A stretch of 64,000 bases of DNA from positions 186,001 to 250,000 of the forward strand of contig JABYQU010000055.1 of assembly GCA_022264855.1 (NCBI GenBank), given 5' to 3'. The translations under genes were made by a program, and so were the position numbers. A model generated the notes under the pieces. That model was given only the letters and a program-made list of their open reading frames with translations. It had not been told where the DNA came from and ran no database searches. The DNA comes from Lenzites betulinus (lineage: Eukaryota; Basidiomycota; Agaricomycetes; Polyporales; Polyporaceae). This document shows positions 1-64,000 of this stretch, in pieces (within the stretch, counting starts at the first letter, position 1; each line of letters begins with the position of its first letter).

Positions 1-1443
1 TGGATTGCTAGAGCTGCTCGTGGAAGCTCGCTTGGGAGGGAAACAGATTGTCCGATAGTACTGACGCTCGAGGGAATAGCAACTCGTCCCCGGCCATAAC
101 TTCAACATCAACTATCTTCAGATCTAAGCACTTCTCGTTGGACTCTGGACGCTCGTTCGCAGAAAGCCGTGTACGTCATACATCTGTATGGCAGATCCTA
201 AATTGCATCGCACCCACATTTGTTGACGCTTGTACAACACGTCTGAGTCACGCGTCAAGACGCAAGGAAGCGGCGCAGCACAATGCACTCTGGCGCACCT
301 CTGGCGCGTGGTCGGTGAGTCTCGCCTATGAGGATATCTTGATTCTGTATGGCTGGATGAGGCATACTGCTAAGTAGAGTCGTCATAGAAGTATTCCGTC
401 AAGCCATACCTCAATACAACACTGTCGCGACATCCGCCCGTGTTTGCCAGGCTTTTTGCGAACCGACTTTACAGGCATTGTGGGAATATCAAGCTTCGAT
501 ACTGCCTTTACTTCAGCTGCTTTCCCCCGATTTAAATATATAGGTGGCAGAGGAAACCGCGAAAAGACTGGCATGGGATATTATGCTTACCGTGACGTAG
601 GTTGACGCTTGACACCCTCAAGGAGCATGCCCCATCGACGCGAGCTTACCCCACTTTCTCTCTCTTCTTACAGATTTTGAACAATACCCCCGATACTTCG
701 CGGTGGCCGCGCTTCTGCGAATATGCTAAGCGGACCCGTGTCTTGCGTCACGACGGATTGAACTACAAACTCCTGCACGAGGACACCTCCGACCGTTCAT
801 GCTCGCTCAATATCTACATGATGCCGTCTGTATAGTTAAATCTCAGATACTGCACATCGGACCCATGCGCATCACTGCCTTCGAGCTCGACGCGGCGCTT
901 CGGCGCGGGGAGGCTGTTAGGTCACGGTGATGGTCCAGGCGCCGGTGTTAGCAGTCCGGAGCTGCAGTCTGGTGGTGTCCCCGGGGACGAACCGACGCCC
1001 AGATCTCGCTCTGTCAGCGGGTCGCGCGGGCATTGCTTGGAGGTGCTGACGATGCCAACCTTTGTGGGGGTGGATAGCGGTGATCATTTGAACGAGTCGC
1101 GGCCACTGCTGGAGGGCGCCGCGGCGCTGGTGCATATGCTGTTCCCGCATCTCGAGCTGGCGAGGTTTCGCGCGGACCCGTTGAGAGGTCGAGCTTATGA
1201 GCAGTGTCAATGAGCGCAGACACTGGACGAGGTCGAGCGCATCCGGCGGGCTGAACAATAAGTATTAACGGAGATGTAGTGGGTCAGTCATTCTCTGATA
1301 CCCCGGAGCTACGTCGGTAACACAAACACGCATTGGATGTCGATTCGGCAACAAACTACTACGACACATAAAACCTCCACATATTCAGGTATCCACCCAA
1401 CCCCGAACTCCGAGGCTCAGGAACCCGTCTAGTAGCGGGAGCT
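1..1443. other. No supported gene; intergenic
   Basis: Only short open frames without recognisable domains, splice structure or composition were seen. The first 58 bases read openly on the plus strand to a TAG at 56-58 and could be the last codons of a gene that starts outside the window, but nothing else supports that. A minus-strand frame ending near 919 was considered and rejected. Confidence 0.5.
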
Positions 1444-2148
1444 CTACATGATGACCGCGCCGAGCGCGGCGAGAGCACCGGCGCCGACGATCTGAGCGAC
1501 GCTCACACCCGTGCCCAGGGCGCCGTTCGGCGGGCTGAGCTCGCCGGATTGCTCCGCGAGGGCAGCGCCGCTGCCAGTTGGGGTCCCGGAGGCGGCAGAG
1601 CCGCTGGGCGCGTTGCTGCCGACTGACTGGTTTTGAGTAGGAGCACTGCTCTCGCCCACAGAGGCAGAGCCCTGTGTCACATTGTAAGAAAGCTCGTCGT
1701 TAGCAAATGCTACACTCTATGGTTCACAAGCGGGGCGTGAAAGGATCATGATAGTAGACAACGAGACTTACCGAGGGAGCGACCGAGCCATAGATGGGGG
1801 TGGGGGCAGCGGAGCTAGTCGCATCCACCGGCGCGACACTGAGGGACTCGCTGACGGTAACCTCGGCAGGGGCCGACGAGCTCGCTGTGGGGACGGCGGC
1901 GGGCGCGCTTGAGCTGGCGGTTGCCACCACGGTGGGGGCGGAGCTGCTTGCGCTGGGCACTTCCGCAGGGGCGGTCGACTGCCTTTTGTTGAACGCCAGT
2001 AGAGCGTCCGATGTCACGTTTAAGTGCGCGTTGACTGATATGGACCAAAGACAAGTACTAAGTAATCAGGGACACGCAGGATGCGACGGGGATGCTTACC
2101 TTGGAGAATGACCAAGGCGGCGGCGACGGTGACTTGCAAGACACGCAT
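1444..2148 (-). CDS. Small Ser/Ala-rich GPI-anchored surface protein
   Basis: Three exons, 2148-2100, 2034-1772 and 1671-1444, give a 179-aa protein; both introns are GT-AG (65 and 100 nt). The N-terminus (MRVLQVTVAAALVILQGVNA) is a typical signal peptide, cut by a phase-1 intron after codon 16. A Lys-Arg pair before Gln (NKRQ) would suit a Kex2-type protease. The middle has tandem ASSSAP-like repeats rich in Ser, Ala, Thr and Pro, suited to O-glycosylation. The end is a hydrophobic tail (VAQIVGAGALAALGAVIM) with no cytoplasmic residues, as in GPI-anchor signals. This predicts a wall or plasma-membrane protein; no catalytic domain is visible. Exon 1 length and intron phase match the genes at 3986 and 7425, so they are probably paralogs. 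Biochemical role unknown. Confidence 0.8.
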
Positions 2149-3985
2149 GTTGATACTATTTGGGCGAAGTGATACAACAAATAGCAGATGGATTGAAGTG
2201 ACAGGCGAAGATACAGGAGCTGCTGTTTTTTGCGGACGAGTGCAGCCTATTTTATATGATCGACGGACACCAATTGACGCACGGCGGGAGATTACCGCTC
2301 TGCGAAGAGTGCTGTGAATTATTAGCGATGTGCTGCGCAGAGGTCATGTAGCCTACTAAGAACACGCGAAGCGACTTGAAATAGTTTGCTGGCGGTGAGA
2401 ATCCTTCTGGCCAGTGCCCAGACATCGTTCTTGCCGAGCTTTCGGACGGTGCGAGAAAAACTCACACCTGCCAACATGACGGCTAGCGCGTACAGCAAAG
2501 AGTGGGAGAGCTGAGCTTCTGGCGCAACATAATGGACGGCCTGTTATCGACCCCTCGTAGGTCGATGTTGGTCCGTCGTTGGCCGGTCATTAAAGTCATT
2601 TGTCCAGTTCGACCGTTACACTCCTGAGTCCTGCCCTCACGTAAAAAGCTGGTTCTAACGGCCTGCCAACCGGCGTTATAAGACCGCTTGGAATAACACC
2701 TGTGCAGAAGATTCAGCCGTTTCGTACTGATCCTCTGCATGCCGGTCGGCGGTGGTATACGTACCATATTAGCAGACGGAGCGCCCAGACGCGGCAGAAA
2801 GATGCCTGACACGGACTCCACGTATGTCATCCTCTTAACGAGGGGCCGTGTACAAGCTGATTGTTGCGGGCTGGACGTAGTCAGTACTTATTGTACACTG
2901 TTCTTGATGACATTAATTTGACGCGTTCATTCGGTAGAAAACTACAACGTGGGCCTTCAGAGTTATTAATCTTCATATGCCTCGTCAAATTCTCGGTCGT
3001 GGCTTGTGCTCAGCATGATTTGCAGTGTGAAGAAGTGACGGCGGTGGTGGTACAAGTTACTATATATCACGCTGAAGGCGACGATCACGGTGAGTACGAA
3101 CAAATAAGCGCCGTGCCGGGATTCCGGACAATGCCGCGCTGGATCAGACTATTTATAGCTACTTATAACTCGCCCTCCTCGCTGATCCTCTGGGTCTCAC
3201 CAGCTGCTTCGCATCTCTCTTTTTGTTCTCCCTTCAGTGCATCATTCTGCGTGTATCTTGGAGTACGTATAAATTGACCGAGGTGGGTTGACTCTATACA
3301 TCGCATTGAAGCTTCCCTGAGGCACTCACAAACTATCTACTGCAGCTAGCGCAGGAATCTTGAAGACGGATGCCTCAGGATATTGTGCCTTCTGGTGATA
3401 CACGCAAGACGTACATTACGACGTGTCTGGAATACAAGTTGTATACATAGCATGACGTGCGTATCCTGGTACAATGCGAGTCATCACGACACGCGGAACG
3501 CGGTCTGTTCCTCCATCGTGGCTCGTTTTCCTGACACGGCGTCATCACGCCGCTTCGGCCACACGAGGACTACTCCCGCAAGTACAACATGAGGCCTTCG
3601 GGCCTCCATACACCCACAAAGAGGGCGAAATTTTGAACACCGAAGCACAGAGCCCGATGCATGAAGTTTCAAGCGTGGATTTCTCGGGCCCTGCATGGGC
3701 GGCCTCACGACCGCGTAGCACATCAGCAGGTGCATTTCAACTCGATTGAATACCAGGAACAAGACGAGCCTCGGTCGCGGATGCGAAACCCAATTACGGG
3801 GGGTGGCAGAACATCTAATATGATCACGCATCTGACAGGTGTGAGATGTCTGCGAGCCCGTCAAATAGCAGCTTCGGGGCCGTTGAGGAAGCTTTTGCGA
3901 CCCCACATCCCCCGCTTCACGCAGGTATCCACTCTTTTTCAAGCATCTTCTCCCATTCGAACCATTTCGAACCATTTCCTCTGCA
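2149..3985. other. Intergenic region; no supported gene
   Basis: This separates two divergently transcribed surface-protein genes. AT-rich TATA-like patches occur near 3150-3170, but no open frame beside them shows a domain or a convincing exon chain. Open frames on the opposite strand of the downstream gene look like shadows of its Ser/Thr-rich codons. Confidence 0.5.
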
Positions 3986-4892
3986 ATGCGTCTCTTGGCC
4001 GTCTTCGTGGGTGTTGCCGTTGCTGCTGCACAAGGTATGTTCTCCAGAGTCCAGCTTCTAGCGCCACGCTCAACGTGAATGTCATAGTCAACGCGCTCCA
4101 TGTGCAGCGGAGCCTCATTGATGGGCTTCCCGTACGTCGCAAATCGGATCGCCTTGATAGCTTCCCTGACAGGCCTGTTCAACGTGTTTAGGGGGATGCG
4201 ACGACGAAGCCCCTCCCTGCCTCGGGGGCCATTACGATCGACACCTTCCCCGCGCCCAGCGGGGAGCCCACCACTATCTTCATCGCCTCCGGTACGGGCA
4301 CCGTGTTCCTCGCCTCCGGTACGGACACCGTGCTCCCCCCCTCCGGTGCGAGCACTATCACGGACCACTTCTCTGTGGGCACCAGCCGCGGCGTGTCCGC
4401 CTCGTCCTCCTCGTCGAGTGGCGAACATGGATCCACAATCACGACAAGCATCTCCGCATCCCGGGTGACCGCGTCGAGCTCGGCGTCGAGCCAAGAGAGC
4501 GTCACCTTGTCAGACTTCTCCGTCTCTCCCGTCAGTCCCCCTTCTGTTTCGACTACCCTTGCCGTCCACGTACTTACACATAGCTGCGTGTGCTGCGACA
4601 GACCGTAACCCCTAGCGTCACCGCCAGCTCCACGGTCACAGGCAGCAGCAGCGTGACCGACTCCCTCCCCGTCCCCAGCGATTCCCTCACGGGCTCCGGC
4701 GGCACGGTCACGGTGCCAGCGCCGAGTTCGTCGGGGACCCCGAGCAGCGTTCCTTCGGGCTCTGTTGCCCCCAGCGGCACGGTTGCGCCCAACACGAGCC
4801 CAACACCTACACCGAACGCCGCTTCCGGCTTGCGCGGCGACCACGTCGCCCTCGCGGGAGTGCTCGCTTTCGCGGGCATGCTTATGGCTTGA
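3986..4892 (+). CDS. Ser/Thr-rich GPI-anchored surface protein
   Basis: Four exons: 3986-4034, 4088-4131, 4192-4530 and 4602-4892 (or 4584-4892, both in frame), giving 240 or 246 aa. The signal peptide starts MRLLAVFVGVAVAAAQ and is cut by a phase-1 intron after exactly 49 nt, as in the gene at 2148. The second exon restarts with the same TCAACGCGC bases as that gene's second exon, which argues for common origin. The body is dominated by Ser, Thr, Gly and Val with runs of Ser, a pattern of heavily O-glycosylated wall proteins. The C-terminus (HVALAGVLAFAGMLMA) is a hydrophobic GPI-type tail. No enzyme domain is visible. Probably a cell-surface mannoprotein-like protein of unknown role. Confidence 0.78.
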
Positions 4893-7424
4893 ACAGACCG
4901 ACGTATACCCCATGTCGTGTCGTGCGAGAGCTGGCGGGCGAGCCTCGACCTTGGAAGGACTATACCTTGTTTCTTTGGACCTTTTCTTTGGGTTACGTGT
5001 TTTGACTTTGTTGTTGTTCAGGACTTTATCGGGGATATAATAGGTGTACTGTGCAAGGGGGTGCATTGAGGATGTGTGATATGTCGTGTCGCGGTTGTTC
5101 CGTGGCTGGTATGCCAAGTACCAATGAGCGCGGTGTATAAGTCGCGATCTTTTCCGCCGCCTTCTTTCCTGATACTGCGAACAGATTCGCAGAAATGTCG
5201 CGCCGAGTTTGGTCGCAGCACTCCGTTCGTACCTGACCATGTCCGCCGAAGAAGAATAACGGACGTCGCCAAGAGAACCGATGATCCTGCGGGGATGTGG
5301 CCGTGCACCGTGCACCTACAGTCCGTGGCCGACGTTGGTCATACAGGGTTGCACTGTTTCCTGTCCCCGGCGCGTCGGGATCCTTACCGGCGCAGCACAG
5401 AATGCACTGCTCCGTGCCATGCACCCGGAGCAGTGATCGACGGCAGTATTTTGCACTAACGGGATATACTAGGGAAGCGCCGCCTAGGCGTGGGTGTAGA
5501 CCTTGCGTATATTCGGAACTACATGCCCAGATGCGCTCTGCCTGGACCTCCGGAGCTCCGAGTCCAGAGACGGACCGCGGCGTGCAGGAGAAGCTGCTTC
5601 GATCTTGTGGTCCGGACGACCTTGCATGCAGGGTAATGTGTTCATGGGAGTATCGGCGATATACGGACAGCTTGAGGGGATCGATGCCCGCTATGAATTC
5701 GGCCGCGCCAGTGAGGTCGCAGGCCAGTCAGGGTACCCCTGGCCGTCCTTGCTGTTCACAGGACGTATGTAAATGCCCGCGTCGACTTCTTCAGGGCGGT
5801 GAACACAGGAGCATTGCCGTTGGGGTAGTGTTTTCGAGGAGTGAGGGGGAACTGAAGCCTGAAGCTCAGACCCGGCCGAAGCCCCGTTGATTCGAATGAG
5901 GTTGTCGTTGGTTGTCGTCGCCGGCCGACATGCGAGTGTGAGTTCGTTCACGTACCCATAGCCCCCTGGAGTTAAGCTCGGTTGCTAGTAACTAGTGCCA
6001 CGGCTTCGAAGCCTACGTCAGCGTTCAAAAATGTACAAAGTTAGAGTTAGAAGGCTTGGATAAGACGCACGTTTGCGATAGATGTCCTTCGGGTGGGAAT
6101 ACAGAAGGAAGAGCTGGCGTGCGCTAGATACGAGTCGACAGAAGAGTCTGATGCGGTCATGATACAAGCGTCATTCTAGTGCAATTCGTTGTCGAAGAGC
6201 CGACGTTGTGGATCACTAGATGACAGTGAGGGCGGGTAAAGCACCGGGCGCATTGGCTCTAGACAATTTGACGCGAGTACTACTTTGACTGATGCGTACC
6301 TGAATGGCCACCCATCGCATGTATTTTTGGAGCGTGTTGCACTGGGTGATCTAAACATGTTTACTTGCCCTAAGAGACACTGAACAGCACCTTGTTATTT
6401 CTGGCAGCCGCGGGTGCAAGCCATGGGAGGATCTATAAACTCGCAGTCCTGTCTGGAGGACTTGGTACTGATATACGCCACAAAATGCACGAACGTGTGA
6501 GATATGAAGTCATGGAACAATGAGTGCAATTATCAAGGACGTAGGTCTCTTGGCACCCCCTACCCGGCTGGGAGATATATATGTCGGCTGAAATGGCCCG
6601 TCGCACGTTCGCCCCGGGTTTTGGGCGGTGCGACGATGTCCTTCGCATTAATGGAGCTTCGAGACGAGTCATGATGTCACAAAACGGCGAGGCATGCATC
6701 AAGACTGGAAGAGTACAGGTATGTCGGCAGCGACATGGCAGCCCGGGTAGGAATTGCAAGAAGCAGCTGCGCATCCCGAACGCATGCGCGATTTGTGCGC
6801 AATGCATCCGGGTCTGGGCGCCTAAACATGCTCTTGGCATTGTACCACATCTGACCCGGCGGCATGTGCTTACCCTTCCTCGACAGTAGTCTGTTCAGTG
6901 GATTGTTGGCAGCTGACTCCAATCTCGTTCCGAAAACACTCGAAGGCGTAATACTGTCGGCTGAGCGCTCACCCGAAGGCGAATCTTGTACCTGGACACC
7001 CAATTCCCGGCGGTTCACTGGTCACTCCCGACGCTCGAGCTCGAGCTCTGTCCAAATCATCCCATACCCGCACGCTCAGGGTCCAGTGTGGCTCTACACT
7101 GATCTGGCGACGACGCTCGAGCGGGTGTCAAACTGCGGAACTGTGTGTCGCGGGCCGCAGCACGACTGTCCCGCCTGAGAAAGACCCCTCGATGCCAAGT
7201 AAACGTTACATGCCACAGTGTCCGATAGCTTGCGCACATGGGGAGCGAGGAGTACCATATATACTGGCGATCTCGGGCGATGTCGCCTTCGGATAGCGCC
7301 TTCCCACACCGAGCGCACATATGAGGGCGCGTCGCACGTTGTTCAGAAGTTCTGCCGAGTCGCGGAAGATTAAAGGTCTGCCCGTCTCTCCGCCGCGCGG
7401 GCACGGTCGTTTCCCCTCACCGCC
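4893..7424. other. Long intergenic stretch; no supported gene
   Basis: About 2.5 kb with many short frames in all phases but no exon chain, domain or codon pattern that supports a gene. TATA-like runs lie near 6572-6582. Non-coding RNAs cannot be excluded by reading alone. Confidence 0.5.
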
Positions 7425-8156
7425 ATGCATGCGACGCACAGGTGCTTTGTCGTGTGGTGGGCCCTAACACTAGGTGAGCTCAAGTATCCGTGTCGTAGAG
7501 GATTTTGCAGGTCTAACAAAATATAACAGTAGTACTCCTGTCGTTCGCTGCCGTCTCACATGCCGCACCCGCTGGTAGCCCCGCCGACCCAGCCCGACAT
7601 CCTCAATCGGTTGGTGCCATTCTACGTTCTCATATGGCGGAATAGAATGCTGACAGTAACCTCACTCTAGCCATCCGACCAGACACCTCTAGCGTCGAGC
7701 TCGACCTCGGACACACTCGGGTTTTCTGAGACTGACTCGGAGGCAGCCGCGCCCATCAGCCGTCAACACGGCGTTCTCTCTATAGAGATGCCGTCGAGCG
7801 TACCCCATATCGCCGTGGACTCGTTCCTATCCCCGAAGGCGGTCGAAATAGTCAGTACCTGCACCGGTTCACGGTCCTTTGCGCTAACGGCTCCCACTCA
7901 GCCTTCGCGCCCTGCACCGGCTGATGCGCTCTCAATACCATCCCCGCGCGGTCCTGCGGATACGTTCGCGGCGGCGGACGCAGCACGCTTGGCGCGACGA
8001 GATCATCCGCTTCTGGCTGCGTCCGACGGCGATGACACCCCTTCTGGGACGCTGTGGCCGTGGTCCCCAGCAGGCCCATTAGCATATGGGGCCGTTATCC
8101 TTCTTGTCGGCGGGGCCATCGGCTGGGCCTGCGAGAACTTCCGGATCGATTTGTGA
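7425..8156 (+). CDS. Small secreted single-pass membrane protein
   Basis: Exons 7425-7473, 7530-7609, 7671-7850 and 7902-8156 give 187 aa. The 51-nt intron 7851-7901 is a multiple of three, so retention would add 17 codons. The second intron begins GTTGGT, a weak donor. Exon 1 is 49 nt with a phase-1 junction inside the signal peptide (core VVLLSFAAVSHA), as in the two preceding surface-protein genes. A Ser/Pro/Asp-rich extracellular part follows, then one membrane span (AYGAVILLVGGAIGWA) and a short tail ending NFRIDL. Unlike its two relatives it has charged residues after the hydrophobic segment, so it is better read as a type I membrane protein than a GPI protein. Function unknown. Confidence 0.68.
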
Positions 8157-9383
8157 GCTTTCATTGCGGGTTTTAGGGCTGTACAGGGTCTAGGGAGCTT
8201 CGGATGCTTGAATTGTATCATAGTCGCATCAGGGATTTTACACGACCGTCACGATGGGCCATACCTAATAGCCTCATAGCCTCCCCTTCCGCATGGGTCC
8301 AATGTCCGCGACGTTCGGCCTACCGGCGGCACGCTGGACGTCCGCTGCGGCACTCCTAGCACAGGTTAGAATGCGAGATCTGCGGATGTCGTGGCTAGGA
8401 ACGAGGGCCTCGTACGGGTAGCGTGAAGTGCACAAGGATATAGCACTTCAGGCCAACTCGGGTTCGGTAAAGTCCCGTTCTCGCCCTACGGTGTGCCGTC
8501 CCCGTCGCTGGCTGAAATTGTAGTAGTTGCAGAGGCTTAACAACGGTCTGGCGTACTCTGCCGTGCGGCGCTCTACAACATAGAACAGGTGTTGTGCCTG
8601 TCCCGCGTTTGCCGAAGAACTTGAACTCAGAGGAAGTTTCGAGCCTGCTGCCAGGCACACCGCGGCGTAGGCATCCTGCTCAACTTGCCCCCGAACTCGA
8701 TGGCCAGTTACTGGCACTAGCACACGCTAAGAGACCACTTCAAAAATCGAAGAGCGGTGGATCAATTTGGTCACTCACCAGAGATGTGCCCGCGCGATTA
8801 ATGCAGGACCTGACTCCGGGGAGACCAAGATGTATATCCTACACATCTCGCCCTCAAGCACAATGAGAGAGGGGTTTCTCGTCGTCAGGCGGGTTCTCTA
8901 GAGCTTGAGAACGTATGAACTTTCACTACTTCAGTATCGGCTCATTTGCCGCTTATTTAGACTCGGGGCTGCCACTGTCAATATTACTGCTAGTCCGCCA
9001 CCGCCTACACCGTATTCATACGACCCTCGAGGGGGGTTTGGTGGTTCACCGGGGGTCCTCGACGCTCACTTGGAACCATGAGTGATTGGCTTACATACTA
9101 CCTGCAGGTCGTAATACCAGACATGCGACCTTGCAGTCGTATGTTTGGTGCCACAAGGCCACACATCTTACCGTACCGTCTCGATGGCGTTTGCCACAGA
9201 CTAGCGTCGGTGTTTCGAGACTCACAAAGTTGAAGAGAACACCAGATGTTCATACACTAGGCGGTGCATGAGCCTGACCAATGATACATTGAATATTACT
9301 TCACGTACGAGAACACGACACAGAGAAAAAGGCAGAGCAATGATACAAGGAGGCATAAAGAGAAACGCGTTCAAAATATCACG
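8157..9383. other. Intergenic; no supported gene
   Basis: This 1.2-kb space lies between the plus-strand surface gene and the minus-strand SUMO gene, whose 3' ends converge here. It should hold both 3' UTRs. No further coding signal was seen. Confidence 0.5.
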
Positions 9384-10071
9384 TCACGCTGAGCCTCCGA
9401 CCTCTGTAAATTTGAGCATGAGTAGGTACTCGCGAAGCAAATATCGGGCAAATAACGTACGTTCTACCATTGCATCAATAGCATCTTCAGTGGCAAAATT
9501 ATACGGTCAGCGTGAAGTTGTCATGCAAGCGAGCGGCGGGGCAGACGTACCGTTATCCTCCATATCCAACGATGCCGGCGTATCGTCGTCGCTTATCCTG
9601 GTCCCATCATACAGGAATCTGCGAAGAAGGCCAACAAGATCGGCATGAGCTCTCCCGCGCTTCCCAGCGTGCCGCGTGCTTCGCGACGACCCCCGCCGCC
9701 GCTCGGCCGCCCAGGCGACGAGCGCGGAGCTTGGTGGGGTCGGCGCGCCAGTGCGGAGGGCCACTCACCTGATGCTGCTCACGTCCTTGCCGACCTTGTT
9801 CGCATACGCTCCTTGGAGCTTGCTTAGTTTCGTGTTCATCTTAATCTTGAAGAACACCTCCTCCCCAGTCTGGGTCACGACCTAGAACACCAGAGAGTCA
9901 GCCCCCGTGTGTTGTATCCCTGTTGCGGCCGCCGCAGACGAAGTCCCCGGAAGGCGCACTGTACGGGGACGCTGTGCCCCACCCACATACCTTAATGTTG
10001 ATCGGTGCGGTGGGGTCAATGAGCTTGGACTCCGCGTCCTGAGTCGAGGGGTGCTGCTCGTTGTCGGACAT
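9384..10071 (-). CDS. SMT3: SUMO (small ubiquitin-like modifier), Smt3 family
   Basis: Five exons: 10071-9991, 9881-9769, 9618-9551, 9484-9461 and 9403-9384, giving 101 aa. The joined product has the SUMO beta-grasp core: PINIKVVTQTGEEVFFKIK, then RFLYDGTRISDDDTP, then DAMVEQVGG before a two-residue tail (Ser-Ala). In this family a Ulp/SENP protease trims the tail to expose Gly-Gly, which E1 (Aos1-Uba2) and E2 (Ubc9) join to target lysines, mainly in the nucleus. Length and residues fit yeast Smt3 and human SUMO well. The last two coding exons are only 24 and 20 nt and encode the processing site. All splice sites are GT-AG and the frame is intact. Single small housekeeping gene; no sign of transfer. 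Confidence 0.95.
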
Positions 10072-10835
10072 GCTGCAGGTCGACGCGTCGTGTGTCTGTC
10101 GCTGAGGAGGAGATGTGCGTGGATCGCAAGCAAGATTGGGGACAGGGTCAAGTCGGGCTTCAACGAATGAAAGAACTGGCGTCAGCGCCGCTACTTACGT
10201 AATATAAAGCGCTCAGACAGCCTCCAACATTGACTTTTCATATTTACCGACTCGGACTCGGAGGACGAGCCAACACTGTCGCAAGAACAAATACACAGAT
10301 GAGAATATTGTGTGATATGCGGAACGCAGCCGCTGAACGTCGATCCGAGGTGAAAAGCTGCAAATGAAACTCCCCAGGAGTCGGGAGGGTACTAAGCAAC
10401 AGAAGAACCGTACGGTCTAGACAGCATCAAGTAAGACAGCAGGGTGAAAACACTACGCGGAAAGCATGGTAAGGTAGCAGGATATGGGAAGGAAGCATGG
10501 TCTGAAGGTAGCAGTACACTGTGAACACGGCGGCATAGCATGTGGGGAGCAGCGAGGACATTGAAGGGTCTATCATCTACGATCATGGGGGGGACTAGGG
10601 GGGGACTTGAACTATGGAAATGCACTGCCGTGGATGTGATTAGCTGTTACACATGGTATTTCCATGTGATCCAAGACGTACATGTTTGTGAAGATCAACG
10701 AAGACATTTCTGCCAGTGGTCCACTCGAGAGGCATCGGGAAGCCGACAACAATGGACGTGCGCGGCACCTATGAATGGACAATCAGTCTACCAACTTCGA
10801 CTTGCGCGCTGATAAAATGCTTCATCTACATTGGA
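10072..10835. other. Intergenic between SUMO and F-box gene
   Basis: Upstream region of the SUMO gene and downstream region of the minus-strand F-box gene. Apart from the TATA-like octamer near 10,201 nothing distinct was seen. Confidence 0.5.
10201..10208 (-). promoter_or_regulatory. Possible TATA-like element of the SUMO gene
   Basis: On the minus strand this reads TTTATATT, about 130 bp upstream of the SUMO start codon. Spacing allows a TATA role, but a single AT-rich octamer is weak evidence. Confidence 0.3.
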
Positions 10836-12473
10836 CTAGTCGGCATTCTCTATATCCTCGTATGATGGGAAGCAAACGAAAGGACTCAGCCGCGCGAGGA
10901 AGCGTCCACGCACGGCATAGTAATCCGGATGGTGCAGGCTACGGACTCTCCACGTAATTCCCTCGAGCCGCGTGCCGCCCACGTCCGCGCGGTGCTGCAG
11001 AGCGGTGACAATGATCTCGAGGTCGCGCTCATCTGGCTGGGCAGGGTGGATTTCCTCCGCGCGCGACTGATGGTCGACCCGTACGCTACGAAGGTCCGGG
11101 CAGCAGAGTGCGCCTGCGGGAGAGTCCGCGGACGCGCGATGGAGGCCCTGCCACATTGCGATCCAAGTCCCGTCCCCAGTCAGCTCCAAGCACTGTAGGG
11201 AGCTGAGCGCCGTGAAAATCTTGGTCCATACGGCAGGTTGGACATAGTAGGGGCTCGCCTCGACAAGCAGCGTGGTGATAGGTATATCTGAGAAGAGGGA
11301 GATTAAATCCTCCAACGCGGCAGAGAGAACGGGTTTCCAGTCGAGGTCGTATCGTGCAACGAGTAGGGCAATATTTGGAGGAGCGGAGTCCAGGTCAGAG
11401 CCCACTGCGACCGTACACCGGTCATCAGAGATGTATACGTATCCCATGATAGGTCCTGGAGGGAACCGGGGCGTTAGATGAGAAAAACCACTGGTGAAAA
11501 GCCGCCGGAAGATGGTGGAGTTGTTGTGGAACGATCTCGTATCCTCCTCGCGTCTCGGGTTGGTTTCCCTACATTCGATCTGACAGTAAACGACAGAGGG
11601 CGTTTCGATAGAGGCCAAAAACGCGGTGAGGGGGTGCGCCAAGCTTTCTTGTACAGTGAGTTCGCGTAAACCTTCTAGTTTCGCGCGACGCGGGGTGCGC
11701 GCAATGATCGTCGGGATGGAATTTAGCGAGGATAGGCAGAATCCAAGGTCCAGCGTGACCAATTGCGTGCATTGGGACAGAGTCGAGATGAAGCCGTCGA
11801 AGGAGAACGGTAGTTCGCACCGTGTGAAATGAATTGTGCGAAGCTGAGTGATGTTGTGGGGAGCCCGAAGCCCGCACAGCACCAGCTCTCGTAGAGACGG
11901 ATAGTGTTGATGCGAGCGTAGGATCGAGCGTTTGGGCGAGTCACTTTTAGGGTTCGCCGACGTGAGTGTCAAAACCTCCAGAAAGGGCATGTCGAGGTTG
12001 AGTAACTCGTCATAGAACCCGGGATTTGACGGTCTAGGATCTATGGAGAACAGCAATAAGCTCCGGGCAGATGCGACGCAAGCGCGTCCGAGAATTGGCA
12101 TTGCCCGCAGTGCTAGTTCTTCATTGAGCATGCGGATGTCTAGTGGGGCGTTACCGGAGAGCAGAATGAAATCCCGGAGAACAACCGGGAGGCCGGCTAC
12201 GGGTATGACCCTCCAGAAGTGAGAGATCGATCGAAGTAAACCGCGCCAGCGGGTGCACACCAGGAGTAGCTGTGGCCACTCGCGGAGCGGACGACTTATG
12301 TTGTCTTCGGTGATATCGTTGTAAGTATATTCGAAGATGGCCGCGTGAGCACATTCGAAAATGCAGATGAGGATTTCGTCTGGAAGGCGGTCGATATGTG
12401 GGGTAAAGGCGGAGGGCGCCGATCCATTAGGTTCGATGGTGTTTCGGTGCGATGCGCGCTGGTGCCCACTCAT
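10836..12473 (-). CDS. F-box protein, LRR-like C-terminal region
   Basis: A single open frame. From the ATG at 12,473 it gives 545 aa; two further in-frame ATGs upstream (12,494 and 12,623) are possible, but the extra residues look non-coding. The F-box lies near residues 27-95: LPDEILICIFE, then the WPQLLLVCTRWRGLLRSISHFWRVI stretch typical of Agaricomycete F-box proteins. After it come irregular Leu-rich segments (LREL, LVTLDLGFC, LQCLELTG) that look like degenerate leucine-rich repeats. F-box proteins bind Skp1 through the box and bring substrates to the SCF ubiquitin ligase; here the substrate is unknown. One of three such genes in 11 kb, all on the minus strand, in a family greatly expanded in mushroom genomes. 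Confidence 0.85.
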   Translation of the reverse strand: MSGHQRASHRNTIEPNGSAPSAFTPHIDRLPDEILICIFECAHAAIFEYTYNDITEDNISRPLREWPQLLLVCTRWRGLLRSISHFWRVIPVAGLPVVLRDFILLSGNAPLDIRMLNEELALRAMPILGRACVASARSLLLFSIDPRPSNPGFYDELLNLDMPFLEVLTLTSANPKSDSPKRSILRSHQHYPSLRELVLCGLRAPHNITQLRTIHFTRCELPFSFDGFISTLSQCTQLVTLDLGFCLSSLNSIPTIIARTPRRAKLEGLRELTVQESLAHPLTAFLASIETPSVVYCQIECRETNPRREEDTRSFHNNSTIFRRLFTSGFSHLTPRFPPGPIMGYVYISDDRCTVAVGSDLDSAPPNIALLVARYDLDWKPVLSAALEDLISLFSDIPITTLLVEASPYYVQPAVWTKIFTALSSLQCLELTGDGTWIAMWQGLHRASADSPAGALCCPDLRSVRVDHQSRAEEIHPAQPDERDLEIIVTALQHRADVGGTRLEGITWRVRSLHHPDYYAVRGRFLARLSPFVCFPSYEDIENAD

Positions 12474-13509
12474 GACTCGGAGGTACTTCGTCATGACCTT
12501 CAAAGTTATAGGGATAGATGTAAGTGTCCCGTATGATATAAGGATAGAAACGTTCGTGTACAACATACGCCTTTCGGGACTGAGCTTTGCGGTGAACCCA
12601 CGGACGCTCTGCCGCGGTGGCATAAAACCGGAAGAAGTCTGGGTGTTTCACCTTCGTGAATGGACTGTGCAGGCGGCCCAAACAATAGCTTGAGCAAAGG
12701 AGTAGCCAAGTGCTAAAGGATTTGGAAGTAAGACGATATATCCGTCATAGGACTTGGAGGTAGGCCAGCAAGCATAGGGAACGATTAGCGATGGGCGTCT
12801 CGTTACGGCAGAACGCAAATCATGCATCATGGGCGCTTGATCGCTACGACCTACGACTCGCTCGGAGTTACATTAATTATCGATCTTCTACCACAACCAA
12901 GGTCACCGGCATGCAACTGCTATATCTTTGAGTCGAAACACTCTATCTCCCTGTCACATAGCGTCCCTTGCGAGACGTCGCGTTCAGGACAAAACCATTC
13001 AGTTATGCGGCAAGTTACGGGACCAAGTACGGATGCCGCATTCTGATCATAACAAATCGATCCTCTTCTGATGCACTCCACATGAACGCTTACCCAGAGT
13101 CCACAAAATGGAGATGTTATCGCTGAGCAGTGAGGCACGCTGCACTACTCTAATTTGCCTTGATGTGCTTTCTTATATTCACTGTTGTATCTGCACTATC
13201 CATGAGTGCTTATAATGCCACAGCTTTGATTTACAAAGCCTTGCTTTAGGTGGCAATAGGCGTCGATATTTTGTGAGCGACTGCGGAACGCAGTGATTAC
13301 CATATCCGGCGATGCACTGCGCCACAGGCGTTGAGTACAGCTTATTCCGAGACTCGCACACGAAGATCCTCCTCGCATCAATTACTCTCCACATACGCTA
13401 GAATAAGAAAACCTAAGATACAAATCGAGATAGAGTATAAGGAACGCCAGAGGCTCCGGCCGGGAGAAATATGACAATAATCTAACGAATGTGAAAAGGC
13501 GGACAGTCG
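12474..13509. other. Intergenic; no supported gene
   Basis: About 1 kb between the F-box gene and the BAR-like gene, both on the minus strand. It should contain the F-box promoter and the neighbour's 3' UTR. No coding signal. Confidence 0.5.
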
Positions 13510-16500
13510 CTACTGCTCGTGTTTGCGCGACAGCCGCGTCAACAGCCGCTTCGCCGCACTGTACTCCACGTCCTCGTCGCTCGAGTCCTCCCACACGTCG
13601 TGTGCGCCGTGCTGCTCGATGCGCGAGCCCCACGCGGTCCCGTTCTCCGCGCGCGGCGTTGCGGGGCGCGCACGCGAAGATGCCGACCACGGCTCGTGCC
13701 GCCCGCGCCCGCGCTCGTCCTCGTCGGTCTCGTCGAGCGCGGGAGGCGTCGCCGAGAAGGTCGGCGGGAGGGACATGCGCACGCTCTTGCGGCGCACGGG
13801 CGGAGATGCGGTCGACGCGGTCGACGTAGACGTGGACAGGTCGCTTCCCCCGGGCGCCGGGTCGTCGTGCGGTGGTGGAGGAGGCGGGGCCTGCGGCAGT
13901 GTGGGAGATGCAGGGGGAGTCAGATCGTCTTCGAACACCTCGTGCCCGGTTTCGTACGACGATATCGACGAGATGTCGCTCTCGCGGCGCTTCATCATCA
14001 ACTCCGGCGGAAGCGTTGTCAGCGTGCCCACCGGACGAATTGTCGCCGGTGCGCTCCCGTTTGCAATTGCAGCTAGAGGGGCTGGAGGAAGGGTCTTTGG
14101 CTGAACCTTCGGCGGAGGCGGGTTCGGAGAAGGCGTTCGGCTGGTGTTGCGCAGCGCAGACCGGAGAGGCAACTTCGCAGGGAGCGGCTTCGGCTGGCTT
14201 GCCGTCGCGATCGGAAGTGAAGGAGCGGAGACGGACGCAGACATGAGTAGCGAGTTACGATAGTTGTTTTCCTCAGTCGCAGGCGGAGCGTCCTTCTTGG
14301 GCCGCGGGCGAGCAACGGTAGTCTCGGTGCGCTGCCTTGCCATCGCACTCGACTCTGCGGGGTTGTCGCTGATGGTGACGTGGATGGGACCGGGGGCCTT
14401 GGGCACGACGAGCAGGCGATTGGGGTCTTGCTTCGCTGCTGCCTCTTTGTTGATGCGTGACATGCCTTCGATGATGCTCATCAGGCTGGGCTCGCCATTG
14501 GTGAGGGTGGTTCGAGTAGGCGTGGGTGTTCCTGACGTCGATGCTGTGCGTTTGTGCTTCGTCGGGGTGGAGGGGCTGTTGGTCGATGACGAAGGCGTGA
14601 CGTTCAAGGACGCGGTACGTTTCCGCGAAGTCGAACCTTGTCGGCCGAGCGGGGAAGGTGTCGCTACGTGGGCGATACTGGTCGACCAAGGCGGCGCGCT
14701 CGCAGAGCTGGTGATCGACTGCTTTGAGACCGACGAGTTCCGAGACAGCGAGGGCCTTCCCTCGGACAGTAGCGCAGCCGCCATGTTTGACGTCTTCTTG
14801 AGGCGAGTCGTTCCCGCACCGGTTTCGGTATTGGCGCGGTCGTTCTTCTTCGTCGGGGACGGTTTCGCGGAGCCGTTTACTCCCGTCTCGGAAGGCATCT
14901 TGGAGTGGGCCTTATCTTTGCTACTCTTGGCCCGCGCCCTGCTCATCGACTCGGTCACGGTGTCGCTCGCGTAGCCCTTATCTGCGTTAACCGTCCGCGA
15001 CGCAGGCGGGGCCTGTACGGATCCACGCTTAGCCGAGCGCTTCTTCAACCTATGCGCGTCATCGCCGACTCCGGGCGAATAGCTCTGGAGAGGAGAGCTA
15101 GTGAAGATCGGCGCAGCAGTCTCGTCGTCAGAACTATCGCCGTGCCGAACCGACGCGAGGTTCTTGTCGATACGCGTCTGCCACCGGCCATTCGTCTTCG
15201 ACGGGGACGTGCGCGAAGGGTCGTCCGTGTCGTTGCGCGAGCTTCCGACATGGAACAGAGCGGCGAGGTTGCCTAGCATAGACCCAGATCGCTTCTTGGA
15301 TTTCTTGGTCGGCGACGCGCTACGTGTAGAAGACTGCTCGCCTGGCAAGTTGTCGCTTGTAGGCGCCCTGGAACCCCGAAGAGAGAACGACACATGTCGT
15401 GCGGGTGCGATGGATGCCTGGGCAGGTCGTGTCTTGGGTTTGCCTTTACTGAAGCGTGGATTCTCATGCACCTCAACGGGCAACGCCCCTTCCTCTTCCT
15501 CTGCGCTGCTACCTCCGCCAGGCTCCTCTTCGATGGTCGGATGTTTCTGGGTTCCATTGGGAAGGACATATTCGCCAATAGAGTGCGCAGGGGGTATCTG
15601 AAGAGTGTAGGGCTTTGGTGGGGTCGGGATAGCTGGAGGTGACGGAGCGCGCCATGGGAAGTCCGCGAGCGCATTGGAGCCAGAGGAGTGTCCAATTTGC
15701 GAAGCGGACTGTGAGGGTGCTATGGATGATATGTCAGACCCTGCATTGTCATGGCCGGGGAGGGGTTTGTGGAGATAGGGATAGGCGAAGGGGCTGCCTG
15801 TAGCACTAGTGTCAGCTCCTGATAGCTGCAAACAGGGAAATAACAACTGCTGACACGGAATTATCCGGCAGTACCCCTTCGCGCGGGCAGTGAAAGGTGG
15901 CTACGCGTAAATGTGATCCCTTGCAACGTACCGTGTCCGTTGGCCATGTCCAATGTGTCCAACGCGCGGATGCCCTCTTTGCTCATCTCGGCCCACGCCC
16001 AACCGCAATCTGCCAGTGCTGTACAACGAGCTTGCAGCCCCGACTTGATAGAGTGTACCCGGAAGACATTGAGCTCTTGCTCCTTCGTAGCCAGCTGTGC
16101 CTCACAAGCTTGCAGTTCTGCTTGAGCGGTAGAGAGTTTCTGACCTACATGTACCTCGGGTTTGGAGATACTCAAAGTAGAACCAGAGGGCGATCCGCCT
16201 AGCGCGGAATCACGCGCTGGTTTCTGCTGCTTGGACGCCTTGATAAGGCGCGTTACTCTATAGGCGAAGCTTCAGGGGCAGTTGTGATTGGCATGGCGGG
16301 GCGTACTTACAGGATCTCCCTGTCCCTCACAATATTCCCGACGTCATCCTCCATACCCTTCAGCGCTCTCAGCTGCTCTTGCCAGCGTTCTACTGCGACC
16401 GCGTAGTTCCGAAGAGCATCATCTGCGCCGGATAGAGCGCCTGCAACAGCAACGATGACCTGGGACGTTGGAGGGGAGCATGCTGCGGCGTAGGCGGAGA

Positions 16501-16615
16501 ACGAGGCGAGACTGGACTGGGAGTAGTCAAGAAGTACGGAGAGTTGTTTGGAGTATTCCTTCTCATGGTTGAGGAGGTTGGCGAGGAGCCGAGAGTCGGA
16601 GGGTCTGTGCACCAT
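13510..16615 (-). CDS. BAR-like coiled-coil protein with long Ser/Pro-rich tail
   Basis: Exons 16615-16311, 16257-15932 and 15818-13510 give a 979-aa protein with all junctions in frame. Residues 1-210 are helical and charged, with heptad-like Leu/Ala spacing (HEKEYSKQLSVLLDYSQSSL; REILVTRLIKASKQQKP; AQAELQACEAQLATKEQEL), resembling BAR/IMD-type membrane-binding coiled coils such as the Ivy1-like proteins of fungi. The assignment rests on pattern, not a database match. The rest is disordered and rich in Ser, Pro, Lys and Arg, with many possible phosphorylation sites. An earlier exon probably exists: 16,683 and upward reads WSPDPATFVTTALHVLLSR in the right phase for a 63-nt intron, but no start codon was found for it, so the true N-terminus is unresolved. 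Likely a cortical or endomembrane scaffold. Confidence 0.72.
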
Positions 16616-16683
16616 GTAGCTGGGTTCGACGAGTGCGCGTCAGGCCAGAACAAGAGGTATGAGCCGGGATCTCGCGAGGCACC

Positions 16684-17299
16684 TGAGCGCGATAACACCC
16701 GCGCGTGGCGCGGAGTTCAAGTCGAAAGATGCGGGCGACGACGAGCGGGAGAGGAGAACGTGGAGGGCGGTGGTGACGAAGGTGGCGGGGTCGGGCGACC
16801 AAGTTATATTCAACGCCAATCACGCAGGGCATCGCCAAATATGGGAATCGCTGTGTTCGCTGTGAATATCGACATCTGCTGCTACATAGAACCGGGCTTT
16901 AAAAATAAGAGCTGGTGCTGTATCAATCATAACAGTGGGGGCAATTTGGCGTGTGAGCGTCATCGTAATATCGGGGTCATACTTCAAGAAAAGCCACAAC
17001 ATGGTAAAGAAGTCTCGAGTAGTCTCGAGCCTCTTATACTACTCGAGGGTGTCACTGCAAGAATAGATGTAGATAGTATTATTCAGTTAAGAATAAAGAA
17101 AGTAAACAATTGGGGCCGTATAACATGCAACACCGTCGTGCCATGATGCTGCACACAGGTCGCTCTTCAGCCCACGCTGGCTCTCATCGCCGCATCCCGC
17201 CGAACCAGAAGAGCAAAATAATCGAGGTAAAGACAAGGAATGGATTGAGTACGTGTCGCTGGTACACGCACAACGGGAAAAGTTGCTATCACTGCACTC
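16684..17299. other. Intergenic, including possible 5' exon of the BAR-like gene
   Basis: The first 120 bp likely belong to the 5' end of the preceding minus-strand gene. The rest (to 17,299) shows no gene and should hold the promoter of that gene and the 3' UTR of the next F-box gene. Confidence 0.4.
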
Positions 17300-19327
17300 C
17301 TATTCTTCGAGCAACGTCCACCTAAATGCTGCTGAACCTTTGAAAGTGTATTGTGCAGATGGCCCGTCCAGCAAATCCTTCACCGCGTTGGCATACAGCT
17401 CATCCATCGCGGGCCAATCTGTTGACCAAGACCGCCGTATGGTCGTGACGGATAAGTAGCGAAGCGGGGGGGCGCCGTGGGATGCACGCATGCGCAGGCA
17501 GCTGAGGAGGCCCTCCATCAGCGCGCCGTCCTCCCAGTCGAACTTGTGCAAGGTGAGCCGCTCGAGCTTGGGGCAGCGGACACATGAATGATGTGCCGAC
17601 GCCGTTTCCACGTGCAACGTAGAATCCATGAGGTGACCAGGGGTCGGGTCAAGAGTGGTCCCTGTCGTACTACATAGGGATGGAAAGAAGGCCTCCGGAA
17701 TTGACCCAGTGACAAATATATCGCTGCCGTCCTCCGTGTAGTTGAACGACAAAGAAGTGAGGTTCTTGAAAGTATCGAGAAGTCGGAGTAGCGTGCTGGC
17801 GTCCTGGGCAAGCTGACTCATGGGGACCCCGAGATCGAGGGAGGTCAAATTGGTGGCGTCGAACAGACTGATGACTTGTTCAAAGACGAGGTTGATATGA
17901 GGCTTCGATGGCCCGTCGAAAGCGATAGCTAAGTCCCGCTGTACGGAGCTATGATGACTCTTGAGAGTGTACTTCCTCGGTAAGAGGCATATCACAGCCT
18001 CGTTGGATTGACGGAAGACTGATTGGTGGTCGTTTGCCTGATAGAGCAAAGCGGCGTGGTCGACTACACTGTGTGTACGGTCTTGCAGCTCGGCGTCGGT
18101 GAGAAATCCGTTCAGTGTGGTGTCCTTTGGAAGTTGTATGGAGGCTGTCAGCCAGCGGATCAATCGGGATTCGTCTGTGATAGTAAGGCTCCGCAGTCGA
18201 GGTAGGGCTATTTGGTTCCTGGGACGAGGAGGATGGGAGCCTGTGTGGCATGCGGCAGCGAGAAAGCGGTCCAGGGTGAGGTCCTCGAGCTGTCGGCCAT
18301 GTTCGAGCACATCGAGAAACACGTCAAAGGATATGCGAGAGGGGTATATGGAGCAGCGGCTCAAGTCCAAGGTTGTGAGTTGAGAAACAAACTGGGCTGA
18401 CCACGACACACTGACGCCTGAGACTGTGAGGTACGCCAGCCGGGGATAGTTGCCACCATCCAGAATGGGCGCATAGGGCGTTCCAGACGTTCTAAAGGCT
18501 GAGATCGTGAGGTGCTGAAGAGAGGAGGATGGAGCGCTGATGATTGAGGACAACACAAGAGCATCACTCTCGCAATTAGGTGTGAACCCCACCTCCAATG
18601 ACCGTATCCGATCGCGATAGGTCGAGACATCGACAGAGGACAGCGCAGACACGTTGTGAACTTCCAGCTCCAGCAAAGCTTGCTGGGACCGGGCTACTGC
18701 GAGCTGAAACCAGCGTGGATGTCTCCGAACGAAGATTGTGCGCCAGAAGCAAGCATGTTCCAGAAGGACGGCCCGCCAATGGCGACACACTCGGCCCAGG
18801 AGGACCCACTCGGGACCATTGACGCGGTCGTTTTTTACCAGCGGCTGTTTGGGAACCAACTGGAAGATGACGACGAGAATGTCGATCGGGAGCTGGTTGA
18901 TGGGCAGGCGAGCATTCCACATCGCTGCAAGGGCAAGCCATTCGATAGGCGCGAGAGTAATCCGTGACCTTCGGAAGGAGACCCGGTCGCTCAAGGCTTT
19001 TTCAAGAGTATCTCCCTCGAGCGGGGGTGGTGGAAGGCCGTAAAGAGGGCCTATGTGGATAGAGGCTTCTGAGACGGAGGCTTCCGGGATAGAGGCGTCT
19101 CGCATGAGGGCTTCTAGGATCGAGGATTCTAGGATGGGTTCCGTATCGTCCGGAAAAAGGCTCTGCTCTTCGACCAGATCTTCATCGACGTTGGGATGCG
19201 CATCCGGCACACGCCTCGCTCGATCTTCATCGACTTTAGGCTGCGCGTCCGACGGACGCCTCGCTCGTCTGCCAGCCCTCTTCCTGGCCGATTGGGGCCG
19301 TTCATAAACATATCTCCTCAGCGACAT
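17300..19327 (-). CDS. F-box protein with repeat-rich N-terminus
   Basis: One open frame; the ATG at 19,327 (MSLRRYVYER) is chosen, giving 675 aa, with another ATG three codons earlier. Residues 20-50 hold two imperfect copies of a DAxPxVDED segment, and residues 66-90 a second short repeat around ILESSILEA and SIPEASVSEA; both are visible as DNA tandem repeats. The F-box is near residues 141-215 (LPINQLPIDILVVIFQLV, then RVCRHWRAVLLEHACFWRTI). The C-terminal 450 residues carry irregular Leu-rich motifs such as LTTLDLSRC and LTSLDLG. It probably acts as an SCF substrate receptor; substrate unknown. It shares the LWNAR/MWNAR..LP..IL lead-in and HWRA..FW.TI with the gene at 20,190, so the two are probably tandem duplicates. 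Confidence 0.85.
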   Translation of the reverse strand: MSLRRYVYERPQSARKRAGRRARRPSDAQPKVDEDRARRVPDAHPNVDEDLVEEQSLFPDDTEPILESSILEALMRDASIPEASVSEASIHIGPLYGLPPPPLEGDTLEKALSDRVSFRRSRITLAPIEWLALAAMWNARLPINQLPIDILVVIFQLVPKQPLVKNDRVNGPEWVLLGRVCRHWRAVLLEHACFWRTIFVRRHPRWFQLAVARSQQALLELEVHNVSALSSVDVSTYRDRIRSLEVGFTPNCESDALVLSSIISAPSSSLQHLTISAFRTSGTPYAPILDGGNYPRLAYLTVSGVSVSWSAQFVSQLTTLDLSRCSIYPSRISFDVFLDVLEHGRQLEDLTLDRFLAAACHTGSHPPRPRNQIALPRLRSLTITDESRLIRWLTASIQLPKDTTLNGFLTDAELQDRTHSVVDHAALLYQANDHQSVFRQSNEAVICLLPRKYTLKSHHSSVQRDLAIAFDGPSKPHINLVFEQVISLFDATNLTSLDLGVPMSQLAQDASTLLRLLDTFKNLTSLSFNYTEDGSDIFVTGSIPEAFFPSLCSTTGTTLDPTPGHLMDSTLHVETASAHHSCVRCPKLERLTLHKFDWEDGALMEGLLSCLRMRASHGAPPLRYLSVTTIRRSWSTDWPAMDELYANAVKDLLDGPSAQYTFKGSAAFRWTLLEE

Positions 19328-20189
19328 CGATAGCACTCACAGTGTCTTCTTCCTCACATGTTTCACAAATCGCGCGAGCATGATGCTCCCGCTGTGACGA
19401 AGCTGGAAGATGCGAAACTTGAACGCTGTGTCGTACTATCATGTTAGGGACTCATGATGGCTATCCCTTCGCCGCTGAACTGACCAGTAACGAATGTGTG
19501 GAGCCAGTAGAGCCTGGCTAGCTTGGAGATAGATATGACAGTGCACTAGACGTTGGTGGTAGCCTGAGCACCACTAGCGAATCGGCAAGTTCAACATTCC
19601 AAGTTCTGCTTATGGTAAGTTCAATGGCGCCCATGGAGTGGCCGCCACAACGCAATGATCTGTGACACTGGCAAGACTCATTGAGCGGCGTAGGAAGAAA
19701 AACATCCACAAGCACCAACTGTGCAAGCCATGTGATATAAATGACATGATATCTATCTGGTTACGATTCTGCACACTGTGACACAATCGAGCTTATATTG
19801 GGGTCCGGGGTAGGGACAGTACTAGTGGGGTGGGCGGCAGTGGGCAGGACTCGGGCTGACGATAGGGGACCGTATAAACAACCGTTGAAAGTGTCCTTCA
19901 GAATTCCGGACGCTGCCAGTGAATTTTACACTAGTGAGCGTCATTAAGCTATAAGAATAAAGGTTTGATGTGCAAACCTCCAATGTGTGTACACAGATGT
20001 TCGGTGTAGTATCAATTGCGACTGTGTGAACGCGGCCGACTCACCGGGGGAGCGTATTTGCCAGCGGCCACATGCCCGGCCTCTGTCACGGCGCTACTAC
20101 CATAATCAAAGGACAAAAATCATATCAAGGCCGCGACGAAATGGGCGATTTTGAGTGTCGACATGCCAAGGCCCCGACTCGGAGGCAGC
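19328..20189. other. Intergenic with one dispersed repeat
   Basis: Space between two F-box genes on the same strand. It contains one copy of a 115-bp dispersed repeat (see 19,538-19,653). Nothing else recognisable. Confidence 0.5.
19538..19653 (-). repeat. Dispersed 115-bp repeat, copy 1
   Basis: In reverse complement this matches 28,210-28,324 almost base for base, with a few substitutions and small indels. Homology starts at GCGTTGTGGCGG and ends at GTGCACTGT on both copies, with unrelated flanks. It has no coding content of its own and may be a relic of a miniature transposon or of an LTR end. Confidence 0.75.
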
Positions 20190-21902
20190 CTACCATGCAA
20201 CCTGCGCAAACTTGTAGTCGTCCACCCACGGGCCCAGCATGTCCGCCAACCGCGCGTCGGCATCACCCCAGTCTACCTCTTGCGCGCGACACACACCGAT
20301 CTCCAAAAGACCCAAACGCGGTGCTCCCCGCCGTTCCCGCTCGCGCAGGCACTCTACGAGCACGTCCCCAAGCGCACCGCCTTCCCACCATACCCTATCC
20401 AGGTGCAGAGCCCCAAGGGCTGGACAGCGCACGGGGCCCTCAACCGCCCCTCCCTCTGCTGGCCGCGTGCTGGCGCAAAGGGAGTCGCACAGGCCGGTCG
20501 GGAACAGGTCGGGCCCGAAGAAATCGCTTGATATCCTCAGTGAGTGCAGACGCGGGAATGCGTCCAGGGCCGCGTCGAGCACATTTCGCGTGGTGTAGAT
20601 TAAGGCGCACTGGAGGTGGAGCACGCTCAGCGGCGCAGCGCGGAGGAGCGCGGTGAGTTGCTTGAGGCCGTCGTCTGGGCTGCGTATCCAGTGGGTGCGT
20701 CGGGGGCTACGCGTGCAGAGCTGGAGTGAGACGCGGAGCGGGCCTGGGGTATTGCATACTATCTTGTACATGCCGTCCACCGTGGTGAGGGCAGCATGGG
20801 TCGTAGAGCGTAGGAATGTAAGGACATCCAGATTTTTGGGGAGCATGCATGCATAGGAGACGGCTGAGAAGTCGTGGTCGCGGTCAGCCGAGTCGATCCA
20901 GCCGGTGAGAGAGACCTTGCCCTGCACAGGGAGGTTGACATGTGACAAGAATCGGGAAATGCATGATGGTGTATCAGCAACATCTAGCCTGCGGAGGCGT
21001 GGGAGGGTCACCGATGGGCGTGGTCCTTGGTCGGAAGGCAAAGTGGTCCTTGAGCATACCCTGGATATGAAGTTGTGCAGCGTGAGCTCCTCGAGACTAT
21101 CTCCACACTTGAGCGCATCCAGGAACTCATTCATGGAGCATCGCGGTGACGGGTGGACGCCGCATCCACGTATGTCCAGCGTCCTCAGACGGGAGAGAAG
21201 CAAGGACGTCCATGGGAGATTAACTTGAGTGAGCTTTAAGCTGGTCAGGGCAGGGAAGTTCTCCGGGTAAAATCCAAATGTATGCGCATCTGATGGGCCT
21301 CGCGACTCGGAGCACATTATGAACTCCTTCATGCATGGAAGCGGGGCGGAGATGAGAAGATAGACGTCCGTGGTAGCGGACGCAGTGGCGCACATGAACT
21401 CCATACGCTCGATGCGATGGCGTTGAGGGAGAAGGAGCGGCAGTGCTTCAATGGGGAGATGCGTGGAGTTGAAGCTGAGGCGAAGGTCTATCTGACCCGC
21501 CCTCGAGAGCGCGAGCTTGAGCCATCGTGACCGCCGCCCAATGTGAATTGTTTGCCAGAAGCTGGGAGTAGCAACAATGATGGCGCGCCAGTGCCGACAG
21601 ACGGCCATAGCCTTGGACCACTGCGCTGACTTGGACGTCCCATACATGTCCTTGCCACCTCGGGGGCTCGAGAGGGCCATCAAGATGTCGACCACGGGGA
21701 GCTTGCAGATCAGCTGTCGAGCATTCCACAGGGCTCTGAGGGCGAGAAGCCCCAAGTCCGATGTCGAGCAGTGCGAGGAGACGTGTACAGGATCTATGGC
21801 AAGGATTAGCCTCTTCAGCGAACTAGGGTCGGCTGCCGGTGGTGGAAGGCCATGTAACCCATGGAAAGCCCTGTCGGGAATTTGGGCTGCCCGGTCTCCC
21901 AT
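20190..21902 (-). CDS. F-box protein, paralog of the neighbour at 17,300
   Basis: One open frame; from the ATG at 21,902 it gives 570 aa. An upstream in-frame ATG would add 63 residues that look non-coding. After a short lead (GLHGLPPPAADP, matching YGLPPPPLEGD in the neighbour) comes LWNARQLICKLPVVDILMAL and then AVCRHWRAIIVATPSFWQTI, a diverged F-box near residues 58-120. The Leu-rich C-terminal part ends in a charged segment. The box has lost some usual positions (a Ser-Ser-Pro-Arg-Gly-Gly stretch follows the first helix), so Skp1 binding is less certain than in the other two. Probably a tandem duplicate in the same orientation. Confidence 0.8.
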   Translation of the reverse strand: MGDRAAQIPDRAFHGLHGLPPPAADPSSLKRLILAIDPVHVSSHCSTSDLGLLALRALWNARQLICKLPVVDILMALSSPRGGKDMYGTSKSAQWSKAMAVCRHWRAIIVATPSFWQTIHIGRRSRWLKLALSRAGQIDLRLSFNSTHLPIEALPLLLPQRHRIERMEFMCATASATTDVYLLISAPLPCMKEFIMCSESRGPSDAHTFGFYPENFPALTSLKLTQVNLPWTSLLLSRLRTLDIRGCGVHPSPRCSMNEFLDALKCGDSLEELTLHNFISRVCSRTTLPSDQGPRPSVTLPRLRRLDVADTPSCISRFLSHVNLPVQGKVSLTGWIDSADRDHDFSAVSYACMLPKNLDVLTFLRSTTHAALTTVDGMYKIVCNTPGPLRVSLQLCTRSPRRTHWIRSPDDGLKQLTALLRAAPLSVLHLQCALIYTTRNVLDAALDAFPRLHSLRISSDFFGPDLFPTGLCDSLCASTRPAEGGAVEGPVRCPALGALHLDRVWWEGGALGDVLVECLRERERRGAPRLGLLEIGVCRAQEVDWGDADARLADMLGPWVDDYKFAQVAW

Positions 21903-24154
21903 TCTCACTGTACAAAATGTTTGCCTGCTGTATATCGGGTGGTGGAGGTAAGCAGGGAGACGCCACACCGGTGAGTGCGAGAGCTTCGCATTAATCCGCG
22001 CCTCTTTGGTCATGCGGCCTTCGCAAGCGCAAAATGCGTCCACATCCAGATATTGATGTAGTCCAAGTACGGTTGACGGCAGCTCATGCACTCACAATTA
22101 CTCCTGCGTTAATAGCTAGAGCTTTGCGCTCCTGGTCGTGTGCTCAAAATCCGCACGGTGTAGGATGCCCAAGGCTTAGGCAGTGCTTCTTACACCGCTG
22201 GCGGGTTCTTGCGCTGGCGAGTTTCTGAGCGGACCTACACCCGGCTTCACAGCATGTCTTGCTCTGTGTCTGAGGGAATCCGGTGGACGGCATTGAATAG
22301 AGTGTGGCTACAAACTCGTAGCGCATCTGAAGTGGGCAGGCTGTGATGCACCCCAGGCACGGTGGCCGGCGCAGGGACAACTTGAGCTTGAGCGATGTTA
22401 TCCATCAGGTAGAGGAGTAAGACTGCAGAGCGTAGGGGTGCGCAGTATGTTACTCAAGCACTCGAACATGAACTTGGCGGAATGGTCTTCTGCGCGAGAG
22501 GACGTGATCACTCGCGTGGACAGTTGAGCGCTTATATAACGGCGCTTGCCGGGGGGCATCGGCGAATCGGGATTTGCTGACTTTCTGAGAATATGAGTGC
22601 GCAAGTCTCTTCCGAAACAAACCATTATAATGAACACAATATATAGCGACGAAGTATCATGCAATGTGTTGTGTGTGCAACACTTTTGGAGGTAGATGTT
22701 CACAACTACGCATGTTCCCTAGTAGGCATGAGACCTACCTATTTAAGAATGTTGTGACTCCGGAGAACTCCAACTCATGTCAGACTCGAGTGCTATAGGG
22801 GGTATATATACCACGGCATTCAAGGACTCGACGCATCGTTCCCCCGACTTTCTCTCCTCACAACCATCACCTCTATGCACAGACACGGTATCACGAAAGA
22901 CATCTGTGGGGTGCATGCGCGTGTAGGTGCAGGCCCAGGTGAGCCACATGAACGCAAGTACTGGAGACCATCCTTGCATAGATGATGTCGATGAGGCCTG
23001 GCTGGATGCTGAGATCTGAGAGGACTTCAACCACTGGTCAAAGATATCAGCGGAATGAAGGACACTCTGCATACATGCCCACTTCGGCACGCCGATCCTG
23101 CATTCGTCGGTGCGTCATAGTTTCATTTAGCACTCGGGCGGCATACACGTGTTGAATACCCTCGACCCATGGCAGCGAGCATGCTTCGATGCGCAGAGAC
23201 TGGGCTCACGTATATATGCGTCATCGTTGTTCGCTATTCCCCCGCCCAGTCTCGTTGGTCAGCCGCTCGAACATCCCGAACATGCCAAGCCGTGAGTGCA
23301 TTTTTATATTACGTCGTGGTCATTACTGCCGACTTGGCCCGATGTAACGTATAGGCGTATACCATCGGAGGGGACTCGTCAAACAGCCGGAACAAGCCAG
23401 ACTGGCAGGATCGCTGATAGAGCCAGCCGCTTGAGCCCATGAAGCCACAGCGGCTGGTTCTGACGACGTCCGCGTGAAGGCGATCACTCCCTGCTTCGAC
23501 GCTCTCGCCAAACTGCACGGAGCGCGCCTCATTGCGAAGGACCGCTGAACGTTGTGTTTATCGACATGGCAACGGAACAGAAAGACAAATCAGTGCACGA
23601 AGACGTAAGAATACTCACCTTCACTATTGACCACCACCTTGACTTGCGTCTCGCTGGTCACCCCCGTCGCTCCTTGACTTTTGAATTGCAACAGTTGCCA
23701 CGCTCGTTATCCTTCACAACAAGAATACCCCACCTACCTTGCGGTTGCCAGCACGTTGCCGACAACCCCGTATCGAACACAGCCTGGAAGACAAGGACAC
23801 AGACGCGCACCCGACGCGCACGGAGGCAAATCCCGGCCGGCTAAGCTGCAGGACTTCCCGTTTCGGTAAGTTGTTGATGTTGTCGACGCGGTGGGCGCCT
23901 TGCAGAGTTTCTCTCGCGCGTCCTCTGCTCGCCCAACACGAGGCTGCCCATCGTCACTACACGAGGCCCTCGCGTTCACGGCCCTCGGCCCTCAGCAGCA
24001 GTAGCACCCAGGAGCCCGTGTTCAGCTCAACGTGCTGTTTCCCCCTACGCTGCCCCCTCCCCCCGCGCGAGACCACCGCCCATCTCTCCACGGACCCCCC
24101 TCGTCTCGCTAATTTACTGACCTTGCATGGTTCCTTCCCACATAATCTACGGCT
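21903..24154. other. Intergenic, 2.2 kb, no supported gene
   Basis: Upstream region shared by the minus-strand F-box gene and the plus-strand membrane protein gene. C-rich tracts near 24,040-24,110 just before the start codon at 24,155 are typical of fungal 5' UTRs. No exon chain or RNA gene was recognised. Confidence 0.5.
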
Positions 24155-27100
24155 ATGTCACGACAACAGTACGATTCGTCTACTCCGGAGTCGCCCTCTC
24201 CAAAATCCTCTTCAAGACCGAGCTCGGCAGTCGATTCCGATCACTCGAGGCAGCGCGCGCACGGACCAACGCCCGGCTCTGAGGCTCACTCGTCCACCCC
24301 TCAGTCCCCCCCAGGCGTCTCTTCGAGCTCGGAGGGTTATCCGTCGTGGCTACCCAAGCGGCCGCCACACCCTCCTCCCCAGTCCACTTTGCAGTCGTCG
24401 GTCGGCGCCATGTTCAGCGAAGCCGGTCCCAGCACGCCCGTCATCCCTGTGGGCAGGAAGCCAACTCCACGATCGGTGCGCATCGTCAGTCTGCAGAGTA
24501 ACGCTCCAGCGGAGAAGGACCCACGCCGCGAACCCACCGACCAGTCTCGCGCATTTTCTGGGCCTGCCCACGCTCGAGTGTGGTCGCGCGCGACAAGTGC
24601 GGCCTTGACCCCGACCTTGTTTTCTGCTCCAGGATCAGAGGGACTGCTTCCAAGACCGAAGTTCCGGACACCCGCTCTGAACCTTGAACTTCTACGACAC
24701 CCTTCTTGGAAGATGCGCTTGTTCTACTACCTGTTTCCTGTATTCGTCTTCGCGCACGTCCCTCTTCAGACCTTCTTCGACTTCAACGCTGTATTCGTAT
24801 TATTGCTGTGAGTGGTCTCACGCCGCCCCTTCTCATCAACCCTTGCTGACGTTCATTATAGGGTTGCCATGCATCCGAACCCTGAAGCACCCGGCGTTCC
24901 CGGTTCTGGTCGCAACTGGGCACTTGCCGCTGCTGCATACATAGTATGCTGGTTCATCTGGATCGTCGCGGTGTTCGTTGTGTATGAGGTCGTCTACTCC
25001 TTCGTTCGGCGATGGCGCGTCAGTGAGTAGGCTTCCTTTTCCCCCCTCTTCCGCTTTCTGAAACTCCCCGTTTCAGAGCGCCCTCTCGTTCTTCCCATCT
25101 ACTTCTCTTCCTTCGCATTCAACTTCGCCGCCATGTCTTCATATTTGAACTTCTGCTTCCTGTACTATATCCGCATCTCCGCCTTCCTCGGCGAGCACGG
25201 CAGCCTTCGGGATGGCCTTGCCGAGACCTTTTACTTTTACTCTCAGAACCTACCTACCGTTGCGCTCTTGATGCCGCGTGCGGCGTTATCACTTGCCCTG
25301 CTCTTTGCGTTTTCCTCTCCCCAACCGGGCGCTGTCGCGCTCGCGGATGCAGGCATCGGCCGTAGAGACGGGACGTTCTTCCGCGCCTCGGATGAGACGT
25401 TGACGAACTACGCCCGGGGTGTGCTCATCGCCAACGCCGCCTGGACGGCGTGGCGCATCCTCGTTCTCCTAACCAGCTGGTGCGTCCACCTGTCGATATC
25501 TGCAGCTGATCCGCGAACATTCCCCTCAACCACGCTTCGCCAACAGGATCGGTCTTTGGGCTGTCAGCGGACATGGCTGTGCCGGTCTGTGTGGGCCACG
25601 GTACCGCTGGGAGGAGGAGGACGCAGAGAAGACGGCGTCGGTGTATCACGACAACGTCTCCGACCTCGACCCGCTCCCGTGGTCGTGGAAGGAGTGCACG
25701 ATCTTACGCATTAAGGACGCATACGACTTTTGCCTCATCACGAAGCCCGCGCGCGGGGGCTCCGCGCTCGGCAAGGATCCGCAGGAGCGAGAGCCGTCAG
25801 TGCCGATCGAGGGTATGGAGCGCATCTTCGCTGCGGTGGGCGTGCCGTCCACGCCGCACGCCGCGCGGCGAGGCGTCCTCTCCGGCGAGCTCTTCGAGAG
25901 CCCGAGGCACGGAACTCCAGAGATAGAGGAGAAGGCGGATGTTCCAGCTACGCCTAAGCCCGATATCCTGAATATCGTGCCCCCGCCGCCGGTTCTGCAG
26001 CAGAAGGAGAAGGAGAAACAGGGAGCAGACCCGTCAGGCCCTCTCATGAAACTGCCGTACCCTTTCACTGGGTATGGTGCGCAGGTTTCTTCGGAGGATG
26101 TGGTACCGTTCCCGCCATCGCCGGAGATTCCGGAGAAGGAGGTTCACGGCGAAGACAGCGAGCAGCATGAAGGTGAAGAGGAGGAGGAGGAAGAGGAAGA
26201 AGCTGAGGAGGCTGAAGAGGAGGAAGAGGAGGAAGAAGGGGAGAGCGAAGTGCCATCGTCGGAGAGGCGCACCTCGGGCTCGATGTCCAGCTTAGGCCGC
26301 CCCGTCGTCTCCCGGTACCCCTTCCAGTTCCGAAGGCCGCGAGGGAGCATATCGTCGTCACAGATGACACCGCATACGCACTCTACGCCGCAATCCCGCT
26401 CGACCCAGTCCCGCTCAACGCGCAACTCGCGCTCGACCCAGTCAACCGGGAACATCGAGTCCACGGACTCGCACTCGCCCCGGTCGAACAGCTCGAACGC
26501 GCCCAGCCCGCACAATGCGAGCTTCAACGGCGGCGGGACGGGGATTCCCATGCCCCCACGTCATCCCCAGGTGCAGCGGAGAGCAAGAGCAGGAACGGTC
26601 CCCACCGTGCCCTCGTCCCCCGGTTCCCCCTCGCCTGTCGTGTTCCCCGCAGGCCGGCCACGCGCCCGCACACGCACAGAAAGCATGGCCACCGACCCGT
26701 CCGCACACTTCGGCCCGATCCCGATTGGCTCCTTCGAGAGCTCCGAGGGCGAATACGAGCCGGACGACTCCCTCATGGACGTCCCCGAGGCTGAGGGCTC
26801 GCTCGAGGAGGCCGAGCGCCAGGACAGCGTCGGCCTGCTGTCGAACGCGCCGAGTCCGCGTGTGTCCCTCGTGAACCTGCGCCACCGCGCGAGCGCGCTC
26901 TCGCTGCACCGCCGCTCGAACGGCTCGCGCTCCGGCTCGAACGCGTCGCACACGCACTCGAACTCGAACTCGCGCTCGCGCACGACGTCTGGGACGGGCT
27001 CCGAGTCCGCGCGCTCGCGCGCGCAGTCGTTCATCCAGTCGCTCGGCGCCGCGTCCCGCTCGTCCATCGACCTCGTGCGCTCGCGCGCGAACTCGCTCGC

Positions 27101-27554
27101 CCGCCTCTCGGACTCGCCGTACGCGTCCACGTCGTCCGATGCGATCCTCAGCAGCCCGGAGAACCACACCTTCGGACACCCGCTGCGCGAGCAGTGGCGT
27201 GCGGAGGAGGCCGTGCACGACATCTCGGATATCGCGGAGGCGGAGGTGCCCCTCCCGCCGTCGCAGCCTGGCTCTGGCTCCAACTCGGAGGGCTCGCAGC
27301 CGGAGCTTCACAATGCGCGCTCGACAATCTCCCAGGCGCCATCGGAACAGCATTCGCTGGTAAGCGTGGCGACGGAGCGCGGCGGTATTCCGATCGCTGG
27401 AGTTGCGCAGGAGCCCACTCACCTGGACAGCATGCCGGACCTCAGTACCGCGCCTCAGTCGTTCGTGACTGCGCCTGCGACTGTCGGTAGCGCGACGAGC
27501 AGCTCTGGCCGGACGCAGACGACTTGGGGAGGAATGGAGAATTACATGCACTAA
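24155..27554 (+). CDS. Conserved fungal multi-pass membrane protein with long disordered tail
   Basis: Four exons, 24155-24807, 24862-25022, 25077-25479 and 25547-27554, join in frame to 1,074 aa. Residues 1-185 are Ser/Pro-rich and disordered. About five hydrophobic spans follow between residues 187 and 405 (for example LFYYLFPVFVFAHVPLQTFF, AAAYIVCWFIWIVAVFVVY). A conserved-looking cytoplasmic segment begins GLWAVSGHGCAGLCGPRYRW and contains PLPWSWKECTILRIKDAYDF. The remaining 550 residues are disordered: a run of about 40 mostly Glu residues near nucleotides 26,170-26,245, then Ser/Arg/Thr-rich repeats. I know no named family; such proteins are usually annotated as hypothetical. The tail suggests a scaffold regulated by phosphorylation. 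Confidence is high for the gene and low for function. Confidence 0.85.
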
Positions 27555-28828
27555 TCGACCTCGCCGTCAAAGTGAGAGCCGCACGACGGCCGATGACCCC
27601 AAAGGATTGGATGTGGAACGGACCTTCGCGGACGGAACGGAACATTCTTGGATGGCGGCGCGCGACTCGCTTCAGTCGAGGCCGCGCCCGCTGCTGCCCC
27701 GTCGCCGTCGTTTGCTGGATCTCACTTTGCTTGTTTATACTTACATCTATTCGCACACCCCCGCATTCTTCGCACTTTGCATATATCATCTAGAGGAACA
27801 TCGTTCGTGTTACATACCTGTTACATCTCCCCCCGCCCTGCCTCCCCTGCCCTCCCCTTCCTGCTCCACCCCGCCTTATTTGCTGTACACCGCGCGGTCT
27901 GGCCCGCCCCCTCACGCACGCTCCCGACACCCTTCGCACCGAGCTTACGATACGTTACGCGACACCCCTCCATACCTCCTTGCACGTTGATCCGGCGGTT
28001 CGTCGACTATTGACACGTTCGATGTGGATATCGATCGTCCCTGCTGGGTTTCCCCGTTCCGTACAGATAATAATAAAACTTGTTTGAGCTTCACTCCAGA
28101 TTCAAATTTATAGGCGACCAACACACCGGTCCCTACACACCCACATCCTTCGCATGGACCCCACCTCGGTCTACGCACGATGTCGCATCAGAGTACTTTG
28201 TATATCCCCGCGTTGTGGCGGCCGCCACTCCCTTGGCGCCAACTTACCATAAGCAGAACTTGGAATGTTGAACTTGCTGATTCGCTAGTGGTGCTCAGGC
28301 TACCACCAACGTCTAGTGCACTGTTTGATACAACTACACCCAGATTAGCGCCGAGGCGGTCAATCTAAGCGGAGGGCAGATACCAAGTCGAAGCTGAGGA
28401 GCCCCTCAGCTCGACCTTGGCTTTATATTCCACAAGGGCCTGTGTCAGATAGTACAGCCCGTATCTACAATATCACAGCGTGTCGGGGGCGTGCTAGCCC
28501 ACGGGGGTGCGTCGGCGCGTGCTACCGGTGTGCCTATCGTATAGCTAATCTACCGGATTGGGAAAGCGCTGTAAGGCGCCGCGAATGCTCGTAACATCAC
28601 CCCCTCTCCAAGGATCGCGTCCTCGCGATGTCGATGCAACTACAATACATAGTCCGTGTATGGTTCTAGCCCTTGCGCCACATCAGGAAAAAGTGTTTTT
28701 GATATAGTTTACCAGCGACCTCTGTAGTCGCTGTAGACCATGTAGAGCTGCCTCAGGGCACCATAAACCCGAGTAGCCATAGTAGCAGGCATAGCGCAGG
28801 CACGAGAGCAACGAACATTGTTATAACA
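27555..28828. other. Intergenic; boundary between host genes and transposon nest
   Basis: Contains the 3' UTR of the membrane protein gene and the second copy of the 115-bp repeat. The outer end of the Plavaka element probably lies between 28,330 and 28,828, but no CACTA terminal repeat could be fixed. Confidence 0.45.
28210..28324 (+). repeat. Dispersed 115-bp repeat, copy 2
   Basis: Same sequence as the copy at 19,538-19,653 but on the opposite strand, 8.6 kb away. The match is near perfect through CATAAGCAGAACTTGGAATG and the following 60 bases. Confidence 0.75.
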
Positions 28829-29614
28829 CTATTTGCCATCTAGAAGCCTAAATAATACAAAGTCGTGATGCCGCAGGTAAGGATTGACAAAAAATTTAAG
28901 TGCGGGGTCGTCCAGGACGTCGTCGCCAGCAGCGAGGACGTGGTGCTCAGCATGCTTCCCCCAGCGGGGAATAAGATGACAAGAACGGGAAATAAGACTA
29001 ATGGGGATAACAGAACAGAAGCGACGGTGCTGGCGGGTGGAGGCGGAGACTATATACATGCCCGTCGCACTATCAACAGTGCGGAACGGCGTGAACCATT
29101 CGAGGTACGCCAGTGGCTCCGTGATATTGAGTCGTGCCATGTTGTACGAGAACGGGAGCTGGAAGATCACGCGTACACGTGCGACGCGCAAACCTGTGTG
29201 CAGCCCAATGAGTACTGACTGCAAGATCGGACGGCTCAACCGGTGTGATAAATGCACGGACCTTTTAGAGGGTTTGCCTTGTCAAACGCGAAGCCCGCTG
29301 GTTGTCCGGGGTCCTGCGCCAGAACAGTCGAGAGCTTCGACGGGACGACGACTCCGAGGGGAAGGTTGCGAGCAGGGCACGCATGGATAATGTCGACAGG
29401 GCGAAGGGGAGAGACTTGGCTGACCAGCGGCAGGCGGACCTTCATCTGCTTGTATACAGCCATCCGAGACTGCGCCGAGAGCGGGGTGATGGTTATGGGC
29501 GGATTCTGGGGAGGCTGAGTCGAGACGTGCTTGATCAGGAAGGTAGAGAGTGCAGGTACGAGGTCTTTCGCTCCGTGGTTGGCGATGACCTGGGTGACCG
29601 TCAGCGACGGGTAT
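28829..29614 (-). pseudogene. Plavaka (CACTA) transposase, C-terminal part
   Basis: Two exons on the minus strand: 29614-29263 (open from the insertion point) and 29193-28829, ending in TAG. The product begins YPSLTVTQVIANHGAKDLVP and has motifs I know from the C-terminus of Plavaka-like basidiomycete transposases: RLPLVSQVSPLRPVDIIHA, RVRVIFQLP, LAYLEWFTPF, SRSCHLIPRWG, FFVNPYLRHHDFVLF. It lacks everything N-terminal. The missing part is the gene at 42,667-45,418 on the same strand, and both pieces stop at the same Tyr-Pro codons. Read with the CGGGTAT repeats there, this is one gene cut by a 13-kb insertion. Intron 29262-29194 is GT-AG. Cannot be translated as it stands. Confidence 0.8.
29608..29614 (+). 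repeat. Target-site duplication CGGGTAT, left copy
   Basis: Seven bases identical to 42,676-42,682. They flank the 13-kb element on the left and lie inside the Plavaka coding sequence at the Tyr-Pro codons where the two gene halves meet. Confidence 0.75.
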
Positions 29615-29680
29615 CACCTGCTGGTGGCACGGTGATATATTACTCTGTCTGATTAGTGACTCGCCCTAATGTATTACTGG
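29615..29680 (+). repeat. Left terminal inverted repeat of the KDZ element
   Basis: Starts CACCTGCTGGTGGC and, read inward, contains TGATTAGTGACTCGC followed by ATGTATTACTGG. It aligns with the reverse complement of 42,610-42,675 with one 1-nt gap. The outer 28 bp are weakly matched and the inner 33 bp strongly. Confidence 0.72.
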
Positions 29681-29824
29681 CTCTCCCCACAGAGCTCCCT
29701 AATATATCATTCCCCTCTAATCAGAGGCCAGTCCGGCACTGGAAATAACACTCTCTGCACTATATGTATAGAGCTATGTTTCTGTACTTCGCACAATTCC
29801 TTGGCTGTTTGTTTCCCTTCCTGA

Positions 29825-30236
29825 TTAGTAGCACCCCCTCCCCGCGCAGGGGTCGAAAGCATCTTGCAGATCTGTGATGTATCGCTCGAAATGGTATGTC
29901 CCCTCCTCACTCTCCTGCACAATCATCAAGTTAGAACCGGCCCCGAACACCATCGCGGATTGATCATCACAGGTGTAGATGCAATCGGTGTGTGTTACCC
30001 TTGCCTGGCATACTTGACAGCATTCATGTTCGGGACTACCAGGCGTTCCTTTGGCGATCAGGTCCCAGGGGCAATCAGCGATCTTCAACTTATGGAACAT
30101 GTCACTACCAATGTAGATACACATGGGCCCGGCCGTGCGTGCGCGGGTACAAGGAGGGCACGACTGATGTACAAAGGTACATGTAGGGGTAGTGTAGATA
30201 CGCCAGGAGGATATCGCAGAGAACCAGCCCATGCGG
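29825..30236 (-). CDS. Cys-rich open frame, doubtful gene
   Basis: From an ATG near 30,236 the minus strand reads MGWFSAISSWRIYTTPTCTF and continues to a TAA at 29,825. It has about a dozen cysteines, with CPPC, ECC and CQVC arrangements. An intron with a GTAACA donor could shorten it. No signal peptide or known family was seen. It lies inside the 13-kb element next to the minisatellite, so it may be cargo or chance. Confidence 0.22.
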
Positions 30237-30284
30237 GCGCAGCCGGGTACCGTGCGGGGGCGGCGGGGTTTGGGACAGCGCGGT

Positions 30285-31440
30285 GAGAGCCTCGACTGCA
30301 CGGCGGGGGCATGCGGGCGCGGTAACAGCCTGGCCGGCGCGACGGGGGCGTGCGGGCGCGGTGGGCGCGTGCGGGCGCGGGGACAGCCTGGCCGGCGCGG
30401 CAGGGGTCGGGCGGGCAGGCGAGAGCCTTGTGGGCGCGGAGGCGGTCGCGCGGGCGCGGCGGGAGCGTGCGGGCGTGCGAGAGCCTCGTGGGCGCGGTGG
30501 GGGCCTTGTGGGCGCGGAGGCGGTCGCGCGGGCGCGGCGGGCGCGTGCAGACGCGGCGGGAGCGTGCAGGTGCGGCGGGCGCGTGCGGGCGCCGTGGGGG
30601 CCTTGTGGGCGCGAAGGCGATCGTGCGGGCGCGGCGGGGGCCTTGTGGGTGCGGAGGCGGTCGCGCGGGCGCGGCGGGAGCGTGCGGGCGTGCGAGAGCC
30701 TCGTGGGCGCGGTGGGGGCCTTGTGGGCGCGGAGGCGGTCGCGCGGGCGCGGCGGGCGCGTGCAGACGCGGCGGGAGCGTGCAGGTGCGGCGGGAGCGTG
30801 CAGGTGCGGCGGGCGCGTGCGGGCGCCGTGGGGGCCTTGTGGGCGCGAAGGCGATCGTGCGGGCGCGGCGGGGGCCTTGTGGGTGCGGAGGCGGTCGCGC
30901 GGGCGCGGCGGGAGCGTGCGGGCGTGCGAGAGCCTCGTGGGCGCGGTGGGGGCCTTGTGGGCGCGGAGGCGGTCGCGCGGGCGCGGCGGGCGCGTGCAGA
31001 CGCGGCGGGAGCGTGCAGGTGCGGCGGGAGCGTGCAGGTGCGGCGGGCGCGTGCGGGCGCGGTGGGGGCCTTGTGGGCGCGAAGGCGATTGTGCGGGCGC
31101 GGCGGGGGCCTTGTGGGTGCGGAGGCGGTCGCGCGGGCGCGGCGGGAGCGTGCGGGCGTGCGAGAGCCTCGTGGGCGCGGAGGCAGTCGTGCGGGCGCGG
31201 GGGCGTTCGTGTGGGCGCGGTGGGGGCGTGCGGGCGTGCGGGCGCGATCGGGGCGTGCGGGGGTAGCGAGAGCCTGGCGGCGGCGGCGGGGGTCTCGTGG
31301 GCGCAGAGGCGGTCGTTTGGGCGGGGAGGTCGTGCAGGTGCGAAGGGGGTCATGCGGGCACGGCAGTAGATGTGCAGGCGCGGAGGAAGTTGTGAGTGCG
31401 GAGAGGGGTCGTGCAGGCGCGGCGTGGTACGTGCTGAGGA
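30285..31440. repeat. GC-rich minisatellite with 234-bp higher-order unit
   Basis: Built from short GCGGGCGC/GTGCGGGCG-type words. The segment CCTTGTGGGCGCGAAGGCGA begins at 30,601, 30,835 and 31,069, giving an exact 234-bp period over three copies. The first unit lacks one internal 18-bp duplication. Since 234 and 18 are multiples of three, long frames stay open on both strands, but the translations are simple Arg/Ala/Gly or Pro/Arg/Ala repeats. No gene is called here. Confidence 0.85.
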
Positions 31441-31568
31441 TGCGGGATACAAAGGTGTAGGATGACGTGGGTGATGGGAATTGACGGCGACAGGCATCAT
31501 CGGCGATCAGGACACAGAACTAAAGGCGCATAACAAGAAGTCGTGAATAGTTCATGCAAGAGTGTGAC

Positions 31569-34500
31569 CTATAGGCCTGCAATAGCGTCCAAGCCGGCGT
31601 CATCATCGGGGGGAACCTCGTCGGACGAAGAAATATCGCCCAAGCACACCCAAAGCTTCACATTCCTCCAAACATGCTCACAGAAAGTCTTCATCGCCCT
31701 CCTGATGAACGCCTGCCGATGTGCGTACGCATCAGCGCCTTCAGCATAGTCTGGACGCGTGTACTTTGTGCCGACCCTTTGATCCCACTCTTGCGCAGAG
31801 TGTTCGTGATATGCAAGGACACGACGCATTTCTTCCTCCAGCAGCATGCACTCTTCTGTCCATCGATTTGCTCGAGCGCGAGCCTTGCACCATTCAACTC
31901 GCAAAGCTAAAGAAGTTGACATATCAGCTTGTTTGCTCAAACAAGACTTATGCACAGCACGTACACTCCTGCAAGTTGGCACTAGCGTCTTCGCCTTCTA
32001 ACTGCCCATTGTTGAGGGAGATAGCCGTGGTCCTCCAGATCCACGACACGGTGCGACGACCCTCGGAGATCTCCCCGTCTTCGGTCTCAGCGAGGTGGCG
32101 GAGATCAGAATCTTGCAGTAGTTGTAGGTTGTTGCCCCACTGCCCAGTGCCCTTGTCAAGATGAGGCGAGAGCCGACACAACGCATCATATGCTGCTCGG
32201 TACCGCTGAGCGTCGAGGTTCAGTTTGTTCTGCAGGAGTTCGATGGACTTGTTCATACGGGTTTGGGGCCCCTGGCCACGGACGAACCGGTCTTTCACGT
32301 GGTACATGTGGTAGCGCACTTCCAACCGACTGCGAATGTTGCCGAGCGCATCGTGGGCCTGTGCTTCACGTAATACCCATTCCTGCCGGAGGAGATCGGT
32401 GGGGACGTCTACATGCTGGATCGCGGAACTGGGGAGGAGCAGAGAGATACGATGGGGGAGATGGGAAGCTGGGCTGTCCGCAACACGACCGCGACACGCA
32501 GCGGCGGCCGGCATGAAGAGCCGCTGCACATCCTGCCACGATGCTATCTTGCGATGGAGCGTGTTCTGCCGCTCAAGCACTTGAGAGCGGGAGTTGTCCG
32601 TTGCGTATTCATGCATGCGGCCTAAGTCGTGAGCAAGGCGCCGTCTGTGAAGCAATTAATCGATATATCCGAATGGAGCGGGGATGACTTACTGTTGTTC
32701 CTCAAGGTCCAGCCCAGCAGAGATCATTGTGCTTGATGAAAAGTCTTCATGAAGGATAGCGGCTGTGCCGGAGCGCAAGGCCCTACTATCCTCTTCGTGC
32801 AGCTGCACACGAGCGGCTGCCTCGGTTACATCTAACGCTAACTTCAGTATACGAAGATGATGGAAGTGACTACTATACGCACGTTTCCGCACTGTGAGGA
32901 AGGGATTGGGCTTCGTCGGGTCAGCCTCCCAGGCCTCCACAGCTTGTTGCCAAATGGCTGTGTGCTCTTCAGGAAGCGCGGCGTGATATTCACGAAACGC
33001 ATCAACGTGAGTATTGCGTTGGGGGACAGCCTCCTTGATCCTCTCCAGCAGGGCCTCGGCTGAGCCATAAGGTGTTAGGCTGAGACTGTAGCCAGAGCAG
33101 GATCGAGCGACTCACGGAGCTTAGTGGTCTTCGCCCAGTTCAGAGCGCCGAAAAAGTCGTCAAGAAAATCGCGCCGCGAACCAGGCCCCATCTCTTTCGT
33201 AGATGACGCTACAGGATTGGCCAGTGCCCACGCACGCTCCACGCTCTCTCCATCGACGCGGGCGCAGTGAGGGAGGTAGTGGAGCGAGTAGCTCGCTTGA
33301 CAGAGATCACGATGTGCAGCGATATGGAATTTCGGGATGGCCCAGCGAATACTGCGCATGACTACCGTCCCGTACCCATAAGTCTCGAAGCGCTGCCGCA
33401 AGTTGATGCTATACTGACAAGCAATATCGTAAGACACCGTGAGCGAGCTGATTGGCGTGTGCAGCAATGAACGATGAAGCAGGTAGTCCATGTTAACATA
33501 GCTACGATGGCGCGTATTAGCCACCGATTGAGCAGGTGAGCAAAAAACATACCGTTCGCCTTTTTGAAGGTCGCCGACTGAAGACGCCCGTTTCATTCCA
33601 TGTCGCGCGCAGTCAACAGTACCCACACCAGTCGCAGCAAGGTGACCGTCATTCTTGGTGTTGGCGAGCTTGACCGCGTTATGATTATTGCACTGAGGGT
33701 GTTTCTCGGTCGGTATGTGACCGTGCGTGGTGAGGTGGCTCTTGTAAGCACTTTCCTCAACAAAATACGAACAACCATTGTTGAGGCTCGGGTCGTTGAT
33801 GTCGTTCGAGACCTTCTTTCGCTTCAAACGAAAGTTGGCATCCATGGCCAGAAACAAGCGATACATCCAGCTATGTGCACGTCAGTTTTGTGAACTACAT
33901 GTCTGTCTAGCAGAGTACACTCACCTTCGACTAACGGGGGCGTCTTGCCAGTCGGGGGGAAGGTTCTTTCCGGGAATAGGGCAAGCCGGACATTCTACGG
34001 CGCACTCGCCAGGCTCCGTGCTCGACGCCGGGGCTACACTGTGACCTCGGCCACCTCGTTTCAGCACCTTGAGGTTACGCCACTGTCGAATCATATGCAT
34101 GAAAGCGGGATAACGATCCTGATAGGCATCAGATTGAGAACGACGATAACCGGTTTAGTAACATACCTTTGGTGGACGGGTTCCAGTATTCTCCGTCAAG
34201 CGCGCAAGAGAAGCATAAAACTCGAAGCCGGACACCTTCGACTGCGCCGCAAGGATGTGAAAGGTCTCTAGCAAACTGTATGTGGCTGCGGTTTTTGGAT
34301 CCGTGCTAGTCGCGGGGTACCACCGAGAACGAAGGAGTTGCACGTAGTGCGGCTGGACTCTCTCACAGCCACAGAAGTCAACCGCAACCTCGTGAACGCC
34401 AGTGAGATCCAGGATAACGAAGTCATCGCCGAACGCTCGCTTCGGGAGATGACATGTGTCACCCGGCTCGTGTCCGAGCTGTACACGGAGACCCAACGAC

Positions 34501-35189
34501 TTGAGGTTGCAGCGTTGGAAGAACTTGTCCTTCCACTCCTGTGAGGAATGTCAGCAATATGAAGCTCCGGTCACAAGCAGGACTTACCAGCACCCGGTGC
34601 AGGGGATTACAAGCGTGTTCAGCAACGATGCACTGCTGGCATAGCAGCACATGAGTTCGGCAATCCCTGCATCGGAAGGCAGCCGGGCCAACGAAGCAAC
34701 GCGGGCAGTTGGAGCAGACATGTTCGCCGCGCCCCTCTTCACGGAGCATCTCGGCGAGGTATTCGTCTATCAGTTCCTGCATTTCTGCATCGGACGCTCC
34801 TAATCCATTGTTAGTAGAGGAACGGATGATATACAGTGCAGACTCACCGTTGGGTCAAGCTTACGCCGTGACCTTTCAACCCCGAGTTCCGCGTACCTGT
34901 AGTCTAAGTCAACACCATCCTGGAAGTCCATCTCACTCGGCAGATCATCGGAGAGAGGGGCAGAGGGCGTGAGGGATGGTTGGGGGGGTGGTTGCTTGAC
35001 AATCGCCTCCGGCAGTTGTAGGTACGCAGTATGAGTAGAAGGACGAGAGGATGAATCGTAGCAAAAGTCTACATGGCGATGTACGTGAGCTATCATCTTG
35101 GTGTCCACGTCCATTGCGGCATCGGTTGTGGCGTCCTCGTCCTCGTCGAATCGATAACGGGTTCCCGGCTCTTTGCGACGCTTCGGCAT
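31569..35189 (-). CDS. KDZ transposase with CxC2 cysteine cluster
   Basis: Nine exons join in frame to 1,061 aa: 35189-34848, 34776-34588, 34538-34167, 34118-33925, 33870-33553, 33501-33116, 33059-32693, 32644-31965, 31906-31569. All introns are GT-AG and 41-71 nt. Residues 1-114 are acidic and variable. Residues 135-175 form the CxC2 cluster (CSNCPRC, CRDC, CQQC, a later CNPLH). The KDZ core follows: YRLFLAMDANFRLKRKK (first Asp), VSYDIACQY (second Asp) and VDGESVERAW (catalytic Glu), then the helical C-terminal region with TVSWIWRTT. In the Kyakuja-Dileera-Zisupton superfamily this enzyme cuts and pastes its element. No internal stop or frameshift was found, so it may be active. It should move the 13-kb element that contains it. 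Confidence 0.9.
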
Positions 35190-36301
35190 GACTATGACAG
35201 AGAGGTGGGGGTGCAAGACGTTGCAGGGATCCGAGGGTTGCGATGCGAAGGGAGAGGGAGCGGTGTGATGAACTGTCGGGTTTGCATGAGCTCCATTATA
35301 TACACTACAGATGCGGCCTTGCTCGCATGCTCTGACTCACCCGGTAATGCGAAAGTATTCTGCAGGCATGTGACTTATCTCCCCAAGTCCCCGACAGGCA
35401 GATGCGAGACCTTCATCTTCATACTCCGTCGTACCCCATGCCCGTCCTTATCGATGTTCTTGCTTGAGGTAGCTATGCAAAGTCCCTCCAAGCATGCACG
35501 AAGCTAGCGGCAATACTATAAACTGAGATCCCCAGTTGTCTGTGTACGTCAATCTTGCTGAGAAAACAGTCTGGACCTCATATCATCTTAAACTGAGCGT
35601 TGACACACACCTTACATGACGTTCATAGAAGTGGCCCGTGTTTCTGTCCACCGAGAAGCCAGTCTCATGACCTGGAGATGGCACGGAGTGAGTATACGGG
35701 GGATGATACACCACGAGATTGCGCACTCACCATTCACTTAAACGTATACGCCTGTCAGGCCAGTTCACGGAGATGAGTGCGTGCGAGGTCATGCACTCCA
35801 TACTAAAAGTAGGGCGTGATCTGGGCCATTTAACGGCTGCCTGACGAACAAAGTGAATGTGCAACGTGATCTCACCACTGTCCAGGCCTGAAACCTTTCT
35901 TCATGAAGTCTTGTATGCTCTTGCTAACCTTTTTGGGGGGCGGAGATTAGGAGAAAATGTCAGGGTCCTCTAGTCTGCGTTCTGTGGACCACATGAGCTT
36001 GCAATGGGGCAACAAGGAGGGGGGAAGGAGGAGGAGGAATATTGCGCTGGCGCTTGACTGGATTCGGCGATTTGGCGCCAGAGGCCGTCTTAGCCATCCA
36101 CCAATCACATTGCATTTAATGATCAGACTGAATTTCCGACACAGACCGAAAACACTGTGTATTGCCGAGCTTTTACTTCAGCATCGATTTCCATTGAGGA
36201 CCTCATCTATTGGATGCTTCTACATCGATCGAGCCACCATGCTAACGAGCATAACAAGTATTCATGTGAGTAGCAAATATACTTGGACGAGACACATACA
36301 A
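35190..36301. other. Promoter side of the KDZ gene; no further gene
   Basis: About 1.1 kb inside the 13-kb element, upstream of the KDZ gene and downstream of the next minus-strand gene. Purine-rich runs occur near 36,010-36,045. No coding support. Confidence 0.45.
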
Positions 36302-37052
36302 TCAGCCACTTCTAGCTACCATCGCCGACATCTCCTTTATCATCATCTGCCACGGAAGCCTGCCTTGTTCTGTAGCGTCCGTATACTCCTCAACACCCTT
36401 CTTCCGTATAGACCACTCATTTGCAAGCATCACCACTATCCTTGCTCCCCATACCAGATAGATATCGCGCACTGCGCGCTCCGTGCCCTCGCAAATGCTG
36501 TCCCATACGACTTCCCATGCCGCGCTCCGGAGCCTAATTTCCTGTGCTAGCTGCGCCTCCGTCTGATCCATGTTCAAGTCAGGCTCCATCCATACCCACT
36601 TCCGCTCCCATCCCAATTCGATGATCTTGTCGTATACGACGGCGCCGAGCCAGGCTTCTAGACAGTTCCAAGGTCCGAGGGACGCCTTCTGAGACAACTC
36701 TAACACATCGGTGTTGAGCGGTGTAATATGGTACGGGCTCGTCCATAGCCCGAGCTGCAAAGCATTGTTGTCGCTGGTGAATATGAACGATGCCGGCCTC
36801 AAAAGTTTGGCTTGGCGCATCAATTCGTCTGGGAGTCGTATGTCGAGTAATGTGCAGGTACGATCCTTGCGGGATTCATAATCCCTTCGGTTTCGCGAGG
36901 AGCGTGTTTGTTTCCCCCTTCACGAATGTCAATGAATGCATGCCCTAAGCCCCCGATCTTACTCACAGTACCGACAGTTCATACCGCCGAACGGCATCGC
37001 GATGCGCAGCTTTCTTCGACGATGATGTATGATAGCGAGCAGATCTTCCCAT
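36302..37052 (-). CDS. Unknown 222-aa protein, transposon cargo
   Basis: Two exons, 37052-36967 and 36884-36302, join in phase 2 to 222 aa with a GTGAGT donor and a CCGAAG acceptor. The first 28 residues (MGRSARYHTSSSKKAAHRDA) are basic and resemble the short basic lead of many mushroom transposon-associated proteins. The rest is mixed helical with many Trp residues (LGWERKWVWMEPD, AAWEVVWDSICEG) and ends at a TAG. I do not recognise a family. It sits between the KDZ transposase and the RNase H1-N gene on the same strand, so it is treated as cargo of the 13-kb element. Confidence 0.55.
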
Positions 37053-37414
37053 TTGCAGCGTAGAGTGAGTTACAGAAGCGATGGATGTTACGGCGACAAG
37101 ATGCACATGTCTACTTTCACAAGCCTTGTTTACAGCATGAGAGCTACCGAAAAGGGCTCCGGCATCAATCAGTGAACACTGCTGACCTTGGCGAGCAGGT
37201 ACGAGTTGATGGACTATGCACGTTGAATACATTCACGTCCGTGAGCCTTTCTATGTGGACAGGGAGACGTCTATGGAGAGGAGCATGGGGCTGTAAAGAT
37301 GTACGGCATACAAGATAGCGAGAGACATAGATTGAGCGGGGAGGACGAGCATAGGGAATGAATTACGGATGCAGGCACGGGGGGACGTCGATGACACATG
37401 TCTATGAAGCCTCG

Positions 37415-38701
37415 CTAAACCCCAACAGCTTTTGGTTGGCACACGACACGGACGGTTCCTGCAGAGAGCGCGGTCTCGAAGACCAGCAGAGCCTCTCCAT
37501 AGGAGCGGAAGTTACCCTTTGTGACATTGCCGGATACCCCCGACGTCGCAATAGTCACTTCTGCCCTGTAGAGTGTTGTCAACATCGCATAGCATGTGCG
37601 GCGTGCCCATGACAAAATCTCACCTGCTGTCGAAAACTCCCACTCGGGTTCCAACAATTACCACGTGCCACATGTTAGCAGAGCTCCCCTCAGGGGCAAT
37701 CCACGGGACGAGTGGATCCCAGCTGGCAGAGAACGGTCCCGGATAGGGGTTGATGTTGTGGGGCGTGGGGGTAGAAGAGAGAGGAATGTAGGAGCCGGAG
37801 GCGTACGCAGGAGGGGCCTCCGTGCTGGAATTAGTGGTGGAGGCGCTATGTGTAGGGGGGGGAGAAGGCACGAGGGCGGCGTCGGCAGGCTCGGCAGCGA
37901 CGTGGACAAGGCGGGCGGCAACGCGGACGGCGGGGGCAGGAACGGGTGCAACAACAGTCGGGGAAAAGACATCGCCCGTAACGCTGCCATCCTCCTGGGA
38001 CGTGGAGGCTTCAGGGGAAGAGGGAGGTGTCGCAGGAACGAGCGCGATCCTGGGGGTACACGGGGTGGGATGGTCGGAGTCGGGGGAGGAGGCGCAAGAG
38101 GTACCAGTGAAGGCTGTGGAGTCCGGGCGAGAGTCGCCGCCGTCGATGTCGTCGGTCTCGCTGAGTGTCACATTGGTGTAGCCGTCCTCCTCCTCCTCGA
38201 AGTCGTCCTCGATGTCGTCCTCCTCATCTTGGACAGCCAGCAGCTCACACCTGCTTGGTGGGCGCTCGACCGGTTGTTCCGGCTCGACTAAATGTTCCGG
38301 CTCAACCGATGTTCCGAGTCCGGCTCGGCGAGTTGCGAAAAGACAGATGACAGAAGCATGTTCATCCCCCATGGGCCTTGGCCGACGTTACAATCCTCTC
38401 TGTCTGCATATATTTGTTTAGTGAGCAGATATATAACTTCAGTGGTGGCGCGGACTTACAGCGGGCGGTCCGGCGCAGGCACTTACTGCAGATGTAAACG
38501 CGCCGGTCCCGCTCCGGGTGTTCCGCTATATTGGACGCATAGGTGAGTAGATGTCCTACAAATACATGGATTGTTTAACTTACCGGCATCCCTCTCCAAC
38601 AAATCAACAAGTGCGTGTATGAAGTCCGCCGCGGTAAAGGAAGGGAGGGCAAAGGGCCCTCCCTCTCCACCCGCGGCGGCAGCAGCAGTGGGCACGGACA
38701 T
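37415..38701 (-). CDS. RNase H1 N-terminal / viroplasmin-like domain protein
   Basis: Proposed exons 38701-38584, 38525-38460, 38323-37624 and 37565-37415 give 344 aa. The second acceptor (38,324) is the least certain. Exon 2 has a CSKC pair. The middle is acidic (DEEDDIEDDFEEEEDG), then Ser/Pro-rich. The C-terminus spans the last intron and reads MWHVVIVGTRVGVFDSRAEV, then GVSGNVTKG and FRSYGEALLVFETAL, the pattern of the RNase H1 N-terminal domain (also called Cauli_VI), which binds RNA-DNA hybrids or dsRNA in RNase H1. No RNase H catalytic domain follows. Such proteins are common next to mushroom DNA transposons. Divergent from the gene at 39,087, with about 385 bp between start codons. 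Confidence 0.72.
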
Positions 38702-39086
38702 CGTGAAGTCGGAGAGGGACGTGGAACGGAAGAAGTGTGCGGGGACCGAAGAGGGGAAGGATGGAGGATGGAGAGCTCACCCGCAAGCTGGTCCCGTTTT
38801 AAAGTGAGTCCAGGGCTTCCCGGCCGAGCGAAATGGGAAACGCGATGCTGACGGCGGGCGGTGTAATTAGGGTATACCTGCCACCAATTTGGGAGACCTG
38901 CACGCGGTTGCCAGAAAGTGAACCGGAATCAACCCGTGAAGTCTTGATATTCGGCACCGTAATTTGGTGGTAGGGGAACGGGGGATGTTGGTTTTCATTG
39001 TTCACGTCCTCCTGGCGCGCCTGGCCAATCGCTCCCCCGCACATCTTCTATCTCTGACATTGTTACTAGCTCTCTACGCCTAAAAA

Positions 39087-41176
39087 ATGTCGCCCGCGTC
39101 CTGGGCAAACGACGAGCAATGGAAGTGGCTTTCTGATCGCAAGGTCGGGTGGCGAGAGGCTCAGAAGAAGAACAACAAAGCCAACTGGCTTGCCAAACTA
39201 TACGGCGAGTGGGCCGAAATGTGGCCGGAGCGAGAACTGCTCTATGGTACGCAGGCTGAGCTCACAGCGGAGGAGGAAACCGTGTTGAGCAAAGCGGTGG
39301 AACAGCGGCAGAAGGTGAGCTCCATTGACACGTTGAACTCCTCATGCCTGGTGCACGTCAGGCATGTGGTAATGGAAGACGCGACCTTCATATATTACGC
39401 CCGGTGAGTATAGAGCACCGCTCACATCATGACACACCAGAAACTGCGCGTGTGGTACCAGAACCACGGGAAGACCACTCTGGATGACCGAGTCAAGGCA
39501 CCCGAAGTGGTAATGCCGAGAGTAAAGAACACGCGTGCCCTGCAAGAAGTTGAGTACTATTCCAAGAAGTACTATAAGGAGAAGATCAAGCCAGTGGTGG
39601 ATGAGGCGATTCAGAAGTTCAAGACCGAACGTAATGTTAGCAAACTTACCCCGGTCGAGAAACTCGAAATCGTTCGAAGGTGTACGCGCGAGGCTTTCAA
39701 CAGTGAATCGCCGGCCATTCGGGAGGAGATCGCGTCGCTCGCTGCCCAGGAGAAGGAACGCTTACATATGCTCACCGAGGCCTGCAAGGCCGGCGCACCC
39801 GAGCAGGAGCGAACACCTGAAGAATACCAGCAGTGAGCTGTCATATGACATTCCTCACCCCAAATACGTCACTCATAATTGTTACAGCGCTATCGACAAT
39901 GCGCCCGCCCTCATCGAACGCGCTCTTGCACCGATCCGCGCCATGACTGGCGGAATCATTACGGTTCTTTGGTCTGGACCCATGCCTGAAGATGGGGGCG
40001 CCATCGGCTCATTTGCGTACGTCACTGAAACTGTTGACCCAGTACTGTCCAGCATGCTGACTTCTTGCAGAGTGCATCAAGGCCAGAACACCGCAGGGCA
40101 CAACTTTGCACAGGCTACGCCAGGTTTCTCGGAGCACTTTGTGCGGCCTCATATCGAATTTGCTAGAGTTGTATTCCGTAAGTGGAACATATCTGTATAT
40201 TGTGTATCTCGGCTTACACGCTGCAGCTCGATCGTTGCGTGAGACAAGGGCATTGCCTGTTTCGGTGACCGGCCTCCCTTCAGTCTCTCTGTCCGCAACT
40301 CGCGCACGCGACAGTCAATCTCCTGCCCGCACCAGTAACGTACCGAGCAGCTCTCGACTCGCAGGCAAAAGCCCGAGCGTCCCGTCAGTTGACAGGCCTC
40401 TCCCGCCGCCTCGACCAGGGAACGCGGCTCAGATGGCTACGGCTGCAGGGTTGGGGGCAATCCGTCCCAGTTCGCTCACCCCATACGCGTCTTCATCTGG
40501 CATCCCTATACCGACAGCTGGGACAGAGGCCTATGACAGTTCGACACCGACTACCCCCACTTTGGGCGACTTCCCCAGTTCCGATATCCCGGATATACCC
40601 ACCGATGACGCCGTTGCCCGCATCCCCCACTCATCCGTTGAATTCCCCACCGCCACGTTTCCATTGGTCAAGGACCACCTGGCCGATGCCGTCCCCGTTC
40701 TCGATCCTTTGTCTCTGGCATTCCCTTTGCCGGGATATAATGCTCAGTTTGACACCGGCCTCATGGACGATGCACTCCAACTGTTCGGCAATGCCCCCTT
40801 TTCCTTCAATCAGCTAATGACTCCCGACGCTCGTATTGACGACCCATTTGGGAACTTCAATACCTTCGACTGCGGCACCGGTACAATCTGGGGTACGGCT
40901 TCCATGTGGACCGATAATGCGGGGCAAGTGACATTTCCGGATCATTCATTCCCCACGATCGCCGATGCGACGTCTTCTTCTATGTCTTCCAAGGAGGGTT
41001 CTGGCAGCTCGGGCTCCCAATCGGGTGGGCATCCCAATACAGTCAACACACAGGACGAGCACATGTCGCTCCCAACTGAACCTCACGGCGGACGCCCTGC
41101 CCGCAACCGTCGTGCGCCCCGCCCGCGCGACGAGACTCCGGAACCGATGAACACCAAACGAAAGCGTTCTAGTTAA
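39087..41176 (+). CDS. Transposon-associated basidiomycete protein, 601 aa
   Basis: Five exons, 39087-39314, 39441-39832, 39888-40016, 40071-40177 and 40227-41176, join in frame to 601 aa. The N-terminal 76 residues (SWANDEQWKWLSDRKVGWRE, WAEMWPEREL) and the basic stretch after intron 1 (KLRVWYQNH) form a Trp-rich helical domain I have seen in many mushroom hypothetical proteins near DNA transposons. A middle domain reads AIDNAPALIERALAPIRAMT and GPMPEDGGAIGSFA. The C-terminal half is disordered, with Pro/Ser/Asp-rich and Phe-containing acidic patches that resemble activation domains, and ends in a basic KRKRSS stretch that could be a nuclear signal. Probably nuclear and DNA-associated. It runs opposite to the other genes of the element. 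Confidence 0.75.
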
Positions 41177-42267
41177 AGTACATCCAGCGAGCCGTGCTTA
41201 ATGTGTCTCATAGCTGCAATAACATCTTGCTTCTTGGAGCTCACCTGTATGATGTATCCGGAGCACGCAGATATACATTACAAACGAGCACAGCCGCCTA
41301 CAAGATACAAAAGTCGCGTTCAATCATTAAGAGGAGGTAACCTGCACTCTGTTGAAATTCGGTCGTGTACCCAGCTGGCAGTCAGCGAGAAATTCACATC
41401 GGCACGGGATAGCTGTACTAACTTTTTCAATTCTCATATTGTCGCCTATGATCCTCTGTGGCGCGTGGTGAGATGAGGATGCCGGGAGGCGAGAGTGGTG
41501 TGAGTAAACAAGCCACAGGCGGCGCCGTACGGATGGGCGAGGGACGTGCACAGGATGCGAGGAGTAGACGCAAGGTCGCGCGGGAGGTGGGTGATATTGC
41601 AGGACGGGTAGGAGACGGGATGCCGGAGGGTGTGCTGAGGAACAAACGCGTAACTGCAGAAGGGACGCGCGTGGTGACTGCCAGTGCAGAGAGGGAGGGT
41701 CTGGGGAGGTTGGGTCCGGAGCCTGAGGGGATTTGATTAGTGATGATGGGCGCAGGGGCAGCGTGTTTGGAGACGGCGGGCACGGAGGGGGTGGACGAGG
41801 TGATTGATTTGTATGTCGAGACGGTCTCGATCATTGGAAGGCGGGTACTGGGAGGCGGGGGCGACTGCGAAGTGGATGAGCATAGTATGAGCAAAGAAAC
41901 AGATGAGTTACCAAAGGAGGGTGGGTGATACAAGTACCACTATGCGAAGCTTGAGTGTGGATGCGCGAAGGTGGAGGGGAGGAAAGGGGGGAAGGGGAGG
42001 AGGGAGCAGAATGAGAACAGCGCTAGCGGGGTGCGGGGTGTTGTATATTAAAGGGACGCCGTGGGAATACCCCAGACAGCGGACTACAGATCTGCGGGAT
42101 GATAAGCGCGACTTGCTATTATTATACAGACTTCTTCGGTCAGGGTTTTGAGGCGTGCCTTATGATGCAGGGTGCTAGGTCCCTGATGAGCAGCCGCCGG
42201 TCTTCTAGGGATCTAGGCGCGCCCGTTGCAAGAACTGACAGGCCCGCCGTGTGGGTGCACCCATGAG
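41177..42267. other. Purine-strand-biased non-coding stretch
   Basis: From about 41,450 to 42,020 the plus strand is strongly G/A-rich. The minus strand then keeps a 168-codon frame of Ser/Pro/Thr, which looks like a composition effect rather than a gene. It lies inside the right end of the 13-kb element. Confidence 0.5.
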
Positions 42268-42274
42268 GGGATTG

Positions 42275-42620
42275 TAATACATCATAGAGGGATCGGGCAT
42301 AATACATTAAGAGTGGGCGTATAATACATCTACAGAGGGCGTATAATACATCCACAGAGTGCGCATAATACATCCACAGACACTGTAATACATTGAGAGT
42401 GCAGACGTAATTATTCACAGACGCAGTAATACATTGAGAGCGCAGGCGTAATACATCCACAGACACTGTAATACATTGTGAGTGCAGACGTAATATATTC
42501 ACAGACGCAGTAATACATTGAGAGCGCAGGCGTAATACATCGAGAGAGCAGATGTAATACATTCAGAGAGGGTTGGTAATACATTAAGAGAGGCCATTGC
42601 GATGAGGGACAATAATACAT
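42275..42620 (+). repeat. Subterminal array of 14 TAATACAT motifs
   Basis: By hand count the octamer TAATACAT occurs 14 times in 346 bp, all on the plus strand, plus two variants (TAATTATT, TAATATAT). Spacers of about 10-20 bp contain recurring ACAGA and GAGAG words. At the left end of the element the same motif appears in reverse orientation (ATGTATTA at 29,669-29,676, with variants nearby). Inverted subterminal arrays of this kind are transposase-binding sites in other DNA transposons such as En/Spm. Confidence 0.8.
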
Positions 42621-42675
42621 CACTGCGGGTCACTGATCAGAGATGTTTAATAGATTCATATGCTACCTAGGCCTG
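42610..42675 (-). repeat. Right terminal inverted repeat of the KDZ element
   Basis: On the minus strand it starts CAGGCCTAGGTAGC, then contains TGATCAGTGACCCGC and ATGTATTATTG. It pairs with 29,615-29,680. Confidence 0.72.
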
Positions 42676-45418
42676 CGGGTATGCTGGAGTCTTCGCGACG
42701 CGATATCCGCGCGCCCAGGATTCGTCCGTCTCCTCCGAGTCGCTATCAGACGAGTCGGACTCTGCACCCGCGACAGTGCGCGCGCCAGGCAACTGTGCGA
42801 CGTTGACAGCGCGCGGTTCCTGGCTTGAGTCACCAGTAGCTTCCCCTGCAAGGTGATAGCATTAGCACATAAACAATACATGTGCTATCAGACTCGGGCC
42901 GCATGCCCGCCCTCACGCACCTCGAGTTGAGCCATTCCCAGCCTGAGCTTGAGGTTCGGATGCGGAGCTGGAGACTATCAAGCAGAGGTGGTGAGTGGAG
43001 GGAACAGAGGGAGACGGGAGAGGACTCACTGCGGAGCTGTGTTGGCCGGTCGAGAGTGGCCTGCCAGTCCACATATGCCGCGAAGCGATGTACCGCCTCG
43101 TGCCTGTCAAGCCAGCGTGTCATTTGCTTGACATATGTCAGCTGTTTGTTGCTTGCGCCATACGCGAGCTTCGCGAAGTCGATGTGTAGCCGCTCGGGGT
43201 GCTCAGTGCTGAACCCCGCCGCCGCTCCGACCGCGCGGATTCCGAGCTCGTAGTGTTCCATCGAATGCCCTTTGGGGAAATTGAAGTGCGTGCGGATCTC
43301 CAGCTCGATGAAGATGCTCTTGTGCACGTGGAAGTCTGACCACGCCTTGTGCAAGGCGTTGAGCGAGACGTCCGTGTGAGTTTCGAAATGCGCATAATAG
43401 ATGAAATCTAAAACAGCGCGAACGGCGCGCGTGACACGCTCATCAGCGGCGCCGGCCATAGTGCCGAGAAAGACCTTCTCCATGTTCTTGTATTCAGTCC
43501 CAGTCCATTGGGACACGAGTGAGATACCCTTCTTGAAGTGTCGGAGGTCAGAGTGCCGAGGCATTGCCATGAACCGCTTGTCGATCTCGTCCGCGCCGTC
43601 GCCATCGGGAATTGCCTTCGTGACCCAGCTGACAAGGTGGTCTTTGAAGACGCCCTTGTGAAGTTGATGGAGGATGTCGGGAGTGAGTGCGGTGAAGATG
43701 TTGCAGTGTGGGAAGTCCCTCCAAAAGGGCTCGACTGCGCGCAACCCCCATTGAGAGAATTCCGGTGGCTTCCAATCGTCATGAGCGGCACTATTGAGGA
43801 CCTCGGATACGCGTGCTGGATCCTTAAGAGCTGAGACGGATGGTTCACCCCGCTTATCTGGACTGACAGGACACTTGGGACAGTAGTTCTCTTGGCAAGC
43901 TGAGACGAGGCATTGTTCGGGGTGGTCAGCGATGTAGGCGGCGATGATGGGGAAGACCCGTCGAATGAACCCGTCTGCACATGTCATCATGACCCCGTCC
44001 CTTCCTGCCGCCATGAGAGGTTCGAGGAGTGTGCGCATGCACTGATGGAATAGTCGGTAGCCCTCAAGAGCGCGCTTCTTCTCGGAGAAGCACTCGAGCT
44101 TGGCGACAGGAAGATATCCCAGGAGCACTGTTGCGTGAGAAGATGGTTTGCGCCGGGTGTTCTGGTCGAAGTTCCCTAGAGTGAGGTAGACAGGCCAGGC
44201 GGACTTGTCTCCGCTCATGCGCGAGAGCGTAGTCTTGTCTGAGGCGAGGATAATGGGGGCTACGGTTGCGTCATTGGGGAGTTTCATCTACGCAAAGGGT
44301 ATAAACATGTATTTACGACAACAGGTGTGATCGTAGTGAAACAGGACTGACTTGAACATCCCACCACCAATTCCCCGTCCACATATTGTTATAGACGTGT
44401 GACTCCCCCGCATGGTCGGCATACTGCTTCTCAGGCGCGTACCGGATGTGGTCCCGGAACAGCGGGTTCTCGAACAGCTCACGCACGCAGTCGAGAGCGT
44501 CTCGTTTCCATAGCTCGACTCTCTCCCTCTTTGGTTTGCCATCCTCTCCCATCTCATCGCCCACCGCATCAAACACCTCGACCTTCCAGCTGGCCAGCCC
44601 GCCTGGAAGCTCGTCGACCATCTTGTAGAATAGGTAGTTGCTGCGGAAACTTGGGTGCGTCCGCGTCTGGGTCTGCCAACACACATTGGTGAGCATCCAA
44701 GTCATCTGGTCAAGGTCCTGAATAGACAAGCACTCACAATCTTAAGTTTCAGAAACTTATCGATGTTTGACTGGGTTAGGCCAGACGTCACCAGCCACTC
44801 CGCCAACTCCCATTCCTCCTGGCATTCGAACGGCGCCCATAAGGCTTCACCGGCAGCCTCCTTGCGTCGCCGAATGCGCTCGAACGAGGTTTCGCCCCTC
44901 CCGAACGTCTTGCCCGCATCGCCTGGGAAATCCTCCAGCCACGGACGACGGGGAAGCCCTCCTTCCTCCTCATCTGCCACCTCCTCAACTTCGACACGCC
45001 GCCGTTGAGCTGGACGGCCTACATCTGGGTCTGAGTCTGCGTTCGCCGCTCCAGCTCCAGCTTGGCCCTCACAGTGTCGTTCGGGATCCGGCATTGCAGG
45101 TATGTCGTCCTCTGATGTGTCGGTAGGGCCATTGTTTCCGTTGTCGCTTATGATGTTGTCTTCAACAGGTTGTTCTTCTGCTCCGGCCCCCGAGACATCT
45201 CCCGCAATGACTGCAACAGCCGCAAAGGCTTCTGCGAGGGCCTCATCGCGGCGAGCACCGTTCTCGGCATCCCAGGCTCGTCGACACTCAGGGTTGAGTT
45301 TGCGATGCGCACCCAAGCCTTGCGCGGTCCGCAGCGTTGTGTGGCACGTTTTACAGGTATTCGGCGGCAGGACAAGGGGAGGCAGAGCAGCCATGTTGGC
45401 GGGAGGGACCTCAGGCAT
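42667..45418 (-). pseudogene. Plavaka (CACTA) transposase, N-terminal and catalytic part
   Basis: Five exons, 45418-44738, 44717-44352, 44287-43030, 42974-42921 and 42845-42667, join in frame to 845 aa. The N-terminus has a C2H2-like finger (CKTCHTTLRTAQGLGAHRKL, then a Cys). The core has family motifs WPVYLTLGNFDQNTRRKPSS, HATVLLGYLPVAKLEC, CPKCPVSPDKRG, LTPDILHQLHKGVFKDHLV and SMEHYELGIRAVG. The last native residues are RGYRVAKTPAYP; then Gln-Ala-stop are read from inserted DNA. The missing C-terminal domain lies at 28,829-29,614 on the same strand. No other lesion was seen, so the gene looks recently broken. Head to head with the DUF6532 gene, with 257 bp between start codons. Confidence 0.85.
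42676..42682 (+). repeat. Target-site duplication CGGGTAT, right copy
   Basis: Identical to 29,608-29,614. On the minus strand it encodes the Tyr-Pro at which the Plavaka reading frame enters the inserted element, and the frame stops two codons later. Confidence 0.75.
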
Positions 45419-45675
45419 GGTAGTAGGGTCATTGGACTTAGAGCCAGCCGCAATGTTCAGAGGACCCCGGGGGTTAGGGGTGGTAGGCAGGACAACATGG
45501 GAAGGTTTGGTTCTGATGCAAGCATCTAGAACATGTCGCAAACTGCTGACTCGTTGACCCTACAGCCAATGAGGAATCTCAGTAAAGGGGCCCGGACAAT
45601 GCCGAGCACCGTTGGGGTCCCAACCCGCCTGCGTCGTCTCTCTCAAACCTCCATCACCTCCCCACTTGGCTCCCC

Positions 45676-48285
45676 ATGGGACGACGCACCACTGCAAGCC
45701 AGGTTGTCGCTGATCCCAGTGAGGAGGCCGACCAAGACGACACTTCTCCTTCTGAAGCAGACCAGCGCCCGCCCTCAAAACGTGTACGCCAGCGTTCCAA
45801 GAAGCAGGCTGAGTTAGGTAAGGAAAATTTCTGGAGCATGCCCTCGTTGCTCAGTACAGTTGTTATTCGCTAGATGCCGACAAGTCTGCAGATTTGGCGA
45901 AGCAGTTGAAGAACTGGCAGAAGAAGTACGAGAAGCTCAAGAAGCAGAAGAACAAAAAGGCTGCCAATACGAGCAAGGGTACTAGTACGTTGTCTCAGCA
46001 AATCACAGTGCTATCAACTGTCTTCCCCGGACCCAGCCTGATGCTGTTCTCCAGATGGTGATGAAGAGTCCTCCGAAGGGTCATCCCCTGGCCCTGAGAG
46101 CGAAGATGAGCCTGAGGACGTTGCAGCTGAACGGCGTCACAAATCCTCAGTCAGTGTACTAGTCCTCGCGTGCACTCTAATTGCTCAACACTACTGATAT
46201 CGGCTCCAATTTAGTTCGAGAGCCGTGGAATATTCGATACGCAACCGCCACGCAAGCGTCTTCGCCGACAGGGCGAGCATCCTGCCTCAAGCCCGCCACC
46301 GAGCTCTTCTGCAGCCTCTGGCACGGACACTGGGTCCCAACGCTCAAGCAGGGCATCATCTCGTATGACTGACTCATCTTCACAAGCTGACTACCCGCGT
46401 GCACAACCACCCAGCATAAGCTCGCATGCAAGCCTGAGCTCGTCGGATGTAGCACGACCAGTACTAGCGGCTATATCCCAGCGCGTCACCCGCTCCCTCT
46501 CACGCTCTCCACATCCTTATCGCAATGCCCGCTCCACTTCCGTCGACATTGTCATGGACAATCATGACCTGGAATACAATGTTCCGGTGAGTGCTTACCC
46601 ACACCGTTGACGGTACTTGCAAATCATACACTTTGCTTACTATCGAACAGCTGCGTTATCCCAGCAATGATGCTCTGCAGTCGTCTACGCCTCGACATGA
46701 CAACCACTCAAGTGCGGGCGACTCCAGTGCTAGCCTGCCTACGGATGATCCCAACATCACCCGTGGTCGCTCAGGTGAACCACGTACTCACCGTGATCGA
46801 GACCACAATGGTCGTTTTAGGCATGCTCGCTCAAGTGCACACAACTCGGACTATCACAGTCCTGAACGCTATCGTACACACTCGCACAATTATCCTGGAC
46901 GCCATCGTTCGCGGTCACATGGACCCTCAGGACGCCATCATTCGCACTCGCGCAGTCATGCAGGGCAGCGTCGTTCGCACTCGCGCAGTCACGCAGAGCA
47001 GCGTCGTTCGCACTCCCGCGGTCGCACTGGGCGGCAGCGCTCACACTCGCACAGTCGAGGTAGACCCCATTCGCGCTCGCACGATCACACTGGGTCATTG
47101 CCACCGTCAACGTCAACTGCTGCTACCACTGCCGCCACCGCCGCCGTCCCACCTTTTCTCAATGGTCGTGATCCATCCGGGAAGCCGAAAGCAGGGGACT
47201 ATGAAAGCAATGTCAATAAACTGATCGTCCTCGCCTGTCACCGGTACGAGGTCCTCATTGCTACTGACACCCCTTTCCCGGAGACCGAGAAGCAAGATAC
47301 TTGGGCGGCGCATGCATGGGCAGAGGCATGTGCGGGTGCTCAGGTTGCATACAGGTGTACCGATCGCATCCAGAAGATAGTAAGTCCTGAGCACTGTCTT
47401 CGGTCCGGGCCACCTCTGACGGAGTCTACCTGGGCTATCTGCGCATATCCATTAGATCACAGGGCGTGGCTCGCATGCACGCGGAACACTGCGCGACAAG
47501 ATCCGCCCCCTCATTGCATCAACATACGGCTTCGCCACGGATGGCACTGAGCGCGCAAAGGCCAAGAACATTGCGCGGTACACTTACCTGCTCGACCGTG
47601 ACGCCGCAAACCCCGAGCCCGTGTTCCACTATAAGGTATGGCATGTTGTCCTCCTTTGTCGAGTTGATATCATTAATACATGTTGCTCTTCACGTTCTAC
47701 ATCGCCAGGACGTCGACACGGCCGCAGGATTCGCGCACAACACCATTGTCCTGTCGGCCATCAATGCCGAGTGGTTTGCCGACCCTACCAGCCCTGGGGT
47801 GAAGTACATGGCCGAGTTCGCGCCGATCCGTGAGGTGACGCTTGCGTTGGTCTTCACCGCGGTAAGTGCATTAAGCCCTGAACCTTCTATTTACTCAACT
47901 AACTGGCTGGCTCGGCCAATCTTTCAGATAGAGTTCTGTTTGGACCAGTGGGCCAATGGCACATTCAAGCACATGTCATTTTCCGAGAAGCTCTATAGCC
48001 CGAAGTATAACATCCACCTCAAGCAGGTGCAAGACTGGTCTTTGGGCGACCCGGACGCCTCGCAAATCGTTCGCCAGCGGATGTACAACCGCGCAAGGTA
48101 GGTCGTGTGTTTTAACTCGGCCTGGATTGCATGGACGATGATCAGCGGCTGACCTTCGATCCAGACGTGCATCAGGCGCGGCGCCGCCGGCTGCGCCCGC
48201 CGCAGGCCTGGCGACTGCCTCACGCAACAGACTCCGACTCGAGCTTGCAGCCCAAGCAGCAGCGGACGAAGACGAAGAGAATTAG
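45676..48285 (+). CDS. DUF6532 domain protein, partner of Plavaka
   Basis: Nine exons join in frame to 690 aa: 45676-45817, 45874-45984, 46055-46149, 46215-46586, 46651-47379, 47456-47635, 47709-47861, 47928-48097, 48165-48285. The N-terminal 240 residues include a Lys-rich helix (QLKNWQKKYEKLKKQKNKK), an acidic patch and Ser-rich disorder. Exon 5 has His/Ser/Arg tandem repeats (RSHSRSHA, QRR) produced by a DNA tandem repeat at 46,930-47,080. The C-terminal 250 residues match the DUF6532 pattern I know from mushroom genomes: LACHRYEVLIATDTPFPE, RGSHARGTLRDKIRPLIAST, FHYKDVDTAAGFAHNTIV, TLALVFTAIEFCLDQWANG. DUF6532 has no proven role. Sharing a 257-bp divergent promoter with the Plavaka gene suggests both belong to one element. 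Confidence 0.85.
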
Positions 48286-48601
48286 TAGGAGCAAGTGGTG
48301 GTCCTAATGTCGTGGCGGGCAGTCCTTCGGCGGCTTGGCATGTGTATGCCCATCGGTGTCTCGTATTATATAGTACCTACTGTATATCCTGGCCAATACC
48401 AAATGATACATGTTGCGCTACCTCTGCTATGACGATTCCGTGGGTGTTACAGCTAGACAACATCAAAGGGCAGCGCCTACCTGGCGCTACAGTAGCGCGC
48501 CGTAGCGCTCGCGCACGCTACTGCGGCTACAGTTCGGGCCCGGCGGCTACTCCTTCCTGGTAAACGGGGGGATGTCTACGAGTCGACGACTGCTATATTG
48601 T
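48286..48601. other. Junction of DNA-transposon locus and LTR nest
   Basis: Contains the 3' UTR of the DUF6532 gene and probably LTR remains of chromovirus C. A GGGATGTCTACG at 48,569-48,580 is inverted at 48,615-48,626. No complete LTR could be fixed. Confidence 0.4.
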
Positions 48602-48622
48602 CTACGTGGTACCACGTAGACA
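48599..48622. repeat. Perfect 24-bp palindrome at the end of element C pol
   Basis: Begins TGTCTACGTGG and is its own reverse complement, with centre GGTACC. It overlaps the pol stop codon. A purine-rich run (GAAAAAATGGGA on the minus strand) ends just outside it, where a polypurine tract and a TG LTR start would be expected. Confidence 0.7.
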
Positions 48623-50204
48623 TCCCATTTTTTCCTGATGCACGCATCGCTCCTGCCACCGTACCCACGCGCCGTCCCACCGTTCCCACTCGTCGGCATA
48701 CTCGCTTGACTCGTGCGCAAGTGCGCGCGCGCGCGGTGCTATGCGTATGAAGGGCATGCGCGGCGCGTCCGCGTTCGCCCGATGGAAGTCTGCCGCGAGT
48801 GCTGTAGGTACTTTAGCCCTCGGCTCCCATGTAGCTTCCGCAACTGCGCGCCCCTTCCATTTCACCAGGTATTGGATTGCGCCACAAACTATTTTAGAGT
48901 CACGTATGTACTCAGGTTCGTCGGGCTGCGCGACCAGGTTCGGAATGGGTGTATCGTCCACTTGATTCGGAAACTCGGGTGCGTGCGCGGGCGTGAGTAG
49001 TGCTTCATTGAAGACCGGGTATATACCACGGCTGCGCCATTGTCTCGGAAGCTTGAGCTTGTACGCACTGGCGCCCACCTTCTCGAGCACCTCGAACGGT
49101 CCGTAGCGTTTGTCCTCAAGTTTCTTTCGTGGGCGCTCCGTAGTGATGTTATGCGAATCGAGGTAGACATGGCTTCCGGGTTCGTAGTGGCGCGCTGCTC
49201 CCTTGTGTAGGTCATGCTTGCGCTTCATCGCTTCGTTTGCAATGGTCAGCGCGGCCGATGCCTCTTCCTGAATGCGCTTCATCCGCGCGACCCACTGCAC
49301 CGCCGTCTCCGTCCGCATGCCCTTGCGCGTCTCTGCACCTGTGTACGGGTCTCGCCCATGTGTCATGTAGAAGGGCGAGAAACTGGTCGCCGAGTGTACT
49401 CGAATGCAGTATGAGAATGCAGCGAGAGGCAGCCACTCAACCCAATCCGTCTGCCTGTAGTTGATGAAGATCCGAAGGTAGTTCTCAATCTCCTGGTTGA
49501 GGCGCTCAGTTTGGCCGTCGGTCTGGGGATGATACACAGTGCTCGGGTTCCCTTCGATGCCAAGTTTCCGGTACAAGTCTCGAGTGAGCGCAGACACGAA
49601 CTGAGGACCGCGGTCGGATGTGATGCGTTTTGGTAGGCCATGGACTGCGACTACGTGCCATAGTAGGAGGTTCGCGTACCCTTCTGACTTCAGGCTCTCC
49701 GTGGTGGGGATGGGTATGTAGTCTTTGGATTTCCTGTCTACTACCATGAGAATTGAATCTTTCCCTTGGCATTCAGGTAGATGTGTGATAAGATCCACTG
49801 AGATGTCCTCCCAGTTGTGATCCGGGACCGGGTTTGGGTGTAGTGGTGCGGCGCGCGGCTGGTGATCTATCTTTGTCCGCTGACAGACTGCACAACCCTT
49901 CACGTATGCGCCTACGTCTCGACGGATTGACGGCCACCAATAGGACCTCTGCACGAGTTCCTGCGTCTTTGAGCGGCCCGGGTGTCCCGCCACAATTGAA
50001 TCGTGATGTGCCGCAATTACTCGTCCACGCAAGTCCCTCTCCGCCGGCACTACCACCCTCCCCCTCCTGTAGACCAGGCCGTCCGCGGCCTGCTCGTACT
50101 CCGGGTCTTTGGCTGCGAGCTTGTTGCGTACAGAATTGTCCAAGTTATCCTGCAGCTCCCGGATGCGTCCGAGCAGTCGCTCGCTGCCGTCGGTGGTGGC
50201 GCGG
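48602..50204 (-). pseudogene. Ty3/Gypsy chromovirus (element C), integrase part of pol
   Basis: Open frame, N-terminally truncated at 50,204, where element A begins. In order it has the H2C2 zinc-binding domain (HHDSIVAGHPGRSKTQ ... CAVCQR), the integrase core with Asp in SVDLITHLP, Asp in TSDRGPQFVS and Glu in ERLNQEIEN, a GPY/F-like region (DKRYGPFEVLEKVGASAYKL) and a C-terminal chromodomain (IQYLVKWKGRAVAEATWEP). The chromodomain would tether integration to modified histones. Gag, protease, reverse transcriptase and RNase H are missing and may continue beyond the window, on the far side of A and B. Its DNA lacks the motif bias of A and B. Confidence 0.88.
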
Positions 50205-51073
50205 TGATACGGTAAGAGGTGCTCTGACGGCCGATAGCCGAGGGGTAGAGGACGTCTAGGTGTGTGATGAAGGGGAGTAAGGTCTCGAGCTCCCTAGGTT
50301 CGCTAGTAGGCCGGCCCGCGTACTGTTCGCGCGCTAGCAGAAGGGAAGCCTCTCGCGCACAAGGCAAGAGCGCGCGCGGACTCGCACTGTAGAAGGGCGC
50401 GCGCGGAGGTAAGCTCGGTAACGCAGCGCGCGCAGGAATAACGCAACGCTCGCAGTCAGCCGCGGGGCTTCGCAACGCAGTACGCACGCAGTAAAACGCA
50501 GGAGGAACGGAATAGACGCAATATACGCAACTGACGGTACGCTGTCACAGCGGAGAGGTCTCCAGTCGTCCTGCCTTGAAGGGGAAGCTGTTGCACGTTA
50601 AGAAGCGCGAGGGACACGTTCCCAGCAGTTGAGAGAGTGAGGGGTGGATTGTCTGGGGGGTTCGAATGCCCCGAAATGACTATGTACAGGAATGCCCGCA
50701 GGCTGAATCAAAAACACGTGCTACCCTACGGAAGATAAGCGGAAACCGGGCCCGGGATGCCTCGCGCGCCGGGCGCACTCGCCGCGCGCGATCCGACTCT
50801 TCGCGCGCCTCGTGCGCGCGCCACTGATGCGCTCAGCGGCCCCGCGCGCGCGAGCTGCTAGGGCAGAGGGCTCTGGATAGCGACAGGCATCGCGCGCGCC
50901 GTGGTGAAGTGCCCGCGCGCATCTTGACCTTGCGCGCGATGGCTACGCTCACTACGCGCGCGACGTAGGGGGCACCAAGGTGAGCGGTGGGCTCTGCGCG
51001 CGCTGTGGTTGGCGTGCGCGCGCAAGGGTGGAAAAGGAGGGTTTCTGGCCTGGAACGCCTGTGGAGCGTATCA
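50205..51073 (-). repeat. 3' LTR of element A (869 bp)
   Basis: On the plus strand it begins TGATACGGTAAG and ends GAGCGTATCA, so the termini TGATAC/GTATCA form a perfect 6-bp inverted repeat with the canonical TG..CA. On the minus strand it follows directly after the polypurine tract. Element C coding sequence resumes immediately at 50,204. No second LTR is in the window for comparison. Confidence 0.65.
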
Positions 51074-51109
51074 TCTCCCCCCCACTAAAATCCTGACCGC
51101 CCTCGGTCA
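51074..51109 (-). promoter_or_regulatory. Polypurine tract and adjacent hairpin, element A
   Basis: On the minus strand GTGGGGGGGAGA abuts the LTR start TGATACG, the expected layout for plus-strand DNA priming. Next to it, 51,094-51,109 reads TGACCGCCCTCGGTCA, a 6-bp perfect stem with a CCCT loop. Element B has the same hairpin with a compensating base pair. Confidence 0.7.
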
Positions 51110-51138
51110 ACGCGATCGATGCCGGAGGTCCTTGGAAG

Positions 51139-51147
51139 TATAAAAAG
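51139..51147 (+). promoter_or_regulatory. TATA box of the antisense helper gene, element A
   Basis: TATAAAAAG, 49 bp upstream of an ATG in a GCCGCCACCATG context. It lies just outside the LTR and points away from it on the strand opposite to pol, so the antisense block appears to have its own promoter. Confidence 0.55.
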
Positions 51148-51187
51148 GGGGGTGGGGTATAGGATAGAGGCCGACCCTGCCGCCACC

Positions 51188-51839
51188 ATGAGCATGACCC
51201 TCGAACAACTCTTGCAAGTCGGTGTCGAGCTGCGCAGCCTTCATCCTGACGCCACCCTGCCTAGGATCGACCGCGCGACCAATGCGCTGCGTCGGGTCGT
51301 TGAGGGAGGACGTGGATCAGAGGAGGGCTTGCGCGCGCGCATAGCTGCCGTGGTGCGCGCCTTTGTGAGTCGCGCGCGCTGCCTCCGCGCGCTGTTGCTG
51401 ACCGCGCGCGCAGGAGGCCCACTATATCGTCTACCCGCGCGGGGCCACGCTTGCGGAGCGCGTAGAGACCGTCGAGGGGATCGTCGCGGCCATTCCGCCC
51501 GAACTTGGGCTTGCGCGCGTCTTTGAGGACGAGTTCTACGCCATGCGCACCAGGGTCGCGCCGATGATCTTCAATCAGTGGCTGCCGGTCCTCGCGCTGC
51601 TAGAACACCGCGCGCGCGAGTATCGCGACACTCTGGTAGGCCTGCGCGCGCTGGATCCAATGAACGCGCCAGCTCCGTCGACCTTGGTCCGCGTCGAAGG
51701 CCACTTGCAGGACATCCAGGACTTGAAGCGCGAGCTAGTCAACGCACAGTTCGCATATGGGGAGGGGGACTTGGACATCTTGGAGAGTAACGACGCCCAT
51801 GGGGACGCGCGCACGGTTCCGCGGACCGCGGAAATGTAG
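51188..51839 (+). CDS. Antisense helper protein, element A (200 aa)
   Basis: Two exons, 51188-51364 and 51414-51839, give 200 aa. The 49-nt intron is GTGAGT to GCAG and consists almost entirely of CGCGCG words. The start codon has an ideal context (GCCGCCACCATG). The protein is helical, with Leu/Ala/Arg-rich segments (MSMTLEQLLQVGVELRSLHP; TRVAPMIFNQWLPVLALLEH). It has no known domain. Two genes in element B (56,593 and 57,435) have the same layout: a first exon of 57-59 codons, a phase-0 intron, then Glu, and 184-199 aa. These are therefore one family. It is transcribed opposite to pol. Function unknown; a coiled-coil structural or adaptor role is only a guess. Confidence 0.7.
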
Positions 51840-52262
51840 AGGGCTGCGCGCGCTATAGGGAGACACGGCCGCGCGCGACTGTAGGGCACCGGGGACGCGG
51901 ACTTGGAGAAATAAACAACGTTTGTGACGTCATCCTCGCGCTGAGTGCTTCGGATCCTCGGATTTGCGTCCCGGAATGGCGGTTCCATTGTCTGCGCGCC
52001 GTTCCCAAAGGCCGGTAGGTCCGTCAGGGTCGCCCACGGGGCAGGCGCGCGCTTGAGCCCATCGCGCGCGCGGCTCCGCGGAGCTCGCGCATTGCCGCGC
52101 GCGTAGCGCCTAAGCGCGCGCTCATGCAGGGTCGCGCGCGAGGTCGCCGCGCTATTGTCCTCGCCTCAGAAAAGGCCTGCCCGCCCTTCTTCGTTTTTCG
52201 CCTCCTTTTCCTCTTCGCCCCCACCTTGCTCGCTTTACTCGCCCCTCCTGCCGACCGCCGCT

Positions 52263-54079
52263 ATGCCCGCACCGCCCGTATCCACTCAGACCTGGGGAGG
52301 CAAAGACGAGCAACTCGTCCGCGCGCTGGAGACCGCGATGGCGCCGGTGTGGAATGGGGAGCCCGGGGACGACGCAACGGACAGCGAGTGCCGCAAGTGG
52401 GCCCGCCGCGCCGCGCGCATCCTGGTATGTCCGCGCGCGCTGCTTCCTGTGTTGCCAGCTGACCGATTTCGTCGTAGGACTCGCGGGGGAGGCGCTCTGC
52501 CCGCCGTTTGTCCTCATCTCCCACGCCGACGCAGTGTGGACGCGCACGTCCGAGGCCTTCGCGGCTGACGACTCCGAGTGGCCGGAGTGGGCGCGCGGAC
52601 AGCTCCTCGCCGCGCGCAAGCGTCGCGCCGCCGCCGAGGCTGAGCGCAAACGCCGCGCCGCCGCCGCCGAAGACCCCGACCCCTTCGCCGCCGCCCTCCG
52701 CGACATCCAGGCCGCCACGCCGCCTCCTCGCACTCCGTCCGCGCGCAGCGGTCGCTCGCGCGCAAGCGTCCCTCCGTCATCATCAGCTCGCGCGGCTCCA
52801 GGGCCTCCAAGAAGCGCGCTCGCAGCCCCTCCGTCGAGCTCATCTCGCGCGACACGGAGTCGTTCCATCCGGACGACGAGGAGGAGACCGACGACGTCGA
52901 GATCGTCGATGGCCCCGCGGCCGATGACGAGGACGATCACGCCAGCGACGACGACGCCGCCATGAGCGTGGACCGCGCCCCCTCGACCGCCTCAACACGC
53001 GAGCTGCGTCCGCGCGCGCCCGCACTAATCCCCCGCCACCCAAGAAGAAGGCCAAATGATGGTCCCGCGCGCCGCACAAGCCGCGAGCCCATGCTCGGGA
53101 GACTGGCGAGTAAGTCCCTTCCGCGCGCTTTCGGTCGCTACCGTGCTGACTCCTTCCCAGCAACACGAGCGCTGCAACAACTGCCGCAAGTCGGCCCTCC
53201 TTTGCGTCCTGGGCGAAGGGGCGACCAAGTGCCACCGGTGCGCGCGCCGGCGCCAGAAGTGCGCCACTCCAAGCGGACGAAGACTACGCCGAATGGTACG
53301 ACGAGCAGGGGTTCGAGCGCGGTAAGTCCTCCACACTACGCACCCGCGCGCGCGACTGACATTCCTTCTTGCAGCGCGCGTCATTCTCGACTCCGCCGGG
53401 AATGTCGCGGGCGCGGACTTCATAGGTCCCGCCCCCGCCGACTTCGTTCCCGCGACGTCGGAGCCATCCACTCCGCGAAAGGGAAGAAGAAGGCCACCGC
53501 GGCGACGGCCTCGCCCGTCCAGCCTGCTGCGCGCGCATCCAAGCCCGCGACGCCTGCCTCGGCGCAGACCGCTGCCCCGCGCGCCCAGTCGCGTCGTCGT
53601 CCAGGCCCACCGCGTCCACCTCCGCGCCGCCACGGCCATCGCCTCGTCGTCCGGACCGCCCCGGCCGCGCGACAAACACCAGCGTCGACCCCGGCCGCCT
53701 CGCCCGCGGACAAGACCGCTGCTCCCGCCGTCGCGCGCGCTCCGCCCCAGCCTCGCCCTGTCGCGCGCCCTTCCGCACGTCTCCGCGCCGGTCTCAACCG
53801 CGGCCTTCGTGCCGCCTGCCGCCCCTACCGGATTCCTACTCGGGCACCGGCCGCGATACGGCCTCGGGACCGTCTTGTCGACCCCAACGACCCCGCGGAC
53901 ATGTCGCGCGGCCGGCGTGCGGCGCTGCAAGTCGCGCGCGTCGAGCTTGAGGTCCTGGCATGCGGCGCAACGGCCTCCTGGCCTCAGCCGTTCCTCGAGG
54001 ATTGGGTCGCGCGATTCTGGCCGACCCGACGGACGAGACGGTGCCTGCGCTGTGGACCCCGCCGACGCGCGAGTAGGAT
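52263..54079 (+). pseudogene. Antisense six-Cys protein of element A, frameshifted
   Basis: Exon 1 (52263-52424, 54 codons) ends at a GTATGT donor and exon 2 begins near 52,474 (GLAGEALCPPFVLISHADAV). The frame then shifts near 52,720 to give KRPSVIISSRGSRASKKRAR and an acidic region. A separate exon at 53,161-53,321 encodes a cluster with spacing C-x2-C-x6-C-x8-C-x2-C-x6-C (53,172-53,262), then shifts again before DYAEWYDEQGFER. A last exon reads into a C-terminus ending VPALWTPPTRE after another shift. The intact homologue is at 58,472-60,641 in element B, with the same exon order and WYD..GFxR motif. So this copy is broken, although its coding character and CGCGCG bias remain. Confidence 0.65.
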
Positions 54080-54375
54080 AACGCGCGCGCGCCCTAGACT
54101 TGTAGATATTGTAGATAGGCTCGCGTCTTGCGCCTGTACATAGCACCTTGTCTTGGGAATTGAGTCCGCGCGCGCGTGTGCGTGTGGCGGCATCTTCTTG
54201 GCCTCTTTTGGTGTGCTGTAACGACCGACTAGAGCTAACTTGAATGAAAGAAAGGGTATCGAGGCGCGCGCGAGACGCGCGCCTTGGCACATTGAAGTAT
54301 GTGGACTCGTCCGCGCGCGCCTACTCCGCGATGTCCTCGTCTCCGCGCCATCCTCTTCGGAGTGCACCAGCTCCG

Positions 54376-55815
54376 CTAAACGCTTGTCCGAGATGTCCGC
54401 AAAGTTCGGGGAAGCGCAATGTACTGGCGCGCGAAGTAGGGGATGAGTCGGAATGCCCCAATGGGGCGATGAAACACTGTGCCGTCCAGCTCGCAGACCA
54501 CATACGCGCCTCCGCGGTTACGTGAGACTACTACGACGGGTCCTGTGTACCGCGCGCGCATCTTGCGGTTGAGTGACTTCTCGATTTGGGTGTGTCGTAC
54601 CAAGACGAGCGCGCCGGCCCCGAAGTCGAAGTCGCGCATAGTGTGCTGATGATCGCGCTCGAACTTCTGAGCCGCGCGCACGCGCGCGCTGTAGACCGTA
54701 GAGCGCAGTCGCGCGACGTCCTCCGCGCGGCGTTGTAGCGCTACGGCTCTGCGCGCGATGAGCTCCGTGGTGGAGATAAGTCCCTGGGGCGCGGGCATGA
54801 GATAGGTAGCTTCGGAGATGTCGAACGGGAGGATCGGGTGGCAGCCCGTGACTGCAAAGTAGGGGGAACAACCCATGCGGCGACGTATAGTGATGCGCTC
54901 TGACCAAAAGACTGAGTGCGCGACCTGCGACCACTTGGTCTGGTCTCCATCCGCGGCCTTGAACAGGGCTGGCGTACGTCAAAGTGGGGGCGCTCTACCA
55001 GTCCGTTCGCGCGCGAGTTGTAGCCACTGATACGGACGTGGTGAACACCATGCTGTTTCTCGATCCTCCGCATGGCTTTCACAAAGGCGCGCCGTTGTCC
55101 GTGATGATCTCCATGACCCCGCCCCAGCGGCAGAGTATGTCCTGGTAGATGAAGTCGGCTAAGTCTTCTCGGTCTCGCGACGCAGCATACGCCACTCCAC
55201 ATAGGCCGTGAGGCGCAGCGCGCCTGGACGATGAGCTTGAACCCGCCTGAGACGGGCATGAACATGGTGTCGATGTAGATGCGCGCAAGACTGAGGCTGG
55301 CATCGCGACCGTAGGGGGGATGACGATGTGTCGCACCTGACGCAGTTGGCAGAGGTGACATGTCCTGACGAACCAAGTCACGTCATCGCGCAGGGTAGGC
55401 CACCAGAAGCGTTCTGAGATGGTCTGGAGCGTCGCGTAGCGTCCACGGTGTCCTAGGGAGTCGTGCGCGACCCGGAGCACCTCGTAGCGGCCCTCATAGT
55501 GTACGACCAGCTTGTGCGCGCCGTGAGGGTCCTTGCGCCAGAGCCTTCCGTCATGAAGGAAGAACTGCTGCGCGTACTTGATAAACCGCGCGTAGGTCTC
55601 GTCTGAGATGCCCAAAGGCCGGTGGAGAGTCCCGAGCCAGTCCTTGACGTCCGATAGCCTCTCGTCGCCGCGAACCGTGTGTTTGGACTTGGGGATAGCC
55701 GGTGGAGGCTCCTGCGCGTCCTCGTCTTCGGCTGGTGTGTGTGCGCGCGCGGATCTGTCGGCGCTCGTGGCCTCGGCCTCGCGCGCGCGTTGCTCCGGCG
55801 TGGGTGTGTCCGCGC
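54376..55815 (-). pseudogene. Element A pol fragment: H2C2 and integrase
   Basis: Reads from the truncation at 55,815 (ADTPTPEQRAREAEA) through a pre-integrase segment (LHRPLGISDETYARFIKYAQ), H2C2 zinc-binding domain (HDSLGHRGRYATLQ ... CHLCQ) and integrase core (Asp in ITDNGAP, Glu in GLVERPHFD) to the GPY/F-like end (RARYTGPVVVVSRNRGGAYV). It needs frame changes near 55,080, around 54,900 and near 54,420, so it is dead. It is clearly homologous to the element B protein over its whole length (shared MGCSPYFAVTGCHPILP). There is no chromodomain, unlike element C. RNase H and reverse transcriptase are absent here. Confidence 0.85.
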
Positions 55816-56451
55816 TGATGCACTGAGACCTGCTATAACAGCAGGGATAGAGGGCGCGGCCGAGAGCCTAGGGGGCGAGGCCGGACGTAGTGCGGGGAGG
55901 GAAGGATAATGCCTGCGAGTAAGGGCCGGTTTCCCTTCACTGGGCTTCCACGAAGCGTCGCCGGTCGCGGTCGTCCCGCTATCGCAGAGGGAAGGTGGGT
56001 ACGCGGTCCGTCGGTTCTATCGCAACCGGTCGCAGTGCCAGCGAACTGGTAAGGAGGCGTGGACGAGGCAGTCGCGGTGGTCAGGGGAAGCCGCGATCGC
56101 AGTCGCAAGTTCGCGTCGCAGCTCGCGGTCGCAGTTCGCAGTTCGCGGTCGCAGTCGCAGTCGCAGTCGGTACCAGGGCCGTTCTATGAGATCTGAGGGG
56201 TGGGGATGGCTTACGTTCTGAAAACTACGGAGCACGGAATATATACATGGACGATACCGGGTCGCTCTCCCAAAGTCCGAGATCAGCCGGTCGCACGGCC
56301 AGACTCCTCCTGCTGCGACTACGGTCCTCAGGCGCCCGCGACTCAGCCGGGCGTGCGACGGCTCGCGACGGCTTGCGACGGCTGCGCCGAAGCCTGCTAC
56401 GCCCGTACCTAACTGTACCGCTCCGGCCTCAGCGGGCCGCGGGTCGCATCA
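55816..56451 (-). repeat. 3' LTR of element B (636 bp)
   Basis: On the plus strand it begins TGATGCACTG and ends GTCGCATCA, giving a perfect TGATGC/GCATCA inverted terminus. It follows the polypurine tract on the minus strand. TCGCAG and GCGAC words are dense, including a run near 56,140-56,170. The other LTR lies beyond the window. Confidence 0.68.
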
Positions 56452-56487
56452 TCTCCCCCTCACTGAGATCCCGACCGCCCTCGGTCG
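56452..56487 (-). promoter_or_regulatory. Polypurine tract and adjacent hairpin, element B
   Basis: On the minus strand AGTGAGGGGGAGA abuts the LTR start TGATGCG. The hairpin CGACCGCCCTCGGTCG (56,472-56,487) has a 6-bp perfect stem. Its outer pair is C-G where element A has T-A. Confidence 0.7.
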
Positions 56488-56592
56488 GCCATCGATGCGA
56501 TCGCGCGATAGACCCTGCGATAAAGGTCACCATCTGCCCACGGAGGCCCACCTATCCTTTTCGCTCTCTCTCCTATGCGCGGTATCGCCACC

Positions 56593-57254
56593 ATGGATAA
56601 CTTGGTCGAAATCGAGGCCGCATCGGCTCGCCTGCGACAGACTACTATCTCCCTGGCCCGTGCACAGGTCGAAGAGCAGGCGGCCATTATGGAGGAGATG
56701 GTCGAGACCGGCTATAGCGTCGCAGATTGGGAGGACGCCATCGACCGCTTCCTGTACCGCACGGTACGTCCTATCGGCCAGTCTCCTGCTCTGCGAGCGA
56801 TGCGATACTGAGCTTGCCTTCCTAGGAGTCGTACTTCTTGATTTCCCTCGGCGATACCGTGATGACGCCCCTCCTTACTCGCGCCCGAGTGGCCTTGCGC
56901 GCCCTGGAACGACACAGCGAGTACCGCGGCGCGGTCGCAGATTTCGACCGACGACTCTTTACCATGTCGCGCGACCTGGAAGGTGTCTTCTTAGCTGCCG
57001 CCCGCCAGCGCCTGGTCCTTCTACGCTCTCGCTCCTCTGCGATCCACAACGTTCTTGCGATCGCGGGCGCCGACCGGTCCGTGGACATGGCCCAGTCGCA
57101 GGATATCGCGGGCGCGATCGCCCGTCTTCAGCGCGACGTCGCGGCCGCCCAAGACGCCTATCGTGGTGGAGAGCGCACGGTACTGGTCGACCGCCCTGAG
57201 GAGGCTGGGTGGGTCGCAGCCATGGAGGAGGTTGCGACTAATCGTTCGGGTTAG
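56593..57254 (+). CDS. Antisense helper protein 1, element B (199 aa)
   Basis: Exons 56593-56763 and 56826-57254 give 199 aa; the 62-nt intron is GTACGT to CTAG. The start (CGCCACCATGG) is in a strong context. The product is helical, Ala/Arg/Leu/Glu-rich (MDNLVEIEAASARLRQTTIS; FTMSRDLEGVFLAAARQRLV; IARLQRDVAAAQDAYRGG), suggesting coiled coils. Same length, first-exon size and phase-0 junction as the element A gene at 51,188, and almost the same structure as the next gene. Transcribed opposite to pol, away from the LTR. The frame is intact. No known domain; function unknown. Confidence 0.72.
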
Positions 57255-57374
57255 GAAGGAGGGAAGACACCTGAAGGCAGGAGACGAATTGCGATGCGTG
57301 TAGTCTAGCCCATCGATGGATTAGATGTCTTGCGATCGGTTCCCGATTGCGACCTCGTGTGGCCCGCTCCTTCC

Positions 57375-57380
57375 TATAAG
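57375..57380 (+). promoter_or_regulatory. TATA-like box of helper gene 2, element B
   Basis: TATAAG, 60 bp upstream of the ATG at 57,435, spacing usual for a fungal TATA element. It supports separate transcription of this antisense gene. Confidence 0.4.
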
Positions 57381-57434
57381 TCTGCGACCTGCGATGCGAC
57401 CAGCCTGGTATCGCACGCCCCAGTACTCCGCGCC

Positions 57435-58038
57435 ATGGATCCCCTTCCTGATCTTGTCCGCGCTATAGACTCTCTCTGCGGCGAACTTGTCGACCCCGCC
57501 CTCTACCAGTTAGAGTCGCAGGTTGCGACCATCGAGGGCGCCCTTTCTTCCGTGGACCCGCCTGATATCCGCCACTGGCACGTCCTTGCGACGCGTGTCC
57601 TGGTCGCCATAGTGCGTATGCTAGCTGCTTCCCAGCGCAGTCATTGACCCGTAGTCGCAGGAAGCCTGTATTGCGATGGGCTGCGACCAAGCTCTTGTGG
57701 ATGCCGCGACCGCCCGCGCCCTCTCGGTCCTGCGATCGCAGACTGCGTACCCCGACCTCGGCCCCTGGTTCCTGCGAGAGAGACTTCGGTACACAGCCGC
57801 TCAAGAATGCCTTACTCTCGAAGTGACTCGCGCCCAGCTACGTTTATTGGTGTCGCGGGCCGACGCGGCTCGCGGAGTGGCCAGTCGCGCGGGCGGGGCC
57901 GGGCATACATTGTCTTCTGCTCTCTCCAGCATCCGAGGGGCTTCGGCGCGCGCCTTGCGGGGAACTGAGCACGCGCTTACCGAATTAGGGGAGATGGAGG
58001 GCGTCGGCCTCGGTGCCGCGGGGGCGGGACTGGACTAG
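57435..58038 (+). CDS. Antisense helper protein 2, element B (184 aa)
   Basis: Exons 57435-57611 (59 codons) and 57661-58038 give 184 aa; the 49-nt intron is GTGCGT to GCAG. The product is helical with Ala, Leu, Arg and Gly (MDPLPDLVRAIDSLCGELVD; TLEVTRAQLRLLVSRADAAR). Exon 1 length equals that of the element A helper gene (177 nt), and exon 2 also starts with a Glu codon in phase 0. It looks like a tandem duplicate of helper 1 that has diverged strongly. Element A has room for only one such gene. Intact frame, no known domain. Confidence 0.7.
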
Positions 58039-58471
58039 TCAGGGGAGGCGGGCCGCCCGAAACGGAGGAGTAGGGAAGCCCGGCGCGGCCGCCGTTTGGC
58101 GTCTATGGTGTATTTCTGGCGCGCCAATCCTAGCTCTGGCATTTGCGACCCGTTGCGATCGGGGTACGATCTGGTGGGAACGTGTCGCGCGCTCCGCTGC
58201 GCTCTGAATGTACCCGCGTAGCGCCTGTTCGACTGGGTCGCGGCGCGTCAGCGCTAAGTCTCCGTGCGCTGGAAATTTTGCTTCCGCGATGCTTCGGCGC
58301 TTGACGTGCCGCGTGCTTGCGACTGTTAGCGCTTCCCGACCCTGCGCTGCTGCCGTCCGCGGGAGGGGTGCTGCGACGGCTAAGTACCCGTCGCATCTGT
58401 CGCGGGACTTCGTGCTTTCTCCCTCCCTTTCCTCCTCTCCTCCTTCTCTTCTGCTTCTCTCTGCTCTCCCC

Positions 58472-60641
58472 ATGGCTGGCTCGTCCACCTCCGCGTCCCG
58501 TAAAGGCAAGAACCGCGCCGACCCCGCGCTCATGCGCGCTGACACGATTACGAACCTGGAGGACCTCTTCAGGGCGGCCCCCGACGGCGTGGCCACTGCG
58601 GCCGACTATGCGGACTTTGCGACGTCCGCACTGGTTTGGATGGTATGCCCCCCCCTTTTCTGCGACTGCGACCAAGTTATCCTGACCTCCTTCCTAGCGG
58701 CGCTTGGAGCGCTACGGGGGTGACGCCGAGCTGATCGCCGTATGGGGCGATCGCCTGTTCGAGGCCGTCGACGCGGGGCTCGACGGATACATGGGTGAGG
58801 ACAGTCCGTCCGAGGACCCCATGTATGTTGCCGCCCGCGAGCGAGCCGGCGCTGCTTTGGTCGCGCGACGCGCCGCAGAGGCCGAGGCCCGCGAGGCCGA
58901 GGAACAACGGGAGGTCGCGGCTCGCCGCAAGATTTGGGCCGACGCACGTGCCGCCGCCGCCGACTCCGACGAGGAGGACATCCCTCTCGCCGTCGCAGCC
59001 CCAGCCGCCGCCGCAGCCCCAAGGACCCGCGCCATGATGCGCGCCTCCAATGCCCCTCCACTCGCGACCAGGCCCCCAGCTGCGACCAAAGTGGCGCCCG
59101 CGACCAAAGCAGCACCTGCGACGAAGACTGCGCCTGCGACCAAGGCGACACCTGCGACGAAGGCAGCGCCAGCGACCAAAGCGGCCGTCACCTTGAAGGT
59201 CACCCCGGTCGCGAAGTCCGTGCCCCTGCCCGCTCCGGTGACGCCCACGAAGCCCGAGGTCGCAGCTGCGACCTCGTCCACGACTTCGCCCGCTTCCCCG
59301 GCTGGCCCGTCGCGCAAACGCGCCCGCGACGACGAGGACCTCGTCCTGGTCACGAAGCGACCACGGACGACTGAGGGCTTCGAGCCCGCGACCTATCCGC
59401 CGGGCGCGCGCGTGCCCTCTGGCAAGGAGGCGGTAAGTTCCCGTCCCTCATCCATCTGCGATCGCGCTAACCCCCTTTCTCCACAGTGCGTGCAGTGCCA
59501 GACACTTGTGCGCCCCCGATGCGTCCTGCGTCGCGGGGTGCGCAAGTGCGACCGCTGCGTGTACTCCCAAAAGGGGTGCTACGCGCCGGGGCACATCGAC
59601 TACGGGGAGTGGTACGACAGCAACGGGTTCGACCGCGGTATGTCGCAAGCTGCCCGGCCTTCGAGTTTCTTGCGATACTGACTTCTTTGCTTTGATCTAG
59701 CGAACTCGCCTGTCGGACACATCTGGCGCGCGGTCCTCACCGCGAAAGGTCGTCCCTCCGACGTTCCCGAATGCTGCCGGCTGCCTGAGGGTGTCACGGA
59801 GGAAGAGGCGACCGCACAGGAGCTCAACGCCCTCCTGGCCGCCGCTGCTGCGGAGCGCGCGACGGCCGCCCCTGCGATCGCGCCCGCACCTGCGACCACC
59901 GCGACGCCTGCGACCACCGCGACGCCTGCGACCGCCGCAGCTCCTGCGACCGCCGCAGCTCCTGCGACCGTCGCGACGCCTGCACCCAAGGCCACGACCG
60001 CGACCTTCCTCCTTCGGCCTTTCCCTCCGCGCGTCGCCACGCCTCCGCCCGCCCCTCGTGCCCCGACACCTCCGTCTGCGATCGCGCCTGCCCGCGAAGA
60101 GGACATCACGCTGGCCCCCTCAAGCGCCGCACAAGACGCGGAGCGCCTCCCGTCGGTTTTGGTGAGCCAACTCTTCCCTCCGGTAGAGTACACCCGACTG
60201 ATCGTGACCTACCCCGGCCAGGAGGACCTTCTTCGCATCCAGGCCCGGCCGACGCGCACTTATGGGGCCTCGCGTACCATCGCGGGCGGGCCGAGCCCTT
60301 CGACTTCCCGGTCGCGCGCCCCGGACTCCGCCGCCACCCACTCTGCGATCGCACCGGTCGCGGGCCCTTCCCGTCTCGCGCCCCGCGCTCGCCCGGCTGC
60401 GACGCAGACCGCGTCTCTCCTGCCGGCTGAGCCACCGCGCGACGAGGAGGGGGACGACTTGGAAAACGTCCCCGGGATGACTGAAGACCGCCGTCTTCTC
60501 ATCCTCGCCTATCGCCAGGAGCGCGCCTTCCTACGGGCCCGCATATCTGCGCTGACCCATCAGGTCGCCGACTTGCAGGAGCGCGAGAGGCTATTGCTCG
60601 GCCTTGAGTGGAGCGCGGCGGACTTGGAGCCGGAGGACTAG
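58472..60641 (+). CDS. Antisense six-Cys (Zn2Cys6-like) protein, element B (665 aa)
   Basis: Exons 58472-58642, 58698-59432, 59487-59637 and 59701-60641 join in frame to 665 aa. Residues 1-57 repeat the short-first-exon layout of the helper genes. Residues 140-235 are Ala/Arg/Glu-rich, then Thr/Pro/Ala repeats of the APATKA type. Exon 3 encodes cysteines at 303, 306, 314, 323, 326 and 333 (C-x2-C-x7-C-x8-C-x2-C-x6-C), close to the fungal Zn2Cys6 binuclear DNA-binding cluster, followed by YGEWYDSNGFDR. After a second repeat region (TATPAT, TAAPA) the C-terminus is a probable coiled coil (AFLRARISALTHQVADLQER). It could be a DNA-binding regulator or a Gag-like protein. It is antisense to pol and ends 390 bp from the pol stop codon. 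Confidence 0.75.
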
Positions 60642-61031
60642 ATTTGCGATCGCGGCCCTTAGGTAGTTTTCTTGGGACTCTTATGTACCTAGTCGCGCGC
60701 CGCCAATATCGCAGGTAGGGGAGTACCTCGGACTTGTATATACCGTCTTGTCCATACCCTTGCGCTGCCGTCGCATGCGACCGTGGTCTCCATCGCGGGG
60801 GTAGGCACGCAGAACTTGTGGGTCGTCTGCCTTCTTGATGTACTTGTAGCACGCGATCTCGAGCTGTCGCAGTGGTCGTCGCAGGTGGGCCATAATACAC
60901 GTCACTTCTCCCTTGTCCGTTCTCGTCCTGAAAGAGTGTGAATGGAGAGGTCGCAAGTGCGACCGCTCTGAGAAACATAAATAGGGGTATAGAGTCGCCC
61001 TTGCGACGGTGGTACGCTTGCGACCGCGACC
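60642..61031. other. Convergent intergenic spacer in element B
   Basis: 390 bp between the ends of the antisense six-Cys gene and pol. It must hold both 3' UTRs and polyadenylation sites. No gene. Confidence 0.6.
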
Positions 61032-64000
61032 TCAGTCTGATTCGTCGCCTTCGCTGCCCCCTGGCCCTGCGAATACTGGCGGCTCGTCTAAGACTTCTGG
61101 TTCCGGGTCTTCTATACCGTCGTCCTCGGATGCGACTAGCTCGTGTAGCCTTTTTCCTGAGATGTCTGCGAACCCTTCAGGGAGGGGTATAGCCTTGCGG
61201 GCTAGGTACGGGATGACTCGGAAGGCTGCGACCGGTCGGTGTAGCACTGAGCCGTCCAGTTCGCAGAGCACGTATGCGCCTCCGCGATTGCGGGACACTA
61301 CCACTAACGGACCTGTGTACCGCGGTCGCATCTTGCGATTCAGTGATTTCTCGATCTGCGTGTGCCGCATGAGGACCAGGGCCCCGGGCTTGAAGTCGAA
61401 GTCGCGTATGGTCGCAGCGTGATCGCGCTCGAACTTCTGGGCGGCCTCCACTCTCGCTCGGTAGACCCTTGAGTGTAGTGTAGCTAGCTGCCCTTGCCGC
61501 TTTTGGAGTTCGATCGCACGTCGCGCGATGAGGTCTTCGGTTGACAGGAGTTTTTCTGGCGCGGGCATGAGGTAGGTCGCCTCTGCGATATCCATAGGGA
61601 GGATGGGGTGGCACCCTGTGACCGCGAAGTAGGGCGAACAGCCCATACGTTTGCGGACCGTGATGCGATCCGCCCAGAATACGTAGGGTGCGACCTGCGA
61701 CCACCTGGCCTGGTCGCCGTCCGCTGCCTTGAATAGCAGCTGTCGCAGGTCGAAGTGCGATCTCTCGACGATCCCGTTGGCCTTGGAGTTGTACGCGCTG
61801 ATACGGATATGGGGAAGGCCATATTTGCGCTGTAGTCTTCCGGCCGCACTGACGAAGGCCGACCCATTGTCGGTCACGATCTCCGAGGGTGCGCCCCATC
61901 GGCAGTACAAGTCTTGGAGGAGGAAGTCGGTGATGACCTTGTCCGTTTCTACCCGTAGCATGCGCCATTCCGTCCATGCCGATACGGAGCATCGCGCTGC
62001 GACGATGTTGCGGAACCCGCCGGACGCCGGCATCTTCATGGTGTCCACGTACCATCGTACAAAGAGCGCGCCTGGTCGCGCGACTGTGGGTGGGATCAGG
62101 ATCTTGCGATGCGATCGCACCTGACACAGGTGGCACGTCTTGATGTACCAGGACACGTCCTCTCGTAGGGAGGGCCACCAAAAGCGTTCTGCGACCATCT
62201 GGAGCGTCGCGTAGTTGCCTCGGTGTCCTAGCTCGTCGTGCGCTTTCCGTAGTATGCTGAAGCGTCGCTCGGGTCGCACTACTATCTTGTGTGCGCCTTG
62301 AGCGTCCTTCTTCCACAACCGTTGGTCGTCGCAGAAGAATCCTTGTGCGTACTTGATCAGGGACGCGTACTGGCTATCCGTGAGGCCCAGTGGTCGCTGG
62401 AGCGTTCGAAGCCAGTCCGCAACTAGTTGCAGCCGCGCGTCGGCTTTGGTCGAGTGCTCGTTAGACGGTAGCTCGGTCTCTTGGTCTGTCGCGGCTGCCT
62501 CTGCTTCTGTGTCGCTGCTCGCGCGATCCTCCCCCTCACTGAAATTTCGACCGTCCTCGGTCGCTTCGGATAACTCCAACATTGCGATCGCAGGCGTCTT
62601 GCGTCGCAGACGCGATGGGGGAGCTAGGATGTGATGCATGAAGCCGTGGACCTTGTCTATCCAGTCCTCGAATTCGTCTGGGTCTTCCGCAGGGTCATCA
62701 TCGGGTTGTGGGTTGCGACGCGACAGGCCGTCTGGGCCATGCGACGTGCCCGGCACATGTACCAGGTGGAAGTGGAAGGTGAGGATACCCAAGATCCAGC
62801 GGTTGATGCTTGCGCTGGGCGCGAGGTCAGGATTCTGTAGCATTCCGCGGATATATCGCGCGTCGACCTCGACTATGAGGTTGCGAACTCCTACTAGGTA
62901 GATCTTGGTCGCCTGTAGTGCGCGGAACAGACCATAGAGCTCTAGTTTCGGTTGCGAGAAGCGCGCTTCACGCTCGTTGAGGGTGATGGACCCGAAGCGG
63001 CTATAATAGCGCTTGCGAAGGTCGTCTGGGTCGCATTGGCAGAGGTGGTAGCCTACTGCGATGTAGGATGTGTCGACTGCGAGTACCACTGGCGCTCCAT
63101 TGTCGTAGTCGATCGCCCGTAGCGCGGGGGAGGCCAGGAGCGCCTCTCGCAAATCGTCCATTGCTGCGATCTGCGCTCTCCGAATTCGAATGGAGCGTCT
63201 TTCCTTGTGAGTGCGACCAGCGCGTGCGCCCGTCGCGCGAAGTTGCGTATGAAGATCCTTGCGACGCCTACGGTCCCCAAGAAGGCGCGTACCTCCGAGA
63301 GGTCCTTGCATGTGCGCCACTTCTTGATTGCTGCGACGCGCGATTCGTCTGGCTTGCGACCTTCGGGGGTGCACCGATGCCCTACCACCAGTATCTCGCG
63401 GGCGCAGAGGATTGACTTCTTCCCAGAGAACGTCCCGCCTGCGTACTTCATGCGCTGGACGATGCGATTGTTGTTCTGGAAGTGTTCCCAAACAAAACGA
63501 CGGATCCCTGGGTTCTCTGGGATGGTCTCGTAGGTCCCTCCCTCGTCGCGATAGTCTGACGCCGGCCCTTTACAGGGTACATCGTCGATGTAGGGGACCG
63601 TGATCTCAGGTATTTCCGGTCGCAGGATGTAGGTGACGTCGTCGTGGAAAATTGGTACGGAATTCGACCATCCCATAGGGAGGGTACAGTGTCGCAGCGC
63701 CCCGTAGGGCGTCTGGAAGGTTGTGAGGTCGCGCGATGACTCTGCGATCAACCTCTCGTCGTACCCTACGTAGAGATCGAAGATCGCGCCGCATGCGCGA
63801 CCTCCGAACTGTTCGGCTAGGTAGTCGGGCGTAGGTGTTACTCCAGAGTGTTGGATGGTAACCTTGTTGAGTGGCTCTAGACTGTGTACAATTCGCAGCG
63901 ACTTCGCGTCCTTTTTGAGGACGCAGAACCATCGCGACCGATAGGAGGAGTTGGATGGCTCGTAGACGCCGGCTGCGATCTTCTTCTTGAGCATGTCGCA
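61032..64000 (-). pseudogene. Element B pol: reverse transcriptase, RNase H, integrase (partial)
   Basis: Enters from the right edge inside the reverse transcriptase (RIVHSLEPLNKVTIQHSG; LPMGWSNSVPIFHDDV; YIDD at 63,582-63,593). RNase H follows (VVLAVDTSYIAVGYHL; EARFSQPKLELYGLFRAL; LIVEVDARYIRGML), then an acidic linker with a second polypurine/hairpin copy, the H2C2 domain (HDELGHRGNYATLQ ... CHLCQ), the integrase core (Asp in WYVDTMKMP, Asp in VTDNGSAFV, Glu in GIVERSHFD) and a GPY/F-like end, with no chromodomain. One frame change is needed near 63,185 between FEFG and AQIAAMDD, a net loss of one base. It is called a pseudogene for that reason; a programmed shift or a sequencing error are alternatives. 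The rest, 2.1 kb to the stop, is open. Confidence 0.85.
62529..62563 (-). promoter_or_regulatory. Internal (central) polypurine tract and hairpin copy
   Basis: Inside pol, the minus strand repeats the 3' polypurine region: AGTGAGGGGGAGG with the hairpin CGACCGTCCTCGGTCG (plus strand, 62,548-62,563). Compared with 56,452-56,487 it differs by about five transitions over 36 bp. It encodes EDGRNFSEGED within the pol frame. Confidence 0.65.

Follow-up and report, generated by a model that had tools for sequence, protein, structure and literature searches.

Three sister families of Ty3-type retrotransposons in the Lenzites betulinus genome (A, B, and D) are each dense in a different short DNA word: CGCGCG in A, YTGCGAY in B, and YGCGRA in D, with a GCG core common to all three. 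The words apparently accumulated through natural selection and not through mutation bias, judging from how they arise and persist in aligned copies. We lean slightly toward the view that they are selected, dispersed double-stranded DNA sites for the element's own six-cysteine (six-Cys) protein, which would give family-restricted anti-silencing or some other activity. The initial annotation of the window (the whole 64-kb stretch of DNA that was analyzed) had described two sister retrotransposons; in the 37.4 Mb of genome that we surveyed, there are three sister families, plus two outer families without their words.

We propose that each sister family has gathered roughly 80 to 200 copies of its word along its entire length, built by selection on single-base changes around the common core and with family-specific flanks. 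The words would serve as dispersed double-stranded sites for an element-encoded DNA-binding protein, the likeliest binder being the antisense six-Cys (zinc-cluster-like) protein. Binding along the whole length would most likely keep an element's own copies, and not those of its sisters, clear of CpG-based silencing or otherwise active. A stronger form of this proposal, to which we would give a little less than an even chance, is self-marking: a private word would span the whole element, with pol and integrase rewritten down to their amino acids, and would be matched by an antisense zinc-cluster-like reader. A shift in the reader would then lead to rewriting of the whole element within the divergence of the sisters (pol about 75% identical) and to mutually private protection from CpG silencing.

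Word density in the window

The words stand out in 600-bp stretches, where our exact counts reproduce those of the initial annotation: positions 51301-51900 (element A) hold 17 CGCGCG and 1 TGCGA/TCGCA, positions 57301-57900 (element B) hold 1 and 15, and positions 49201-49800 (pol of element C, the neighbor of A) hold one of each. First-order Markov simulations of each stretch (100 each) gave 3.2 CGCGCG for the A stretch (maximum 9) and 2.0 TGCGA/TCGCA for the B stretch (maximum 5). Over longer distances, we found 107 CGCGCG in A at 50301-55815 (24.5 simulated) and 198 TCGCA/TGCGA in the complete B element (36.4 simulated, maximum 53). The matching-site example given for the two elements is also correct (A 54549-54568, B 61319-61338), and the excess is seen in LTR, intron, and coding DNA, as had been described.

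Equal enrichment in host DNA would have spoken against a property of the elements. The host part of the window (1-48600) has no excess of the B word (134 TCGCA/TGCGA versus 137.1 simulated) and a mild general excess of CGCGCG (52 versus 33.5 in 20 simulations, maximum 50). In element C, CGCGCG is likewise mildly in excess, with 6 versus 1.4 simulated (maximum 5 in 100 simulations) or, with both phases counted under synonymous shuffling, 13 versus 4.5 (reached by 4 of 500 shuffles).

Elements A and B

Element A (50205-55815, minus strand) is a truncated Ty3-type element that retains a pol fragment and the region 3' of pol and is cut off at the LTR of B. Its LTR (50205-51073, minus strand; 3' in pol orientation) is dense in CGCGCG (773 bp of it hold 45 CGCGCG/GCGCGC when both phases are counted) and matches a solo A-type LTR at locus L043 at 85%. 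The plus strand carries a small antisense ORF (51188-51839, with an ATG at 51188; the first exon was translated and the remainder read by eye, with approximate exon limits) and, antisense to pol, the six-Cys gene (52263-54143), which has several exons and an approximate end, placed at the end of the open frame. The six-Cys exon lies at 53160-53321, and this copy of the gene is frameshifted after the cysteines; unshifted relatives lie at loci L001, L002, L005, L007, L008, and L037. The 3' part of pol (54376-55867, minus strand) has a broken frame, which enters the LTR of B by 52 bases, and encodes an H2C2 integrase zinc-binding domain (PF17921 at 55079-55867, E = 2.3e-19); positions 54376-54978 had no Pfam match. 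A 20-base string of A occurs exactly at 13 places genome-wide, including this element. We rejected a nested insertion, with A on both sides of B: the right flank of B matches no compared element piece, and there is no duplication.

Element B (55816-68363, minus strand; 12,548 bp) occupies 55816-64000 of the window and extends beyond its end, as read from the window joined with locus L009. It has paired LTRs with TG...CA ends (TGATG...GCATCA): the one that is 3' in pol orientation (55816-56451, minus strand) holds 17 TCGCA/TGCGA in 636 bp, and the other (67734-68363 of the joined sequence) is 98.9% identical to it. This copy, the only one examined for the purpose, has no flanking target-site duplication of 3-8 bp. 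Small antisense ORFs and spacers follow (56452-58471, plus strand; 33 words in 2,020 bp), and then the six-Cys gene (58472-60642, plus strand, antisense to pol). Its predicted product of 665 aa comes from an open spliced frame with GT-AG introns (exons 58472-58642, 58698-59432, 59487-59637, and 59701-60642, the third with the six cysteines), and basic NLS-like runs, read by eye, lie ahead of the cysteines. In the window, pol (61032-64000, minus strand) comprises part of the reverse transcriptase, RNase H, and the H2C2 and core domains of integrase, in two overlapping frames of 845 and 315 aa; L012 and others have a single longer open frame. The 845-aa frame has RNase H (PF17919/PF17917) and then H2C2 (PF17921), which is the Ty3 order. 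The matches to the integrase core (PF00665, 28.9 bits versus a cut-off of 32.6) and, upstream of this frame, to reverse transcriptase (PF00078, E = 0.0011) are below the cut-off.

Words in B are densest in the LTR (27 per kb) and the six-Cys introns (29 per kb), versus 10-16 per kb elsewhere. Although small arrays occur within the LTR and exons 2 and 4, the spacing is random-like (coefficient of variation 0.95 versus 0.98), and we rejected helical or regular spacing. A signal in the genomic RNA, for packaging, export, or modification, would also be spread along the whole molecule and could account for the slight strand preference in B (115:83 overall). However, an RNA signal is expected on the sense strand, and B uses both orientations in every region (LTR 4:13, gag 25:16, pol 35:22, accessory 47:19), as does D (51:38); the A word is palindromic and so is silent on this question. 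Given the strand counts, we consider an RNA signal quite improbable. The use of both orientations points instead to double-stranded DNA as the target.

Families and their words across the genome

We surveyed k-mers in 30 loci, several of which overlap. TCGCA was the top 5-mer in all 13 loci of the B family (9 elements), and CGCGC was on top in all 10 of the A family (8 elements). GCGGA led in three of the four loci of the D family; the fourth, L029, contains part of a hAT-like insertion. Thus, the bias is present in other copies (26 of the 27 A, B, and D loci), and none of these three 5-mers was on top in the outer families (two families, 3 loci). As copies within a family are not independent, the effective sample is three families. 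The words are not fully exclusive, because the LTR of D bears an array of TGCGA (10 versus 1.8 expected). The terminal repeats of D are 99.85% identical over 677 bp (the sequence piece ends inside one repeat), and pol is 67-75% identical among the families.

Evidence for selection on the words in pol

Within pol, the words exceed what the encoded proteins require. Under synonymous-codon shuffling, we found 58 words versus 16.1 expected in B (z = 13.5), 33 versus 9.1 in A (z = 6.3), and 33 versus 15.0 in D (z = 5.2), while the words of the other families had z of 1.4 or less in the A, B, and D frames. With refined words, the counts were 30 versus 5.2 in B, 46 versus 22.1 in D, and 33 versus 9.2 and 47 versus 20.4 in A; in each case, these were reached by none of 1000 shuffles. 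So, the excess persists over both Markov simulations and synonymous shuffles.

A three-way alignment of pol (2,922 columns) allowed us to polarize gains and losses. TCGCA was gained 25 times and lost once in the B lineage, and CGCGC was gained 39 times and lost 8 times in the A lineage; each is the top net 5-mer of its lineage. The asymmetry is weak in D (18 gains and 10 losses of YGCGRA, which is not a top word). Words of sister families were lost in this comparison. Tandem repeats are not the main source of the words in pol, as 56 of the 58 B sites lie within gap-free codon alignment with D. Nor was one family's word converted in place into another's: 8 of these 56 sites are identical in D, and the overlap with the D word is 6 (null mean 2.9, maximum 7).

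We also compared the retention of each word with that of CpG- and GC-matched control words in 10 within-family stretches. Retention of the word was clearly higher in five of them (z = 2.3 to 6.4):.870 versus.543 for CGCGC in A,.818 versus.639 for CGCGGA in D, and.871 versus.732,.811 versus.620, and.821 versus.643 in B. The other five had z below 2 (1.6, 1.6, 1.0, 0.0, and 0.0, where one zero is from a poor alignment).

The main alternative named in the initial annotation was a mutational or gene-conversion origin. The words would then be built without selection, by a mutation bias (for example, one in the reverse transcriptase of each family) or by biased conversion among copies. Coding and non-coding DNA are covered alike, as this would predict, and word-creating changes in A are non-synonymous as often as all A changes are (41 of 67 versus 245 of 403). 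Biased conversion could by itself yield better retention. However, words were created by 14 (B) or 15 (A) of the 15 possible single-base changes, at every word position, and a simple copying error does not turn every neighbor into one five-base target; on the strength of this variety, we rejected mutation bias as the sole cause. Also, the overall substitution spectra of B and D are similar (291 and 294 derived changes), the words of sister families undergo loss, and conversion leaves the difference between families in the favored word unexplained. The gain asymmetry, the varied base changes, and the better retention therefore favor selection over mutation bias, and we consider an origin without selection improbable.

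A still less probable explanation is that the words reflect composition only: young GC-rich elements in a CpG-methylating host would look word-rich as old copies lost CpG. Indeed, representatives of A, B, and D have a high GC content and an observed/expected CpG of 1.2-1.3 (0.96-1.35 across all pieces), some older loci are CpG-poor, and there is some CGCGCG excess in the host and in element C. But the excess over dinucleotide expectation and over synonymous-codon shuffles refutes composition as the sole cause, CpG-matched words were retained less in half of the 10 stretches, and the preferred CpG word differs by family. A point against our main proposal is that the word-poor family E keeps CpG as well (ratio of 1.17), so CpG retention does not set the word-rich families apart.

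The six-Cys gene as a candidate reader

Each sister family has an antisense gene with a six-Cys exon between pol and the 3' LTR. The exon is about 40% identical between families (40-45% in pairwise alignment, and 38-41% to B in a separate comparison), versus 67-75% for pol, so it varies more along with the word. Between B and subfamily B2, exon 3 has a substitution pattern that shows purifying selection (dN = 0.026, dS = 0.55, dN/dS about 0.05). Of 28 loci whose exon can be read, at 23 places and in 3 families, 26 have as the strongest of the three words the one that their six-Cys type predicts.

Fungal zinc clusters of the Zn2Cys6 type recognize short GC-rich words, and their cysteines are spaced C-X2-C-X6-C-X5-16-C-X2-C-X6-8-C. 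The spacing in A fits (C-X2-C-X6-C-X8-C-X2-C-X6-C), whereas B (X7) and D (X11) do not strictly fit in the first inter-cysteine loop, whose sequence also differs between families. Neither PF00172 nor another Pfam zinc cluster matched the A, B, or D exons (E up to 10, with filters that remove most matches above about 0.1). Similarly, both long frames of the B six-Cys gene, the A frame at 52644-54143, and the three exons had no Pfam match, TRP28 (PF04195) included, and a PDB sequence search with the A exon gave no credible match. The AlphaFold2 single-sequence model of the B exon alone is uninformative at its low confidence (pLDDT 57.5). Neither the B six-Cys frame nor its spliced protein had a relative in the protein collection at E = 0.01, where pol had 924 at E = 1e-5 (one Heterobasidion and one Mycena record are among the best 120 of the 924); rapid evolution, introns, or gene calling may explain why none appeared. 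Scans of viral and genome contigs gave no relatives of pol. The genome is basidiomycete-like by its pol relatives and by a Plavaka transposase detected with Pfam, given where Plavaka occurs.

The evidence for selection is blind to the identity of the reader. A different reader might come from the element (integrase, Gag, or one of the small antisense ORFs) or from the host (a transcription factor or a chromatin protein), and the sites could then serve in transcription, in chromatin positioning, or in letting the element recognize itself when it integrates. Small antisense ORFs do lie beside the six-Cys gene, and the concentration of B words in the LTR and the six-Cys introns is what promoter sites might show. 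However, a host factor would hardly require a different word in each sister family, pol (including integrase) differs less between families than the six-Cys exon does, and sites throughout coding DNA exceed the needs of a promoter. We consider another reader possible but rather unlikely. The six-Cys protein, which the initial annotation had suggested as the reader, is a good candidate because its frame is open, constrained, and family-specific; its expression, its binding to the word, and an anti-silencing outcome are what we infer.

Comparison with known systems

The closest parallel is with the VANDAL elements of Arabidopsis, which are Mutator-like DNA transposons. There, VANC anti-silencing proteins are paired with family-specific short words that are dense in the elements and sporadic elsewhere, and both binding and demethylation by VANC were demonstrated (PMC5735166). 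VANC proteins have variable regions, and related proteins have different words: YAGTATTAY for VANC21 and AGTTGTCC/AGTTGTAC for VANC6 (PMC5735166). A, B, and D resemble VANDAL in having a family-specific word at high density, albeit one that is not fully exclusive in the LTR of D. They differ in being fungal LTR retrotransposons without a Mutator-like transposase (VANA). Also, VANDAL motifs are mainly non-coding, in the same orientation, and often in tandem repeats (PMC5735166), while our words are in coding and non-coding DNA and in both orientations, and those in pol arose through single substitutions in codons that align without gaps. By analogy with VANDAL/VANC, the words are most likely sites for the six-Cys protein.

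A second parallel is with Retand (and Grande and RIRE2), plant Ty3/Gypsy elements that have a long region between pol and the 3' LTR with antisense ORFs of unknown function (PMC11963269). The antisense ORF of A, B, and D has the same location, but it contains a six-Cys exon, in a fungus, whereas plant Retand has TRP28, a predicted DNA-binding domain present in 97% of clusters, along with family-specific tandem arrays (PMC11963269). The available text of that paper mentions no dispersed word along the whole element. Among the matches listed for titles and abstract openings in open-licence PMC, we found no description of such a system in LTR retrotransposons.

Sequence-specific self-recognition by a transposon is established for VANDAL/VANC in plants (PMC5735166). 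If it also operates in fungal LTR retrotransposons, then such self-recognition would be convergent and general, and selection for DNA-binding sites would be seen to rewrite coding DNA. The three sister families, each with its own word, would form a series for studying how a DNA-binding protein changes jointly with as many as 200 sites, and reader-word pairs could serve as sequence-specific chromatin tools.

In locus L063, a D-like six-Cys stretch (C55:173989-174204, minus strand) lies about 6 kb behind a pol of type F, an outer family (C55:166255-167889, plus strand), so F may itself have a six-Cys gene, a point that weighs against our main proposal. Loci L062 and L063 are only 68-77% identical to D.

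Two Ty3-type elements dense in different words

The initial annotation had described two sister retrotransposons in the window, here A and B, each saturated with a different short motif (word). All six of its word counts, for stretches of A, B, and a neighboring element C, were reproduced exactly on recount. In 100 first-order Markov simulations, the 17 CGCGCG in A's stretch compare with 3.2 (maximum 9) and the 15 TCGCA/TGCGA in B's stretch with 2.0 (maximum 5). The observation is correct and bigger than was first put: by such simulations, the entire B element has 198 TCGCA/TGCGA (36.4 expected), with random-like spacing, and A has 107 CGCGCG at 50301-55815 (24.5 expected). Across the window's first 48.6 kb, B's word is not in excess (134 versus 137.1 expected) and CGCGCG is mildly so (52 versus 33.5 expected). 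Element C (48602-50293), a chromodomain-bearing Ty3 pol fragment (PF00385, PF24626) that overlaps the left edge of A's LTR, is itself mildly enriched for CGCGCG.

The Ty3-type LTR retrotransposon B spans 12,548 bp, and its LTRs (55816-56451 and 67734-68363, from the window plus locus L009) are 98.9% identical. On the minus strand, a profile search identified RNase H along with the zinc-binding and core domains of integrase. Between pol and the 3' LTR, the opposite strand carries small ORFs and one four-exon gene (58472-60642; GT-AG introns, spliced frame open for 665 residues), which encodes basic NLS-like runs and then six cysteines in an exon of their own (the six-Cys gene). Laid out likewise, its relative A (50205-55815; LTR 50205-51073) is truncated, and the six-Cys frame of the window copy is frameshifted. 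No target duplication flanks the window copy of B, and its right flank has no match among the element pieces compared. The window spans positions 186001-250000 of C60, a contig of 255,212 bases in a 37.4-Mb genome of 108 contigs. A Plavaka transposase in the window and the relatives of pol, which among the matches listed include records of Heterobasidion and Mycena, indicate that the source is a basidiomycete.

Three families and their words

A search of the same genome with pol, in which 54 of 231 initial candidates received a score, gave at least 73 matches, from which 30 loci entered a k-mer comparison of families. (L numbers denote loci, and C numbers denote contigs or their element copies.) A and B are sisters, as had been claimed, but the families number three, with D added. 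In a tree of 22 pol sequences (FastTree supports), A, B, and D group together (0.988), as do B and D (1.0), and each family is monophyletic (0.987-1.0); family E lies outside them and family F further out. Pol identity is 75% between B and D, 67-70% between A and either, 53-55% to E, and 45% between B and F.

TCGCA is the top 5-mer in all 13 B-family loci (9 elements), CGCGC in all 10 A-family loci (8 elements), and GCGGA in three of four D-family loci, the fourth (L029) containing part of a hAT-like insertion. None of these is the top 5-mer in the three loci from E (C63) and F (C19b, C80). The refined words (YTGCGAY in B, YGCGRA in D, and CGCGCG in A) have a common GCG core, and their flanks differ by family.

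The division of words between families is not absolute: in the LTR of D, TGCGA occurs 10 times in 677 bp versus 1.8 expected, in an array of CTGCGAAC-like units nearer to B's word than to D's dispersed word. Two D LTRs (L065:63-739, which is C19:540763-541439, and C19:554024-554700) are 99.85% identical over 677 bp. The array may be an older one shared among LTRs; judged by eye, the LTRs of B and A have similar runs. Nor is dense TCGCA exclusive to the word-rich elements: triple GTCGCA clusters number 457 genome-wide versus 64 for the reversed control, and some of them lie in ordinary tandem repeats (e.g., C1:321-324 kb). (CGCGCGC reads identically when reversed, so this control carries no information for it.) The array at C1:321415-324458 has a GTCGCAGCAGCCGGCAAGAATGCTAC-like unit, is dense in TCGCA, and apparently belongs to none of the word-rich elements.

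Probable selection for words

We are confident that family-specific words have been selected for in B and A, and we consider this probable in D. Relative to shuffles of synonymous codons in pol, which keep the protein and the codon usage, there are 58 sites versus 16.1 in B (C31, z = 13.5), 33 versus 15.0 in D (C43, z = 5.2), and 33 versus 9.1 in A (C22, z = 6.3); sister words in these frames give z of at most 1.4. Across every frame examined, the highest values for CGCGRA are z = 2.4 (a B frame) and z = 2.1 (an A frame). For the refined words, the observed counts in B, in D, and in both A frames were reached by none of 1,000 shuffles. In the E and F pol frames, B's and A's words are not in excess; E has 13 YGCGRA versus 8.1, which 25 of 500 shuffles reach.

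Alternatively, the words could result from mutation bias. We counted changes unique to one family in a three-way pol alignment (2,922 columns). TCGCA is the top net 5-mer of the B lineage (25 gains, 1 loss) and CGCGC of the A lineage (39 gains, 8 losses); YGCGRA in D is weak (18 gains, 10 losses) and outside its lineage's top words. Sister words have been lost: gains to losses stand at 2:16 (B) and 1:15 (D) for CGCGCG and at 1:13 (A) and 2:10 (D) for TCGCA, with YGCGRA even (9:9 in B, 9:11 in A). The gains involve each base of the word; of the 15 single-base changes that could create it, 14 occur in B and all 15 in A, and the overall spectra of derived changes are alike in B (291 changes) and D (294 changes). 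A mutational process common to B and D would not favor different five-base words via every type of change. The word-creating changes are 23 synonymous and 11 non-synonymous in B, and 26 and 41 in A, whose numbers are noisy because its row was assembled from four copies, some of them broken.

Relative to control words of equal CpG and GC content, words were clearly better retained between copies in five of ten stretches, three went in the same direction, and two showed nothing. Retention (word/controls) was.870/.543 for CGCGC in A versus C22 (z = 6.4);.871/.732 for B versus the C20 accessory part (z = 3.5);.811/.620 versus L053 (z = 3.2);.821/.643 versus L052 (z = 2.7); and, for D (C43 versus C40),.818/.639 for CGCGGA and.811/.605 for CGCGAA (z = 2.3 each), all z values here being inflated by word overlap and shared subfamilies (C20, L053). 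The remaining B comparisons gave.844/.781 (C20 pol, z = 1.6),.917/.862 (C98 pol, z = 1.6),.833/.757 and.690/.692 (two stretches of L050, z = 1.0 and 0.0), and.571/.573 (C98 accessory, z = 0.0; poorly aligned, 79% identity). Foreign words gave.714/.720 (TCGCA) and.716/.726 (CGCGC) in D,.592/.564 for CGCGC in the B accessory part, and.500/.616 for TCGCA in A (n = 8); CGCGC in B versus C20 pol is a partial exception (.876/.767, z = 1.7).

That B has its word in both orientations in each of its parts argues for action in DNA, not RNA. TCGCA and TGCGA counts in B are 4 and 13 in the LTR, 25 and 16 in gag, 35 and 22 in pol, and 47 and 19 in the accessory part; CGCGRA in D occurs 51 and 38 times in its two orientations. 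B's word is densest in the LTR (27 per kb) and the six-Cys introns (29 per kb; 5 sites over 172 bp); at 10 per kb the exons of the six-Cys gene are lower, as expected if coding constraint limits words.

A candidate reader

We propose that each family's words would be DNA sites for the predicted six-Cys protein of its own element, and we think it fairly likely that this protein is the reader. The exon is found in A, B, and D. Across 23 places, 28 loci have an exon that could be read; at 26 of them, its type predicts which of the three words is strongest. One exception, L042, takes in a portion of an A-type LTR insertion, and L060, the same place without the insertion, agrees; the other, L062, is a CpG-poor D-like locus. 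For E (C63) and F (C19b, C80), the pieces compared are all incomplete, and the exon is absent from both of their strands; the E piece contains an A-type LTR.

The cysteine spacing in B is C-X2-C-X7-C-X8-C-X2-C-X6-C. The first inter-cysteine loop (X6 in A, X11 in D) varies between families in length and sequence, and from the fourth cysteine onward the families are alike (KCDRC, KCHRC, RCDRC, then a YxxWYxxxG tail). Pairwise identity of the exon across families is 40-45% over 47-50 columns (38-41% to B when jointly aligned). The exon is 94% identical between B subfamilies (dS 0.55, dN 0.026), and six A copies show dS up to 0.48 and dN up to 0.076. Between B and C20, its identity is 0.894 versus 0.66-0.79 for the remaining exons and introns (exon 4 was compared over 369 bases only and is misaligned in some other pairs). 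The exon has no Pfam profile match, A's exon has no credible PDB sequence match, and the single-sequence structure predicted for B's exon is uninformative (pLDDT 57.5); it is from the cysteine spacing alone that we suggest a kinship to zinc clusters.

Two D-like six-Cys loci, L062 (C32:955029-958244) and L063 (C55:172489-175704), are 68-77% identical to D and, judging by sequence, possibly represent an older, further family. On C55, an F-type pol precedes L063 by about 6 kb, so F may also have a six-Cys gene.

CpG content and possible anti-silencing

Binding of the six-Cys protein to the words might counter silencing of its own element. This is a first guess, made because all three words contain CpG, because CpG-depleted elements occur elsewhere, and because A, B, and D are spared. 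The CpG observed/expected ratio is 0.42 and 0.71 in F (C19b and C80), with TpG/CpA raised to 1.29 and 1.21 (from L038, L045 [C19:237971-247000], and L039 [C80]), and 0.73 and 0.67 in L062 and L063, where C-to-T changes relative to D affect 21% of CpG cytosines versus 13-14% of other cytosines. Such depletion resembles a CpG-methylation footprint. A, B, and D are without such loss: their representatives have ratios of 1.3, 1.21, and 1.27 (1.05 for a host stretch), and all of their pieces range from 0.96 to 1.35. Retention of CpG in the word-rich families fits protection, and it also fits the elements simply being young. Against protection, word-poor E has a ratio of 1.17, so retention is not peculiar to word-rich families. 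We put anti-silencing as the outcome at slightly less than an even chance; the full explanation, combining selected words, a six-Cys reader, and anti-silencing, we favor by a hair.

Relation to known systems

A, B, and D resemble VANDAL/VANC, in which, according to PMC5735166, a private short word is densely repeated and the TE encodes a variable protein. Our families differ from VANDAL in TE class, in having words in coding DNA and in both orientations, and in that the pol words arose by point changes; they are not members of VANDAL/VANC. The layout of B is that of plant Retand elements, which, according to PMC11963269, have antisense ORFs with a predicted DNA-binding domain between pol and the 3' LTR. 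Among the matches listed from the open-licence full-text literature, we found no description of word-saturated LTR retrotransposons.

Other features

The insertion within the D copy at L029/L046 (C87:55001-63765) is 5.45 kb long and is presumably a hAT-like transposon, by its TDAWTSPNHRAF stretch; it has an over-represented word of its own, GGGTAC (15 versus 2.3 expected). In the window, a Plavaka transposase (42830-44287; PF18759, E = 2e-91) adjoins an array (42299-42592) whose units contain TAATACATT and measure 22 to 84 bp. A GC-rich minisatellite at 30278-31323, with periods that include 40, 78, and 234 and a maximum score of 1279, has several open frames on both strands. F-box-like matches occur in minus-strand open frames at 10836-12647 (E = 1.8e-4), 17300-19336 (6.1e-6), and 20190-22091 (5.6e-4), of which only 17300-19336 reaches the cut-off. 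Finally, C2, C4 (contig start only), C37, C47, C51, C59, C62, and C76 have copies of family A or clusters of CGCGCGC about 7 kb or less from their ends, either because the assembly broke at repeats or because these sequences prefer subtelomeric sites.
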